Below, in pieces: positions 1 to 37,592 of a DNA stretch of 37,592 bases. Each line of letters opens with the position of its first letter. The first letter of the stretch is position 1. The stretch is taken from contig NZ_FOIC01000026.1 of NCBI RefSeq assembly GCF_900111485.1, positions 1-37,592 of the forward strand, read 5' to 3'. Below the pieces are notes generated by a model. The model was not told where the DNA came from. It did not search any database and saw only the letters and a program-made list of their open reading frames with translations. Made by a program: the position numbers and the translations under genes. The stretch comes from Natrinema hispanicum (lineage in GTDB: Archaea; Halobacteriota; Halobacteria; Halobacteriales; Natrialbaceae).

Positions 1-288
1 GTTCGAGATAGACCCTTGTGGGGCCGAAGACTCGAGTCGAACGTCGTCAGCGACGTCCCGCTCGAGTTCGAGATAGACCCTTGTGGGGCCGAAGGGCACT
101 CGATGGGATCATCCACATCGATACGTCGATCGGTTCGAGATCGACCCTTGTGGGGTCGAAGCCGCTCGAGGTCCGTCGAGTGAGATCACGCTGTGGAGTT
201 CGAGAGATATCTTCTGGGGCCGAAACTCGTAGAGGTAGTCGCGACAGATCACACAGAGTTCAAGATGAGCCTCTGTAGGGGGTCGAAA
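1..288 (+). CRISPR. orphan mini-CRISPR array, five repeats, degenerate at distal end
   Basis: Repeats of about 29 nt lie at 1-29, 66-94, 133-161, 198-225 and 258-288. They start GTTCGAGATAGACCC and end TTGTGGGGCCGAAG. The first two are identical, the third has two changes, and the fourth and fifth are strongly degenerate. Spacers are 36, 38, 36 and 32 nt. Repeat length, the CCCTTGTGGGG core and the GAAG end match haloarchaeal type I-B repeats. Decay toward the right implies that the leader lies to the left, across the circle junction (about 37,380-37,498). No cas gene is present, so processing would need host Cas proteins. Orientation is inferred from the decay. Confidence 0.78.
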
Positions 289-426
289 TTATAAGGTAGA
301 GTGGTCTGCGTCACTTCTGCATCGTGGCTACGCCAGTACGCTGTTCAAATCCGGCGGCTCGAGCGGATACTTCCAAAACGAGTATTCAAATCAAATCCCG
401 ATCACTCATCTTTATAATTTCGAGTG

Positions 427-678
427 CTACTCGTTGTTGATGCCGTCTCCTTCAAGTTCGATGTGGGTGTGCTCAGTGAGCCATTCGTCAACCGGTTGTT
501 CAACACCCTTCACTTCGAATACGGGTTCAAGCTCGAAATGATCAGAGACGAGCTGATCAATATCGTCAGTCGTGAGAGCCCCGCGATCGTGATATTCCTC
601 ACCAACTCGAGCAGCGAGAGAGACCAATGTCTCAGGCTCAACCATGACGGTGACAGTGACGCTCTCAGTCTCGCTCAT
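427..678 (-). CDS. hypothetical acidic protein, 83 aa
   Basis: Acidic 83-residue protein with no domain I recognise. The N-terminus is rich in Val and Thr (MSETESVTVTVMVEP) and is followed by a helical stretch (VSLAARVGEEYHDRG) and an acidic tail. Its ATG overlaps the stop of the upstream gene by four bases (ATGA, 675-678), so it is probably translationally coupled as the second gene of a two-gene minus-strand operon. The N-terminal part could be a strand plus helices, as in ribbon-helix-helix or ubiquitin-like folds, but this cannot be decided by eye. Confidence 0.7.
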   Translation of the reverse strand: MSETESVTVTVMVEPETLVSLAARVGEEYHDRGALTTDDIDQLVSDHFELEPVFEVKGVEQPVDEWLTEHTHIELEGDGINNE

Positions 679-1004
679 TCCTCGCTCACCTCAGTGTCAC
701 CGTCCTCAACAGCCTCAAGTGGCATATTAGGGTTGACTGGAGCACCGTCAACAGTGACGTAAGCGTTGCCCGTCTGAGTGTAGTTCACGGCGAAGTCGCA
801 GAAAGACTCTCTATAGCCATGCACGACGAGATTCTCATAAGCGAGACGCAGTCGCTCGTACGTCTCCCGGTCAACATCAATGTATAGATCACCGTTCCCA
901 AGAGCTTCAGGTGGGATCGATCCATCACGTTCGTCGTCCCCGTGGCCGCACTCCAGATGGTTGACATCGGTGCGTTCTTGATTTTGCGCAGTGTTTGCTG
1001 TCAT
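675..1004 (-). CDS. hypothetical protein, 109 aa
   Basis: First gene of a two-gene minus-strand operon that diverges from the operon starting at 1,237. Family not recognised. Residues about 18-24 contain a Cys/His patch (LECGHGD) that could be part of a metal site, but there is no second CxxC. The rest is acidic and soluble (YIDVDRETYERLRLAYENLVVH would be helical). The start MTANTAQNQ resembles the internal start MTANKIN of the winged-helix gene at 20,791-21,093, which may be chance. Upstream lies a shared divergent promoter region with inverted repeats. Confidence 0.72.
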   Translation of the reverse strand: MTANTAQNQERTDVNHLECGHGDDERDGSIPPEALGNGDLYIDVDRETYERLRLAYENLVVHGYRESFCDFAVNYTQTGNAYVTVDGAPVNPNMPLEAVEDGDTEVSEE

Positions 1005-1097
1005 GCTGTTTCATCTCCGAGACAGCCGACCGCCGCGGTGTCCCACCACCGAGGCGATTCTCCACAATGCCGATCGCCTGAGCGGCCGGTCTGTCCT

Positions 1098-1236
1098 TAC
1101 TCAATGGAATAAGTACAACTAACTTAACCTTACCGAAATCAGTAAGACATCGAAACGCCCCGTTGTTGCGTACTCAATTAAGTAAGGAATACCAAATTGA
1201 GTAAGTAATAAGATACTGGCTGTTACCATATAGAGT
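1098..1236. promoter_or_regulatory. divergent promoter region with TACTCAATT / AATTGAGTA operator
   Basis: TACTCAAT occurs at 1,098-1,105. TACTCAATT (1,171-1,179) and AATTGAGTA (1,195-1,203) form a perfect 9-bp inverted repeat with a 15-nt spacer. An AT-rich TATA-like stretch (TAATAAGA, about 1,206-1,213) lies about 27 nt before the ATG at 1,237, so that gene is probably leaderless. The dyad directly abuts the TATA-like element, as expected for a repressor operator. The protein that binds it is unknown; a small winged-helix or RHH protein on this element is possible. Confidence 0.55.
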
Positions 1237-1590
1237 ATGAGCGTAGACATTCAATCGACATCCATGACCGAAGGTCGTGGGTTACTTACTGAAACAGAAC
1301 GCGAAGCGATCGCCGGCGAACGGTCCGATTCATATCGGTACAAGACACGCACATACCTCCGCAACCGGCTCGAGAAAGTGGAGAGGGATATCGATGTCCT
1401 CGAAGAACACGCACCGGAATTGCTTGAGGAGTTGCGCGACACCGTGTGCGAGACGTCGACTGATCCAGGAGACCATGTCTCGACCACAGCGGTGGACAGT
1501 GTAACTCAGGACAACGCTGATCGAGATCGAGTCAAGCAAAGTACCCAAGAGCCTACGAAGACACGCGAGAGCGACAAGAATAATGAGTAA
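1237..1590 (+). CDS. conserved-looking haloarchaeal accessory protein, 117 aa
   Basis: Head gene of a plus-strand operon. Residues about 12-70 form a compact charged helical domain (GRGLLTETEREAIAGE, then SYRYKTRTYLRNRLEK, then DIDVLEEHAPELLEELR). I recall this pattern from small proteins of haloarchaeal plasmids and proviruses but know no assigned function. The C-terminal 45 residues are Ser/Thr/Asp-rich and probably disordered. The start is supported by a TATA-like element about 27 nt upstream (leaderless). The stop overlaps the next start by eight bases. Confidence 0.8.
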   Translation: MSVDIQSTSMTEGRGLLTETEREAIAGERSDSYRYKTRTYLRNRLEKVERDIDVLEEHAPELLEELRDTVCETSTDPGDHVSTTAVDSVTQDNADRDRVKQSTQEPTKTRESDKNNE

Positions 1591-1777
1591 CGTCAATCCC
1601 GACCAGCTTGAGCAGGCTGCCGAAGATCTCGAACAGGTACTTGAAGCAACTGAGAATGTCGACTGGGCCAATGTACCTGAGATATCAATTAGCGATGTCG
1701 CAAAGTGGAATCAACGACTGCAGTACGCTCGGAAGTGTGCGATCGCCGAACTTGAGAAACAGCAAACCAATGCCTGA
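1583..1777 (+). CDS. hypothetical helical protein, 64 aa
   Basis: Small acidic, mainly helical protein (LEQAAEDLEQVLEATENVDW, later LQYARKCAIAELEKQQ) with no recognised domain. It overlaps the upstream gene by eight bases and the downstream zinc-finger gene by eight bases, so all three are probably translated in a coupled way. The spacing supports the ATG at 1,583. Its function is unknown; its position between two regulator-sized genes suggests an accessory partner, which is inference. Confidence 0.72.
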   Translation: MSNVNPDQLEQAAEDLEQVLEATENVDWANVPEISISDVAKWNQRLQYARKCAIAELEKQQTNA

Positions 1778-1910
1778 GTGCCGGAACTGTGGTTCACACG
1801 TTACAGCGCGGTTCAAGCGGGTGTTTGGCGACAACAACGGTAAAGTACATGGATGTCGGGAATGCATGGGAAGGACAGAAATCGTGAACGGCGAAGCAAC
1901 TCGAGAATAG
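1770..1910 (+). CDS. small zinc-finger protein, 46 aa (DUF7563-like)
   Basis: Protein of 46 residues starting MPECRNCGSHVTARFKRVF, with a second pair CRECMG near residue 32. The two CxxC pairs spaced about 25 residues apart make one zinc ribbon. The layout (MPxCxxCGxxVT..RVF..) matches the small haloarchaeal zinc-finger family I know as DUF7563. The ATG at 1,770 was chosen because it puts the first CxxC at residues 4-7, as in the family, and overlaps the previous stop. Such proteins often sit in haloarchaeal regulator or mobile-element operons; the binding partner is unknown. Confidence 0.8.
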   Translation: MPECRNCGSHVTARFKRVFGDNNGKVHGCRECMGRTEIVNGEATRE

Positions 1911-2191
1911 TGAGTAAGAGCCGAAACCATCTCTTGGATGACGACGTCAACGAGCCAAGTACTGATTCGGACCAACGTTACCTTGATCCTTCCAGCGACC
2001 GATCTACCCGCTTCAAGAACGGTGTATTCGATGTCGAAAATATAGAATTCGATGCAACTGAGAGACGGGAGTTCCTCACGCGCGTCGAAGCAAGTAAGTT
2101 CGACGCCAACCTGGCCTCGAGGCTGCTATTCGGACTGCCCACGTGCTGCTCGCAGAATATCTCAGTGGGGTTGAACGGTAGATCTGCATGA
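1910..2191 (+). CDS. hypothetical protein, 93 aa, GTG start
   Basis: Open frame read from a GTG at 1,910 that overlaps the previous TAG stop (TAGTG), giving VSKSRNHLLDDDVNE onward. An ATG further upstream (1,853) would overlap the zinc-finger gene by 58 bases and is less likely. Residues about 30-75 (STRFKNGVFDVENIEF, then DATERREFLTRVEASKF) look like a folded acidic domain. The stop overlaps the lipoprotein ATG (ATGA at 2,188-2,191). No family recognised. It is real by context but weaker than its neighbours. Confidence 0.55.
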   Translation: MSKSRNHLLDDDVNEPSTDSDQRYLDPSSDRSTRFKNGVFDVENIEFDATERREFLTRVEASKFDANLASRLLFGLPTCCSQNISVGLNGRSA

Positions 2192-2931
2192 AGCGTCGAA
2201 CATTCATCGCAGCCTCTGCTACCATCTTATCTGGATGTAGCAGTACGAGAAATAAGCAAGAATCAGAACCAGATCGTCAGACAGACACTAATACACAAAC
2301 ATCGACACCCAGAAAAGAAATTCTCGAGGTCAAGCGTGGGGACGACATAACTCACACATTCAACGATATTCTCCAAGTGCGTGATTTTGGTTGGACCGAT
2401 CGAGAGCTTAACTTCGGAACGCCGGGTGCTGCTGGCGTCGTCAAGAATCTTAGCAGAAACCGTCTCGCAAAAGCCGCCTTAGCTGTCGATTTCTATGACG
2501 AGGAAACTCAGATTGGCAGCAATACGAGCTGGTTTGATTTTCTGGAGACTGGCGAATACGGGACACTCGAAGTTCCCTACACTGAAGATGATCCCAACCG
2601 CGTCACGCGAATTCAAGTCTCTACATCCGTACAGGAAAGCCCCATTCTTTCAGTAAATAACGGTCAAGTCACGGTCAACGATAATGAGATCAGCGAAACC
2701 GAACACGGATGGCCGACTGTTACCGGCACTATCGTGAATAACACTAATGACCGGCTTGAGAGAGTTATGATTCACGTGAATTTCTACCATGGTCAAGAGC
2801 TCCTTGCTCAAAGCCGTGACTCTGCCTCACGACTCGGTCCTGAGGAGCGTGCCGAGTGGTCTGCACCAACGAACCGAGCAGATCCGGATGAGATCACACG
2901 ATATTCGACCGTCACTACCATCCGAAAATAA
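2188..2931 (+). CDS. Tat-exported lipoprotein, FxLYD-like domain, 247 aa
   Basis: The N-terminus is MKRRTFIAASATILSGCSS: twin Arg, a short hydrophobic stretch and a lipobox LSGC, the usual haloarchaeal Tat lipoprotein signal. A Thr/Gln/Asp-rich linker (about 20-45) follows. Two beta-rich halves come next (about 48-150 and 155-247), each with the pattern of an FxLYD-like domain: variable strand, N-x-S/T, then AVDFYDEE or HVNFYHGQ. The protein is probably anchored outside the membrane; ligand unknown. It is last in the operon from 1,237. It is one of four similar lipoproteins on this element (see 3,489, 17,365 and 26,545). Confidence 0.85.
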   Translation: MKRRTFIAASATILSGCSSTRNKQESEPDRQTDTNTQTSTPRKEILEVKRGDDITHTFNDILQVRDFGWTDRELNFGTPGAAGVVKNLSRNRLAKAALAVDFYDEETQIGSNTSWFDFLETGEYGTLEVPYTEDDPNRVTRIQVSTSVQESPILSVNNGQVTVNDNEISETEHGWPTVTGTIVNNTNDRLERVMIHVNFYHGQELLAQSRDSASRLGPEERAEWSAPTNRADPDEITRYSTVTTIRK

Positions 2932-2946
2932 TCTCTGGCATTAGCC

Positions 2947-3438
2947 ATGCACAAGCCAGGACACTACGGCGCGGCGCTGCTCGTGTACGCACCGATCGGG
3001 TTCCTCATGCTTGCACTCGAGTTCGACGTCCTCAGCGTGATCGGAGGTGCGATCGCCGTCAGTGGGGCGATGACCCCGGACCTCGATATGCGGGTCCCTG
3101 GGATCAAACACCGCGGGATCACGCATACCGTGTGGTTCGCCCTCGTTGCCGGGATCGTCCTCGGCGCTACCGGCGTCGCTCTCGGCAGCTCGAGTGGCGC
3201 GATCGCGGCGGTCGTCCTCAGTGCCTTCGGGTTTCTCGTCGGCGTGCTTACGATCGGTGCACACCTGCTCGCCGACGCCCTCACGCCAATGGGGATCCGA
3301 CCACTCGAACCGATCGACGATCGGGAGATTTCGCTCGACATCGCCAAGGCCGCAAATCCGATCGCTAATTATGTCCTTCTCGGTCTCGGGATTGCTGCCG
3401 TCGGCGCCGCTGCCGTCGCCGGGCAAGCGATCGCATAA
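2947..3438 (+). CDS. YdjM/DUF457-type membrane-bound hydrolase-like protein, 163 aa
   Basis: Integral membrane protein with about four hydrophobic segments (LLVYAPIGFLMLALEF, VWFALVAGIVLGATGVAL, AIAAVVLSAFGFLVGVL, VLLGLGIAAVGAAAVAG). Conserved polar motifs face one side: PDLDMR (about residue 40), HRGITHT (about 56) and GAHLLADALTPMG (about 101). These His/Asp motifs define the YdjM/DUF457 family, annotated as a LexA-regulated, membrane-associated metal-dependent hydrolase; its substrate is not known. The start has GCCATG context 15 nt after the lipoprotein gene. The last 29 coding bases recur at 4,330-4,358. Confidence 0.88.
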   Translation: MHKPGHYGAALLVYAPIGFLMLALEFDVLSVIGGAIAVSGAMTPDLDMRVPGIKHRGITHTVWFALVAGIVLGATGVALGSSSGAIAAVVLSAFGFLVGVLTIGAHLLADALTPMGIRPLEPIDDREISLDIAKAANPIANYVLLGLGIAAVGAAAVAGQAIA

Positions 3439-3488
3439 GTGTGACCGCGACCGTCCAAGACGTCGTCGGTCCTTGAACGACTATAGGA

Positions 3489-4241
3489 TCAAACACCCCC
3501 ATCGAGGACAACCACATCGTGTGAAGTCACCTGTTGAGTTTCGAGGTTCGGCGGTGTGCGGATCGATATCGTTCCTGCACTAACAGCAACGGTTTCCGAT
3601 GGATTCGTATCTACGTCGCTTACTGTCCCTCGAAATCGTCCTTGATCATCGTAGAACAATCCGATAACTGTTACTGCATTAGGTTCAATCCCGTTCAAAT
3701 CAACTTCCACAGCTAGGTCGACACCACCCTCCGGATCAACAGTCATGTCTGAACTAATGACTGTAGCATCCTCAATAACTCTACCATCTACAGTGGGGTC
3801 GCTATCAACTATTCGTGTCTCAATCCGATTGAGACGGTCCGGTGTTTCAGTATAGTATCGAATATAGTCTTTCCAAAGAGTGTTAGCTGGAATATAATCC
3901 ACATATCCTTCACGGGATTCCAGAATCGTATCATCAGAGTCGTAGAGACGGATCTCAGTGCGTACCCATCCATGGGCTACCGAAGTTGTGTTTTCGACTT
4001 CTGCGGTTATCCACGGGATTTGCCCATCTGGCGGGGCAGTAACAGAATCGCCTAAGAGAAAGTCCGTTTCTACGATCTCTATCGAAGCTTTCTGTGGTTC
4101 CCTTCTGTCTTCGATATCAGTAGAAACGGGCTGTTGATCCGATTGCTGGCCCTCCTCCTGATCGTTACCACCCATGCATCCAGATAGGATCGCAGAACAA
4201 GCTACTGATGAGACATATACTCGGCGAGATATATTATCCAT
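3489..4241 (-). CDS. Tat-type lipoprotein, FxLYD-like, 250 aa
   Basis: The signal region MDNISRRVYVSSVACSAIL is followed by the lipobox LSGCMG. A Gln/Asp-rich linker follows to about residue 45. Two beta-rich segments, about 50-145 and 150-250, carry FxLYD-like cues (RTEIRLYDSDDT; VIGLFYDDQGRF). It is predicted to be anchored on the outer face of the membrane. It lies convergent to the YdjM-like gene and inside a 29-bp direct repeat (3,401-3,429 and 4,330-4,358), so it may have arrived as a cassette. AT content is visibly higher than in the YdjM-like gene beside it. Confidence 0.85.
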   Translation of the reverse strand: MDNISRRVYVSSVACSAILSGCMGGNDQEEGQQSDQQPVSTDIEDRREPQKASIEIVETDFLLGDSVTAPPDGQIPWITAEVENTTSVAHGWVRTEIRLYDSDDTILESREGYVDYIPANTLWKDYIRYYTETPDRLNRIETRIVDSDPTVDGRVIEDATVISSDMTVDPEGGVDLAVEVDLNGIEPNAVTVIGLFYDDQGRFRGTVSDVDTNPSETVAVSAGTISIRTPPNLETQQVTSHDVVVLDGGV

Positions 4242-4329
4242 TACTGACCAGTGTTGTCCTCACACCGCTTGACTCTTATTGTGTTGTCATATCCTCATTA
4301 AATGGAGATGGCTGCCTCCCCTGCCGGCC

Positions 4330-4380
4330 TCGGCGCCGCTGCCGTCGCCGGGCAAGCGGTTGTATGAGTGTAGCGTCCAG
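4330..4380 (+). repeat. duplicated 3' end of the YdjM-like gene
   Basis: Bases 4,330-4,358 repeat 3,401-3,429 exactly (29 nt, starting TCGGCGCCGCTG and ending CGGGCAAGCG). Weaker similarity continues through the stop codon (GCATAAGTGT against GTATGAGTGT). The copies flank the lipoprotein gene 3,489-4,241. This is a truncated, non-coding duplicate of the C-terminal codons of the upstream membrane-protein gene. It suggests insertion between, or by recombination of, two related copies. Confidence 0.8.
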
Positions 4381-4415
4381 GACAACATCGAGCTGGAGGA
4401 CAGCCCCAGCGAGCA

Positions 4416-4661
4416 TTAGACCATTTCGTCGATCGCGTCGAGGAACTCCTGAAAATTGTTCGCGCCGGCTTGCTCTGCGATACTCCGGAGTGTACCGGTA
4501 GCGATCTCATCGTGCATCGGCACGATCACGTAGCGTGTCTCGCCAGTCTCCGGGTGAACGTACTCGAGTTTTACGTGACTACCAGTCTGACCCACTCGTC
4601 GAAAGCCCCAGTTCCCCAGTGCTTTCACGATGTCTCGTCCAGAGTACGTTCCGCGTGTCAC
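4416..4661 (-). CDS. hicA: HicA-family mRNA interferase toxin, 81 aa
   Basis: The small dsRBD-like HicA/YcfA fold is recognisable: SGRDIVKALGNWGFRRVGQT (helix and strand), GSHVKLEY carrying the catalytic His (about residue 29), YVIVPMHDEIATGTLRSI and a final helix. HicA toxins cleave mRNA in the ribosome context and are neutralised by HicB. The length is normal for the family. It lies 66 nt downstream of the HicB-like gene on the same strand (antitoxin first). An alternative product, an inactive homologue, is unlikely because the GSH motif is intact. Confidence 0.88.
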   Translation of the reverse strand: MTRGTYSGRDIVKALGNWGFRRVGQTGSHVKLEYVHPETGETRYVIVPMHDEIATGTLRSIAEQAGANNFQEFLDAIDEMV

Positions 4662-4727
4662 TACCTATTCAGTTTCGTTGGGACTAAAAAAGACTACTGA
4701 CCGCGAGACAAGACAGGGACGGTCGAT

Positions 4728-4946
4728 TTATAACCACGGCGCCGTCGATGACTCGGCCGTCTCGTCGCTTTCAGATACCGGACGATCGTGTAGCTCGAGG
4801 GCCTCGGCAAGGTTCTCGAGGGCCTCGGATTTGGTTTCACCCTGGCTCGCAACCCCGCTGGATTCGTCTCTTGCGACATACCACCGCCCTTCTTTGGTGA
4901 TGGTTACGGTCTCGCCGTTCGACTCTCCGCGGGACTGAACGCCCAT
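4728..4946 (-). CDS. hicB: HicB-family antitoxin, 72 aa
   Basis: Short HicB-like protein: VTITKEGRWYVARDESSGV forms the first strands, then ASQGETKSEALENLAEALEL, the typical HicB helix after the G-x-T element, then an acidic tail. HicB antitoxins bind HicA and usually repress their own operon. There is no separate C-terminal DNA-binding domain, as in many short archaeal HicB proteins. It is first in the two-gene operon with hicA. The 282 bp upstream (4,947-5,228) hold no gene and presumably contain both this promoter and that of the divergent RHH/RelE pair. Confidence 0.87.
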   Translation of the reverse strand: MGVQSRGESNGETVTITKEGRWYVARDESSGVASQGETKSEALENLAEALELHDRPVSESDETAESSTAPWL

Positions 4947-5228
4947 ATCTATATCTCACCACCGGACGAGTGAAATGCTTTCCGACCATCATTCCAGAGT
5001 CATGCTAATTACTTGGCCACCGATATCGGCCACCGACTGGTTCTTGAGCGACCTGACACCAGATTTTGTGGGGCAGCCACCCACATATCGGTTGATCGTT
5101 CTGATATCAGGACCAGTGAAACTGCCCGACAGCGCTACATGACACCTCTCGAGGGGTGATGACAGGTGTTCCAGTCCTGGTGTTAGGTCGTCCAAGGACT
5201 TATCTGTCTCACATGCGTCTCACAGAAT

Positions 5229-5540
5229 ATGAGCACAGACACTGGAGGTGCCGGCGGCGAGGATGGCAACGGGACCACCAAGATTGACGTCCGTGTCCCG
5301 ACGCAGCTCCTCGAGAATATCGACGAGGAATACGAGCGCCGTGGGTACACCTCTCGTTCCGAAGCAATCCGAGACGCGCTTCGAGACTGGTTGAATCCGA
5401 GTGTCGAACTCTCCGACGACGTCCTCGAGGACCTCGCAACAAGCCGCAAGCAGCGCGAGAGTGGTGAGACGCGCTCGCTCGACAGCGTAATGGACAGGTA
5501 CGACGTCGAACAGGACAACGGCGATCGCGACGTGCAGTAG
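5229..5540 (+). CDS. ribbon-helix-helix antitoxin, 103 aa
   Basis: After a Gly/Asp-rich N-terminus, residues about 17-55 read TKIDVRVPTQLLENIDEEYE and RRGYTSRSEAIRDALRDWL: the beta strand, two helices and G-Y-x-S-R-S-E turn of CopG-type DNA-binding proteins. The C-terminal half is acidic and probably wraps the toxin. It is followed after 66 bp by a RelE/ParE toxin gene, giving the usual antitoxin-toxin order. Autorepression through upstream dyads is expected from the family and was not located here. Confidence 0.88.
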   Translation: MSTDTGGAGGEDGNGTTKIDVRVPTQLLENIDEEYERRGYTSRSEAIRDALRDWLNPSVELSDDVLEDLATSRKQRESGETRSLDSVMDRYDVEQDNGDRDVQ

Positions 5541-5606
5541 GCCGATGACCGACGTCGAGATCTCGTTTAAGTATTCTACTTGACTACATTAATTATATGA
5601 GAGCAA

Positions 5607-5870
5607 ATGACTGAGGTAGAGATTACGCCGAAAGCCGACGAGCACTTGGAAGAACTGGACACCGGACCACGCGAGCGAGTTCTCAAAAAGCTCGCCGAAG
5701 CGCAAGAGTGGACCGGCCACCGCCTCGAGCGCCTCCAAGGGTGGCCCTACTACAAGCTTCGAGCTGGCGACTATCGTGCGATCATCTCCTGGGACAAGAG
5801 CGAGGACGTTCTCGTCGTTGAAGCGGTTGGCCACCGGCGATACGTGTACGATCGTCACCTGCCGCCGTAG
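5607..5870 (+). CDS. RelE/ParE-family toxin, 87 aa
   Basis: Typical RelE-fold sequence: VEITPKADEHLEELDTGPRE, helix VLKKLAEAQEW, then RLERLQGWPYYKLRAGDYR, AIISWDKSEDVLVVEAVGHR and C-terminal RRYVYDRH. The KLRAGDYRAI core and the final R-x-x-V-Y signature match archaeal RelE toxins that cleave mRNA on the ribosome. The length is normal. An AT-rich TTAATTATATGA just upstream could give it some promoter activity of its own. It is partner of the RHH protein at 5,229. Confidence 0.9.
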   Translation: MTEVEITPKADEHLEELDTGPRERVLKKLAEAQEWTGHRLERLQGWPYYKLRAGDYRAIISWDKSEDVLVVEAVGHRRYVYDRHLPP

Positions 5871-6415
5871 CTAATAGTGTTGAGCGGAGGTAGTGAGACG
5901 TGCTATAGATAGTATTCGTATTACTGTTGCACAATGTACCACAGGTCTGGTACATTTGTGAGTAATGAATTGCACCACGATACCCCACAGAAAAGCGCTA
6001 AATGTGGCATGCCACACTGACAGAGAGAGCTATTTACCAGATATTTATCATAGACATACCACTACTTATAATCCGGGTCGAGATACTGACAAAATATGAC
6101 TGACGTGTTCATGTTTACCGTAAACGGCAAGCGAGCAGCCTGCTATTAGGCCATTCTACCTGATAGATCATCTAAGGCTAGTACGCAAAACAGTGATAGA
6201 ATCAGAGGTGAAGTCAGATATAACTCATATACTATCACATTTCTTACCTTGCTTTCTAATCTCTGTATTCATTAAGCAGTTCTTCCAGTATGCATGCACA
6301 CAACACCTCTTCCTCACAAATTTGTAGGGCAGCACCCCCTGGTATCCCCCCACTCTATTGGACCACCTATCTTCCTCCCGATACCTTTACAACGACTCAT
6401 TCTAAATGGGTTAGT
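5871..6415. promoter_or_regulatory. AT-rich, palindrome-rich intergenic region; candidate origin element
   Basis: These 545 bp without a clear gene are visibly more AT-rich than their surroundings. Three perfect dyads lie close together: TGTACCA/TGGTACA (5,935-5,954, 6-nt spacer), TGTGGCATGCCACA (6,003-6,016) and GTTTACCGTAAAC (6,113-6,125). A TTATAAT box (about 6,067) lies about 27 nt before an ATG at 6,096 that opens only a 17-codon frame. The stretch is upstream of the operon with the large Rep-like gene. An AT-rich element upstream of the rep gene is known for the pNRC100/RepH type of haloarchaeal plasmid, so an origin role is inferred. Confidence 0.4.
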
Positions 6416-6562
6416 ATGGCGACGACCGCTACTGAGAGTCGGGTCGCTCTGAGTGTTCAGCGACGCAGAGAGTTAGCTGCGATCCGTGACGCTCGAGGAC
6501 ACCCTCACTATGACGCGACTCTCAAGGAGCTAATCGAGAACTTCAACCCTGACGAGAAATAG
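6416..6562 (+). CDS. small RHH-like protein, 48 aa
   Basis: The frame opens further upstream, but the ATG at 6,416 gives MATTATESRVALSVQRRREL, then AAIRDARGHPHYDATLKELI. This resembles the short ribbon-helix-helix proteins of haloarchaea (a strand, helix RRRELAAIRD, turn, helix DATLKELIENF). The longer version would add an unstructured Pro/Thr-rich segment and is unlikely. It could be a small regulator of the neighbouring operon or an orphan antitoxin. Moderate certainty. Confidence 0.55.
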   Translation: MATTATESRVALSVQRRRELAAIRDARGHPHYDATLKELIENFNPDEK

Positions 6563-6888
6563 TGATGCTTCTCATAGGTTGTAGAATCAGTGGGAACGAC
6601 GTCGGCCTCATGGTCTTGGCGGGCCTTGGCCAACGTCGTTCGACCGAGCACGGGCGCGACCACACGACGGACCGTCGCCGAGGTTACGACGGCGCGTCGA
6701 GTGGTACTTTGACGCGCGACGAGAGCTCCGGCAACGATCCGGCAGGGTGGTACCCGTGTTGATTCCTTTGTGGGCACCGGATTTAATCCTAACGTCCGGA
6801 GATTATCAGTTAGTTCTGCCTAAGCTAGCGCCTCGCACGCCATCTCGCGCCCGTTACGGCCCTATCAGCCTCTTACATCCCGTAACAC
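6563..6888. other. 326-bp stretch without a clear gene, with inverted repeat
   Basis: No convincing gene in either direction. An imperfect inverted repeat, AACGACGTCGGCC (6,595-6,607) and GGCCAACGTCGTT (6,628-6,640), 12 of 13 positions paired with a 20-nt loop, lies just after the small RHH-like gene. It could be a transcription-end hairpin or a protein-binding dyad. GC-rich short dyads follow (for example GACGGACCGTC). The end of this stretch presumably holds the promoter for 6,889. Confidence 0.4.
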
Positions 6889-7386
6889 ATGGCTACGATC
6901 CAAACAGACGCGAGACAAATCTACGGCGAGACTAGCAACGAGAACACTGCTCAAGGCGAGGCCCAGAAGAGTGACTTCGGGGTTATCCAGCAGTGCGAAA
7001 AGCAACTTGGGGTGATCGAGCGCCAGATGCAGTCTCAAGAGCGGTCGATCAGCTGCAAGAACAAGATTACTACCCTGAGGCTCGACCCGTTGTGCGGCAC
7101 TAAGTCGAAGCCCAATTCTGTGATTCCAACAACGAGTACTATGAGTTTTAAGTATAGTTACACACAACAGGGAAGACAGCAAGCAAGGGCCAACGAAAAG
7201 CACACGCGCCGCTGGGGGACGTTAGAGCCGGAAGGTAGGATATCTGGCTCTTGCACGTTTCTCCACATAAGCCTACCGGACGATGAGCGGTGGCGCTGTG
7301 TATCGCGTCCGGACAAGAACGCAGTGTACGCACGAGAGAAGAGTGTATTCAGCCGTTTCGTCGATTCGCCCGAGGTGGGACAATGA
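6889..7386 (+). CDS. putative hypothetical protein, 165 aa
   Basis: Weak gene call. Gln/Glu-rich helical N-terminal half (VIQQCEKQLGVIERQMQSQE) and a basic C-terminal half; no domain recognised. In favour: it is open for 165 codons and its stop overlaps the next ATG as CAATGA (7,383-7,386), the same coupling style as the rest of the operon. Against: composition is less acidic than neighbours and a long frame also exists on the other strand. It could be a decayed gene or leader DNA of the Rep operon. Confidence 0.35.
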   Translation: MATIQTDARQIYGETSNENTAQGEAQKSDFGVIQQCEKQLGVIERQMQSQERSISCKNKITTLRLDPLCGTKSKPNSVIPTTSTMSFKYSYTQQGRQQARANEKHTRRWGTLEPEGRISGSCTFLHISLPDDERWRCVSRPDKNAVYAREKSVFSRFVDSPEVGQ

Positions 7387-7739
7387 GCGACGCGCCTGTC
7401 GTCGTTGGAGGATACAGCGACGTCCTCGGGTACGACGAACTCTCTTCGAAAGACGAGCTCGCGGTCGTCGACGCGCTGGCCGATACCCGCAGCAGTGAGA
7501 TCGTCGTCTGGGTTCCCGAGTGGCTCGGCGAGGAGAAGTCCATTGAAGCCGCCAGCAGCTCGGACCAGGTATTTGCCGGCGTAGTCGATCACGAGACGGA
7601 GAATGCCTGGTTGATCGTCCAGCCGGGCGGGGCCGAAGACTGGATCCCGAAGAGTCAGGGCGTCATCTTTGAGCGTGCACCTGATGCGACGCTTCCGACA
7701 CCACAGCGGCGTCTAGACAACCAAGGAGGTGCGGCCTGA
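7383..7739 (+). CDS. hypothetical protein, 118 aa, upstream of Rep-like gene
   Basis: The ATG at 7,383 is preceded by a GAGGTG ribosome-binding site and starts MSDAPVVVGGYSDVLGYDEL. Later segments ELAVVDALADTRSSEIVVWV and VVDHETENAWLIVQPG look like a compact alpha/beta domain. The C-terminus is Pro/Arg-rich. No known family. Its stop overlaps the Rep-like start (TGATG, 7,737-7,741), so the two are coupled. A role in replication control is possible from position only. Confidence 0.75.
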   Translation: MSDAPVVVGGYSDVLGYDELSSKDELAVVDALADTRSSEIVVWVPEWLGEEKSIEAASSSDQVFAGVVDHETENAWLIVQPGGAEDWIPKSQGVIFERAPDATLPTPQRRLDNQGGAA

Positions 7740-10700
7740 TGTTCGAGGTCGTCCTCTGCAGGCAGTGCACAAATCCGTGGATCGTCGACGAGCACGACCG
7801 CCGGACACAAGACTCGGTCTCCTGCCCGAACTGTCCAAATGAGGTCACGATGCCGAAGGTGGTCAACCGACAGGAAACAAAGGAACATGCCGCAGAAGCA
7901 CGGGCGCAGTACTTGGCCGAGGAGGCAGACTGCGAGGAAGTCTATACCGACTTCCGCGACGAGTGGGGGCCGTGGAGTGCCCAGCACGAGGCGGTCGAGG
8001 ACCGAACCGCGAAGGTTTCGGACGAAGCGCTTGCTGAGTTCGTCACCGCTGACGAAACGATCTCCCACTACTACGGCGATGCCGACAGCCGCGACGCCCA
8101 TCTGAGCCCTGATACTGAGGACTACCGACATCGGTATCAAGACCTCGCCGACGCGGTCGCCGAACAGACCCGTCTCGAGCACCGTGAGATGTTAACCGAA
8201 CAGGTACCCGATGAGCGAACCAGTTGGGACATCTTTCAGTCACGCGTCGACGAACTGCTCGACGGATTCGCCGAACGACCCGATCCGGACGACCTGCCGC
8301 GGGGCGAGATCACTCCGACCGACCAGACGCTTGCATCGGTCGTCGTCGACCTCGATAAGGATGCAACGGTGACCCATATCTGGGAGCAGTTGTTCGAGAG
8401 TACGCGTGTCCGCGAAGTCCTCGCCGAGTCAGTCCGAGGGGTCCTTGCGGGCCTCGACCCCGCCGAGTGTCACGAGGTTCTTGAGGACGAACACATCCCG
8501 TTCTGGGTCCGGTCACCGATCATCAACGCGGCCCGCGGCGACTCACGGGAAGCGTGGCGGGTTGCCACCGACATTATACCGAAGATGCACGAGCATCCAC
8601 TGGCTGCGACCGAGGACCTACTCGCAACGGCCACGCTGTTCGGAGCTGCCGACACTGGGCTATCGCTGGCTGCGATCGTCCACGAAGAGTGGCTCGACCG
8701 CAAGCGAAGTCAGCGCGAAGATATCTGCGCTCTGTTGGCGGTCCTAGCTGCGAACCTCGATGTCCGCGTCGCTTCAAGTGGGATTGTCCTGCAACAACTG
8801 GCCGATCGGCATCGACTCGACCTTCCCGGCGTTAGCGAGTGGGGGAGTCAACGCCGCACAGAGACTGGCATCGCAGATCTCGTGAACAACGGCGTGGCCG
8901 CGCTCGATCACGACGGTCGAGAAGTTGCAATCCTCCGGACACTCTACGAGGATGATGGCGATGCACTGTCCTACGGGCAACTCTACGCCGAATTCCAGTG
9001 TGATGAGTCTCGTATTCGGCAGTGCATCTCAGAACTCGTGAGCCTCGATCTCATAAATCGGTTCGGTCCGCAGACCAGCCGGATGGTTGAGCTTCTTGAG
9101 GCCGGTGAAGCCGTTCTCGAAACGTTCGACAAGGAAATCGCACGACAGCGCCGGATTGAGTCCTTCGTTAGCGGCGATAGACAAAGCCGTTCGAAGGGCC
9201 GTGTAAACACGCACACGAGATGGGTGGGGGAGGACGGCCCGGAGGAACCGCCGACCGAGGGCGCTGGTCCATGGAAGACCGCCTTCCTCGGCACCGCTGA
9301 CCACGCTGCGGCTGCAGGATCAGCCGCAAACGGCGGTGTGACTCTTGTTCCCAGCAAGATCGAAGCGGAGAATGACCGTGTTCGCCGAGTGAGCTACGAT
9401 TCCGATCGCGACGAAGTTGTCGTTGCTGTTCGAGGAGCCGATCCTACCACATACGTGGCCAGCAGTGCGATTGCGTTAACCTGGCCAACGTTCCTCGAGA
9501 AGGTCTTTGCAAACGATCGTCTCGAGGAGATCGACGATCCGCCGATCATCGTTCGTGAGGCTCGTTGTATCGGTGGGGCGACCGACGACGCCCTCGAGGA
9601 TCAGTCCGAATTCATCAAGAAGCTGGCTGACTGGGGGAAGGAGATCGGCGACATGACCCGCCAATTGAAACACGGCGAGTACGGTGAGTTCGACGGTCGC
9701 AATGCCTTCCGGTCGGAGATCCTCCGGAAGTCGCATGGTCTCTTCGGAACAATGGCCCATCTTCTCGATGCGGTCGGAGTCAACCTTGTTCGGGAGATCC
9801 GCGTCCCGCCAAAGGCTGACAAGGATCGGCAGCTGGGTCAACTCGCCCAGTCGATCGCCGTCTCTGCCGCGATCCAGTCGACGTACAAGGACTGCTTTGC
9901 CTGCTATCGGCAGCTGTTCGAGGGCCGCGAGGAAAAGCGAGAACGGGCCCTCGTCCCGTCCGTCGACGCCACGGATCCGTACGGCGACCTCATCGGCTCG
10001 ATCGTCATCCGAGGTCCGGACATCCACCGCCTCGAGCCGTACCTCCGATCTCGACTTGAGGAACCCGAAGAGGAACACGAGGACGCTCTCGAGATCGCCG
10101 TCGAAGTCCCAGTCGGAACGGTCGGTCGCGACGCCTTTGCCGAGACGGCGGCCCGGATCCTCGGCGAGAAGAACCTTCGGCCGACGTCGGACGCTGTCTC
10201 CCTGTTCCACGCTCTCGTCGAGAGTCCGCACGACGCCGCTGCGGGGATCCACAATCAACTCCGAACCGAAGACGAGCGCCGTGAGGTCCGACCAGACGAG
10301 GTTCGACGAGCGCTCGCCGGTGTCGATGCCGTAGCGCTGTGTCCCGATCTTCCCCGGTCAGTCGGTCCAATCCTCAAAACACTGTTCAAGGCTCGAGAAC
10401 CGCTCTCGAAAGCAGAGCTCTCCGATCGCTCCGGCAAGAGTGAGAAGACGATCGGCCGTCACGAGGACAAACTCGAGGCGCTTGGTCTGCTCGAGATCAC
10501 CGACGGCTACCGTGTCGAACTTTCGTTCCCGGAACAGGCCGAGCGTCGTGCCCCGGTCGTCCCCGAGACCGTCGTGACGGGATCGCTCCTGGACGTCGTC
10601 GACGCGCTGCTCGAGTCGACGCTGTCGCCGGCCCAGTACGCCGATCCCGATGACCCGCTCGGCGGGCTGCTGTGGGATCCGCCGAACCCTGGCGGTATCC

Positions 10701-10861
10701 TCGAGGACGACGATCTCGGCCAGTGGGGCGAGCTCGCCGTCCGATTGCTCGATATCGAACTGAGTGACCAGGGGCCATCGACTGTCTCGATGGGGCCTGG
10801 CCCGGCGGTGATCCAGGAACCACTACCGACGGCTGGCGACCCAACGGAGGTGTCCGGTTGA
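7739..10861 (+). CDS. large plasmid protein with N-terminal zinc ribbon; candidate RepH-like replication protein, 1,040 aa
   Basis: The N-terminus MFEVVLCRQCTNPWIV plus CPNC at residues 29-32 forms a zinc ribbon like haloarchaeal DUF5817. Then comes a long acidic, mainly helical body. One winged-helix-like segment lies near residues 400-445 (ILRTLYEDDGDALSYGQL then CISELVSLDLINRF). Another lies near 880-925 (ILKTLFKAREPLSKAELSDR then IGRHEDKLEALGLLEI). No Walker, primase or HUH motif was seen. The size (about 113-115 kDa), acidity and large-plasmid context fit RepH of pNRC100/pHH1-type plasmids, but I cannot confirm homology by eye. It is central gene of a coupled operon with a ParB-fold gene. 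Confidence 0.85.
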   Translation: MFEVVLCRQCTNPWIVDEHDRRTQDSVSCPNCPNEVTMPKVVNRQETKEHAAEARAQYLAEEADCEEVYTDFRDEWGPWSAQHEAVEDRTAKVSDEALAEFVTADETISHYYGDADSRDAHLSPDTEDYRHRYQDLADAVAEQTRLEHREMLTEQVPDERTSWDIFQSRVDELLDGFAERPDPDDLPRGEITPTDQTLASVVVDLDKDATVTHIWEQLFESTRVREVLAESVRGVLAGLDPAECHEVLEDEHIPFWVRSPIINAARGDSREAWRVATDIIPKMHEHPLAATEDLLATATLFGAADTGLSLAAIVHEEWLDRKRSQREDICALLAVLAANLDVRVASSGIVLQQLADRHRLDLPGVSEWGSQRRTETGIADLVNNGVAALDHDGREVAILRTLYEDDGDALSYGQLYAEFQCDESRIRQCISELVSLDLINRFGPQTSRMVELLEAGEAVLETFDKEIARQRRIESFVSGDRQSRSKGRVNTHTRWVGEDGPEEPPTEGAGPWKTAFLGTADHAAAAGSAANGGVTLVPSKIEAENDRVRRVSYDSDRDEVVVAVRGADPTTYVASSAIALTWPTFLEKVFANDRLEEIDDPPIIVREARCIGGATDDALEDQSEFIKKLADWGKEIGDMTRQLKHGEYGEFDGRNAFRSEILRKSHGLFGTMAHLLDAVGVNLVREIRVPPKADKDRQLGQLAQSIAVSAAIQSTYKDCFACYRQLFEGREEKRERALVPSVDATDPYGDLIGSIVIRGPDIHRLEPYLRSRLEEPEEEHEDALEIAVEVPVGTVGRDAFAETAARILGEKNLRPTSDAVSLFHALVESPHDAAAGIHNQLRTEDERREVRPDEVRRALAGVDAVALCPDLPRSVGPILKTLFKAREPLSKAELSDRSGKSEKTIGRHEDKLEALGLLEITDGYRVELSFPEQAERRAPVVPETVVTGSLLDVVDALLESTLSPAQYADPDDPLGGLLWDPPNPGGILEDDDLGQWGELAVRLLDIELSDQGPSTVSMGPGPAVIQEPLPTAGDPTEVSG

Positions 10862-11178
10862 TGCTGAGTGACGACGAAAAGACACCGGTCGGCACCGGCA
10901 CCGTCCACAAGAACAAGGGCTCGAAGGGAACCTATCTCAACGCGAATGCGACCCGAGCACTGGGTCTGGAAGACGGCGCGAAGGTGGATGTCTTTGACGA
11001 GGGCGACCATCTCCGTGTCGTCCCGCGAGAAGATTCCCAGGTCCGGACCGTTCGGTGTGTTCACTGTTCGACGATCGTCCGGACCGACGAGATCTCCAAC
11101 CACCACTTCGAACACCACCCCGAGCAGCGCTATGATCCAGTTTGGTACCAGCAGGATTCGGATGGTGAGGCCCAATGA
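10861..11178 (+). CDS. AbrB-like and zinc-finger protein, 105 aa
   Basis: Residues about 10-55 (GTGTVHKNKGSKGTYLNANA, then ALGLEDGAKVDVFDEGDHL) have the swapped-hairpin AbrB/MazE pattern: small strand, L-x-L-x-x-G-x-x-V, then strand RVVPRE. A CVHC pair with the His-rich segment NHHFEHH follows (about 62-82), giving a probable C2H2-like zinc finger. Two DNA-binding elements suggest a regulator of replication or of this operon. The ATG overlaps the Rep stop (TTGATG); TTG at 10,858 is an alternative. The stop overlaps the next ATG (ATGA). Confidence 0.82.
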   Translation: MLSDDEKTPVGTGTVHKNKGSKGTYLNANATRALGLEDGAKVDVFDEGDHLRVVPREDSQVRTVRCVHCSTIVRTDEISNHHFEHHPEQRYDPVWYQQDSDGEAQ

Positions 11179-11570
11179 GCGCCTTCGAGGATACCCACGA
11201 ACTTTGGCAGAACGCCCTCGAGCACGACGACGTCCACACGGTCGCAGGTCCGACCTCGATCGAGACGCTCTTGGAAGCACGCGACCACTTCGAGCAGCTG
11301 GGCAACGAGCGTCGCGATGGTTGCCTCGTCATCTCACTCGAGATGGCTCGCAAGATTCCACGGGGCTGGGTCGAGATCGACCATGATACACTGCCCGATG
11401 GCCACGAGGAGTTCCGCCCACTCGAGGACATGACCACAATCACGACCCGCGGTGGCAGCCCCGAAACGTTCATTTGTCGACCGGATGCCGTCTCCCTGGA
11501 CATAACATTTCTCGAGCCCAACGACGTCGTTGCGATCGACTTCGAGCGAGGTGAGTTCGATGCAGAGTGA
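11175..11570 (+). CDS. hypothetical protein, 131 aa, in Rep operon
   Basis: Soluble, acidic protein. Helical N-terminus (MSAFEDTHELWQNALEHDD) and HFEQLGNERRDGCLVISLEM, then a beta-rich second half (ITTRGGSPETFICRPD; DVVAIDFERGEF). No family recognised. Coupled at both ends: ATGA with the AbrB-like gene, and its stop lies inside the first codons of the ParB-fold gene. Position suggests a role with Rep or ParB, which is inference only. Confidence 0.78.
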   Translation: MSAFEDTHELWQNALEHDDVHTVAGPTSIETLLEARDHFEQLGNERRDGCLVISLEMARKIPRGWVEIDHDTLPDGHEEFRPLEDMTTITTRGGSPETFICRPDAVSLDITFLEPNDVVAIDFERGEFDAE

Positions 11571-12306
11571 TACGAACATCACCGTCGGCATGATCGTCGA
11601 GGACTGGGACAAAACCTCATCATGCGGCGTCGTCGTCAACTATCCGCCGATCCCAGCCGAGGACTGGTATGTTCAGGGCCGCGGCCTCCTTTCGGAGGAC
11701 AACCCTGATTACCCAGCGGACGACCGAACGGCGATTGTCATCTTTGAGGACGACCTCGAGGAGCACTATCCCGAATACTCGGGCTACGAGGGCATCCCAA
11801 TGGCACAACTCAACGCCGACGATGCGCCCTACTATGCGTTCCCTGAGTCACGCCTTCGACGAGTCGGCGAACTTAAGCAACCCGAGCTCGCCCTGGAAGC
11901 GATCGATCCGTCGCCGTACCACGCGCGAAACTTCGATGCCGAGGCGAACCGCGACTATATCGACGCGATCGCCGAGCGTGGCCGCCCGAAACCACTCCCA
12001 GTCGTCCGCCCGCTAGCTGACGGCGAGTACGAGATCCTCAACGGTCACAAGCGCATCTGGGCGTCGCATGTCGTCGGCCTCGAGGAGATCCCGGTCGCGG
12101 TCCTCCCGCTGGACAATGTCCGCGCGGCCCAGTACTGGGCCCAACGTCATCTCCCGGGATACAACCAACGTGAACGTGCGGTCGCACTCAATCGTCTACA
12201 CGATCAACTGAATTCGATGACAGTCGGTGAGATCCGCCGAGAGCACTGCTCAAGCGACGACAGTCCGCAACCAATCGCAGCCAAAACGGACGGAGGACAG
12301 CAATGA
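11560..12306 (+). CDS. ParB/sulfiredoxin-fold nuclease-domain protein, 248 aa
   Basis: An N-terminal domain of about 105 residues, strand-rich and acidic, is followed by a ParB-like domain at about 110-185: LEAIDPSPYHARNFDAEANR, then DAIAERGRPKPLPVVRP, then YEILNGHKRIWASHVVGLEE. NGHKRIWAS corresponds to the G-H-R-R/E-R-R box of ParB-N proteins, and the following segment is helical. The start was chosen at ATG 11,560 (MQSDTN), which has GAGGTGAG upstream; the ATG at 11,530 would overlap the previous gene by 41 bases. It could be a partition protein or a ParB-fold nuclease/CTPase. ParA is encoded far away at 25.2 kb. Confidence 0.85.
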   Translation: MQSDTNITVGMIVEDWDKTSSCGVVVNYPPIPAEDWYVQGRGLLSEDNPDYPADDRTAIVIFEDDLEEHYPEYSGYEGIPMAQLNADDAPYYAFPESRLRRVGELKQPELALEAIDPSPYHARNFDAEANRDYIDAIAERGRPKPLPVVRPLADGEYEILNGHKRIWASHVVGLEEIPVAVLPLDNVRAAQYWAQRHLPGYNQRERAVALNRLHDQLNSMTVGEIRREHCSSDDSPQPIAAKTDGGQQ

Positions 12307-12853
12307 GAAAAACAGGTTTGGCTGGCTCATTGGTGCGTAAACTGGCTAAAAATGCCTAAGGGTCTGTTTGACTATTGGCTCAAACAGCGGTTGTGAAACA
12401 GGTGTCGGTCATCGATACGCTTGCTGTGAGTGAAACAGAAGCTAAAGAACTGAAAGATGCTCTAAAATAGTGTGTTCGAGTGCTTTCGTCTTTCTTCCAT
12501 ACAGCTATCGCTGCTGCCTCAACCATCTGAAATGTGATATTTTGGGATATGATTTCTTCTTTCCGGGATTGGTTGACTATTTAAATTATAAAACCCGTTG
12601 TAACACAGTGCGACGCTCGGAGGAGAGTTCATTGTTCTCTAGAAGCACTCGGGTATGTGAGACATCCGATGAGCTCTTGATCGCACTGGCGGTGGCCACC
12701 AATGACAGAAGGCGCGCTATGACAATCCTGCCTGCAGCGAACACGCCGTGACACCCCGCTCGTGGGGAGGTTTCTGAGGTTCTGTGTTGTCCACGTGGGC
12801 ACGATGGGCGATGCCGAGAAATATTTTCACCACCGGTGTTGCTCGTTGACCGG
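12307..12853. other. non-coding region with a short frame remnant and AATGACAGA motif
   Basis: Nothing here reads as a complete gene. From a GTG at 12,395 to TAG at 12,469 a 24-residue frame (VKQVSVIDTLAVSETEAKEL) looks like the tail of a lost gene. The segment 12,480-12,620 is AT-rich. AATGACAGA occurs at 12,701-12,709 and again at 13,008-13,016, 13,037-13,045 and, as CATGACAGA, at 13,066-13,074. The longer frames at 12,470-12,751 and 12,762-13,070 have odd composition and run through these repeats, so I do not call them genes. Confidence 0.45.
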
Positions 12854-13438
12854 TTCTAGAAACAACACACCTCATGGAGGAACTCGGAATCACCTTTCCA
12901 CGAAACAATCAATCCCATGGACTTCCCTCTCGAGGACGATCGCGGTACCAGCCGACCGAACATTTCTCGGAACCGCCTATTGCGCGCGTGATGGCGGTGC
13001 ATCCACTAATGACAGACCTGCCGCTAACGATCCATCAATGACAGACCCCTCTCTGACGACCATGCCATGACAGATTCGTCCGGGCCGGAGATCTAGAACC
13101 AACACACCTCATGGAGGACATGCCGAGGTCCCTAGAATCAACTCACCCCATGGCAGAAACGGAGATCTAGAAACAAACACAACCTCATGGGAACAGCGGG
13201 TGCTCGCCGATCGACCGGATCGTCTTGGGGAAACAATCAACCCCATGGCCGCTTGGTTCGACGTCCTCGAGGGCCGCTTGTTCTAGGAACCCTATGGACC
13301 CCTGTTTCTCTAGGGCACCCCATGGGCCGGTGGCGCTCTCTAGAAACAGACTCACCTCATGGAGGACGGGTCGAGGTTTTTAGAAACAAACACACCCCAT
13401 GGCAGAAACAGGTGGGATCTAGAACCAACTCAACCTAG
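12854..13438 (+). repeat. cluster of eleven TCTAGAAACAA...CCCATGG repeats; candidate origin iterons
   Basis: Same-strand units start at about 12,854, 12,896, 13,092, 13,131, 13,166, 13,224, 13,281, 13,307, 13,339, 13,377 and 13,418. The consensus is TTCTAGAAACAACACACC followed by YCATGG, about 26 bp; 13,281 and 13,307 are shortened. Spacing is irregular (26-196 bp), so this is not CRISPR. The TTC-TAG-GAAAC-like dyad, a C-rich run and a unit reading TTCCACGAAACAATC recall Orc1/Cdc6-binding ORB elements, which have a dyad plus a G/C-run. No Orc1/Cdc6 gene is on this element, so host initiators would be needed. A further copy lies at 19,633-19,659. Confidence 0.65.
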
Positions 13439-13576
13439 ACCAGGAGTCATCGCCCGTGGTACTGAGGACATGCCCTTGGCCGGCCAGGGTCTTTCGACAA
13501 TTTCGTTCGCTATCTCTACCGCCTTGCTTCCGTCGAAATGGGGACTTCTATGTGAGTGTTGAGCCGCCCGTCGCTA

Positions 13577-14962
13577 TCACTCGAGAGACTGCTCGGGCAT
13601 TTCCAAGCCGATCTCATCGGCAGCCTTCGCTACGCGATCGGCGATGCTGGTGGGGCGGTCACCGAGCCCGACCATGAACAGGTGGCTGTTAAGCTCGGCA
13701 AATCGACTGTCACCCCCTCGCTCACGTGCGTCGAGTTCGTCGGCGACGAATTCACCGTAGGCCGTCAGCTCCCACCCGTCAGGGTTTTGCTCGAGAATGG
13801 GCCTCCACGACCGTTCTGCCAGTTCTTTCTGACCTGCTAGGCTGTTACAGAGTGCAGTGACCACACTCTTGTGTGAGTCAGTTGCGACCTTCTGGGCGAT
13901 CGTCGACGATCGGAGTGGGCTGTCGGCGTTGTAGATGGCTTTCACGACCGTGGCGGCACTGATACCTTTCCACCCAGCATCTTCTAGTTCCACCACATCT
14001 TCATAGACTCTCTCGGCTATTTCAGCTTTCGTCGCAAGGTTATACTCCTTGACAATCGCAAGGAGATCTTCTCGAGTTACGAGTTCGTCGGGATCGATCT
14101 CAGGCAGGGGGCCATACTGGCGAGCGAAAAGTGCCTGCTGCCCGGCAGTTCCCAGTCGGTTCGAGAGAAGATCCTCGGATGGGGGGTCCTCGGTTAGCCG
14201 GTCGACCAGAAGGGTGTAGACCCCTCGGGGGTCGATCCCCCGTGCGAATTCTTCCGGTGGTGTGAGGTTGTCCTCGACTTCGATTCCGTCGGCGTCGTTC
14301 AGGACTTCGCGGATGTGCTCTTGGATCTCCCGTTCGGCTTCTCGCGACGCTTCGCGCTGTTCTCGAATCCCCTCGTGGAAAGAGATCGCCTCCTCATCGT
14401 ATTTGAGTTCGGTTTCGAGGCGTTCCTTCAGGTATTCGATAATTCCCTCGATGGCCTCGTGCCGGGGCTCACCCAGTTGAGCGCCATCACTAGGATCAAG
14501 AAACAGGCCATGGAGGAATCCCCATGCCATATCTTCTCTGGTCTGTTCGTGTTCGTCGATCCCATCCGGAAAGAGCATGAGCATAAAGAGCAGTTGCCCG
14601 AACTTCCGAGCGAGTTTCTGTGGGGCCGATGTCGGGCGTGACCCGCCCACGTCCGCGTGAAGATGGCTCTCTGCAATGACCTCGGCCCACTCGTCGTCCT
14701 CGTCGAACCCCATTAGATTGGTCCAAGCGTCGGCGTAGTGCTCTTCGTCGAGATAGCCGTTCTCATGGAGCAGTTCGACGTCAGAGAATAGTCGGTCGAA
14801 GCGCTCTCCAAGCTGATCGATCTTCTTTTGCACGTCTTGTTCGAGCTTTGCCTCTCGGTAATTTCCTGTCTCTCCAACTGAAACGTACTCCCGCTGCAGT
14901 CCACTCAGCGGGAAAGACGGCGGTCGGCTATACCGGTCTGGGGATGAATTGTCATCTGCCAT
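13577..14962 (-). CDS. hypothetical protein with C-terminal winged-helix-like region, 461 aa
   Basis: Large acidic soluble protein, not assigned to a family. Residues about 30-175 are helical (KKIDQLGERFDRLFSDVELL; KFGQLLFMLMLFPDGID). About 180-230 is a charged coiled-coil-like segment rich in Glu/Arg (REQREASREAEREIQEHIRE). Residues about 310-415 look like two winged-helix units (LLAIVKEYNLATKAEIAERV; LRSSTIAQKVATDSHKSVV). The gene ends next to the repeat cluster 12.8-13.4 kb, so a DNA-binding or replication role is attractive but unproven. It diverges from the tail-like operon at 15,017. Confidence 0.82.
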   Translation of the reverse strand: MADDNSSPDRYSRPPSFPLSGLQREYVSVGETGNYREAKLEQDVQKKIDQLGERFDRLFSDVELLHENGYLDEEHYADAWTNLMGFDEDDEWAEVIAESHLHADVGGSRPTSAPQKLARKFGQLLFMLMLFPDGIDEHEQTREDMAWGFLHGLFLDPSDGAQLGEPRHEAIEGIIEYLKERLETELKYDEEAISFHEGIREQREASREAEREIQEHIREVLNDADGIEVEDNLTPPEEFARGIDPRGVYTLLVDRLTEDPPSEDLLSNRLGTAGQQALFARQYGPLPEIDPDELVTREDLLAIVKEYNLATKAEIAERVYEDVVELEDAGWKGISAATVVKAIYNADSPLRSSTIAQKVATDSHKSVVTALCNSLAGQKELAERSWRPILEQNPDGWELTAYGEFVADELDARERGGDSRFAELNSHLFMVGLGDRPTSIADRVAKAADEIGLEMPEQSLE

Positions 14963-14989
14963 TGCAGGTGAAACTCTACGTTTTCAGGT

Positions 14990-15016
14990 GTATAAATATG
15001 CCTGCAAATGTACCCT
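14990..15016 (+). promoter_or_regulatory. TATA box of the tail-like operon
   Basis: TATAAATAT lies at about 14,991-14,998. An archaeal transcription start is expected 25-27 nt downstream, at about 15,017-15,023, exactly where in-frame ATG codons occur (15,017 and 15,023). This implies a leaderless transcript for the operon that runs to 17,325. The region also contains the 5' end of the divergent gene at 14,962. Confidence 0.6.
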
Positions 15017-15166
15017 ATGAACATGGGCGAAGCACTCGGTTTCCAAGACGACCTCCGACAATCATCGAGAGGGTGCTCAAACGCACTTGATTCGATCGTC
15101 TCACCGAATGCTTCGTCAAGTGACTGGTCTAGGTCTACGAACATCGCACGATCACAGAGAAACTGA
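15017..15166 (+). CDS. small protein, first gene of the tail-like operon, 47-49 aa
   Basis: In-frame ATGs at 15,008, 15,017 and 15,023; the last two fit the predicted leaderless start. The product (MGEALGFQDDLRQSSRGCSN, then ALDSIVSPNASSSDW) is short and polar with no recognised fold. The stop at 15,164-15,166 is two bases before the next ATG, which supports coupling. A minus-strand frame also covers this DNA, but the promoter and spacing favour the plus strand. Moderate confidence. Confidence 0.45.
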   Translation: MNMGEALGFQDDLRQSSRGCSNALDSIVSPNASSSDWSRSTNIARSQRN

Positions 15167-15168
15167 AC

Positions 15169-15318
15169 ATGTCCAAATCCAACGATACACAACCTGATGG
15201 CGGCGAAGACGAGGAAGAGTACATCACCAAAAGAGAAGCAGAGCAACTTGTTGATGAGAAGACCCGTGACATCAAGCGGAAGCTTGACAGCATCGAACGC
15301 GCCCTGCGAGAGAAGTAG
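15169..15318 (+). CDS. small charged coiled-coil protein, 49 aa
   Basis: Protein of 49 residues: acidic N-terminus (MSKSNDTQPDGGEDEEEY), then a continuous charged helix (ITKREAEQLVDEKTRDIKRK, LDSIERALREK) with heptad-like hydrophobic positions. Five bases separate it from the tail-chaperone-like gene. The C-terminal helix resembles that of the tape-measure-like protein downstream (LDRLERAFK), suggesting a small coiled-coil partner. No known family. Confidence 0.65.
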   Translation: MSKSNDTQPDGGEDEEEYITKREAEQLVDEKTRDIKRKLDSIERALREK

Positions 15319-15323
15319 ATACT

Positions 15324-15920
15324 ATGCCACGATACGCTGAAACATACGACTTGTCTGAGGAGAAGGAACGGATCGACAAACGACTCGATACCCTCGCTGA
15401 CAGAACAAGCGAGATTGAGCAACAGATGGATGAATTGGGTGAAGACGAGGACCTCAACCAAGGACAGCTCCACGAGTATCGAGAAATCGTCCAAGAAGGG
15501 AATCAGCTTGAACAGATGTACGCTGGTGTCCAGTGGGCACTCAATCCTGATGGTGACCAAGAGCCGATCGAAGAGGTGACGCTTGGCTCGCTCACTGCTG
15601 GGGAGTACGCCGAAGTTGGCGACAAACTCCAAGCAGCCAAACAGCAGAGATCTGGGTGGGGCTGGGGGACAAATCCTGACCTCGACAACGCTCGTCGAAA
15701 CATGTTCGCTGCGGCATGCCTCCAGGATGCATCTTTCCTCGCGGAGGAAGATCCCGATTTCGAAACCAAGATCCGTGTCGTTACCGACCTTGCACCGGCG
15801 TTCATTCACTGGCTCGAAAAGAAAGGAGATGAACTTACTACTCCAGAGGTGGAGGGAAACGGATTCAGAAAGCGGGTCGAGGAAAGGAGAACAGTCTCGA
15901 CGCCCAAATCGCGTACATAA
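15324..15920 (+). CDS. tail assembly chaperone-like protein (gpG analogue), 198 aa, frame 0 product
   Basis: The N-terminal part is a long charged coiled coil (LSEEKERIDKRLDTLADRTS, EIEQQMDELGEDEDL, YREIVQEGNQLEQMYAGVQW). Then comes a helical domain: LTAGEYAEVGDKLQAAKQQR, a GWGWG turn, NARRNMFAAACLQDASFLAE, and AFIHWLEKK. The role is inferred from architecture: it directly precedes a tape-measure-like gene, and its 3' end carries a -1 slippery site that opens a second frame, as lambda gpG/gpGT do. Terminating in frame 0 adds 19 residues after the slip site. No direct homologue recognised. Confidence 0.7.
   Translation: MPRYAETYDLSEEKERIDKRLDTLADRTSEIEQQMDELGEDEDLNQGQLHEYREIVQEGNQLEQMYAGVQWALNPDGDQEPIEEVTLGSLTAGEYAEVGDKLQAAKQQRSGWGWGTNPDLDNARRNMFAAACLQDASFLAEEDPDFETKIRVVTDLAPAFIHWLEKKGDELTTPEVEGNGFRKRVEERRTVSTPKSRT
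15854..15904 (+). promoter_or_regulatory. programmed -1 ribosomal frameshift site, GGGAAAC plus downstream stem-loop
   Basis: GGGAAAC at 15,854-15,860 is read in frame 0 as G GGA AAC, exactly the X XXY YYZ form; lambda G/GT uses GGGAAAG. A stem GTCGAG (15,876-15,881) / CTCGAC (15,896-15,901), extended by GG/CC across a one-base bulge, starts 14-16 nt downstream. The -1 frame is open from 15,833 to 16,051, so slippage here gives a 243-residue fusion. Seen directly: heptamer, phase, hairpin and open frame. Frameshifting itself is inferred. Confidence 0.75.
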
Positions 15921-16054
15921 GAGGACTGCTCATGCGCTATGGCCACCATCCCCGTGACATCGACGACTACACTTGGAAAGACATCCAGGAATTCGTCGCA
16001 GCACTGCCAGCAGCTTGGGAGAACGAGAACCTAGCGGGACTGGGTGGTAAGTGA
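15860..16054 (+). CDS. -1 frame extension (gpT-like) of the tail chaperone, 64 codons
   Basis: Read as join(15324..15860,15860..16054), giving 179 plus 64 residues. The extension includes SLDAQIAYIRGLLMRYGHHP, then RDIDDYTWKDIQEFVAALPA. This Y-G-x-x-P-x-D-I-D-x-x-T-W-x-D-I pattern is what gpT-type tail chaperone extensions look like. It has no strong start of its own; ATG 15,932 would give only 40 residues. Its TGA overlaps the tape-measure ATG (TGATG, 16,052-16,056). That coupling only makes sense if this frame is translated. Confidence 0.7.
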   Translation, partial: RIQKAGRGKENSLDAQIAYIRGLLMRYGHHPRDIDDYTWKDIQEFVAALPAAWENENLAGLGGK

Positions 16055-17325
16055 TGACGGAGTTCAGCACGACAGCGTACCTCGATCTCCAAGTTGATCA
16101 AGGAGGTCTCCGTTCAGCGCGCAAGGAGATAGAAGATAAGCTCACCAGTGACCCGATTCAAGTTGAGGTCGAACCGGTCAACTCGGGACGCGTAGCATCG
16201 AGTTCAGAAGCACTCTCGTCAAACACCGAAACAAGTAGCAGCGGAAACGGTGGAAGCAACAAGCTTCTGGAGCACCAGAATTCGATGCTCAACAACATCG
16301 ATTCCCACTGGAGTGAGAACATCGAGCTGAACGACACACGGAATGATCTTCTCCGGCAGCTCCTCGACGAAACTGAGAAAGGCAATACGACAGTCCGGGG
16401 TCGAATGGGCCGCGGTCTCATGGGCGGCGGTGCTATCGGTCTGATGATCGGTGGAACTTTGCTCAGTAAACTCCCTAATCTCGATCTACCAAAACTCAAG
16501 GTTCCGGATATTCCACCGCTGAAGGCTCCTGATATCGACCCTCTTGAGGTGCCGGATATCCCACCACTTGACATTCCTGACGTTCCAGAGCCCACTTGGT
16601 TACCGATTGAGGTACCAAAGCCAGACTGGATCCCTATTCCGCCACCAGAACTACCAGAGATGCCTGTACAGCCAGAAATTCCATCATCGACTCCGTCACC
16701 AGGCCCAATTCCCGTACCCGGTAGTCCAGATGGTAATACGCCTGGCATTCCAAACATCAATCCTCCTGATGTCAATGTCCCAGAAATCTCTCCGGGTGCT
16801 ATTGCGGCAGGTGGCGCAGCAGCAGGTGCTGCTAGTTGGCTCGCACAAAGAGGCACCACGATCGGGCGGGGAGCTAGCGCCCCAGGCGTTGTCTCTGACC
16901 CCGAAACAATAGAAGACGTGATGAACGCCCCTGACACTCTGAGAAATGCTTCAAGAGGACAGTCTGAAGGTCACAAGAAACTTGATCAACTAACCAATGG
17001 CCTTGGCATCCCGAGCTTTGACGAGTGGCCAGGATACGTTGGCCCTGACCGGGATGGTTCTGGAGGATCGTCGGGTGGGGGTATGAACATCAATATCCCA
17101 TCTGTCAGTAGAAACGATCTCAGTAATGCAATGCCCTCGGTCAACAAGAAGGATTTAGAGGAAATTGCCAGTCAAGACATTGAGTTCACTGTGAAACCGA
17201 ATATCAATGTCTCTGCCGACGGCGTCTCTAAGAAAGATGTTGAGCGGGAGGTAAAAGAAGCCACGTCACAGGTGGAAAGAGAAGTATCGAAAAGGCTCGA
17301 TCGACTCGAACGAGCGTTCAAATAA
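16054..17325 (+). CDS. short tape-measure-like protein with Pro-rich centre, 423 aa
   Basis: The N-terminus TEFSTTAYLDLQVDQGGLRS, then ARKEIEDKL, has the start typical of tape-measure proteins (a strand followed by x-G-L-x-x-A-x-x-E-I). Residues about 95-125 are helical and a Gly-rich hydrophobic segment GLMGGGAIGLMIGGTLL follows. About 145-250 is a Pro-rich repeat (PDIPPLKAPDIDPLEVPDIP). A second hydrophobic GAIAAGGAAAGAASWL follows (about 250-265). The C-terminus is a coiled coil (DVEREVKEATSQVEREVSKR). The start is ATG 16,054, not GTG 16,051. It is much shorter than usual tape measures. No capsid or portal gene is nearby. Confidence 0.75.
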   Translation: MTEFSTTAYLDLQVDQGGLRSARKEIEDKLTSDPIQVEVEPVNSGRVASSSEALSSNTETSSSGNGGSNKLLEHQNSMLNNIDSHWSENIELNDTRNDLLRQLLDETEKGNTTVRGRMGRGLMGGGAIGLMIGGTLLSKLPNLDLPKLKVPDIPPLKAPDIDPLEVPDIPPLDIPDVPEPTWLPIEVPKPDWIPIPPPELPEMPVQPEIPSSTPSPGPIPVPGSPDGNTPGIPNINPPDVNVPEISPGAIAAGGAAAGAASWLAQRGTTIGRGASAPGVVSDPETIEDVMNAPDTLRNASRGQSEGHKKLDQLTNGLGIPSFDEWPGYVGPDRDGSGGSSGGGMNINIPSVSRNDLSNAMPSVNKKDLEEIASQDIEFTVKPNINVSADGVSKKDVEREVKEATSQVEREVSKRLDRLERAFK

Positions 17326-17364
17326 GGGAAGGTGTTTTAAAATGCTGGAAAGTTCATCCAGCAT

Positions 17365-18105
17365 ATGGATCGACGTTCCTTCCTTCGCCATTCTCTCACA
17401 GCATCAATCGCAATCGGCGCAGGGTGTGTTTCTTCGAACAGCACCGATTTGCCCGATAATAACAGTAGCTCACCTGAGAACTCAACTGATAGGAGCAACT
17501 CTGACGGCGGCAAGAAAGCCCTCGAGGTAGTTGAGAACGAACTCATCCATACGGGAAGTGGCGAGACTGCGGAGGTGAAAGTCTGCGCAGTAGTAGAGAA
17601 CGTCTCTCCAAACGCGCTTGGACAAGTCGTTGCATCTGCCACGTTCATCGAGGATGGAGCGCTACTCAGTAGCTGGGTCGTCACGGCTAATGGGATGGAT
17701 CCGGGACAGCGTTGGGAATTTGATATCCGCAGCGGAGGGGCGACGGGCGAAGATGCGCAAGCGGTTGACGATGTCCAACTTGATGTCGAGGAACGAGTCT
17801 CAGTAGCTGACTACGGTTCAGATAGAATCGAGATCGTCGAGAATGAGCTCGTCCGCGACGAAAACAACATCATCGTCGAGGGAGTGGCGAAGAACGCCGG
17901 CGATGAGCGCTTGGAGTACGCGACGATCGTGGCCACCTTCGTCGACACTGACGATGTCCTGGTTGGTCGGGCGCTCACTCATACCGTCCGTGACGTCGAT
18001 CCAGATCAGCGCTTCAAGTTCAGCATTCGCTACAGCGCTCGGGTTCGGGACCCTGCTGACATCGACGATTATCAACTAACCGCACACCATCGTGTTGAAA
18101 AGTAG
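17365..18105 (+). CDS. Tat lipoprotein with two FxLYD-like domains, 246 aa
   Basis: MDRRSFLRHSLTASIAIGAGC is a twin-Arg signal ending in a lipobox. A Ser/Asn/Asp linker follows to about residue 50. Two similar domains then begin with ALEVVENELI (about 52) and IEIVENELVR (about 153). Both continue with N-x-S/A-x-x-x-L, a TFIEDG or TFVDTDD turn and a W/F-x-F-D/S-I-R strand, so the protein is an internal duplication. It begins 40 bp after the tape-measure-like gene and may be co-transcribed with it. Its 3' end overlaps the antisense integrase relic. Confidence 0.87.
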   Translation: MDRRSFLRHSLTASIAIGAGCVSSNSTDLPDNNSSSPENSTDRSNSDGGKKALEVVENELIHTGSGETAEVKVCAVVENVSPNALGQVVASATFIEDGALLSSWVVTANGMDPGQRWEFDIRSGGATGEDAQAVDDVQLDVEERVSVADYGSDRIEIVENELVRDENNIIVEGVAKNAGDERLEYATIVATFVDTDDVLVGRALTHTVRDVDPDQRFKFSIRYSARVRDPADIDDYQLTAHHRVEK

Positions 18106-18382
18106 CGCCGGAAGTAGCGCAGTGTGACGTTCGTTTCGAGTGTCGCACCGGACTCCACCAATCCTGTTCTTCTGCCTAGCTGGCGACGTACTTCCCAACG
18201 GTGTCCGTTCGCAGCCGGTCTCCTCGAACTGCTCCCTTCACTCCACGTGGTGAGCGTGAACAGCGGATCAGCTGGCGACCTCGAGTCGGGGCGGATCATC
18301 AGCCACTGCACGAGGTACTCCTTCAGTCCCTCGTCGATCGGGATGTAGGTCGCTCGGGAACGCTTGTTGCCAGCACATTATC
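18072..18382 (-). pseudogene. fragment of a haloarchaeal tyrosine recombinase
   Basis: Minus-strand reading gives NKRSRATYIPIDEGLKEYLV, then QWLMIRPDSRSPADPLFT. This aligns with NKRTHEAILPMDDELVQATL and QYLTVRPDTSPPHPLF in the intact integrase at 21,448. After that the frame degenerates but ends with NVTLRYFRRYFST, which resembles the H-x-x-R box (F-R-H-F-F) with the first His lost. The N-terminal half and the Tyr end are missing and a stop lies just upstream of NKRS. It is a dead relic from a different lineage than the intact gene, overlapping the end of the lipoprotein gene. Confidence 0.65.
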
Positions 18383-18439
18383 AGCGCACGACATATTTCT
18401 GATAGCTCTCCTCCCTGTTTCACCACTGTTTGCGGCGGC

Positions 18440-19174
18440 AACCCCCTCAATACTAGTTGGTTTTTGACCCCCATTTACCCTGGACAGTAACACCGTCTTG
18501 CGATTTTACCCTGGACACCGAGATAAGTACGTACCCTGAATAGAGATTTACCCTGGACAGCTCGACCCAAACTACACGCAGAGCGTTTCAAACACAGTTT
18601 TATGGGTGTATTCTGATTTGACTCATTGAATCGAAGGAACGAGTAGAAAGCAAACAAGAGCTTATCGATAGTGGTGGCATCGAGGCGTTCGCAGCGATGT
18701 ACATCAGAGAAGCGGATGGTGTGCAGATACCGAAGGAAGAATTGTTTCAGGTATACTCGAGATGGACTGATCTGCAAGACATTGATGGGACAAACGCAAG
18801 TTGGTTCGGTCGGAAGCTTGCGAACGTCGTTGAGTATGGAGATGACCGTATCAGAGACGGCGATAATCTGGTAACAGTCTACACTGGAATCGACCTGACC
18901 AGCGATGGATCAAAGCTCCTTGAATGAGATTCATATCATAACTATGTCTGTATTTCAAGAGAATAAAACACCGGATATCTCTGCACTAGCACTAGTATTC
19001 CGATCCCCGCCCGTCAGGCTACTTACACGCCAATTTACGGTTTACACCACTATTTGTTCAGGGAAAATTAATTGTTCAGGTCAAGAACCTGAGAACTGTT
19101 CAGGGCAAAACCGCAGGATGGAAGCGATGTTCAGGGCAAATCGAGGGTCAAAACCAACTAGTATAGAAGGGGTA
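18440..19174. mobile_element. 735-bp element with inverted composite termini (ACTAGT core plus four subterminal 14-mers)
   Basis: Left end: ATACTAGTTGGTTTT at 18,450-18,464, then TTTACCCTGGACAG-type units at 18,474, 18,505, 18,530 and 18,547. Right end, inverted: AAAACCAACTAGTAT at 19,150-19,164, with CTGTTCAGGGCAAA-type units ending at 19,140, 19,109, 19,085 and 19,067. Distance from the ACTAGT edge to the first unit is 22 nt on both sides; unit spacings are 31/25/17 and 31/24/18. Such mirrored geometry implies a protein recognising both ends (transposase, recombinase or Rep). The only frame inside is the primase C-terminal relic. Type of element unknown. Confidence 0.7.
18622..18927 (+). 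pseudogene. C-terminal remnant of a D5/P4-type plasmid-phage primase-helicase
   Basis: The open frame reads ERVESKQELIDSGGIEAFAA, then MYIREADGVQIPKEELFQVY, SRWTDLQDIDGTNASWFGRK and NLVTVYTGIDL. The I-P-K-x-E-L-x-x-x-Y...W...S-W-F-G-R-K-L pattern is the winged-helix C-terminal domain of haloarchaeal D5-like primases. The upstream ATPase and primase domains are absent; a TGA lies at 18,619-18,621. An ATG at 18,697 could start a 76-residue protein, so it might survive as a small DNA-binding protein. It sits wholly inside the inverted-terminus element. Confidence 0.6.
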
Positions 19175-19279
19175 GCCCCCGTTGGACAGGGTAACGAACA
19201 GCCCACTGGATGCCGGTGTGTTTGTCAGTATCGTGATAGTAGATTCACGATGTCCAACTGGGACGCATATTACGAGGTC

Positions 19280-19490
19280 GATCGATGATGTCTGAGAGTG
19301 TTGTCTCTCTCGGTGATACTCATTGAGCATCGTCTCGCGTGCCTTCTCGAGTTTCTGAAACCGACCGGACGACCCGCCCGTGTCCAGATGGCCTTTCAGG
19401 TCTTTCACCTGCGCTCGAAACGCCGCCTGGACGATCTCGCCGGGAGCGTCCGGTGCGACCTCGAGGACGTCGTCACTTTGCACAGGGGTG
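19280..19490 (-). pseudogene. J-domain protein remnant
   Basis: Minus-strand reading within an open frame gives LEVAPDAPGEIVQAAFRAQV, then KDLKGHLDTGGSSGRFQKLE and KARETMLNE. This matches the J-domain (DnaJ-type) pattern: V-x-x-D-A-x-x-x-E-I-x-x-A-x-R, then the HPD loop and a helix with F-Q-x-x-x-x-A. The HPD tripeptide is HLD here, so Hsp70 activation would be lost. No further domain is present and the flanks are repeats and another relic. Probably a decayed fragment. Confidence 0.4.
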
Positions 19491-19501
19491 GAGGCGGCTC
19501 G

Positions 19502-19624
19502 GTCGAGCAGAACAACCGTTTCGAGATCGATGTCGACACGTCCGACGTGAAACGTGAGGTCGATCAAGCGTTTGACGAGGTCGACCGTCGCCTATTCGGC
19601 CTCGAGGACGCTTTCAGTCGGTGA
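19502..19624 (+). pseudogene. C-terminal relic of a second tape-measure-like gene
   Basis: The last 40 codons before a TGA read VEQNNRFEIDVDTSDVKREV, then DQAFDEVDRRLFGLEDAFSR. They parallel the C-terminus of the intact gene at 16,054 (NINVSADGVSKKDVEREVKE, then EVSKRLDRLERAFK): a strand with V-D/S, D-V-x-R-E-V, and a final L-x-x-L-E-x-A-F. Upstream sequence in this frame is antisense to the J-domain remnant and not tape-measure-like. A TCTAGAAACAA-family repeat unit follows directly at 19,633. Confidence 0.5.
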
Positions 19625-19773
19625 CGCCGGTCAACTAGAACCAACTCACCCCATGGCAGCGATCCCTGTTCACGGGCCGACCGACGTCGTCGTCGCTGTC
19701 GAATCGCGTCGGCAGCCTCGCCGTTCTGTGTATGGTGTCTAAGCTCCCTGTCCCCGCATCGTTCTGCGGATGG

Positions 19774-19895
19774 AACCCAGTGTATACTAGTTGGTTTTGG
19801 GTGGTGTTTTTGCGTGGACAGCGCTCCCGTCACGCGATTCTGCGTGGACAGAGGTGTCCATGCAGTTTCCGTAGATAGCTGATCTGCGTGGACAG
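19774..19895 (+). mobile_element. third copy of the composite terminus, unpaired
   Basis: ATACTAGTTGGTTTT occurs at 19,784-19,798. Units like TTTTGCGTGGACAG lie at 19,808, 19,838, 19,865 (degenerate, ending GATAG) and 19,882. The first unit is again 22 nt from the ACTAGT edge; spacings are 30, 27 and 17, and the total first-to-last is 74 nt (73 in both other copies). The unit core differs (TGCGTGGACAG instead of TACCCTGGACAG), so it belongs to a related but distinct specificity. No inverted partner with this core was found in the window. Confidence 0.6.
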
Positions 19896-19962
19896 GTGCT
19901 GCAAGTGCTCTATTTTGGCGGTATATGCATCTATCCCAGCCAATATCGCAAATTAGGTTCCG

Positions 19963-20361
19963 TCAGTCATCAGTCCCACCTGGCCGGATCTCGTCGAGGT
20001 TGCTGGTTTCGATGCCGACCTCGAACGTCTGGATGAGCTCCGCAAACGCCCACGTGCGTTCGGTCGTCGTGACCTCCTTCGACCGACCGTCGTACTCCAC
20101 GATCCCGTACTCCTCGAGGAGCGGAATGTGGGTCTGGTGGAGCGAGTTCTTTGTCGATCGTCGAGACGCCTGGTCGACGTCGACGGAGCCCACGTCGTCC
20201 TCGATCGCGGCGACCTGCCGACCGAGGTCTCGGAGTTGCGTCGTGACGACGTCGTCGCAGCACTCTAGCTGGTAGTCGTGCAGCAGGTCAATCAGGATTC
20301 GCCGGCGTTCCGATCGCAACAGGCGTACGAAGTCGCCCAGGTCATCGCTGGTCCCAGTCAT
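19963..20361 (-). CDS. winged-helix regulator, DUF7344-like, 132 aa
   Basis: The start was taken at ATG 20,361 (MTGTSDDLGDFVRLLRSERR), where the protein becomes typical. Helix-turn-helix wing features follow: RRRILIDLLHDYQLECCDDV, a charged helix, NSLHQTHIPLLEEYGIVEYD, then GRSKEVTTTE. The H-x-x-H-I/V-P-x-L-x-x-x-G-I/V-V-x-Y-D motif is the hallmark of haloarchaeal DUF7344 winged helices. It is third gene of a minus-strand operon of three regulators, 43 bp after the second. A longer version to 20,529 is open but antisense-like in composition. Confidence 0.8.
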   Translation of the reverse strand: MTGTSDDLGDFVRLLRSERRRILIDLLHDYQLECCDDVVTTQLRDLGRQVAAIEDDVGSVDVDQASRRSTKNSLHQTHIPLLEEYGIVEYDGRSKEVTTTERTWAFAELIQTFEVGIETSNLDEIRPGGTDD

Positions 20362-20404
20362 CGCTGACCACCCGTACCTGTGGTTCGGATCATCGTCTTC
20401 CCAA

Positions 20405-20794
20405 TCATGACGAACTCCCCTCTGGGTCGTAGCAGGCAGTCTGCATTTGACGGATCTGGCAGGCCAGTGGCTCCGTTGCGTCAGTGGCTGCGACGCGTTT
20501 AGCCCGATCATCGTAGTCGACCGCACCAAGATCGTCTAACGTCTCCAGATGGCCCTGGATCAATGCGACATAGACCCGTGTGCGCTGCTGGCTGGTCACC
20601 TGACTGGGATCGATTAGGTTCTCGATCGCGGCGATTTCGACGGCGAGATCGCCGGCTGTGACGGCTCCGTCAGACCGTGAGGCCGATAGGATGACACGCC
20701 GTCGACGGCTGTTCGACACGGCAGTGAAGGCGTCGTCTGGATCCATCGGAATTGACGACCAGTCTGCTTCGCCGGCCTCGTCGGTTGCGTTCAC
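20405..20794 (-). CDS. winged-helix regulator, DUF7344-like, 129 aa
   Basis: PDDAFTAVSNSRRRRVILSA starts the DNA-binding core, followed by AVTAGDLAVEIAAIENLIDP, RTRVYVALIQGHLETLDDLG and AVDYDDRAKRVAATD. The R-R-R-x-V-I...V-Y-x-x-L-x-x-x-H-L...G-A-V-D-Y-D pattern marks the haloarchaeal DUF7344 family. Its start overlaps the stop of the upstream winged-helix gene (ATGA, 20,791-20,794). It is probably a transcription regulator; targets unknown. Confidence 0.85.
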   Translation of the reverse strand: MNATDEAGEADWSSIPMDPDDAFTAVSNSRRRRVILSASRSDGAVTAGDLAVEIAAIENLIDPSQVTSQQRTRVYVALIQGHLETLDDLGAVDYDDRAKRVAATDATEPLACQIRQMQTACYDPEGSSS

Positions 20795-21147
20795 AGCTCA
20801 CCACGAGCGAGGCGCTCTCCTCGTTCGGTCAAGAGCAGGATGCGGGATCCTTCTCCAATGGTTTGGACGAGGTCCTCTTCTTCGAGCCGGCGGGCGTGGA
20901 CACGTGTTTCTTCGAGAGTCCAGCCAGTGCGATTGGCGATGTCTTTTGCCGTGGTTGTGCCGGCGTAGCTGTCTGCCAATCCAACGATTCGTCGGGTTCG
21001 TGGGTCCCGGGTGACGGTGACCGCCTCGGCCTCGGTCGGGAGGCGAGAGACAGAGTTATCACTCGGGACGCTGTTAATCTTGTTTGCTGTCATTCGGCAG
21101 CCTTGGTTCCCGGTGTGCTCGCACCGGGGACGCTTTTCATGCGTCAA
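20791..21147 (-). CDS. winged-helix regulator, 118 aa (or 100 aa from ATG 21,093)
   Basis: The core is AVTVTRDPRTRRIVGLADSY, AGTTTAKDIANRTGWTLEET, RVHARRLEEEDLVQTIGEGS, then RILLLTERGERLA. Helix, recognition helix (W-T-x-E-E-T-R-x-H-x-R-x-L) and a wing ending with T-x-x-G form a MarR/ArsR-like winged helix. A TATA-like TTTATAAT (about 21,164-21,171, minus strand) would start transcription near 21,142-21,147, so ATG 21,147 may be leaderless; ATG 21,093 is the alternative. First gene of the regulator operon. Confidence 0.82.
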   Translation of the reverse strand: MTHEKRPRCEHTGNQGCRMTANKINSVPSDNSVSRLPTEAEAVTVTRDPRTRRIVGLADSYAGTTTAKDIANRTGWTLEETRVHARRLEEEDLVQTIGEGSRILLLTERGERLARGEL

Positions 21148-21447
21148 CCGGACTTACTGGATGGATTATAAAGTATATTTGTATAGTTAGTCAGCAGAGA
21201 GTGAGACGGACCGTTGAGAATCCGTGGCTGGCGTTCACGAGCGACCGTTTAGGCAGATGTTATTCTCATTCTGACTTTCACTGTGAGTGGAATCTAAGTC
21301 GATCCGGGAAGAACGGGTCAGATGCTGTCCATCCTGGGACAGCTGTGCTCACGGAAGAGCTCTCTCTCTCTGTCACAACCGCGGGGCCTGGCCCACCACA
21401 ATAGCTGGGCTCCCGTTTCGTGACTTACGTGAAAACGCGGTACTCAG
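21148..21447. other. 300-bp intergenic region
   Basis: It holds the promoter of the regulator operon (AT-rich 21,160-21,190, minus strand) and otherwise no convincing gene. The sequence from 21,200 to 21,420 is of mixed composition. A plus-strand frame (21,084-21,404) exists but has no start context or protein-like composition. Confidence 0.5.
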
Positions 21448-22575
21448 TTAGTCGAAGAGCCCGAACGTGTAGATATTGTTCACGTATGGCTCCCGAATCT
21501 TGACGCCCCATTCGTCGTGCTGGTAGATCTCGTCCATGACCTTTTCCTCGAGCACGTCTCCACGGATGTATTTCACCAGATCGTCGGGCAGATGGCCATC
21601 GTGGTCGCTACGATACCGTTTCATCTGTGTCCGGAAGAAGTGCCTGCAGTAGTGAAGGTCGAAGTCTGACCGGCCAGATCCCACTTCGGTCAACCCAAAT
21701 TCGGCTCCTTTCTCGGTCACGAGCTTGTTGTAGACGGTGTGCGGGCTGATCCGATCGTACGTCCACCCGATGGGTTTGAGTTGTGGGAACAGCGGGTGGG
21801 GCGGGCTCGTGTCTGGTCGCACAGTGAGGTACTGGAGCGTCGCTTGCACGAGCTCGTCGTCCATCGGGAGGATCGCTTCGTGCGTCCGCTTGTTTCCAGT
21901 CTCTCGTTTCTCACCGCGGACGACGTCTCCTCCGTTGAATCCGCCGTAGATGTAGATCGAGTCTGGGTGATCTTTCACGTTCTCGTGCAACTCGATGCCG
22001 CGTTGTTCCAGGAATTCGTAGTATCGGGGATCGTCGATGTGGACGCAGTCGAGATCAATATTTACGCCTGCACCCCTCCGAAGTCCATATTTCAGGTAGT
22101 AGAGTGCCATCGTCTGAAGCTGCGGATGTTTGATCGAGCGGAGGTACTCACCCATCTCTTCAACGGTGTGGTAGTCTCGATCGGGAGAGGAGACGTCTGC
22201 ATCGGTCCGACTGAGAACGTAGCCTGCAGGATTCGAGTCCGTCTGGTTGTAGAGGTGCATCATCTCGCTGTAGAACGTCGAGATCTCGGTCAAGCGATTG
22301 AGCATGTCTCTCTCGGAGTTCTTCTCACGGATGTGGTCCCGGAAGTCGAAGAGATCAAACACGGTTGCCTCCAGGACATCAACATCGCGCTGATCGAGGA
22401 ACTGGCGCAGTCCGGTTTCATTCTTGTTTTCAGTTAGCTTACGCTCCAATTCTTCAATCGTTTTATCTGCAACGTCCTCACGGCATTTCAGGGAGAGCCA
22501 ATCATCCACTGGATCGCCATCGAAGTGCTCTTCAATGTCGATTTTCCCATAGCCACTCATTCTGTCATCGTCCAT
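21448..22575 (-). CDS. tyrosine recombinase (integrase), 375 aa
   Basis: Complete haloarchaeal phage-type integrase. An N-terminal SAM-like helical domain covers about 25-120 (VDDWLSLKCREDVADKTIEE; FYSEMMHLYNQ). The catalytic domain covers about 140-375: YYLKYGLRRGAGVNIDLDCV with the first Arg (166/167), GNKRTHEAILP with a probable Lys at 229, LHYCRHFFRTQM with H308-x-x-R311, then YQHDEWG (H353). The nucleophile is Y364 or Y369. It catalyses site-specific integration or excision; here it may serve the element or resolve multimers. Its start overlaps the small RHH gene upstream by 19 bases. No attachment site was identified. Confidence 0.92.
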   Translation of the reverse strand: MDDDRMSGYGKIDIEEHFDGDPVDDWLSLKCREDVADKTIEELERKLTENKNETGLRQFLDQRDVDVLEATVFDLFDFRDHIREKNSERDMLNRLTEISTFYSEMMHLYNQTDSNPAGYVLSRTDADVSSPDRDYHTVEEMGEYLRSIKHPQLQTMALYYLKYGLRRGAGVNIDLDCVHIDDPRYYEFLEQRGIELHENVKDHPDSIYIYGGFNGGDVVRGEKRETGNKRTHEAILPMDDELVQATLQYLTVRPDTSPPHPLFPQLKPIGWTYDRISPHTVYNKLVTEKGAEFGLTEVGSGRSDFDLHYCRHFFRTQMKRYRSDHDGHLPDDLVKYIRGDVLEEKVMDEIYQHDEWGVKIREPYVNNIYTFGLFD

Positions 22576-22943
22576 TTTTCGTCAACTGGGTCGTACTGTA
22601 CCAGATCTTCATTGTGCAAGTCTTTCAGCGAGTTGCCGACCAGTTTCGCCATATCGTCGAAGATGATCTCGACGAGATCTTCTTTCGTGATGCCGTCGGT
22701 GACCGACAGGTTTCGTAAGACGATATCCTCGAGGATGTCCTCGATCTCCTCATCTGCCGTGGTCGACTCTTCTTGCAGTTTCACGTGCGCCCTGTCGGGC
22801 TCTTCGGTGTGCTCAAAGCCCCAATTCCGGCGGCCTACACGCATCATCATGCGCGCGTATTCAGACTGAGACACTTCCAGCTCCTCGGCGTCATCTAGCC
22901 ATTCGCTAGGGACTCTTGTTTGGATTTGTTTTCTCTCTACCAT
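22557..22943 (-). CDS. RHH-like integrase-associated protein, 128 aa
   Basis: The N-terminus QIQTRVPSEWLDDAEELEVS, then QSEYARMMMRVGRRNWGFE, fits a ribbon-helix-helix-like DNA-binding segment. The C-terminal half (TKEDLVEIIFDDMAKLVGNS, LKDLHNEDLVQYDPV, WTMTE) looks like a small winged helix. I recall proteins of this kind directly upstream of haloarchaeal integrases, where they may act as recombination-directionality or repressor factors; this is inference. It overlaps the integrase start by 19 bases, so the two are one transcription unit. Confidence 0.82.
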   Translation of the reverse strand: MVERKQIQTRVPSEWLDDAEELEVSQSEYARMMMRVGRRNWGFEHTEEPDRAHVKLQEESTTADEEIEDILEDIVLRNLSVTDGITKEDLVEIIFDDMAKLVGNSLKDLHNEDLVQYDPVDEKWTMTE

Positions 22944-23567
22944 GTGGCAAACCTCGTTATCTTCTGGTCCATATTTGAAACCTTGCCCCGTGCGGTTCGA
23001 TGTACGCCCGAGAAACCGTTCTATATTTATGTGTTAATTCCAGTTTCCCGGTGTCCGTCATATAACTCTAATAGAATTCATATATAATCAGACACGCAGA
23101 CGGCGTCGGGGTAATTGTTAATCACAGTGCCCCGGCTCATAACCGGGCACTTCCACGTAACAAAAACCAGACTGAGGGCACGTCGAACCGACTGACAGCA
23201 CGACTATACCACACTTATACTGGAATGGTCGTGCCTTCAGTCCGGAGTCCGCGCTGACAGTCCAACTGGCGATCTCGAACAGCGCACCTCAGATCCATAA
23301 TCATGTGTAAGTACCACCAGTTGAGATACAACTAGAATGCGGGCCAAAAAGTCGGTATAATTATTGTTATATTGGACTTTGGCATCCCACAGTGGTCTCA
23401 CATATCGGGAGTTCTGTGGTCGGGCTCGAGTTGAACGCAGCTGTGCGTTACCGTGCTAATCCACAGTGGCCGCCGATGTCTGATGGTCTGGTATTAGATA
23501 TAGATTTCATCTATACGGAATATGTATTCTAAAAAGATTTACAAGCAGTCAAATAGATGCTCTAGCC
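22944..23567. promoter_or_regulatory. 624-bp regulatory region with nested inverted repeats upstream of the integrase operon
   Basis: A stem-loop GTGCCC(C)GG / CCGGGCAC lies at 23,127-23,150. GACTGAGGGCACG (about 23,172) has a near-perfect inverted mate CGTGCCTTCAGTC (about 23,231). A direct variant GACTGACAGCACG lies between them, and the pair encloses an AT-rich TTATACT promoter-like core. Two copies of the odd palindrome CCACAGTGG follow near 23,386 and 23,461. Together they look like operators and possibly recombinase arm sites. No gene seen. Confidence 0.5.
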
Positions 23568-23696
23568 ATGTCTCGACCACGAAACTCGAAGGGACGATGG
23601 AAGTCCGACAAAGACATTACAGAACAGCGGATGAAAATGGCAGCAGCAGCAGTTCTCGGTGCAGTAGCGATGTGGTTCTTCGCCACCGGATTGTGA
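23568..23696 (+). CDS. tiny single-pass membrane protein, 42 aa
   Basis: The product begins MSRPRNSKGRWKSDKDITEQ, basic and polar, and ends with one hydrophobic segment MAAAAVLGAVAMWFFATG. By the positive-inside rule the N-terminus stays in the cytoplasm. No family known to me. An AT-rich promoter-like region precedes it. It resembles the small basic membrane proteins that haloarchaeal viruses and plasmids often carry. The clear division into charged and hydrophobic halves is the main support. Confidence 0.6.
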   Translation: MSRPRNSKGRWKSDKDITEQRMKMAAAAVLGAVAMWFFATGL

Positions 23697-23876
23697 CCGA
23701 CTATTTGTCTGGCGACTTATTTCAAGTTCATCGACAACATAGAGTCTCCGAATAGATTCTTCGCTGCCGGATACATGGTTAAATAATACTCAGCCGACTG
23801 CCCCCGAGTGCAGAACGAAGGAGTTAGTCTGATCGCGATCCAACAGCCGCGTAGGCAATCACGGGGATCGGCTCAC

Positions 23877-23963
23877 TTACGCCAGCATCATGCCAAATGC
23901 GATAGCGCCGATCGTGAGCGAGAGCAGCCCGATGATTGCCATGAGCAGTTCTGTATTTGTCAT
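23877..23963 (-). CDS. tiny hydrophobic membrane peptide, 28 aa
   Basis: A minus-strand ATG at 23,963 gives MTNTELLMAIIGLLSLTIGA, then IAFGMMLA and a stop. Almost the whole peptide is one transmembrane segment. It is about 180 bp from the tiny membrane protein at 23,568, in convergent orientation. It might be a toxin-like (type I) or regulatory small protein; nothing else supports that. Confidence 0.45.
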   Translation of the reverse strand: MTNTELLMAIIGLLSLTIGAIAFGMMLA

Positions 23964-24226
23964 GTGTCTTGTGAGTCCGACGGCAACCAGCGTTGCCACT
24001 GACCGACAGCAGCCATTCTGCCCTAAAAGGGGTAGACCGCTTACATCGTCTGAATTCCGCCGAACCGTAATATGATCATGTGGTGACGGGTACTACAATC
24101 TGTCGAGACGTGCGATCGGTGCGGTCAGCGTCTCAAACCCCCATCAATTCCACTGAAACTCACGGTGTTACACTTGCAGGACGGTGTGTGGTCGGAAAAC
24201 AAACCGTATAACGCTTGGTAAAGTCT

Positions 24227-24682
24227 TTAGTCAGTAGTCTGCTGGGCACCGACACGGTAGCCAGCGAGGAATGCATCTCTCACCTGCGATGCATATTCGT
24301 CAGCAAGCTTCTCGACGTCGTACGGGATCTCAGTCCGGTTCTCAAACTGCTTGTAGAGTTCCGGCCGCACTTCGAGATACTGTTCTATAGATCCAAACGC
24401 AGCCTTGATCTCGTCAACAACGCAGTACTTGATCTCCTCGTACTCATTCCGCAGAAATCGCTCGAACTCAGAGTCCTCAACGGGTCCCGTGTGCTGGTAA
24501 TACATATTCGCAAAGTGCTGCCGGCTGTGGTCAGTTCCTTCCGCGAGTTCCTTGAACTCTGCAGGCCACTGTTGCACGAGTAGTTGCGTCGCTTCAATCT
24601 GGTTTTGGTTGGTAAAGCCTGGCTCGTGGTTCTTAGTCGTCTCAATCGGGAACTTAATCTCGACCTCTTCAAACTTCACCAT
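24227..24682 (-). CDS. hypothetical helical protein, 151 aa
   Basis: Soluble, acidic and largely helical: KFEEVEIKFPIETTKNHEPG, LLVQQWPAEFKELAEGTDHS, RQHFANMYYQHTGPVEDSEF, YDVEKLADEYASQVRDAF. No recognised family. A TATA-like stretch (about 24,712, minus strand) sits about 30 nt upstream, so it has its own promoter and is separate from the ParA operon ending at 24,750. A His/Tyr-rich middle part is its only notable feature. Confidence 0.75.
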   Translation of the reverse strand: MVKFEEVEIKFPIETTKNHEPGFTNQNQIEATQLLVQQWPAEFKELAEGTDHSRQHFANMYYQHTGPVEDSEFERFLRNEYEEIKYCVVDEIKAAFGSIEQYLEVRPELYKQFENRTEIPYDVEKLADEYASQVRDAFLAGYRVGAQQTTD

Positions 24683-24749
24683 GTCTTGCCTGACACATTC
24701 TGGAAAGTTAAGTGTATATGGCAGGTGTTGTATGCAACACCCTCAAAGC

Positions 24750-24851
24750 CTACTCGCCGTCGATGTGGTGTGCGATGATATTCTCGGCTGCATCGCAGAT
24801 CTCGCACTGTTCGCCCTTCGCCTCGAGGCACTTCGTTCGGCAGTCAGTCAT
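24750..24851 (-). CDS. 33-aa protein resembling the start of an HNH nuclease
   Basis: MTDCRTKCLEAKGEQCEICD, then AAENIIAHHIDGE. The C-x-I-C-x(6-8)-I-x-x-H-H-I-D-G pattern is the first half of an HNH endonuclease motif, but the second zinc pair and final His are absent. The ATG overlaps the previous stop by eight bases, so it is the third gene of the ParA operon. It could be a truncated HNH gene or a small zinc-binding peptide. Downstream DNA shows no continuation. Confidence 0.5.
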   Translation of the reverse strand: MTDCRTKCLEAKGEQCEICDAAENIIAHHIDGE

Positions 24852-25245
24852 CGATCCCACTCCCTTCGAACTGCTCGGCCTCTTTTCGTATCTCCTCGGC
24901 GTCCATCTCTTCGAGAGTGTCGAGTCCTTTCTGGACGATCATTGGGTACCAGTGCATCAACTTCTCGAGCGGGTCTTCGCCAGCTTGCCGAAGTTCAACA
25001 TTGGTAGAATCAAGTTGGAGATCAAGCTGGTCCATCAACTCTTCAGAGAGGTGGATCTGCTTTGGCCCCCAGTCTTCTCGCTGTTTTACTGGAGTGACTG
25101 TCTTATCTCTCTTATCTGTAGGATCTCGTTTGTCTGGTTTTACTGGATTGTCTGCATTGTCTGGCTCCCCTCGTTTTACCGGGTCGGCCTTCTCAGACGT
25201 TCGACGACGACGTTCACGGAGCCGGTCAGAGCGATCATCAGACAT
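24844..25245 (-). CDS. putative ParA partner protein, 133 aa
   Basis: The N-terminal 55 residues are basic, Lys/Arg/Asp-rich and contain three PVK repeats (NADNPVKPDKRD; TVTPVKQRED). The C-terminal half is helical (QIHLSEELMDQLDLQLDSTN; LEKLMHWYPMIVQKGLDTL). The start overlaps the ParA stop by eight bases, the usual place for a centromere-binding partner. A basic flexible tail and small helical body would suit a ParB/ParG-type role. It is not similar to canonical ParB. Its coding DNA carries three GTTTTACYGG motifs. Confidence 0.7.
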   Translation of the reverse strand: MSDDRSDRLRERRRRTSEKADPVKRGEPDNADNPVKPDKRDPTDKRDKTVTPVKQREDWGPKQIHLSEELMDQLDLQLDSTNVELRQAGEDPLEKLMHWYPMIVQKGLDTLEEMDAEEIRKEAEQFEGSGIDD

Positions 25246-26041
25246 CGCCCCACACCTCCGCTTCATCGAAGTGTGCGGCAACGTCGGTGGCGATCGCCTC
25301 GAACACATCGCACATATCGCTCTCCGGGTTGTACGCGAGCAGCGACTCGCCGGCCTCGAGCGACTTCTGAATGTCCGCTCGTTCCCGGATCCGCCAGACC
25401 GGCGTGTCGGGGTACGCATCTTCGATCCAGTCAACCATCTCTTGGGCCTGCTTCTTCCGGACGTCGATCCGGTTGATCGCCACCCCGACCTCCTCGATCG
25501 AGATTTCGTAGTCCGTCTCGAGAGCGCCAATGTGATCATACAGGAGTTCGAACGCGCGCTTGCTCGTAGACTCAGCGAGTGCGGGAATGAGCACGTGCCG
25601 GCAAGCGAACAGAGCGTTGTCGGTGAGATTCCCGAGCTGCGGCGGACAGTCCACGATGATGTAATCGTAGTCATCTTCGACGTATTCGAGCAGCAGATTC
25701 AGTTGCTCTCCGCTTCGGCGCGATAGCGTGAGCTCTGGCTCGACCGCAGTCATGTCGATATTCGAGGGTAGGACATCCATCTCCTCGTGCTCGCGGATGA
25801 TGTCGGTGACTGCGTCGCGCTGCTCGGCGTCGGTGAGACAGTCGAACAGCGTTGGTGGTTCGTCTTCGTACGCTTCGGGCATCCCAACGTCTTCGGTGGC
25901 GTTGCCCTGTGGGTCGAGGTCGACGAGGAGCGTGTCCTGGCCGGCGGCGTTTAGCGCGGCTGCAGTGTTGATAGCGACCGTCGTCTTCCCGACTCCCCCC
26001 TTCTGTTGAACGACACAAACCCGGTTAGCTGGTGAATCCAT
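25238..26041 (-). CDS. parA: ParA-family partition ATPase, 267 aa
   Basis: The deviant Walker A KGGVGKTT lies at residues 14-21, followed by LLVDLDPQGNATEDVG (about 38-53, switch I), YIIVDCPPQLGNLTDNAL (Walker B, about 130-147) and a typical ParA C-terminus (VGVAINRIDVRKKQAQEMVD). ParA ATPases position plasmids through dynamic association with nucleoid DNA and a ParB-type partner. The length is standard for plasmid type Ib-like ParA without an N-terminal HTH. The promoter region has a GCCAGT/ACTGGC dyad directly before the start. Confidence 0.95.
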   Translation of the reverse strand: MDSPANRVCVVQQKGGVGKTTVAINTAAALNAAGQDTLLVDLDPQGNATEDVGMPEAYEDEPPTLFDCLTDAEQRDAVTDIIREHEEMDVLPSNIDMTAVEPELTLSRRSGEQLNLLLEYVEDDYDYIIVDCPPQLGNLTDNALFACRHVLIPALAESTSKRAFELLYDHIGALETDYEISIEEVGVAINRIDVRKKQAQEMVDWIEDAYPDTPVWRIRERADIQKSLEAGESLLAYNPESDMCDVFEAIATDVAAHFDEAEVWGDV

Positions 26042-26045
26042 ACAA

Positions 26046-26113
26046 GCCAGTTTTACTGGCTAAACTATAAAACCGCGTCAGACTCACATCAGAATACTGG
26101 TTGGTTAAACTGG
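26046..26113. promoter_or_regulatory. parA operator/parS-like repeats (GTTTTACTGG)
   Basis: GCCAGT-TTT-ACTGGC (26,046-26,060) is a perfect 6-bp dyad just upstream of the parA ATG. It contains GTTTTACTGG (26,050-26,059). A related GTTAAACTGG lies at 26,104-26,113. The same decamer occurs inside the partner gene at 25,083-25,092 and 25,137-25,146, with GTTTTACCGG at 25,173-25,182. A shared ligand, such as the partner protein, is inferred. Confidence 0.5.
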
Positions 26114-26186
26114 TAGCGAGATTTTACTTTCATTTCTACTCTCCGGCTGGCTGATATGTAAATACTAATTAGTCGATCTATTTGGC

Positions 26187-26535
26187 ATGTCTCAGTCAGA
26201 CACCGCGTGGATGGAGAAGCCAGGAGACGACGTCAACGACGATGGCGTTCGCGTCCGCGGAGCACCTAATGCGTCAGGACGGAGAGCCACCAGAGTGGCA
26301 GGATCCGCTCCCAGGCCTCTAGATCGGGCACGCCGATGGGATCGCAAGACTCTTTTTCGAGATCCAGGAGTTCAGCGATGATTCGATGTACCCAAACTCG
26401 GTCGCCATCGAGAGCGAAGAGATCCCGAAGGTGGTCGAGGCGCTCATCGAGTGGGCGTACGAACGCGATACCGATCAGATCCGCGAGCGGGTTGAGCTTG
26501 CACTCGAGGAACTCGAAAAGGTCAGTGAGAAATAA
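26187..26535 (+). pseudogene. broken plasmid gene with frameshift and in-frame TAG
   Basis: Three pieces in two frames appear to form one protein. MSQSDTAWMEKPGDDVNDDG opens at 26,187. After a frame change near 26,240-26,255, the next frame gives EHLMRQDGEPPEWQDPLPGL. A TAG at 26,320-26,322 interrupts it, after which the same frame continues IGHADGIARLFFEIQEFSDD, SMYPNSVAIESEEIPKVVEA to a TAA at 26,533. The third piece is clearly protein-like. The family is not known to me beyond small haloarchaeal accessory proteins. Sequencing error cannot be excluded. Confidence 0.6.
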
Positions 26536-26544
26536 AATAGAGAT

Positions 26545-27042
26545 TCAGACCGGGCAGGAGATGGAATGCTCGCCTTTATGCATTTCTGACCCACTGTGAT
26601 AACTTATCTCGGCATCATATCTGAATTTGCAATCAGATTCAATGATGGGTACTGCGCTGATTTCGTTAATTCCAATCTTGTACTCTATGGTCTCCGACTC
26701 TCCACCAGCTAGGTCCCCAATTTGTTCCCAGTTACTGTAAAGTGGGTCTTCCTCGCCCACCAGAAAACTGTCCGTTTTCGCATATATGTCAAGATCTAAC
26801 GAAACAGACTCGGCAGCCTCATCACTCTTGTTTGTTACCTCCATTTCGATCGTGGTGTTCGTTTCTGGAGGTATTGACTGAGAATTAGGTAGTGAAATGT
26901 CCAGAATGTCGATTGAGAAGTCCGCATCCTCAGGAGACACATACTCCACTGAATCCTCCACGGACTTGTCCATACAACCCGCCAAAAGCGCAACCGACCC
27001 AACACTCGCAAGAAGAGACCGTCGTTTGTATGATTCCGCCAT
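26545..27042 (-). CDS. Tat lipoprotein, 165 aa
   Basis: MAESYKRRSLLASVGSVALL is followed by AGCMD: twin Arg, hydrophobic stretch and lipobox. A single beta-rich domain (about 40-165) contains TNTTIEMEVTNKSDEAAESV and VSLDLDIYAKTDSFLVGEED, an immunoglobulin-like pattern as in CARDB/FxLYD domains. It has two Cys near the C-terminus (SDCKFRY; SISCPV) that could pair. It is shorter than the other three lipoproteins on the element and convergent with the broken gene at 26,187. Confidence 0.82.
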   Translation of the reverse strand: MAESYKRRSLLASVGSVALLAGCMDKSVEDSVEYVSPEDADFSIDILDISLPNSQSIPPETNTTIEMEVTNKSDEAAESVSLDLDIYAKTDSFLVGEEDPLYSNWEQIGDLAGGESETIEYKIGINEISAVPIIESDCKFRYDAEISYHSGSEMHKGEHSISCPV

Positions 27043-27147
27043 ACTTCCTTTGATACGTGAATGTATAAAGATCTTATTTATAGAATGACCTGATTATTGT
27101 CTTAATCAACCAATCTTAGGCACGTCAATAGCGCTGATCAATTCGAT

Positions 27148-27306
27148 CTACATCTCGAACTCGAACTCGTGTTCGAGGACATCGACGACGTCTTCATGCT
27201 GGACGTGGACGCGACAGTAGACGGTCCCGTTCTTGTCGGTGTAGAGTCGCTCCTGCTCGAGAGTCTTCTTATCTCGATCGTCGAGGGTATGATAGTTGTC
27301 AGTCAT
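27148..27306 (-). CDS. hypothetical protein, 52 aa, last gene of HerA operon
   Basis: The start was taken at ATG 27,306, which overlaps the upstream stop (ATGA). The product is MTDNYHTLDDRDKKTLEQER, then LYTDKNGTVYCRVHVQHEDV and a Glu/Phe-rich end. A short helix is followed by a strand pair, with no recognised family. An upstream start at 27,339 is open but would overlap the previous gene by 34 bases. Confidence 0.65.
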   Translation of the reverse strand: MTDNYHTLDDRDKKTLEQERLYTDKNGTVYCRVHVQHEDVVDVLEHEFEFEM

Positions 27307-27617
27307 CAGGTCCCCTCCTGTCCGATGGCAAACCGACACTTAAGGATCGCTTCAGTCAAACCCTCGTGCCGAATGCGTTCGTGATCGATAGATGCGTTCA
27401 GCACAGCGTCGAGACTTGAGACAAGATTGGCCACATCCGCTTGGATGTCCCGATCCTCGCCAACAACCACATCGATCGAGGCAAGACAGCGGCCATCATC
27501 GGTCTCGAGCCAGGTGTTCTCGACGCGGTAGCCACGGTCTGTTAGCCACTCGAAGACTGTCGCGAGCGCCCTGGCATCCTGCGCTGTGACTTCTGTTTCG
27601 GATTCGTCGTCAGTCAT
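27306..27617 (-). CDS. hypothetical protein, 103 aa, in HerA operon
   Basis: Acidic alpha/beta protein: ARALATVFEWLTDRGYRVEN (helix), TWLETDDGRCLASIDVVVGE (strands), DIQADVANLVSSLDAVLNAS (helix), then ILKCRFAIGQ. No family recognised. Start and stop overlap both neighbours by four bases, so it is translated together with the HerA-like ATPase. It may be an adaptor for the ATPase; this is inference from coupling. Confidence 0.78.
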   Translation of the reverse strand: MTDDESETEVTAQDARALATVFEWLTDRGYRVENTWLETDDGRCLASIDVVVGEDRDIQADVANLVSSLDAVLNASIDHERIRHEGLTEAILKCRFAIGQEGT

Positions 27618-29407
27618 AGTTCTTCCATCAACTGCTCAGTCTTCTTGCGCTCCGCTACAGCCTGCCGGACTTGTTCAATGCCATCGGCGTTCAGATCAAC
27701 CATCATCCCGTCATCGCCTCGGTCTTTCGTGACGATTTTCCGCCGCTCGAGTTCCGACGCGGCTTTCGAAACGTCCGACGTCGTCGAGACACCGAGACGT
27801 TCGGCGATCGCCTCGTAGGAGACGGGCCCGCCCTCGGCGACGATCCCCACAATGACTCCCTTCACGTAGCGCGGCGACGCACCACACTCAGCCTTCGCGG
27901 TCTCGATCTCCGCTTGGACCACCTCGAGCGTCAGGAAGTCCTCGTAGGACTCGAGTTGCTCGCCGATATCCGCGTCGGCCTGGGCCCGCAGCCGCTCGTT
28001 CTCCGCTTTGAGGTCGTCAATCCGCTCTTGTAGTCGTTCGAGTTCGGCACTGTCGGCCCCACGGTCGCCCGCAGCGGGTGGCGGCGCTGTCGTCTCGGCT
28101 TCGACCTCGACGCCGAGGACCTCACGGGCCTGTTCGAGTTGTTGCTCGATCTCTTCGGCACGCTCGATGCGATCCGCCGCGATCTGGAGACGGTCGACCT
28201 CCCGCTCGAGGTCGTCGACGCGACCGCGCAGCTGGTCGCGCTCGTCGACGACGTCGTCCAGGCGCGACTCGAGCTCACGGATCCGTTCGTTTTTCGCCTC
28301 GATCTGGGCGTCGAAGTCTTCGGGGACCGCGTCGCCGGCGTCGGTCCCGTTCTGTAGCGCGGCCGCCATCTGCTGGGCGGCGTCCGCGATGTTTTGCTGG
28401 TTCTCGAGTTCCGCTTCGAGTTCTTCGATTCGTTCGTCGCGCTGCTCGAGTTGTTCCTCGAGGCGCTCGATCTCGTCGCGACGCTGGTCGGCTCGGTCGG
28501 AGATTTCCTCGAGGTCGCCCAAGAGGTCCTCGTCGAGCGACTTCAACTCGGGCCGCTCGACGTCCTCGAGGCCAGGGGTTGCGCCGGCGTCGAAGGTCCG
28601 CTTCCGGCGCACCTGGACACGCTCGACGTCAGCCTCGCGCCAGTCAGCCTGCAGGAACGCCTCCCCGTCGGCGAGGTCGCCGACCGCGTCGGCACTCTCA
28701 GCGTCGACGACACGCCGGACGACCGTGGTGTCGTTGTCCCAGGTGAGCCGGTGCCAGAGCAGCCAGTTGGCCTGCGTGATGAAGTCCTTCTTAACGTCGG
28801 CGGGGCGCTGGCTGATTCCGGCGATCCCGAGCCCGTGCTTACGGCCGCGCTTCGAGATCTTGATCAGCATCTGGCCGACGTCGTCGAGGCCGCCGCCCTC
28901 GGGAACGTACTCGTGGATCTCCTCAACGACCAGTAGGAACGGCGTCTTCAGGTCCTTCTCGCGGACGAAGAGCTCGCAGGCTGTCTCCCGGATCAGGTCG
29001 TTCGCGACGTCGTCCTCGAGGTAGCCCGAGACGTCGAGGATAATCGGGACGCCGTCCTCGAGGGCGAGTTGGGCAAGCTTGCCCGCGTGTTCGGGACCGA
29101 CCTGGATGTCGGCCTGTTCGTCAGCGCCGGCGTGCAGGATCTCGTAGGACTCCTTGAGGCCGTAGTACTCACCGTCCGTGTCGACGATCAACAGCGGATA
29201 GCCCGCCTCGAGGAGTTCTTCCGCGACGACGCTCGCTGAGTTGGACTTCCCCGAGCCGGATTTCCCAGTGATGAACGCACGGCCGGTGAGCAATTCGACG
29301 ATCGGGAGCTCGACGAGTTGGCCATCGACGGTCTCACCGATCCTGATCGTTTCCTCTGTGGTATCGGTGGCGGCCTCGTTGTCGCCGTCAGTATTCGTCG
29401 TACTCAT
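27614..29407 (-). CDS. HerA-like ATPase with coiled coil and C-terminal winged helix, 597 aa
   Basis: The N-terminal RecA-type motor has Walker A GKSGSGKS (residues 48-55), DTDGEYYGL (about 76-84), Walker B LLVVEEIHEYV (158-168) and ISQRPADVKKDF (198-209), the HerA/FtsK-type sensor segment. Residues about 300-470 are an almost pure coiled coil (LEEQLEQRDERIEELEAELE). The C-terminus (about 500-590) is a winged helix (PVSYEAIAERLGVSTTSDVS). Unlike chromosomal HerA there is no N-terminal HAS barrel of full length. It is probably a hexameric DNA pump or plasmid-maintenance/mobilisation ATPase. ATG 29,407 chosen; ATG 29,419 is possible. Confidence 0.93.
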   Translation of the reverse strand: MSTTNTDGDNEAATDTTEETIRIGETVDGQLVELPIVELLTGRAFITGKSGSGKSNSASVVAEELLEAGYPLLIVDTDGEYYGLKESYEILHAGADEQADIQVGPEHAGKLAQLALEDGVPIILDVSGYLEDDVANDLIRETACELFVREKDLKTPFLLVVEEIHEYVPEGGGLDDVGQMLIKISKRGRKHGLGIAGISQRPADVKKDFITQANWLLWHRLTWDNDTTVVRRVVDAESADAVGDLADGEAFLQADWREADVERVQVRRKRTFDAGATPGLEDVERPELKSLDEDLLGDLEEISDRADQRRDEIERLEEQLEQRDERIEELEAELENQQNIADAAQQMAAALQNGTDAGDAVPEDFDAQIEAKNERIRELESRLDDVVDERDQLRGRVDDLEREVDRLQIAADRIERAEEIEQQLEQAREVLGVEVEAETTAPPPAAGDRGADSAELERLQERIDDLKAENERLRAQADADIGEQLESYEDFLTLEVVQAEIETAKAECGASPRYVKGVIVGIVAEGGPVSYEAIAERLGVSTTSDVSKAASELERRKIVTKDRGDDGMMVDLNADGIEQVRQAVAERKKTEQLMEEL

Positions 29408-29645
29408 TGGCCGTCCCATCGGCTGAATTGTCTTCTTCTAGTGCTTCCAAAAGGTCCGATTCAATCTGCTCAAGTTCGTTTTTCGCCTCTTCTCGCTGGT
29501 TTCTCAAGCTACGTTCCCAGCTGTCGCTTCGGTCGATCTCCGGGAGAACCTCCTCAATCTCAAAATCAAGTCTGTCGATTTTGATTTCCAGATGAGTCTT
29601 CTGCTTTTCAAGGAACTCTACCCGGTCGAACTCATCACTCGTCAT
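29388..29645 (-). CDS. coiled-coil protein, 85 aa, in HerA operon
   Basis: Charged helical protein: FDRVEFLEKQKTHLEIKIDR, LDFEIEEVLPEIDRSD, RSLRNQREEAKNELEQIESD. Two helices separated by a short break, with heptad-like leucines. It overlaps the HNH gene (upstream, 11 bases) and the HerA gene (downstream, 20 bases). It is likely to pair with the coiled coil of the HerA-like protein, which is inference. No named family. Confidence 0.75.
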   Translation of the reverse strand: MTSDEFDRVEFLEKQKTHLEIKIDRLDFEIEEVLPEIDRSDSWERSLRNQREEAKNELEQIESDLLEALEEDNSADGTANEYDEY

Positions 29646-30219
29646 CGGCCTTACCCTCGCGGTGCTTGTTTTCTGATTTCATTTTCTGGATCCCGTACTC
29701 TACCAGCTTCTCGGAGGTGACATTGTACCGGCTGAGGATCTCGTATTTCTCCAGATCGCCGTGGCGTTCGAAGTGGTCTCTGACGAGGTTCTCAACTGCC
29801 TCAATCAGCCAGTTGTTGTTCTCCGAAGGCAGTGCGTCGCCCTCGTGAATCGAATCGTGACAGTCCCTGCAGAGGTAGCACCCCTGTTTATTATCGCCGT
29901 ATCTCCAATGGTGGAAGTCCAACTCAGAGTTACTCTTGCCACAGAGTGGGCAGGACTCGGGCTCTTCTATGAAGTCCGAGTCGATCGGCTCTCTGGGCTC
30001 AAGTCCAGCAGCGGAGACAGCTTCGTTCCAGCTACCAAACCTCAGTCTATATGATCGACCATAATATTCTCCGAACTCGTCCATTTGATCTCTCGTTGGA
30101 GGAGTCTTGCGCGTTTTCTCATTCAAGTCTCGAATGGCCTCTAAGAGCTCCTCGTCAGGAATCCGGTTCAAAGCTTCATCACCCTTTGACGATTGTCCGT
30201 ACTCATGCAGACGCACCAC
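29635..30219 (-). CDS. HNH endonuclease with homing-endonuclease-associated repeat, 194 aa
   Basis: Residues about 20-75 (DEELLEAIRDLNEKTRKTPP, then FGEYYGRSYRLRFGSWNEAV) match the HNH-associated DNA-binding repeat: T-P-P/T-x-x-x-M...F-G-S-W-N-x-A-L/V...G. The HNH domain follows at about 88-130: CPLCGKSNSELDFHHWRYGD, then CYLCRDCHDSIHEG, with both zinc pairs, the H-H dyad and the final His. The C-terminal third is helical. It probably nicks or cuts DNA specifically. Its place in the HerA operon suggests a joint nuclease-motor role rather than a selfish homing gene. Confidence 0.88.
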   Translation of the reverse strand: MVRLHEYGQSSKGDEALNRIPDEELLEAIRDLNEKTRKTPPTRDQMDEFGEYYGRSYRLRFGSWNEAVSAAGLEPREPIDSDFIEEPESCPLCGKSNSELDFHHWRYGDNKQGCYLCRDCHDSIHEGDALPSENNNWLIEAVENLVRDHFERHGDLEKYEILSRYNVTSEKLVEYGIQKMKSENKHREGKADDE

Positions 30220-30418
30220 CTACGAAATCCTCAAGATCGGCCTGTTCGATATCTGGTGCGTCGGGACAACGGACACGATGAACGCCGACGACGATCGGCG
30301 ACGTCGTCGTGAACGAGGTCTCGCAGTGCGGACAGGTCCAGGTCTCGGCCTCAAGGTCCAAGGCAGTCACGGCGAATCCACCCAATGTTGGCGAGCTTTT
30401 ACATAGAATAATCGACAA
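30203..30418 (-). CDS. small zinc-binding protein, 71 aa
   Basis: First gene of the HerA/HNH operon. It contains TWTCPHCETSFTTTSPIVVG followed by VHRVRCPDAPDI: CPHC plus a later His and Cys give a probable zinc site. The N-terminal 17 residues may not be translated; a GTG codon inside GFAVTALDL is an alternative start. The stop overlaps the HNH start by 17 bases. It is divergent from the zinc-ribbon gene at 30,429 with only 10 bp between the starts, so the promoters must overlap the genes. Confidence 0.68.
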   Translation of the reverse strand: MSIILCKSSPTLGGFAVTALDLEAETWTCPHCETSFTTTSPIVVGVHRVRCPDAPDIEQADLEDFVGGASA

Positions 30419-30428
30419 ACCTCGACTA

Positions 30429-30611
30429 ATGATTCAGCGTGAAGACTTCGACCCAACCGGCGAATCATGTCCCGACTGCGGATCCCAGCTTCAGAAGGGG
30501 CCAAAAGGCCGGCTATACTGTCTCCAGTGCGGTTCGGCGAAGGTACCTCGCAAAAATGAAGGCCACGAGACCGACTGGGACGGCGAGCTTCCGAACTTCG
30601 GTTGCAAGTAA
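30429..30611 (+). CDS. zinc-ribbon protein, 60 aa
   Basis: MIQREDFDPTGESCPDCGSQ, then LQKGPKGRLYCLQCGSAKVP: CPDCG and CLQCG 16 residues apart make a classical zinc ribbon of the TFIIS/transposase-like type, followed by an acidic tail. A TATA-like TTTACATAGA lies about 30 nt upstream. It stands alone on the plus strand between two minus-strand operons. Probably a nucleic-acid-binding accessory protein. Confidence 0.72.
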   Translation: MIQREDFDPTGESCPDCGSQLQKGPKGRLYCLQCGSAKVPRKNEGHETDWDGELPNFGCK

Positions 30612-30623
30612 TGTCTGAGGGAA

Positions 30624-30905
30624 TCACGCCAGTTCACCTCCTGAGAAGCGCTCAAGGTCGTTCAACTCTCCAGCCACGTCTTCGTTGAGCCGCCACGCTG
30701 TGTCTCGCGTTGTCTGCACAAACGGCTCAATCGCACCTTTATTCTTGAGCCGGCGGACAGTCCCAGAAAGTGAAGCCGATTCTTCGCCGAGCGCTTGAGC
30801 TACTTCTTTGGTTTTGACTGTCGACCGTCTCGGATCCGAAAGGACGTGGGCCATCTCCTCGAGGACTGCCTGTTGCTTATCAGTGAGGTCGATTTCACTC
30901 GACAT
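30624..30905 (-). CDS. winged-helix protein, 93 aa
   Basis: Start at ATG 30,905 (MSSEIDLTDKQQAVLEEMAH) overlaps the upstream stop by 11 bases. The core VKTKEVAQALGEESASLSGT, then VRRLKNKGAIEPFVQTTRDT, forms a MarR-type winged helix (helix, S-x-S-L-S-G-T-V-R-R-L recognition helix, wing ending in T-A-W-R-L). It is last gene of a four-gene minus-strand operon of small DNA-binding or regulatory proteins. Confidence 0.82.
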   Translation of the reverse strand: MSSEIDLTDKQQAVLEEMAHVLSDPRRSTVKTKEVAQALGEESASLSGTVRRLKNKGAIEPFVQTTRDTAWRLNEDVAGELNDLERFSGGELA

Positions 30906-31110
30906 CAGGGGTGTTATCTCCGTTGTCATCACCGTCGTTGTCGATAACCGCTAATACAGCCTCAAGCAGATCCTCTCGAACGGACGCCTCGGCAGTCTTC
31001 CAGTAGTCCGCTAGGTCGCGGAACGTCTCGACCGGGACCTCACAACCAGCTGCGGTTGGGTGGCCACCGCCGCCCAGCTGGTCGCGGGCGAGGAAGCCGT
31101 CACTGATCAT
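30895..31110 (-). CDS. DHHA1-like fragment protein, 71 aa
   Basis: MISDGFLARDQLGGGGHPTA, then AGCEVPVETFRDLADYW. GGGGHPTAAGC is the signature of the DHHA1 substrate-binding domain of DHH phosphoesterases (nanoRNase/pAp phosphatase type). The catalytic DHH domain is missing, yet the frame is translationally coupled on both sides (overlaps of about 11 bases). So it is either a trimmed relic kept in an operon or a stand-alone DHHA1 protein. The C-terminus is acidic. Confidence 0.65.
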   Translation of the reverse strand: MISDGFLARDQLGGGGHPTAAGCEVPVETFRDLADYWKTAEASVREDLLEAVLAVIDNDGDDNGDNTPDVE

Positions 31111-31321
31111 CGTTTACTTCCCGGAGTTGTTCGGTTTCGTTCGTCAGCGCTCGCTCGAGACTCTGCAGGTCGTCGGCAGCCTCGAGAAGCGTTTCGTGCT
31201 TCTCCTGATCGAATGCAGTCGCCGGGACGCCCTGGAGCGCTGCGATCGCGTCGCGAACGCCGGCCAGTGCTTCCTCTCGACACTCGAGGTCGGATAGTGT
31301 CTCTCGATTAGTCTGACCCAT
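31100..31321 (-). CDS. hypothetical helical protein, 73 aa
   Basis: Start ATG 31,321 (MGQTNRETLSDLECREEALA). Nearly all helix: GVRDAIAALQGVPATAFDQE, KHETLLEAADDLQSLERALT. It overlaps the upstream winged-helix gene by 14 bases and the DHHA1-like gene by 11. No family recognised. Its second half resembles the C-terminal helices of the upstream protein (AALKRAQDAI-like), which may hint at an interaction. Confidence 0.7.
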   Translation of the reverse strand: MGQTNRETLSDLECREEALAGVRDAIAALQGVPATAFDQEKHETLLEAADDLQSLERALTNETEQLREVNDDQ

Positions 31322-31715
31322 CTGTGTTATCGTCTGAGATCGCGTCTTGTGCTCGCTTGAGGGCTGTACGTGCCGTGTCTGGATCGCCGCGTTCGAATGC
31401 GGCTTCGATGTTCTCGAGTTCGGCTTGAACACCTTCTAACAGATTCTCGCCGCTCGAAACACCTTCTCGAGGGTCCTCGTTGAGTTCGTACAGGCCCCGA
31501 GCCACTCGCTCGATCCAGCCAGCATCGCGAAGGCTTCGGAGCGAAAACTCAACGTTCCCTTTCTCCATGTTCGTTTCGTCAATGAGGTAGCGTGGGTTCG
31601 CGCGCCCCCACGGTTGACTGTCGCTACGCCCGTCTTTCAGCGCATCAAGAACTTTCTCGTCGTTAGCCGACGGTTCGTAGTTCTCGTTGACCATTTTCTC
31701 AGTCTGTATACTCAT
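31308..31715 (-). CDS. winged-helix regulator, PhiH1-repressor-like, 135 aa
   Basis: Start ATG 31,715 (MSIQTEKMVNENYEPSANDE). The DNA-binding part is KVLDALKDGRSDSQPWGRAN, PRYLIDETNMEKGNVEFSLR, SLRDAGWIERVARGLYELNE. The G-R-A-N-P-x-x-L-I/R-x-x-x-x...V-x-x-x-L-R-x-L-x-x-A-G-W-I-x-R-V-A-R-G-L-Y-E-L pattern is the haloarchaeal PhiH1-repressor-type winged helix. A charged helical tail follows (about 90-135). Head gene of the four-gene operon, likely self-regulating and divergent from 31,894. Confidence 0.82.
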   Translation of the reverse strand: MSIQTEKMVNENYEPSANDEKVLDALKDGRSDSQPWGRANPRYLIDETNMEKGNVEFSLRSLRDAGWIERVARGLYELNEDPREGVSSGENLLEGVQAELENIEAAFERGDPDTARTALKRAQDAISDDNTDGSD

Positions 31716-31893
31716 GGCGCATTTCCAAGTACGCACCCATTTGTAATACTATTTGTGATGCAATTGCTTCTCTACTTTGCAGTACAAAGCTATAAGTGGG
31801 TGGCTGATATACTATGAAGTAGAGCACGGGAGTTCGGCCGCAGAAACTGGCCGATGGGTGCTGTAACACCCTCGACCGTGCCGGAATACGGCA

Positions 31894-31953
31894 ATGAACG
31901 TTGAACCACGAACTGACGAAACGGTTTCGGTTGAATCGGAGGTTGACAACTAA
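31894..31953 (+). CDS. 19-aa leader peptide frame
   Basis: ATG 31,894 opens MNVEPRTDETVSVESEVDN, whose TAA overlaps the ATG of the next gene (TAATG, 31,951-31,955). The acidic composition and exact stop-start overlap match the coupling used throughout this element, so it may be a translated leader controlling the downstream operon. The short length makes chance possible. Confidence 0.4.
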   Translation: MNVEPRTDETVSVESEVDN

Positions 31954-32402
31954 TGGCTCGCATCCAACACATCGCGCCAACGCCGGTCGAGAAGACCGAG
32001 CTTGCGAAGGCCCAGGCCCTTGACTGGGACTTCGGAGAGACCCAGTGGGCCCTACAGGACGCGTTCGAGGATGCCGAGTACCCAGAGGTCGACGGAGACG
32101 ACGAGCGCGTCTACTACACGCTCGCGTACAAGATCGGTCGGAAGCGCAACATCACCGCCCGCGCTGACGTCCTGGCGGTGACTCGTGATCTCGAGTACGC
32201 GATCGAAATGAAGCTGCCAGCGACGATCGACGACGCAACGCTCGACGTCGAACTCGTCAACTACGACGATGGGATCCCGGCCGCGTTCGCTCGGCCAGTC
32301 AAAGAGGAATCGACGGTCCCCGAATACCGCCACGAGCAGTACACGAACGTGCTCGAGCGAGCGCATGATGTCGACGTCGATCTCCGAGGTGAGCAGCAAT
32401 GA
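31953..32402 (+). CDS. hypothetical protein, 149 aa
   Basis: First substantial gene of the plus-strand run to 34,123. Sequence cues: LAKAQALDWDFGETQWALQD, YYTLAYKIGRKRNITARADV, LAVTRDLEYAIEMKLPATID, then an acidic C-terminal part. No family recognised. The very high acidic content and choice of GAC/GAG codons are typical of haloarchaeal core-like genes and differ from the AT-richer operon at 15-17 kb. Stop overlaps the next ATG (ATGA). Confidence 0.78.
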   Translation: MARIQHIAPTPVEKTELAKAQALDWDFGETQWALQDAFEDAEYPEVDGDDERVYYTLAYKIGRKRNITARADVLAVTRDLEYAIEMKLPATIDDATLDVELVNYDDGIPAAFARPVKEESTVPEYRHEQYTNVLERAHDVDVDLRGEQQ

Positions 32403-33001
32403 CGATCGTCCGCGATCACGAACACGTCGCGAAACGCGCCGAAGCCCTCGAGCGTGAAGGTGCGAAGGAGATGCGCCTGCGAGCAGAGGCTCGCGCCGTG
32501 GCCGGCTACGAGCCTGGCGATGTCGAAGAGTCCGACGGCTCAGATATCATTGTCGCTGACGATGGGGCGGCCGTCGCAACCGACGGTGGCGAGTCGGAGA
32601 CCGATCACGCCGAACTCCGCGAGGGCGAGCAGCGCGACAACGACAACACGCACACAGCGGCTATCGCCGACGAGCAGTTCGCGCTAGCTGACGAGGCGGC
32701 CGATCGCCCGCTCCTCGACGTCGGCGACCAGGCAATCCCGACCGACCGAGAAGCGACGGTCACCGTCGTCCGCACGACGGGTAAGACTGCCGGCGAGTAC
32801 GTGATCGACGAGATCGACGAGACAGTCGCGGAGTACAACGATTGCGATCCCGGCGAAGACGTCTACGAAGTCGTGTTCCCCGACCGAACAACAAAAGACA
32901 TCAACAGCCTACAGCGTTACCCCTACCCGCGCTCGAAGCTGCGCCTCGAGACGCCGATACACGACCGCGACGGCAACGGCAACGGAGGTGACGGCCAGTG
33001 A
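32399..33001 (+). CDS. hypothetical protein, 200 aa, disordered centre
   Basis: An N-terminal charged helix (HEHVAKRAEALEREGAKEMR, LRAEARAVAGYEPG) is followed by a long Asp/Glu/Ala/Thr-rich disordered stretch (about 45-110). A small beta-rich domain lies at about 115-185 (EATVTVVRTTGKTAGEYVID; EDVYEVVFPDRTTKDINSLQ) that looks like a compact SH3-like barrel. The C-terminus is Gly/Asn-rich. No known family. It overlaps both neighbours by four bases. Confidence 0.75.
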   Translation: MTIVRDHEHVAKRAEALEREGAKEMRLRAEARAVAGYEPGDVEESDGSDIIVADDGAAVATDGGESETDHAELREGEQRDNDNTHTAAIADEQFALADEAADRPLLDVGDQAIPTDREATVTVVRTTGKTAGEYVIDEIDETVAEYNDCDPGEDVYEVVFPDRTTKDINSLQRYPYPRSKLRLETPIHDRDGNGNGGDGQ

Positions 33002-33420
33002 CACGCCGTCGACTCAGCGAGATCGCACGCGAGCGTGCCGCCGAGTTCGACTCGGGCATCTGCAACAACCGCGTTCACGAGTCGCTCCAGGGTCAGCACG
33101 ATCACGGGCCTGACCTCGAGCGTCATATCAACGTGATCGAGAGCGTCTATGAGCTTGCGTACAGCTACGACGACGAGGATCGCAGTGAGCGCAAGTTCGA
33201 TATCTTCGGCGCTGCGGAGGACATCAACGACCACATCGACGATGTCGTCGACGAGGTCATCGCTGCGACGCTTGCCGATCTCCTCGAGGTCGTCGACGGC
33301 TGGGGTGATGTCTGGGACGACGACGAGATCGCGGCTGCGAAGCACGAGGCCCGCGAGTGGCTGCAGGAACACAGCGAGGCTGCCGAGCGCGCCGGCGTCT
33401 GGGGCGAGGTGACTGCGTAG
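32998..33420 (+). CDS. hypothetical helical protein, 140 aa, GTG start
   Basis: GTG at 32,998 overlaps the previous TGA (GTGA), giving MTRRRLSEIARERAAEFDSG. It is helical throughout: HINVIESVYELAYSYDDEDR, EDINDHIDDVVDEVIAATLA, AKHEAREWLQEHSEAAERAG. No family recognised. The stop at 33,418-33,420 directly abuts the next ATG. The high acidity and helix content suggest a small bundle. Confidence 0.75.
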   Translation: MTRRRLSEIARERAAEFDSGICNNRVHESLQGQHDHGPDLERHINVIESVYELAYSYDDEDRSERKFDIFGAAEDINDHIDDVVDEVIAATLADLLEVVDGWGDVWDDDEIAAAKHEAREWLQEHSEAAERAGVWGEVTA

Positions 33421-33771
33421 ATGGCAGCTGCCGGATCTCACGCCGATATCGAAGTTCTCGAGGAACCTGCGGCGCGGGCCCTAACGACGCCCATGACGGT
33501 CATGGACGATGTGGGGATGGTCCGCGACGCGGACGGGATGTTCGAAGTCACGACTGACTCCGGACGCGAGTACATTGTCGATCTCGAGGCTCCGAGTGGC
33601 GCGCGGTGTCTCTGCCACGACCACAAATACTGCCAGCGCGATTGTAAACACATCTGGCGGTGTCGCTTCGAGACTGGCGAAGAGCCGATCCCAGCGTGGG
33701 TTGATCCTGACGACGTCGACGACCAGCTGGGTGCACACGTCACGGCCGGTGAACCGCGGTGGTCGCAGTGA
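33421..33771 (+). CDS. SWIM zinc-finger protein, 116 aa
   Basis: A beta-rich N-terminal half (MFEVTTDSGREYIVDLEAPS) leads into GARCLCHDHKYCQRDCKHIW, RCRFETGEE. The C-x-C-x(n)-C-x-H arrangement after the Y-x-V-D-L strand is the SWIM zinc finger, found in haloarchaea as small stand-alone proteins and thought to bind DNA or proteins. The ATG follows the previous stop directly. The stop overlaps the next GTG (GTGA). Confidence 0.85.
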   Translation: MAAAGSHADIEVLEEPAARALTTPMTVMDDVGMVRDADGMFEVTTDSGREYIVDLEAPSGARCLCHDHKYCQRDCKHIWRCRFETGEEPIPAWVDPDDVDDQLGAHVTAGEPRWSQ

Positions 33772-33911
33772 GTGAAGAGGTCCTCGACGAGGACTGCGAG
33801 GACTGTGGGACAGCGCTGATCCGCATCTCCGAGGACGACGTTACGAACAGCCACAACTGCCCGGTCGTGACGTGTCCCAGTTGCCTCGAGATCGTCCGGA
33901 GGGAACGATGA
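33768..33911 (+). CDS. zinc-ribbon protein, 47 aa, GTG start
   Basis: GTG 33,768 overlaps the SWIM-gene stop and opens MSEEVLDEDCEDCGTALIRI, then HNCPVVTCPSCLEIVRRER. CEDC and CPSC are about 23 residues apart, giving one zinc ribbon, with an additional Cys between. The stop overlaps the next ATG (ATGA, 33,908-33,911). Coupling on both sides makes it credible in spite of its size. Confidence 0.68.
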   Translation: MSEEVLDEDCEDCGTALIRISEDDVTNSHNCPVVTCPSCLEIVRRER

Positions 33912-34123
33912 GTCAGGACGGGCTCTCGCTGAGTTGGGCGCCACCGAACGCACGGCGTCGTCGGATCACCTTCGAGCCGTGGCCGTCTGAAGGGTGGGAA
34001 CGCATCGAAGAAGAACAGCATGGCGACGAGTGGCAGATCGTTAGCCGAGAGATCGTCACCGACGTCGACCTCGAGGCGCCGGCTGCGATTATGCAGGGGT
34101 CGCAGTCCTGGCTTGGGCCCTGA
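33908..34123 (+). CDS. hypothetical protein, 71 aa
   Basis: MSQDGLSLSWAPPNARRRRI, TFEPWPSEGWERIEEEQHGD, EWQIVSREIVTDVDLEAPAA. Trp/Glu-rich small beta protein. The pattern W-x-R-I-E-E-E-x-x-G-x-x-W looks like a small sheet domain as found in phage-borne proteins, but I know no family. Last gene of the run that starts at 31,894; the upstream ATG at 33,872 would overlap the zinc-ribbon gene. Confidence 0.68.
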   Translation: MSQDGLSLSWAPPNARRRRITFEPWPSEGWERIEEEQHGDEWQIVSREIVTDVDLEAPAAIMQGSQSWLGP

Positions 34124-34184
34124 TCGCGCGGTAGTCGGTCTCGTTTGCTCACCGAAATGGTTCAGTCATCGCCTGCACGGTCAA

Positions 34185-35528
34185 CTAATCGTTGACCTTT
34201 ATTCGATCATCTACTTTCTCGAGCTTGCCAGCCTCAATAGCCACTGTGATCGCAAGCTGTGACTTGTCAGGAGAGACGCCAGCGTTATGAGCAATCTGTC
34301 TGATTGACGAGATTCGTGCGGTTTCTGGTTGCACCCGGTTATCAGTGTTGAAGCCAACGATTCGAACGACTTTATCGATCGTCTCGGCTAGATCCGGATA
34401 TTGAGCCATGATATCTACACCGTCTGCGAAGTCCTCGAGTAGTGACTCAGGAATCAAATATTCTTTAGCAGGTGGCTTTGGTGTGACTTCCGTAGGATCC
34501 TCGTAGAAAATACCAAAGCAACCACTCTGAGGGCCTGATTCACGAGCAACAACTCCATCATCAGCCAGCCACGTCGGGAGATGGACCGTTGCGGATGTGT
34601 GTGGTGTTGGATCTGGATAGTACTGGCTCGCATCATCTGTGAACCGGCGGTGCCATGATGCATTCCACAGCGTTCGCCGAAGATCCTCGATCGAGTCGGC
34701 AGCGTACTTGTCTTTCAGCCGATTGTACTCGAGCTGGGCAACAATCTCCGGAGCGAGTGTGACTTCTATTTCGCCAGGGTCCTCAAGTGTGTCCTGGACG
34801 TCTTGAATAGAGTATTCGGATTCGTACCCGCTCGCATCGGGGAACACATCGTACCAGTCCTGGGACCGCCAGATTCGGTGTGACTGTTCGTCGTACCATG
34901 CGGTTGGTAGACGTGCTGGGACAGTCACATTCGGTGGATACGACGGACCAATCGGCTCTCGCCAGTGTTGTGGTCCATGCTCCCACTTGAGCATCGACGG
35001 TACCGCTTCTGGCCAGACTGTGTTGACCTGGCCGCCGAATAGATCAACGTCTCGACCGTCGTACTGCTCCTCCCACACCCAACAGACGGAGTAGCCGTGC
35101 TTGAGGTAATTCTCCGTCACTGCTTCGATGTCCTTGCCGTCGTTTTTATATTGAACTTCAACGACGATGCCGTTGCCATATGGGTGCTGTGAGTCCTCGA
35201 AACGAGCGTACACATCCGCGATGTTTTCGCCGACTTGCTGCTCGAGTGTCGAGCGCGCGAGGTCAAATTCCCATTGGAGTTTGTGGAGGGCTATTTCTTT
35301 CATTCGTTCGTGCTGTTCAGATTCTCCCCCAGACCCTACGCCACCGTAGCCACACGAGTCGCGCTTGTGCTTGAAATGGCTCGAAACGAACGTGCCGTTT
35401 TTCGTCTCGAAAGAGTCGTACAAAACCATTTCATCACCGCATCCAAGGCAGACAAGTCGGTCTGATTTCTCTGCTTGGCTTGGTCTAGTAATGCGATCGT
35501 CGGATAGTCGTTTTGCAAAAAATGCCAT
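34185..35528 (-). CDS. CoiA-like nuclease-domain protein, 447 aa
   Basis: The N-terminus has a zinc-like segment (LVCLGCGDEMVL, HFKHKRDSCG, about 25-60). Then comes ESEQHERMKEIALHKLQWEF, the typical CoiA helix. The PD-(D/E)xK-like core follows: GENIADVYARFED (D105) and GIVVEVQYKND (E124, Q126, K128), ending YLKHGYSVCWVW. CoiA-family proteins act in DNA uptake in bacteria, and relatives are stand-alone nucleases. The long C-terminal part (about 190-447) is unassigned, ending in a winged-helix-like segment (ISSIRQIAHNAGVSPDKSQL). It could act in defence or DNA processing. Confidence 0.82.
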   Translation of the reverse strand: MAFFAKRLSDDRITRPSQAEKSDRLVCLGCGDEMVLYDSFETKNGTFVSSHFKHKRDSCGYGGVGSGGESEQHERMKEIALHKLQWEFDLARSTLEQQVGENIADVYARFEDSQHPYGNGIVVEVQYKNDGKDIEAVTENYLKHGYSVCWVWEEQYDGRDVDLFGGQVNTVWPEAVPSMLKWEHGPQHWREPIGPSYPPNVTVPARLPTAWYDEQSHRIWRSQDWYDVFPDASGYESEYSIQDVQDTLEDPGEIEVTLAPEIVAQLEYNRLKDKYAADSIEDLRRTLWNASWHRRFTDDASQYYPDPTPHTSATVHLPTWLADDGVVARESGPQSGCFGIFYEDPTEVTPKPPAKEYLIPESLLEDFADGVDIMAQYPDLAETIDKVVRIVGFNTDNRVQPETARISSIRQIAHNAGVSPDKSQLAITVAIEAGKLEKVDDRIKVND

Positions 35529-35639
35529 GTGTAGTTTAGTTGAAGCCGTTTGTTGTCTGATCGTTCTGGATCGTTTTAACGATTTGACAACCGAGGTGAA
35601 AGTAGAGCTATTATCTAACTACCACGCTAGATCAGGTTC

Positions 35640-35760
35640 TGACTATTTGTCACCACTGTCAGTTCAATAGCGATAGCTGGATACACTACGGCAACTTGGC
35701 GTTGCTACTACTTCGCCCGCTGTCTCGAGCAATGACCTTGCGACTATCTCCGATCGTTTA
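35640..35760 (-). ncRNA. possible TnpB guide (omega/re) RNA and right end
   Basis: TnpB nucleases use an RNA transcribed from the 3' end of tnpB into the element's right end. In that place on the minus strand there is a hairpin GCAAC-GCCAA-GTTGC (about 35,690-35,704), followed by a stretch ending near TATTGAACT. The exact right end and guide cannot be fixed by eye, so the interval is approximate. Confidence 0.3.
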
Positions 35761-36913
35761 GAACAATGTCCTCAAGCCGTGTCGCAAGGTTGATCGCTGC
35801 ATTCACGTCAGCGTGTACTTCGTATCCACACCGAAAACACTCGAAATCAGCACCATCCCGATACTCACGGTTCGTCTGACCACACTTTCGGCAGGTAATA
35901 CTCGTGCCTCGTGGATCAATAGTTTCGACTGGTATCCCTTCTGCTGTTGCCTTGTACGCTATTTTCTCTTGAAGTGCGGCGTACGGCCAGTCATGGATTG
36001 GGTCAGCAGCTGTCGTTCGATAGTGAGTTAGATCCTCAAGAGCGATCACTGCCTGATTCTCTTTTGCGAGTTCGGCTATTTCCCGGGATGCAGTATCAAG
36101 CACTTGCTCAGTATAGCGCTCATGCTCATTCCTACACTTGCGGACGCCTCTGAGATCACCTCGTTCCATCAGATGACTCCGCTTCTTTTTCAGTCGCTCC
36201 CGATAGTGACGGAATTCCTTCCCTGATTCGAGTTGGATATCCGCGATCTCACCGCTGTCGATGAGAGCAACCGCATAGATCACGTTCTCTCCGAGATCTA
36301 CCCCCAGCGTGCTATCTGCTGTATTTGGCTCTATCACCTCTACATCCCATTTGATAACAAGGTGTGCCTGGAGGCTACCATCATCAGCTAGGTGAAGCTC
36401 ACAACTACCGGTTGTTGCGTCGTCACTGCTATCGCACACTCGCTTGAGAAAGTCTCTCGAATATGGACTGTCGTTGATACCGAACCAGATCCCGTTATGA
36501 GGAATAAAACGGGCTTTGAGTCCGTACTTCCCATTGTTCTGTTCAATATCAAAGTCCTGGTGTGAGAGGAGGAGATACGTTCCATTTCCGAACTTCGGTC
36601 GCTTGCCCTGTTTCCCACGACTTTGCCACGACGAAAACGCCTCTGCAACATGCTGGGCTGCTTCTCGAGCAGTTGTTGCTTTAACCAGCCGATCATCGAA
36701 CTCCCGAGTCACCATCCGATAGAGTGTGTTATTCTGCGGCTGCCAGTCTGACTCTGGAACGGTGACAATCAGATCGGCCATGTATGAGGCCATCGACTGG
36801 AATTCTTTGATCCCTTTTTGAACCTGTGCGATCTTACTAGCGCTGGTCTCAAGCTCCAGTACAACTGTCCGTATGACTGTCTCTGTTGTCGTTGATTGGT
36901 CAGGCTGGTCCAT
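35744..36913 (-). CDS. tnpB: TnpB, RNA-guided nuclease of an IS200/IS605 (IS1341-type) element, 389 aa
   Basis: A RuvC-like nuclease with all catalytic residues: D206 in TLGVDLGENV, E293 in VIALEDLTHY and D369 in VHADVNAAINLATRL. The zinc finger is CRKC (341-344) and CFRC (359-362) between E293 and D369. The N-terminal REC/wedge region covers about 10-195. TnpB cuts DNA guided by an RNA from its own 3' end, promoting retention of the element. There is no tnpA beside it, so it is an IS1341-type unit moved in trans. Intact length and motifs indicate activity is possible. Confidence 0.93.
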   Translation of the reverse strand: MDQPDQSTTTETVIRTVVLELETSASKIAQVQKGIKEFQSMASYMADLIVTVPESDWQPQNNTLYRMVTREFDDRLVKATTAREAAQHVAEAFSSWQSRGKQGKRPKFGNGTYLLLSHQDFDIEQNNGKYGLKARFIPHNGIWFGINDSPYSRDFLKRVCDSSDDATTGSCELHLADDGSLQAHLVIKWDVEVIEPNTADSTLGVDLGENVIYAVALIDSGEIADIQLESGKEFRHYRERLKKKRSHLMERGDLRGVRKCRNEHERYTEQVLDTASREIAELAKENQAVIALEDLTHYRTTAADPIHDWPYAALQEKIAYKATAEGIPVETIDPRGTSITCRKCGQTNREYRDGADFECFRCGYEVHADVNAAINLATRLEDIVLNDRR

Positions 36914-37498
36914 TTAGCCAAGTGCGAGAGACAATAACAAGTAAGTGGGATCGTCTCTTCTCTCAAGAGAACCGGGACAAGCTATATGTTTGCTCTCCGG
37001 AACGTGGCACTTCACCACGCGTGACAAGTCGATCTTACTTGTTACGAGCCAGCCCGCCGTGAAGTCCGGCAGGACGTCCCTTGCTTGGATGCATGGGCAT
37101 GGATTTCTTGCCCTCGGGACTCCGTCGGAATAGGCGAAAAGAGGCACACAGACAGTGCCCGGCTCAAGGTAATACTACACCAACAGCGGTTGGGGAACAG
37201 TCGGATATCATCCCGATGACGAGGCCCCGGAAATCATATTCCGTGAGTCCGCCTTTGCGCGCTAAGACCCACCTCTCACTGAAGTGAAAATAGAGGGAAG
37301 GAACCTATCACGCCAAGAGCTGGCACCCCACCGTACACTTGAGGGGCCTACTCCAAGGCCCCGTGAAAACGGAAAAAGAAATCCATTCATCAGAAATCGT
37401 TCCGTCGACCCTTTGGCAAATCGTCGATACCGGAGGTTGACAAAAATAGCTCCCTCTATTCCATCAATAGAGGTAGAGTAACACCAGAATGCGTCATG
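36914..37498. other. 585-bp region: TnpB left side with hairpins, then probable CRISPR leader
   Basis: No gene is called here. Near tnpB are two hairpins with similar loops: CGTGG-TGAAGTG-CCACG on the minus strand (about 37,003-37,019) and CCTGCCG-GACTTCA-CGGCGGG (about 37,052-37,073), suitable for the left end of an IS200/IS605-type unit. A perfect 8-bp hairpin CCTCTATT-CCATC-AATAGAGG (37,453-37,473) ends 25 bp before the first CRISPR repeat. With the AT-rich DNA around it, this may be leader sequence. A minus-strand frame at 36,914-37,147 runs through the hairpins and is not called. Confidence 0.45.
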
Positions 37499-37592
37499 GT
37501 TCGAGATAGACCCTTGTGGGGCCGAAGACTCGAGTCGAACGTCGTCAGCGACGTCCCGCTCGAGTTCGAGATAGACCCTTGTGGGGCCGAAG
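37499..37592 (+). repeat. terminal redundancy identical to 1-94
   Basis: The last 94 bases equal the first 94 (repeat, spacer 1, repeat of the CRISPR array). The simplest reading is an assembly overlap of a circular molecule with a true length of 37,498 bp. It is not an inverted terminal repeat. Alternatively a linear fragment could carry a duplicated repeat-spacer unit at both ends, which is less likely. Confidence 0.88.

Follow-up and report, generated by a model that had tools for sequence, protein, structure and literature searches.

Results

Two overlapping frames and a predicted slip site

The locus at positions 15324-16054 of the window (the whole stretch of DNA analysed here, 37,592 nt from Natrinema hispanicum) raises the question of whether one mRNA of a haloarchaeal element gives two tail assembly chaperones by −1 ribosomal frameshifting, and what such a pair could serve where no other virion genes but a tape-measure-like gene are recognised. 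A first reading, made from the sequence only, had proposed that a GGGAAAC heptamer in phase G GGA AAC joins a gpG-like and a gpT-like frame. The features concerned are as follows.

15169-15318, forward strand: 49-aa ORF, coiled-coil-like, just 5' of G; no clear relative (E 0.014-0.045 at best), and it may not be a gene
15324-15920, forward strand: G, gpG-like tail assembly chaperone with a zero-frame product of 198 aa; homologue of BJ1 ORF61 and phrog_19457
15854-15860, forward strand: slippery heptamer GGGAAAC in phase G GGA AAC; a slippery heptamer is kept in 40 of 40 homologues
15860-16054, forward strand: T, the −1 frame extension of 64 aa plus stop; predicted G-T product of 243 aa
15873-15905, forward strand: predicted bulged hairpin 3' of the slip site, not conserved; putative stimulator
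16054-17325, forward strand: tape-measure-like protein of 423 aa, a homologue of the gene that follows G/T in BJ1, CGphi46, pBOL4-2_49.8 and elsewhere

G runs from the ATG at 15324 to the zero-frame stop TAA at 15918-15920, and the heptamer lies 21 codons ahead of that stop. The −1 frame is open from 15833 to 16051, passes through GGGAAAC and ends with the TGA at 16052-16054, whose last base is also the first of the ATG of the tape-measure-like gene (16054). Recomputation gave the same coordinates, phase and one-base overlap as the sequence-only reading, and also the same junction, in which 179 residues of G are followed by RIQKAGRGK and the rest of T to a total of 243 aa. Bare GGGAAAC occurs four times in the window against 3.69 expected, and since this count is unremarkable, the single sequence would not prove a slip site.

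The slip site is conserved as nucleotides among homologous loci

We found relatives of G by protein searches in the Halorubrum viruses BJ1 and CGphi46, in Halobacterium sp. BOL4-2 (plasmid pBOL4-2_49.8) and in numerous haloarchaeal genomes. The homologue set comprised 40 gpG-like loci with a median pairwise identity of 29% (30 clusters at 70% identity, nine at 40%), compared after each locus had been oriented correctly. A slippery heptamer of the form X XXY YYZ is present in the same phase and place in all 40, between 40 and 109 nt before the zero-frame stop, as GGGAAAC in 36 loci, GGGAAAT in two, AAAAAAC in one and AAAAAAT in one, while the codons flanking it vary freely. The alignment of homologous loci had been suggested with the original proposal as a check on it, together with outcomes that would speak against the slip site, and among the 40 homologues we found none that lacks the site and none in which the two frames are fused. 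An IMG/VR contig beyond this set (L101) carries GGGAAAC too.

GGA is the rarest glycine codon in these genes (10.8% of Gly codons), and the glycine at the slip site is nevertheless encoded by GGA in 38 of 38 cases, each with a G as the preceding base; this combination is found in every member of 28 of the 30 clusters at 70% identity and of seven of the nine at 40%. With the proteins fixed and the codons redrawn from pooled usage, an in-phase slippery heptamer in the last 40 codons has a mean probability of 0.076 per gene, and GGA with a preceding G has, given the glycine, a joint probability of 0.038; as the homologous sequences are related, products of such probabilities serve as a guide only. 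In the two lineages that have changed, both codons were swapped, to A AAA AAC and A AAA AAT, so that glycine became lysine and slipperiness was kept. The invariance of GGA and its preceding G, the lysine cases with slippery AAAAAAC or AAAAAAT and the variable flanks together argue for selection on the nucleotides for slipping rather than on the peptide. In two near-identical provirus copies (L036, G048:C7, and L034, G042:C24) we observed an in-frame duplication of ~30 codons in G (205 versus 175 aa) with the slip site intact.

The −1 frame encodes a conserved T domain

Straight after the heptamer, the −1 frame of the homologues reads as a common motif, (R/L)xxLxRxxRG(E/D), and continues into a helical domain that contains GHxP. 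This T domain is conserved over 28 diverse rows of the alignment, and past the zero-frame stop the −1 frame is conserved at the protein level, with most variation at third codon positions. The open −1 frame of seven homologues starts just 0-3 nt ahead of the heptamer, which confines the shift in these loci to the stretch between the heptamer and the zero-frame stop.

T could alternatively be made without frameshifting, either from a start of its own at the internal in-frame ATG at 15932 or by translational coupling. A methionine is found at this place in some relatives, and it is missing from BJ1, CGphi46 and many proviruses, so the independent start that would have spoken against the frameshift is not conserved. 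The conservation of the −1 frame moreover begins right after the heptamer, upstream of ATG 15932, and the invariant slippery heptamer would go unexplained, all of which makes this route very improbable. Least likely of all is that heptamer and split frames arose by chance or as an indel scar in a broken gene, with T as dead sequence: the expected frequency of GGGAAAC in the window and a circle bare of other virion genes would suit it, but the split recurs in the same phase and with the same type of heptamer in 40 homologues whose median identity is about 29%, and this and the protein-level conservation of the −1 frame refute it for the family as a whole.

The predicted hairpin downstream of the slip site is less convincing than the site itself. 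The sequence-only reading had placed a bulged stem-loop at 15874-15904, and this does fold (−9.6 kcal/mol, z −1.6), but it is not conserved, and downstream of the slip sites of the 40 homologues we detected no excess of structure over control stretches (mean z −0.54 versus −0.17, p 0.18). The hairpin is therefore unproven as a stimulator.

Gene order and predicted fold point to G as a probable tail assembly chaperone

In BJ1, CGphi46, the Halobacterium plasmid-provirus and many haloarchaeal proviruses, the homologues sit between the tail tube and tape-measure genes, all of them with the slip site, and the order in relatives is neck-type protein, tail tube, G/T and tape measure. The tail tube gene is just upstream of G in 38 of the 40 loci. 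In the window, G/T is directly upstream of the tape-measure-like gene, whose homologues hold the same place in the relatives.

Structure prediction lends this assignment guarded support. G was modelled with AlphaFold2 at a mean pLDDT of 80, and in VIA-align the model aligned with the HK97 tail assembly chaperone 2ob9 (Z 7.8, rmsd 3.2, 93 of 107 residues, model residues 1-173) and with YqbN 3klu (Z 6.3, 94 of 119 residues); Z values below 8 can be unspecific for a helical protein, but both alignments span the domain in full and are in keeping with the gene order. Among BFVD models it matched the HCTV-1 tail assembly chaperone (E 1.5e-3, probability 1.00). T was modelled with modest confidence (pLDDT 73) and showed no PDB match.

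Other searches were negative within their scope. Neither G nor T has a Pfam model, Foldseek gave no significant match to either in the PDB, no fold could be assigned to T, and the sequence search of the PDB returned only coiled coils and weak chance-like matches. The IMG/VR single-protein scan with G gave no match, and the broad homologue alignment (A2) contained no stretch conserved enough for scanning. Low-scoring tblastn matches to coiled-coil proteins (L012, L016, L019, L022 and L054) were rejected as unrelated. Taken together, gene order, the slip site in all relatives and the resemblance of the G model to the HK97 and HCTV-1 chaperones strongly support the G/GT-like arrangement at 15324-16054, in front of a tape measure, that had been proposed from the sequence.

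Proposed mechanism

We consider it highly probable (about 0.92) that one mRNA gives two tail assembly chaperones by a predicted −1 slip on GGGAAAC. Most ribosomes would read G in the zero frame to the TAA at 15918 and release the 198-aa product, whereas in a minority the tRNA-Gly on GGA and the tRNA-Asn on AAC would move back by one base on the heptamer, and these ribosomes would go on from CGG at 15860 to the TGA at 16052, giving the 243-aa G-T protein. The presumed efficiency of slippage would set a G : G-T ratio with many G and few G-T, which by analogy with lambda may coat the tape-measure protein encoded next, while the T part would recruit tail tube subunits. For this circle such subunits would have to be supplied by another virus, or else the cassette may be the well-kept remnant of a plasmid-provirus. 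As the window contains no tail tube gene, the downstream role is uncertain here.

The replicon and its other genes

The window is a whole contig with a terminal repeat of 94 bases (1-94 and 37499-37592) and is probably a circle. The repeat is exactly one repeat-spacer-repeat unit of a CRISPR-like array, which makes closure of the circle likely rather than certain. The array (37499-37592 and 1-226) spans the circle junction; its 29-base repeats, GTTCGAGATAGACCCTTGTGGGGCCGAAG, alternate with 36-38-base spacers, and one end has degenerate copies. Other contigs of the same genome (C44 and C28) carry related repeats, and the central 24-base pieces of three spacers had no exact match in IMG/VR. The genes that we could annotate outside the G/T locus are the following.

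7739-10861, forward strand: RepH-type replication protein of 1040 aa; phrog_17376, E 6.6e-103; repH of phiH, PhiCh1, ChaoS9 and haloarchaeal plasmids
11551-12306, forward strand: ParB-like protein; ParB_N, E 7.3e-9
13577-14962, reverse strand: 461-aa protein, oriented divergently beside the cassette; adjoins G in Halorubrum halodurans and precedes tail tube-G in Halorhabdus amylolytica
17365-18105, forward strand: lipoprotein of 246 aa; its counterpart on the Halorhabdus amylolytica contig lies at the equivalent position (48% identity)
21448-22575, reverse strand: integrase-like protein; phrog_1, E 1.5e-8
25238-26041, reverse strand: ParA-like ATPase; AAA_31, E 1.2e-41
27614-29419: HerA-like ATPase of 601 aa with a long coiled coil; Pfam DUF87/HerA, and one PHROG match named terminase large subunit (E 2.4e-17) over one domain only
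35744-36913: TnpB-like protein with a Cas12f1-like TNB domain (E 3.1e-20); probably belongs to an insertion element

The ChaoS9 match to RepH covers 85% at 31% identity. The 461-aa protein belongs to no Pfam family, has relatives in many haloarchaeal genomes and holds a fixed place beside G/T in two other genera. Lipoprotein genes also occur in several complete proviruses, either between T and the tape measure or before G, perhaps as an exclusion factor. In a non-coding-looking stretch at 12820-13430, near the ParB-like gene, a motif like TCTAGAAACAAACACACCCCATGG recurs as many near-copies that may be iterons or binding sites. The ~3 kb that follow position 18105 hold few convincing genes.

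A tail cassette without recognised tube or capsid genes

The window is thus a mobile element with RepH, ParA and ParB-like proteins and with a chaperone and tape measure of its own, in which we recognised no tube, capsid, portal or terminase gene. Of the structural proteins of BJ1 and pBOL4-2, only G and the tape measure found a convincing match in the window, and searches of the rest of the genome for an MCP or tail tube of the BJ1 kind found neither (genome G246 served as positive control for MCP). The lack of recognised MCP, portal and tail tube genes of the BJ1 kind in the window, with no MCP or tube found genome-wide, speaks against a complete Graaviviridae-like virus or provirus. That the cassette stands alone on a plasmid, with no other recognised virion genes, had been missed by the earlier reading.

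Two relatives share parts of this layout. Contig0022 of Halorubrum halodurans (G277:C22, L099) encodes the 461-aa neighbour, G with GGGAAAC, T, tape measure and lipoprotein, and has no tail tube; an MCP-like match is found on another contig of that genome. Scaffold22 of Halorhabdus amylolytica (G324:C15, L100) encodes a RepH relative, the 461-aa neighbour, a tail tube, G, T, tape measure and lipoprotein. Because these two contigs are drafts, the absence of virion genes from them weighs less than the same absence from the circle. The cassettes of the window and Halorubrum halodurans are sisters in the tree (95/89), their G proteins are 45% identical, and in G, T and tape measure their differences are rarest at second codon positions and most frequent at third ones, a pattern that bears the signs of purifying selection.

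The leading explanation, which we hold tentatively and at somewhat less than even odds, is that the cassette of G, T, tape measure and lipoprotein is the remnant of a RepH plasmid-provirus that lost its head and tube genes, with frameshifting an ancestral trait of no present use. In its favour, complete relatives of the plasmid-provirus kind are known (pBOL4-2_49.8), RepH is used by the proviruses phiH, PhiCh1 and ChaoS9 as well, Halorhabdus amylolytica keeps the tube beside G, and the absences from the window and the genome listed above fit such a loss. Less easily reconciled with it are the intact state of every ORF and of the slip site, the equally tube-less sister cassette of Halorubrum halodurans with the same neighbour, and the scarcity of substitutions at second codon positions between the two.

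A second explanation is that the plasmid is a satellite, whose own chaperones and ruler would serve to assemble chimeric tails with a helper halovirus's tube and heads, or would disturb that helper. According to a 2026 study, the satellite PLE11 of V. cholerae encodes both a tail assembly chaperone and a tape measure, is reported to form chimeric tails with helper parts, and was the only satellite reported to encode a tape measure (PMC12987554). The window resembles PLE11 in being a mobile element that brings a chaperone and tape measure of its own (PMC12987554); unlike it, PLE11 is bacterial, has a known helper (ICP1) and encodes a baseplate hub too, and its chimeric tails are only a hypothesis for the window. 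Because the minimal set here, chaperone and tape measure with no tube, is the same in kind as that of PLE11 (PMC12987554), a satellite is a real possibility, and the tube-less recurrence of the cassette with its 461-aa neighbour in a second genus and the signs of purifying selection point the same way. No helper is known, however, the window's genome has no MCP-type relative, tube-less cases number only two, and genes missing from the two draft-contig relatives could lie elsewhere. We accordingly regard this explanation as unlikely, and a relic of a plasmid-provirus such as pBOL4-2_49.8 as more likely. If the plasmid is a satellite, a RepH plasmid that keeps a frameshifted chaperone pair and a tape measure would be an archaeal counterpart of the PLE-type satellites and, as far as the literature found shows, the first archaeal tailed-virus satellite known with a tape measure.

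Somewhat more doubtful still is that the window is a complete plasmid-provirus with head, tube and packaging genes too diverged to recognise. Several genes lack a known family, and the 601-aa ATPase has the match named terminase large subunit; but Pfam places this protein with HerA (DUF87), the terminase-named match is confined to one domain, the structural genes of full relatives are conserved enough to detect one another easily, and the ~3 kb behind the cassette are poor in convincing genes.

The choice between relic and satellite leaves the verdict on frameshifting unaffected. A tail cassette on plasmids without the rest of the tail poses a second testable question, that of archaeal virus satellites.

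Comparison with known frameshift systems

The locus resembles lambda G/GT in having a short ORF before the tape measure, a −1 heptamer of the GGGAAAX type near its end (GGGAAAG in lambda, GGGAAAC here) and a short overlapping T frame; it differs in its archaeal host, and we found no detectable sequence similarity to lambda. BJ1 ORF61 and CGphi46 gp51 (Graaviviridae) are sequence homologues with GGGAAAC, a T frame and a tape-measure homologue, but the viruses themselves are complete, having tail tube, capsid and portal. None of the BJ1, CGphi46 and pBOL4-2 records annotates the T frame, and our literature search found no paper naming the BJ1 slip site; BJ1-like viruses and proviruses gain an unannotated predicted G-T product.

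The chaperone of HCTV-1 (Druskaviridae) shares heptamer, phase and gene place with G and appears similar in predicted fold, and its joined frameshift CDS, examined as a control, carries GGGAAAC in this phase a short way ahead of the zero-frame stop. HCTV-1 is a complete virus of a different family, and tblastn found no similarity at E 0.01. Frameshifting of the −1 type has been predicted for HVTV-1, HCTV-1, HCTV-2 and HCTV-5, with the sites G_GGA_AAC in HCTV-1, A_AAA_AAC in HCTV-2 and G_GGA_AAG in HCTV-5 (PMC5009743). For HrrHc1_110/115 of Hardycor1 the published prediction is a −1 site G GGA AAT at the same gene place (PMC7911831), and two homologues of the window's G share GGGAAAT.

The sequence-only reading had called experimental archaeal −1 frameshifting little described. 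Of demonstrated cases, a 2021 review names in its abstract a single reported one, fucA of Saccharolobus solfataricus (PMC8211752); the halovirus sites were single-virus predictions. Predictions of archaeal G/GT frameshifting go back to 2013 (see the reviews PMC5009743 and PMC8211752), so the novelty is smaller than had been supposed. The fucA case is likewise an archaeal −1 frameshift, but in a cellular enzyme gene with one full-length product and an unrelated site. The window's site joins the halovirus −1 sites already predicted, with comparative support much stronger than that of the single-virus predictions, and as the 40 loci keep a slippery heptamer without exception, swaps included, slippage of the archaeal ribosome becomes directly testable in Haloferax volcanii.
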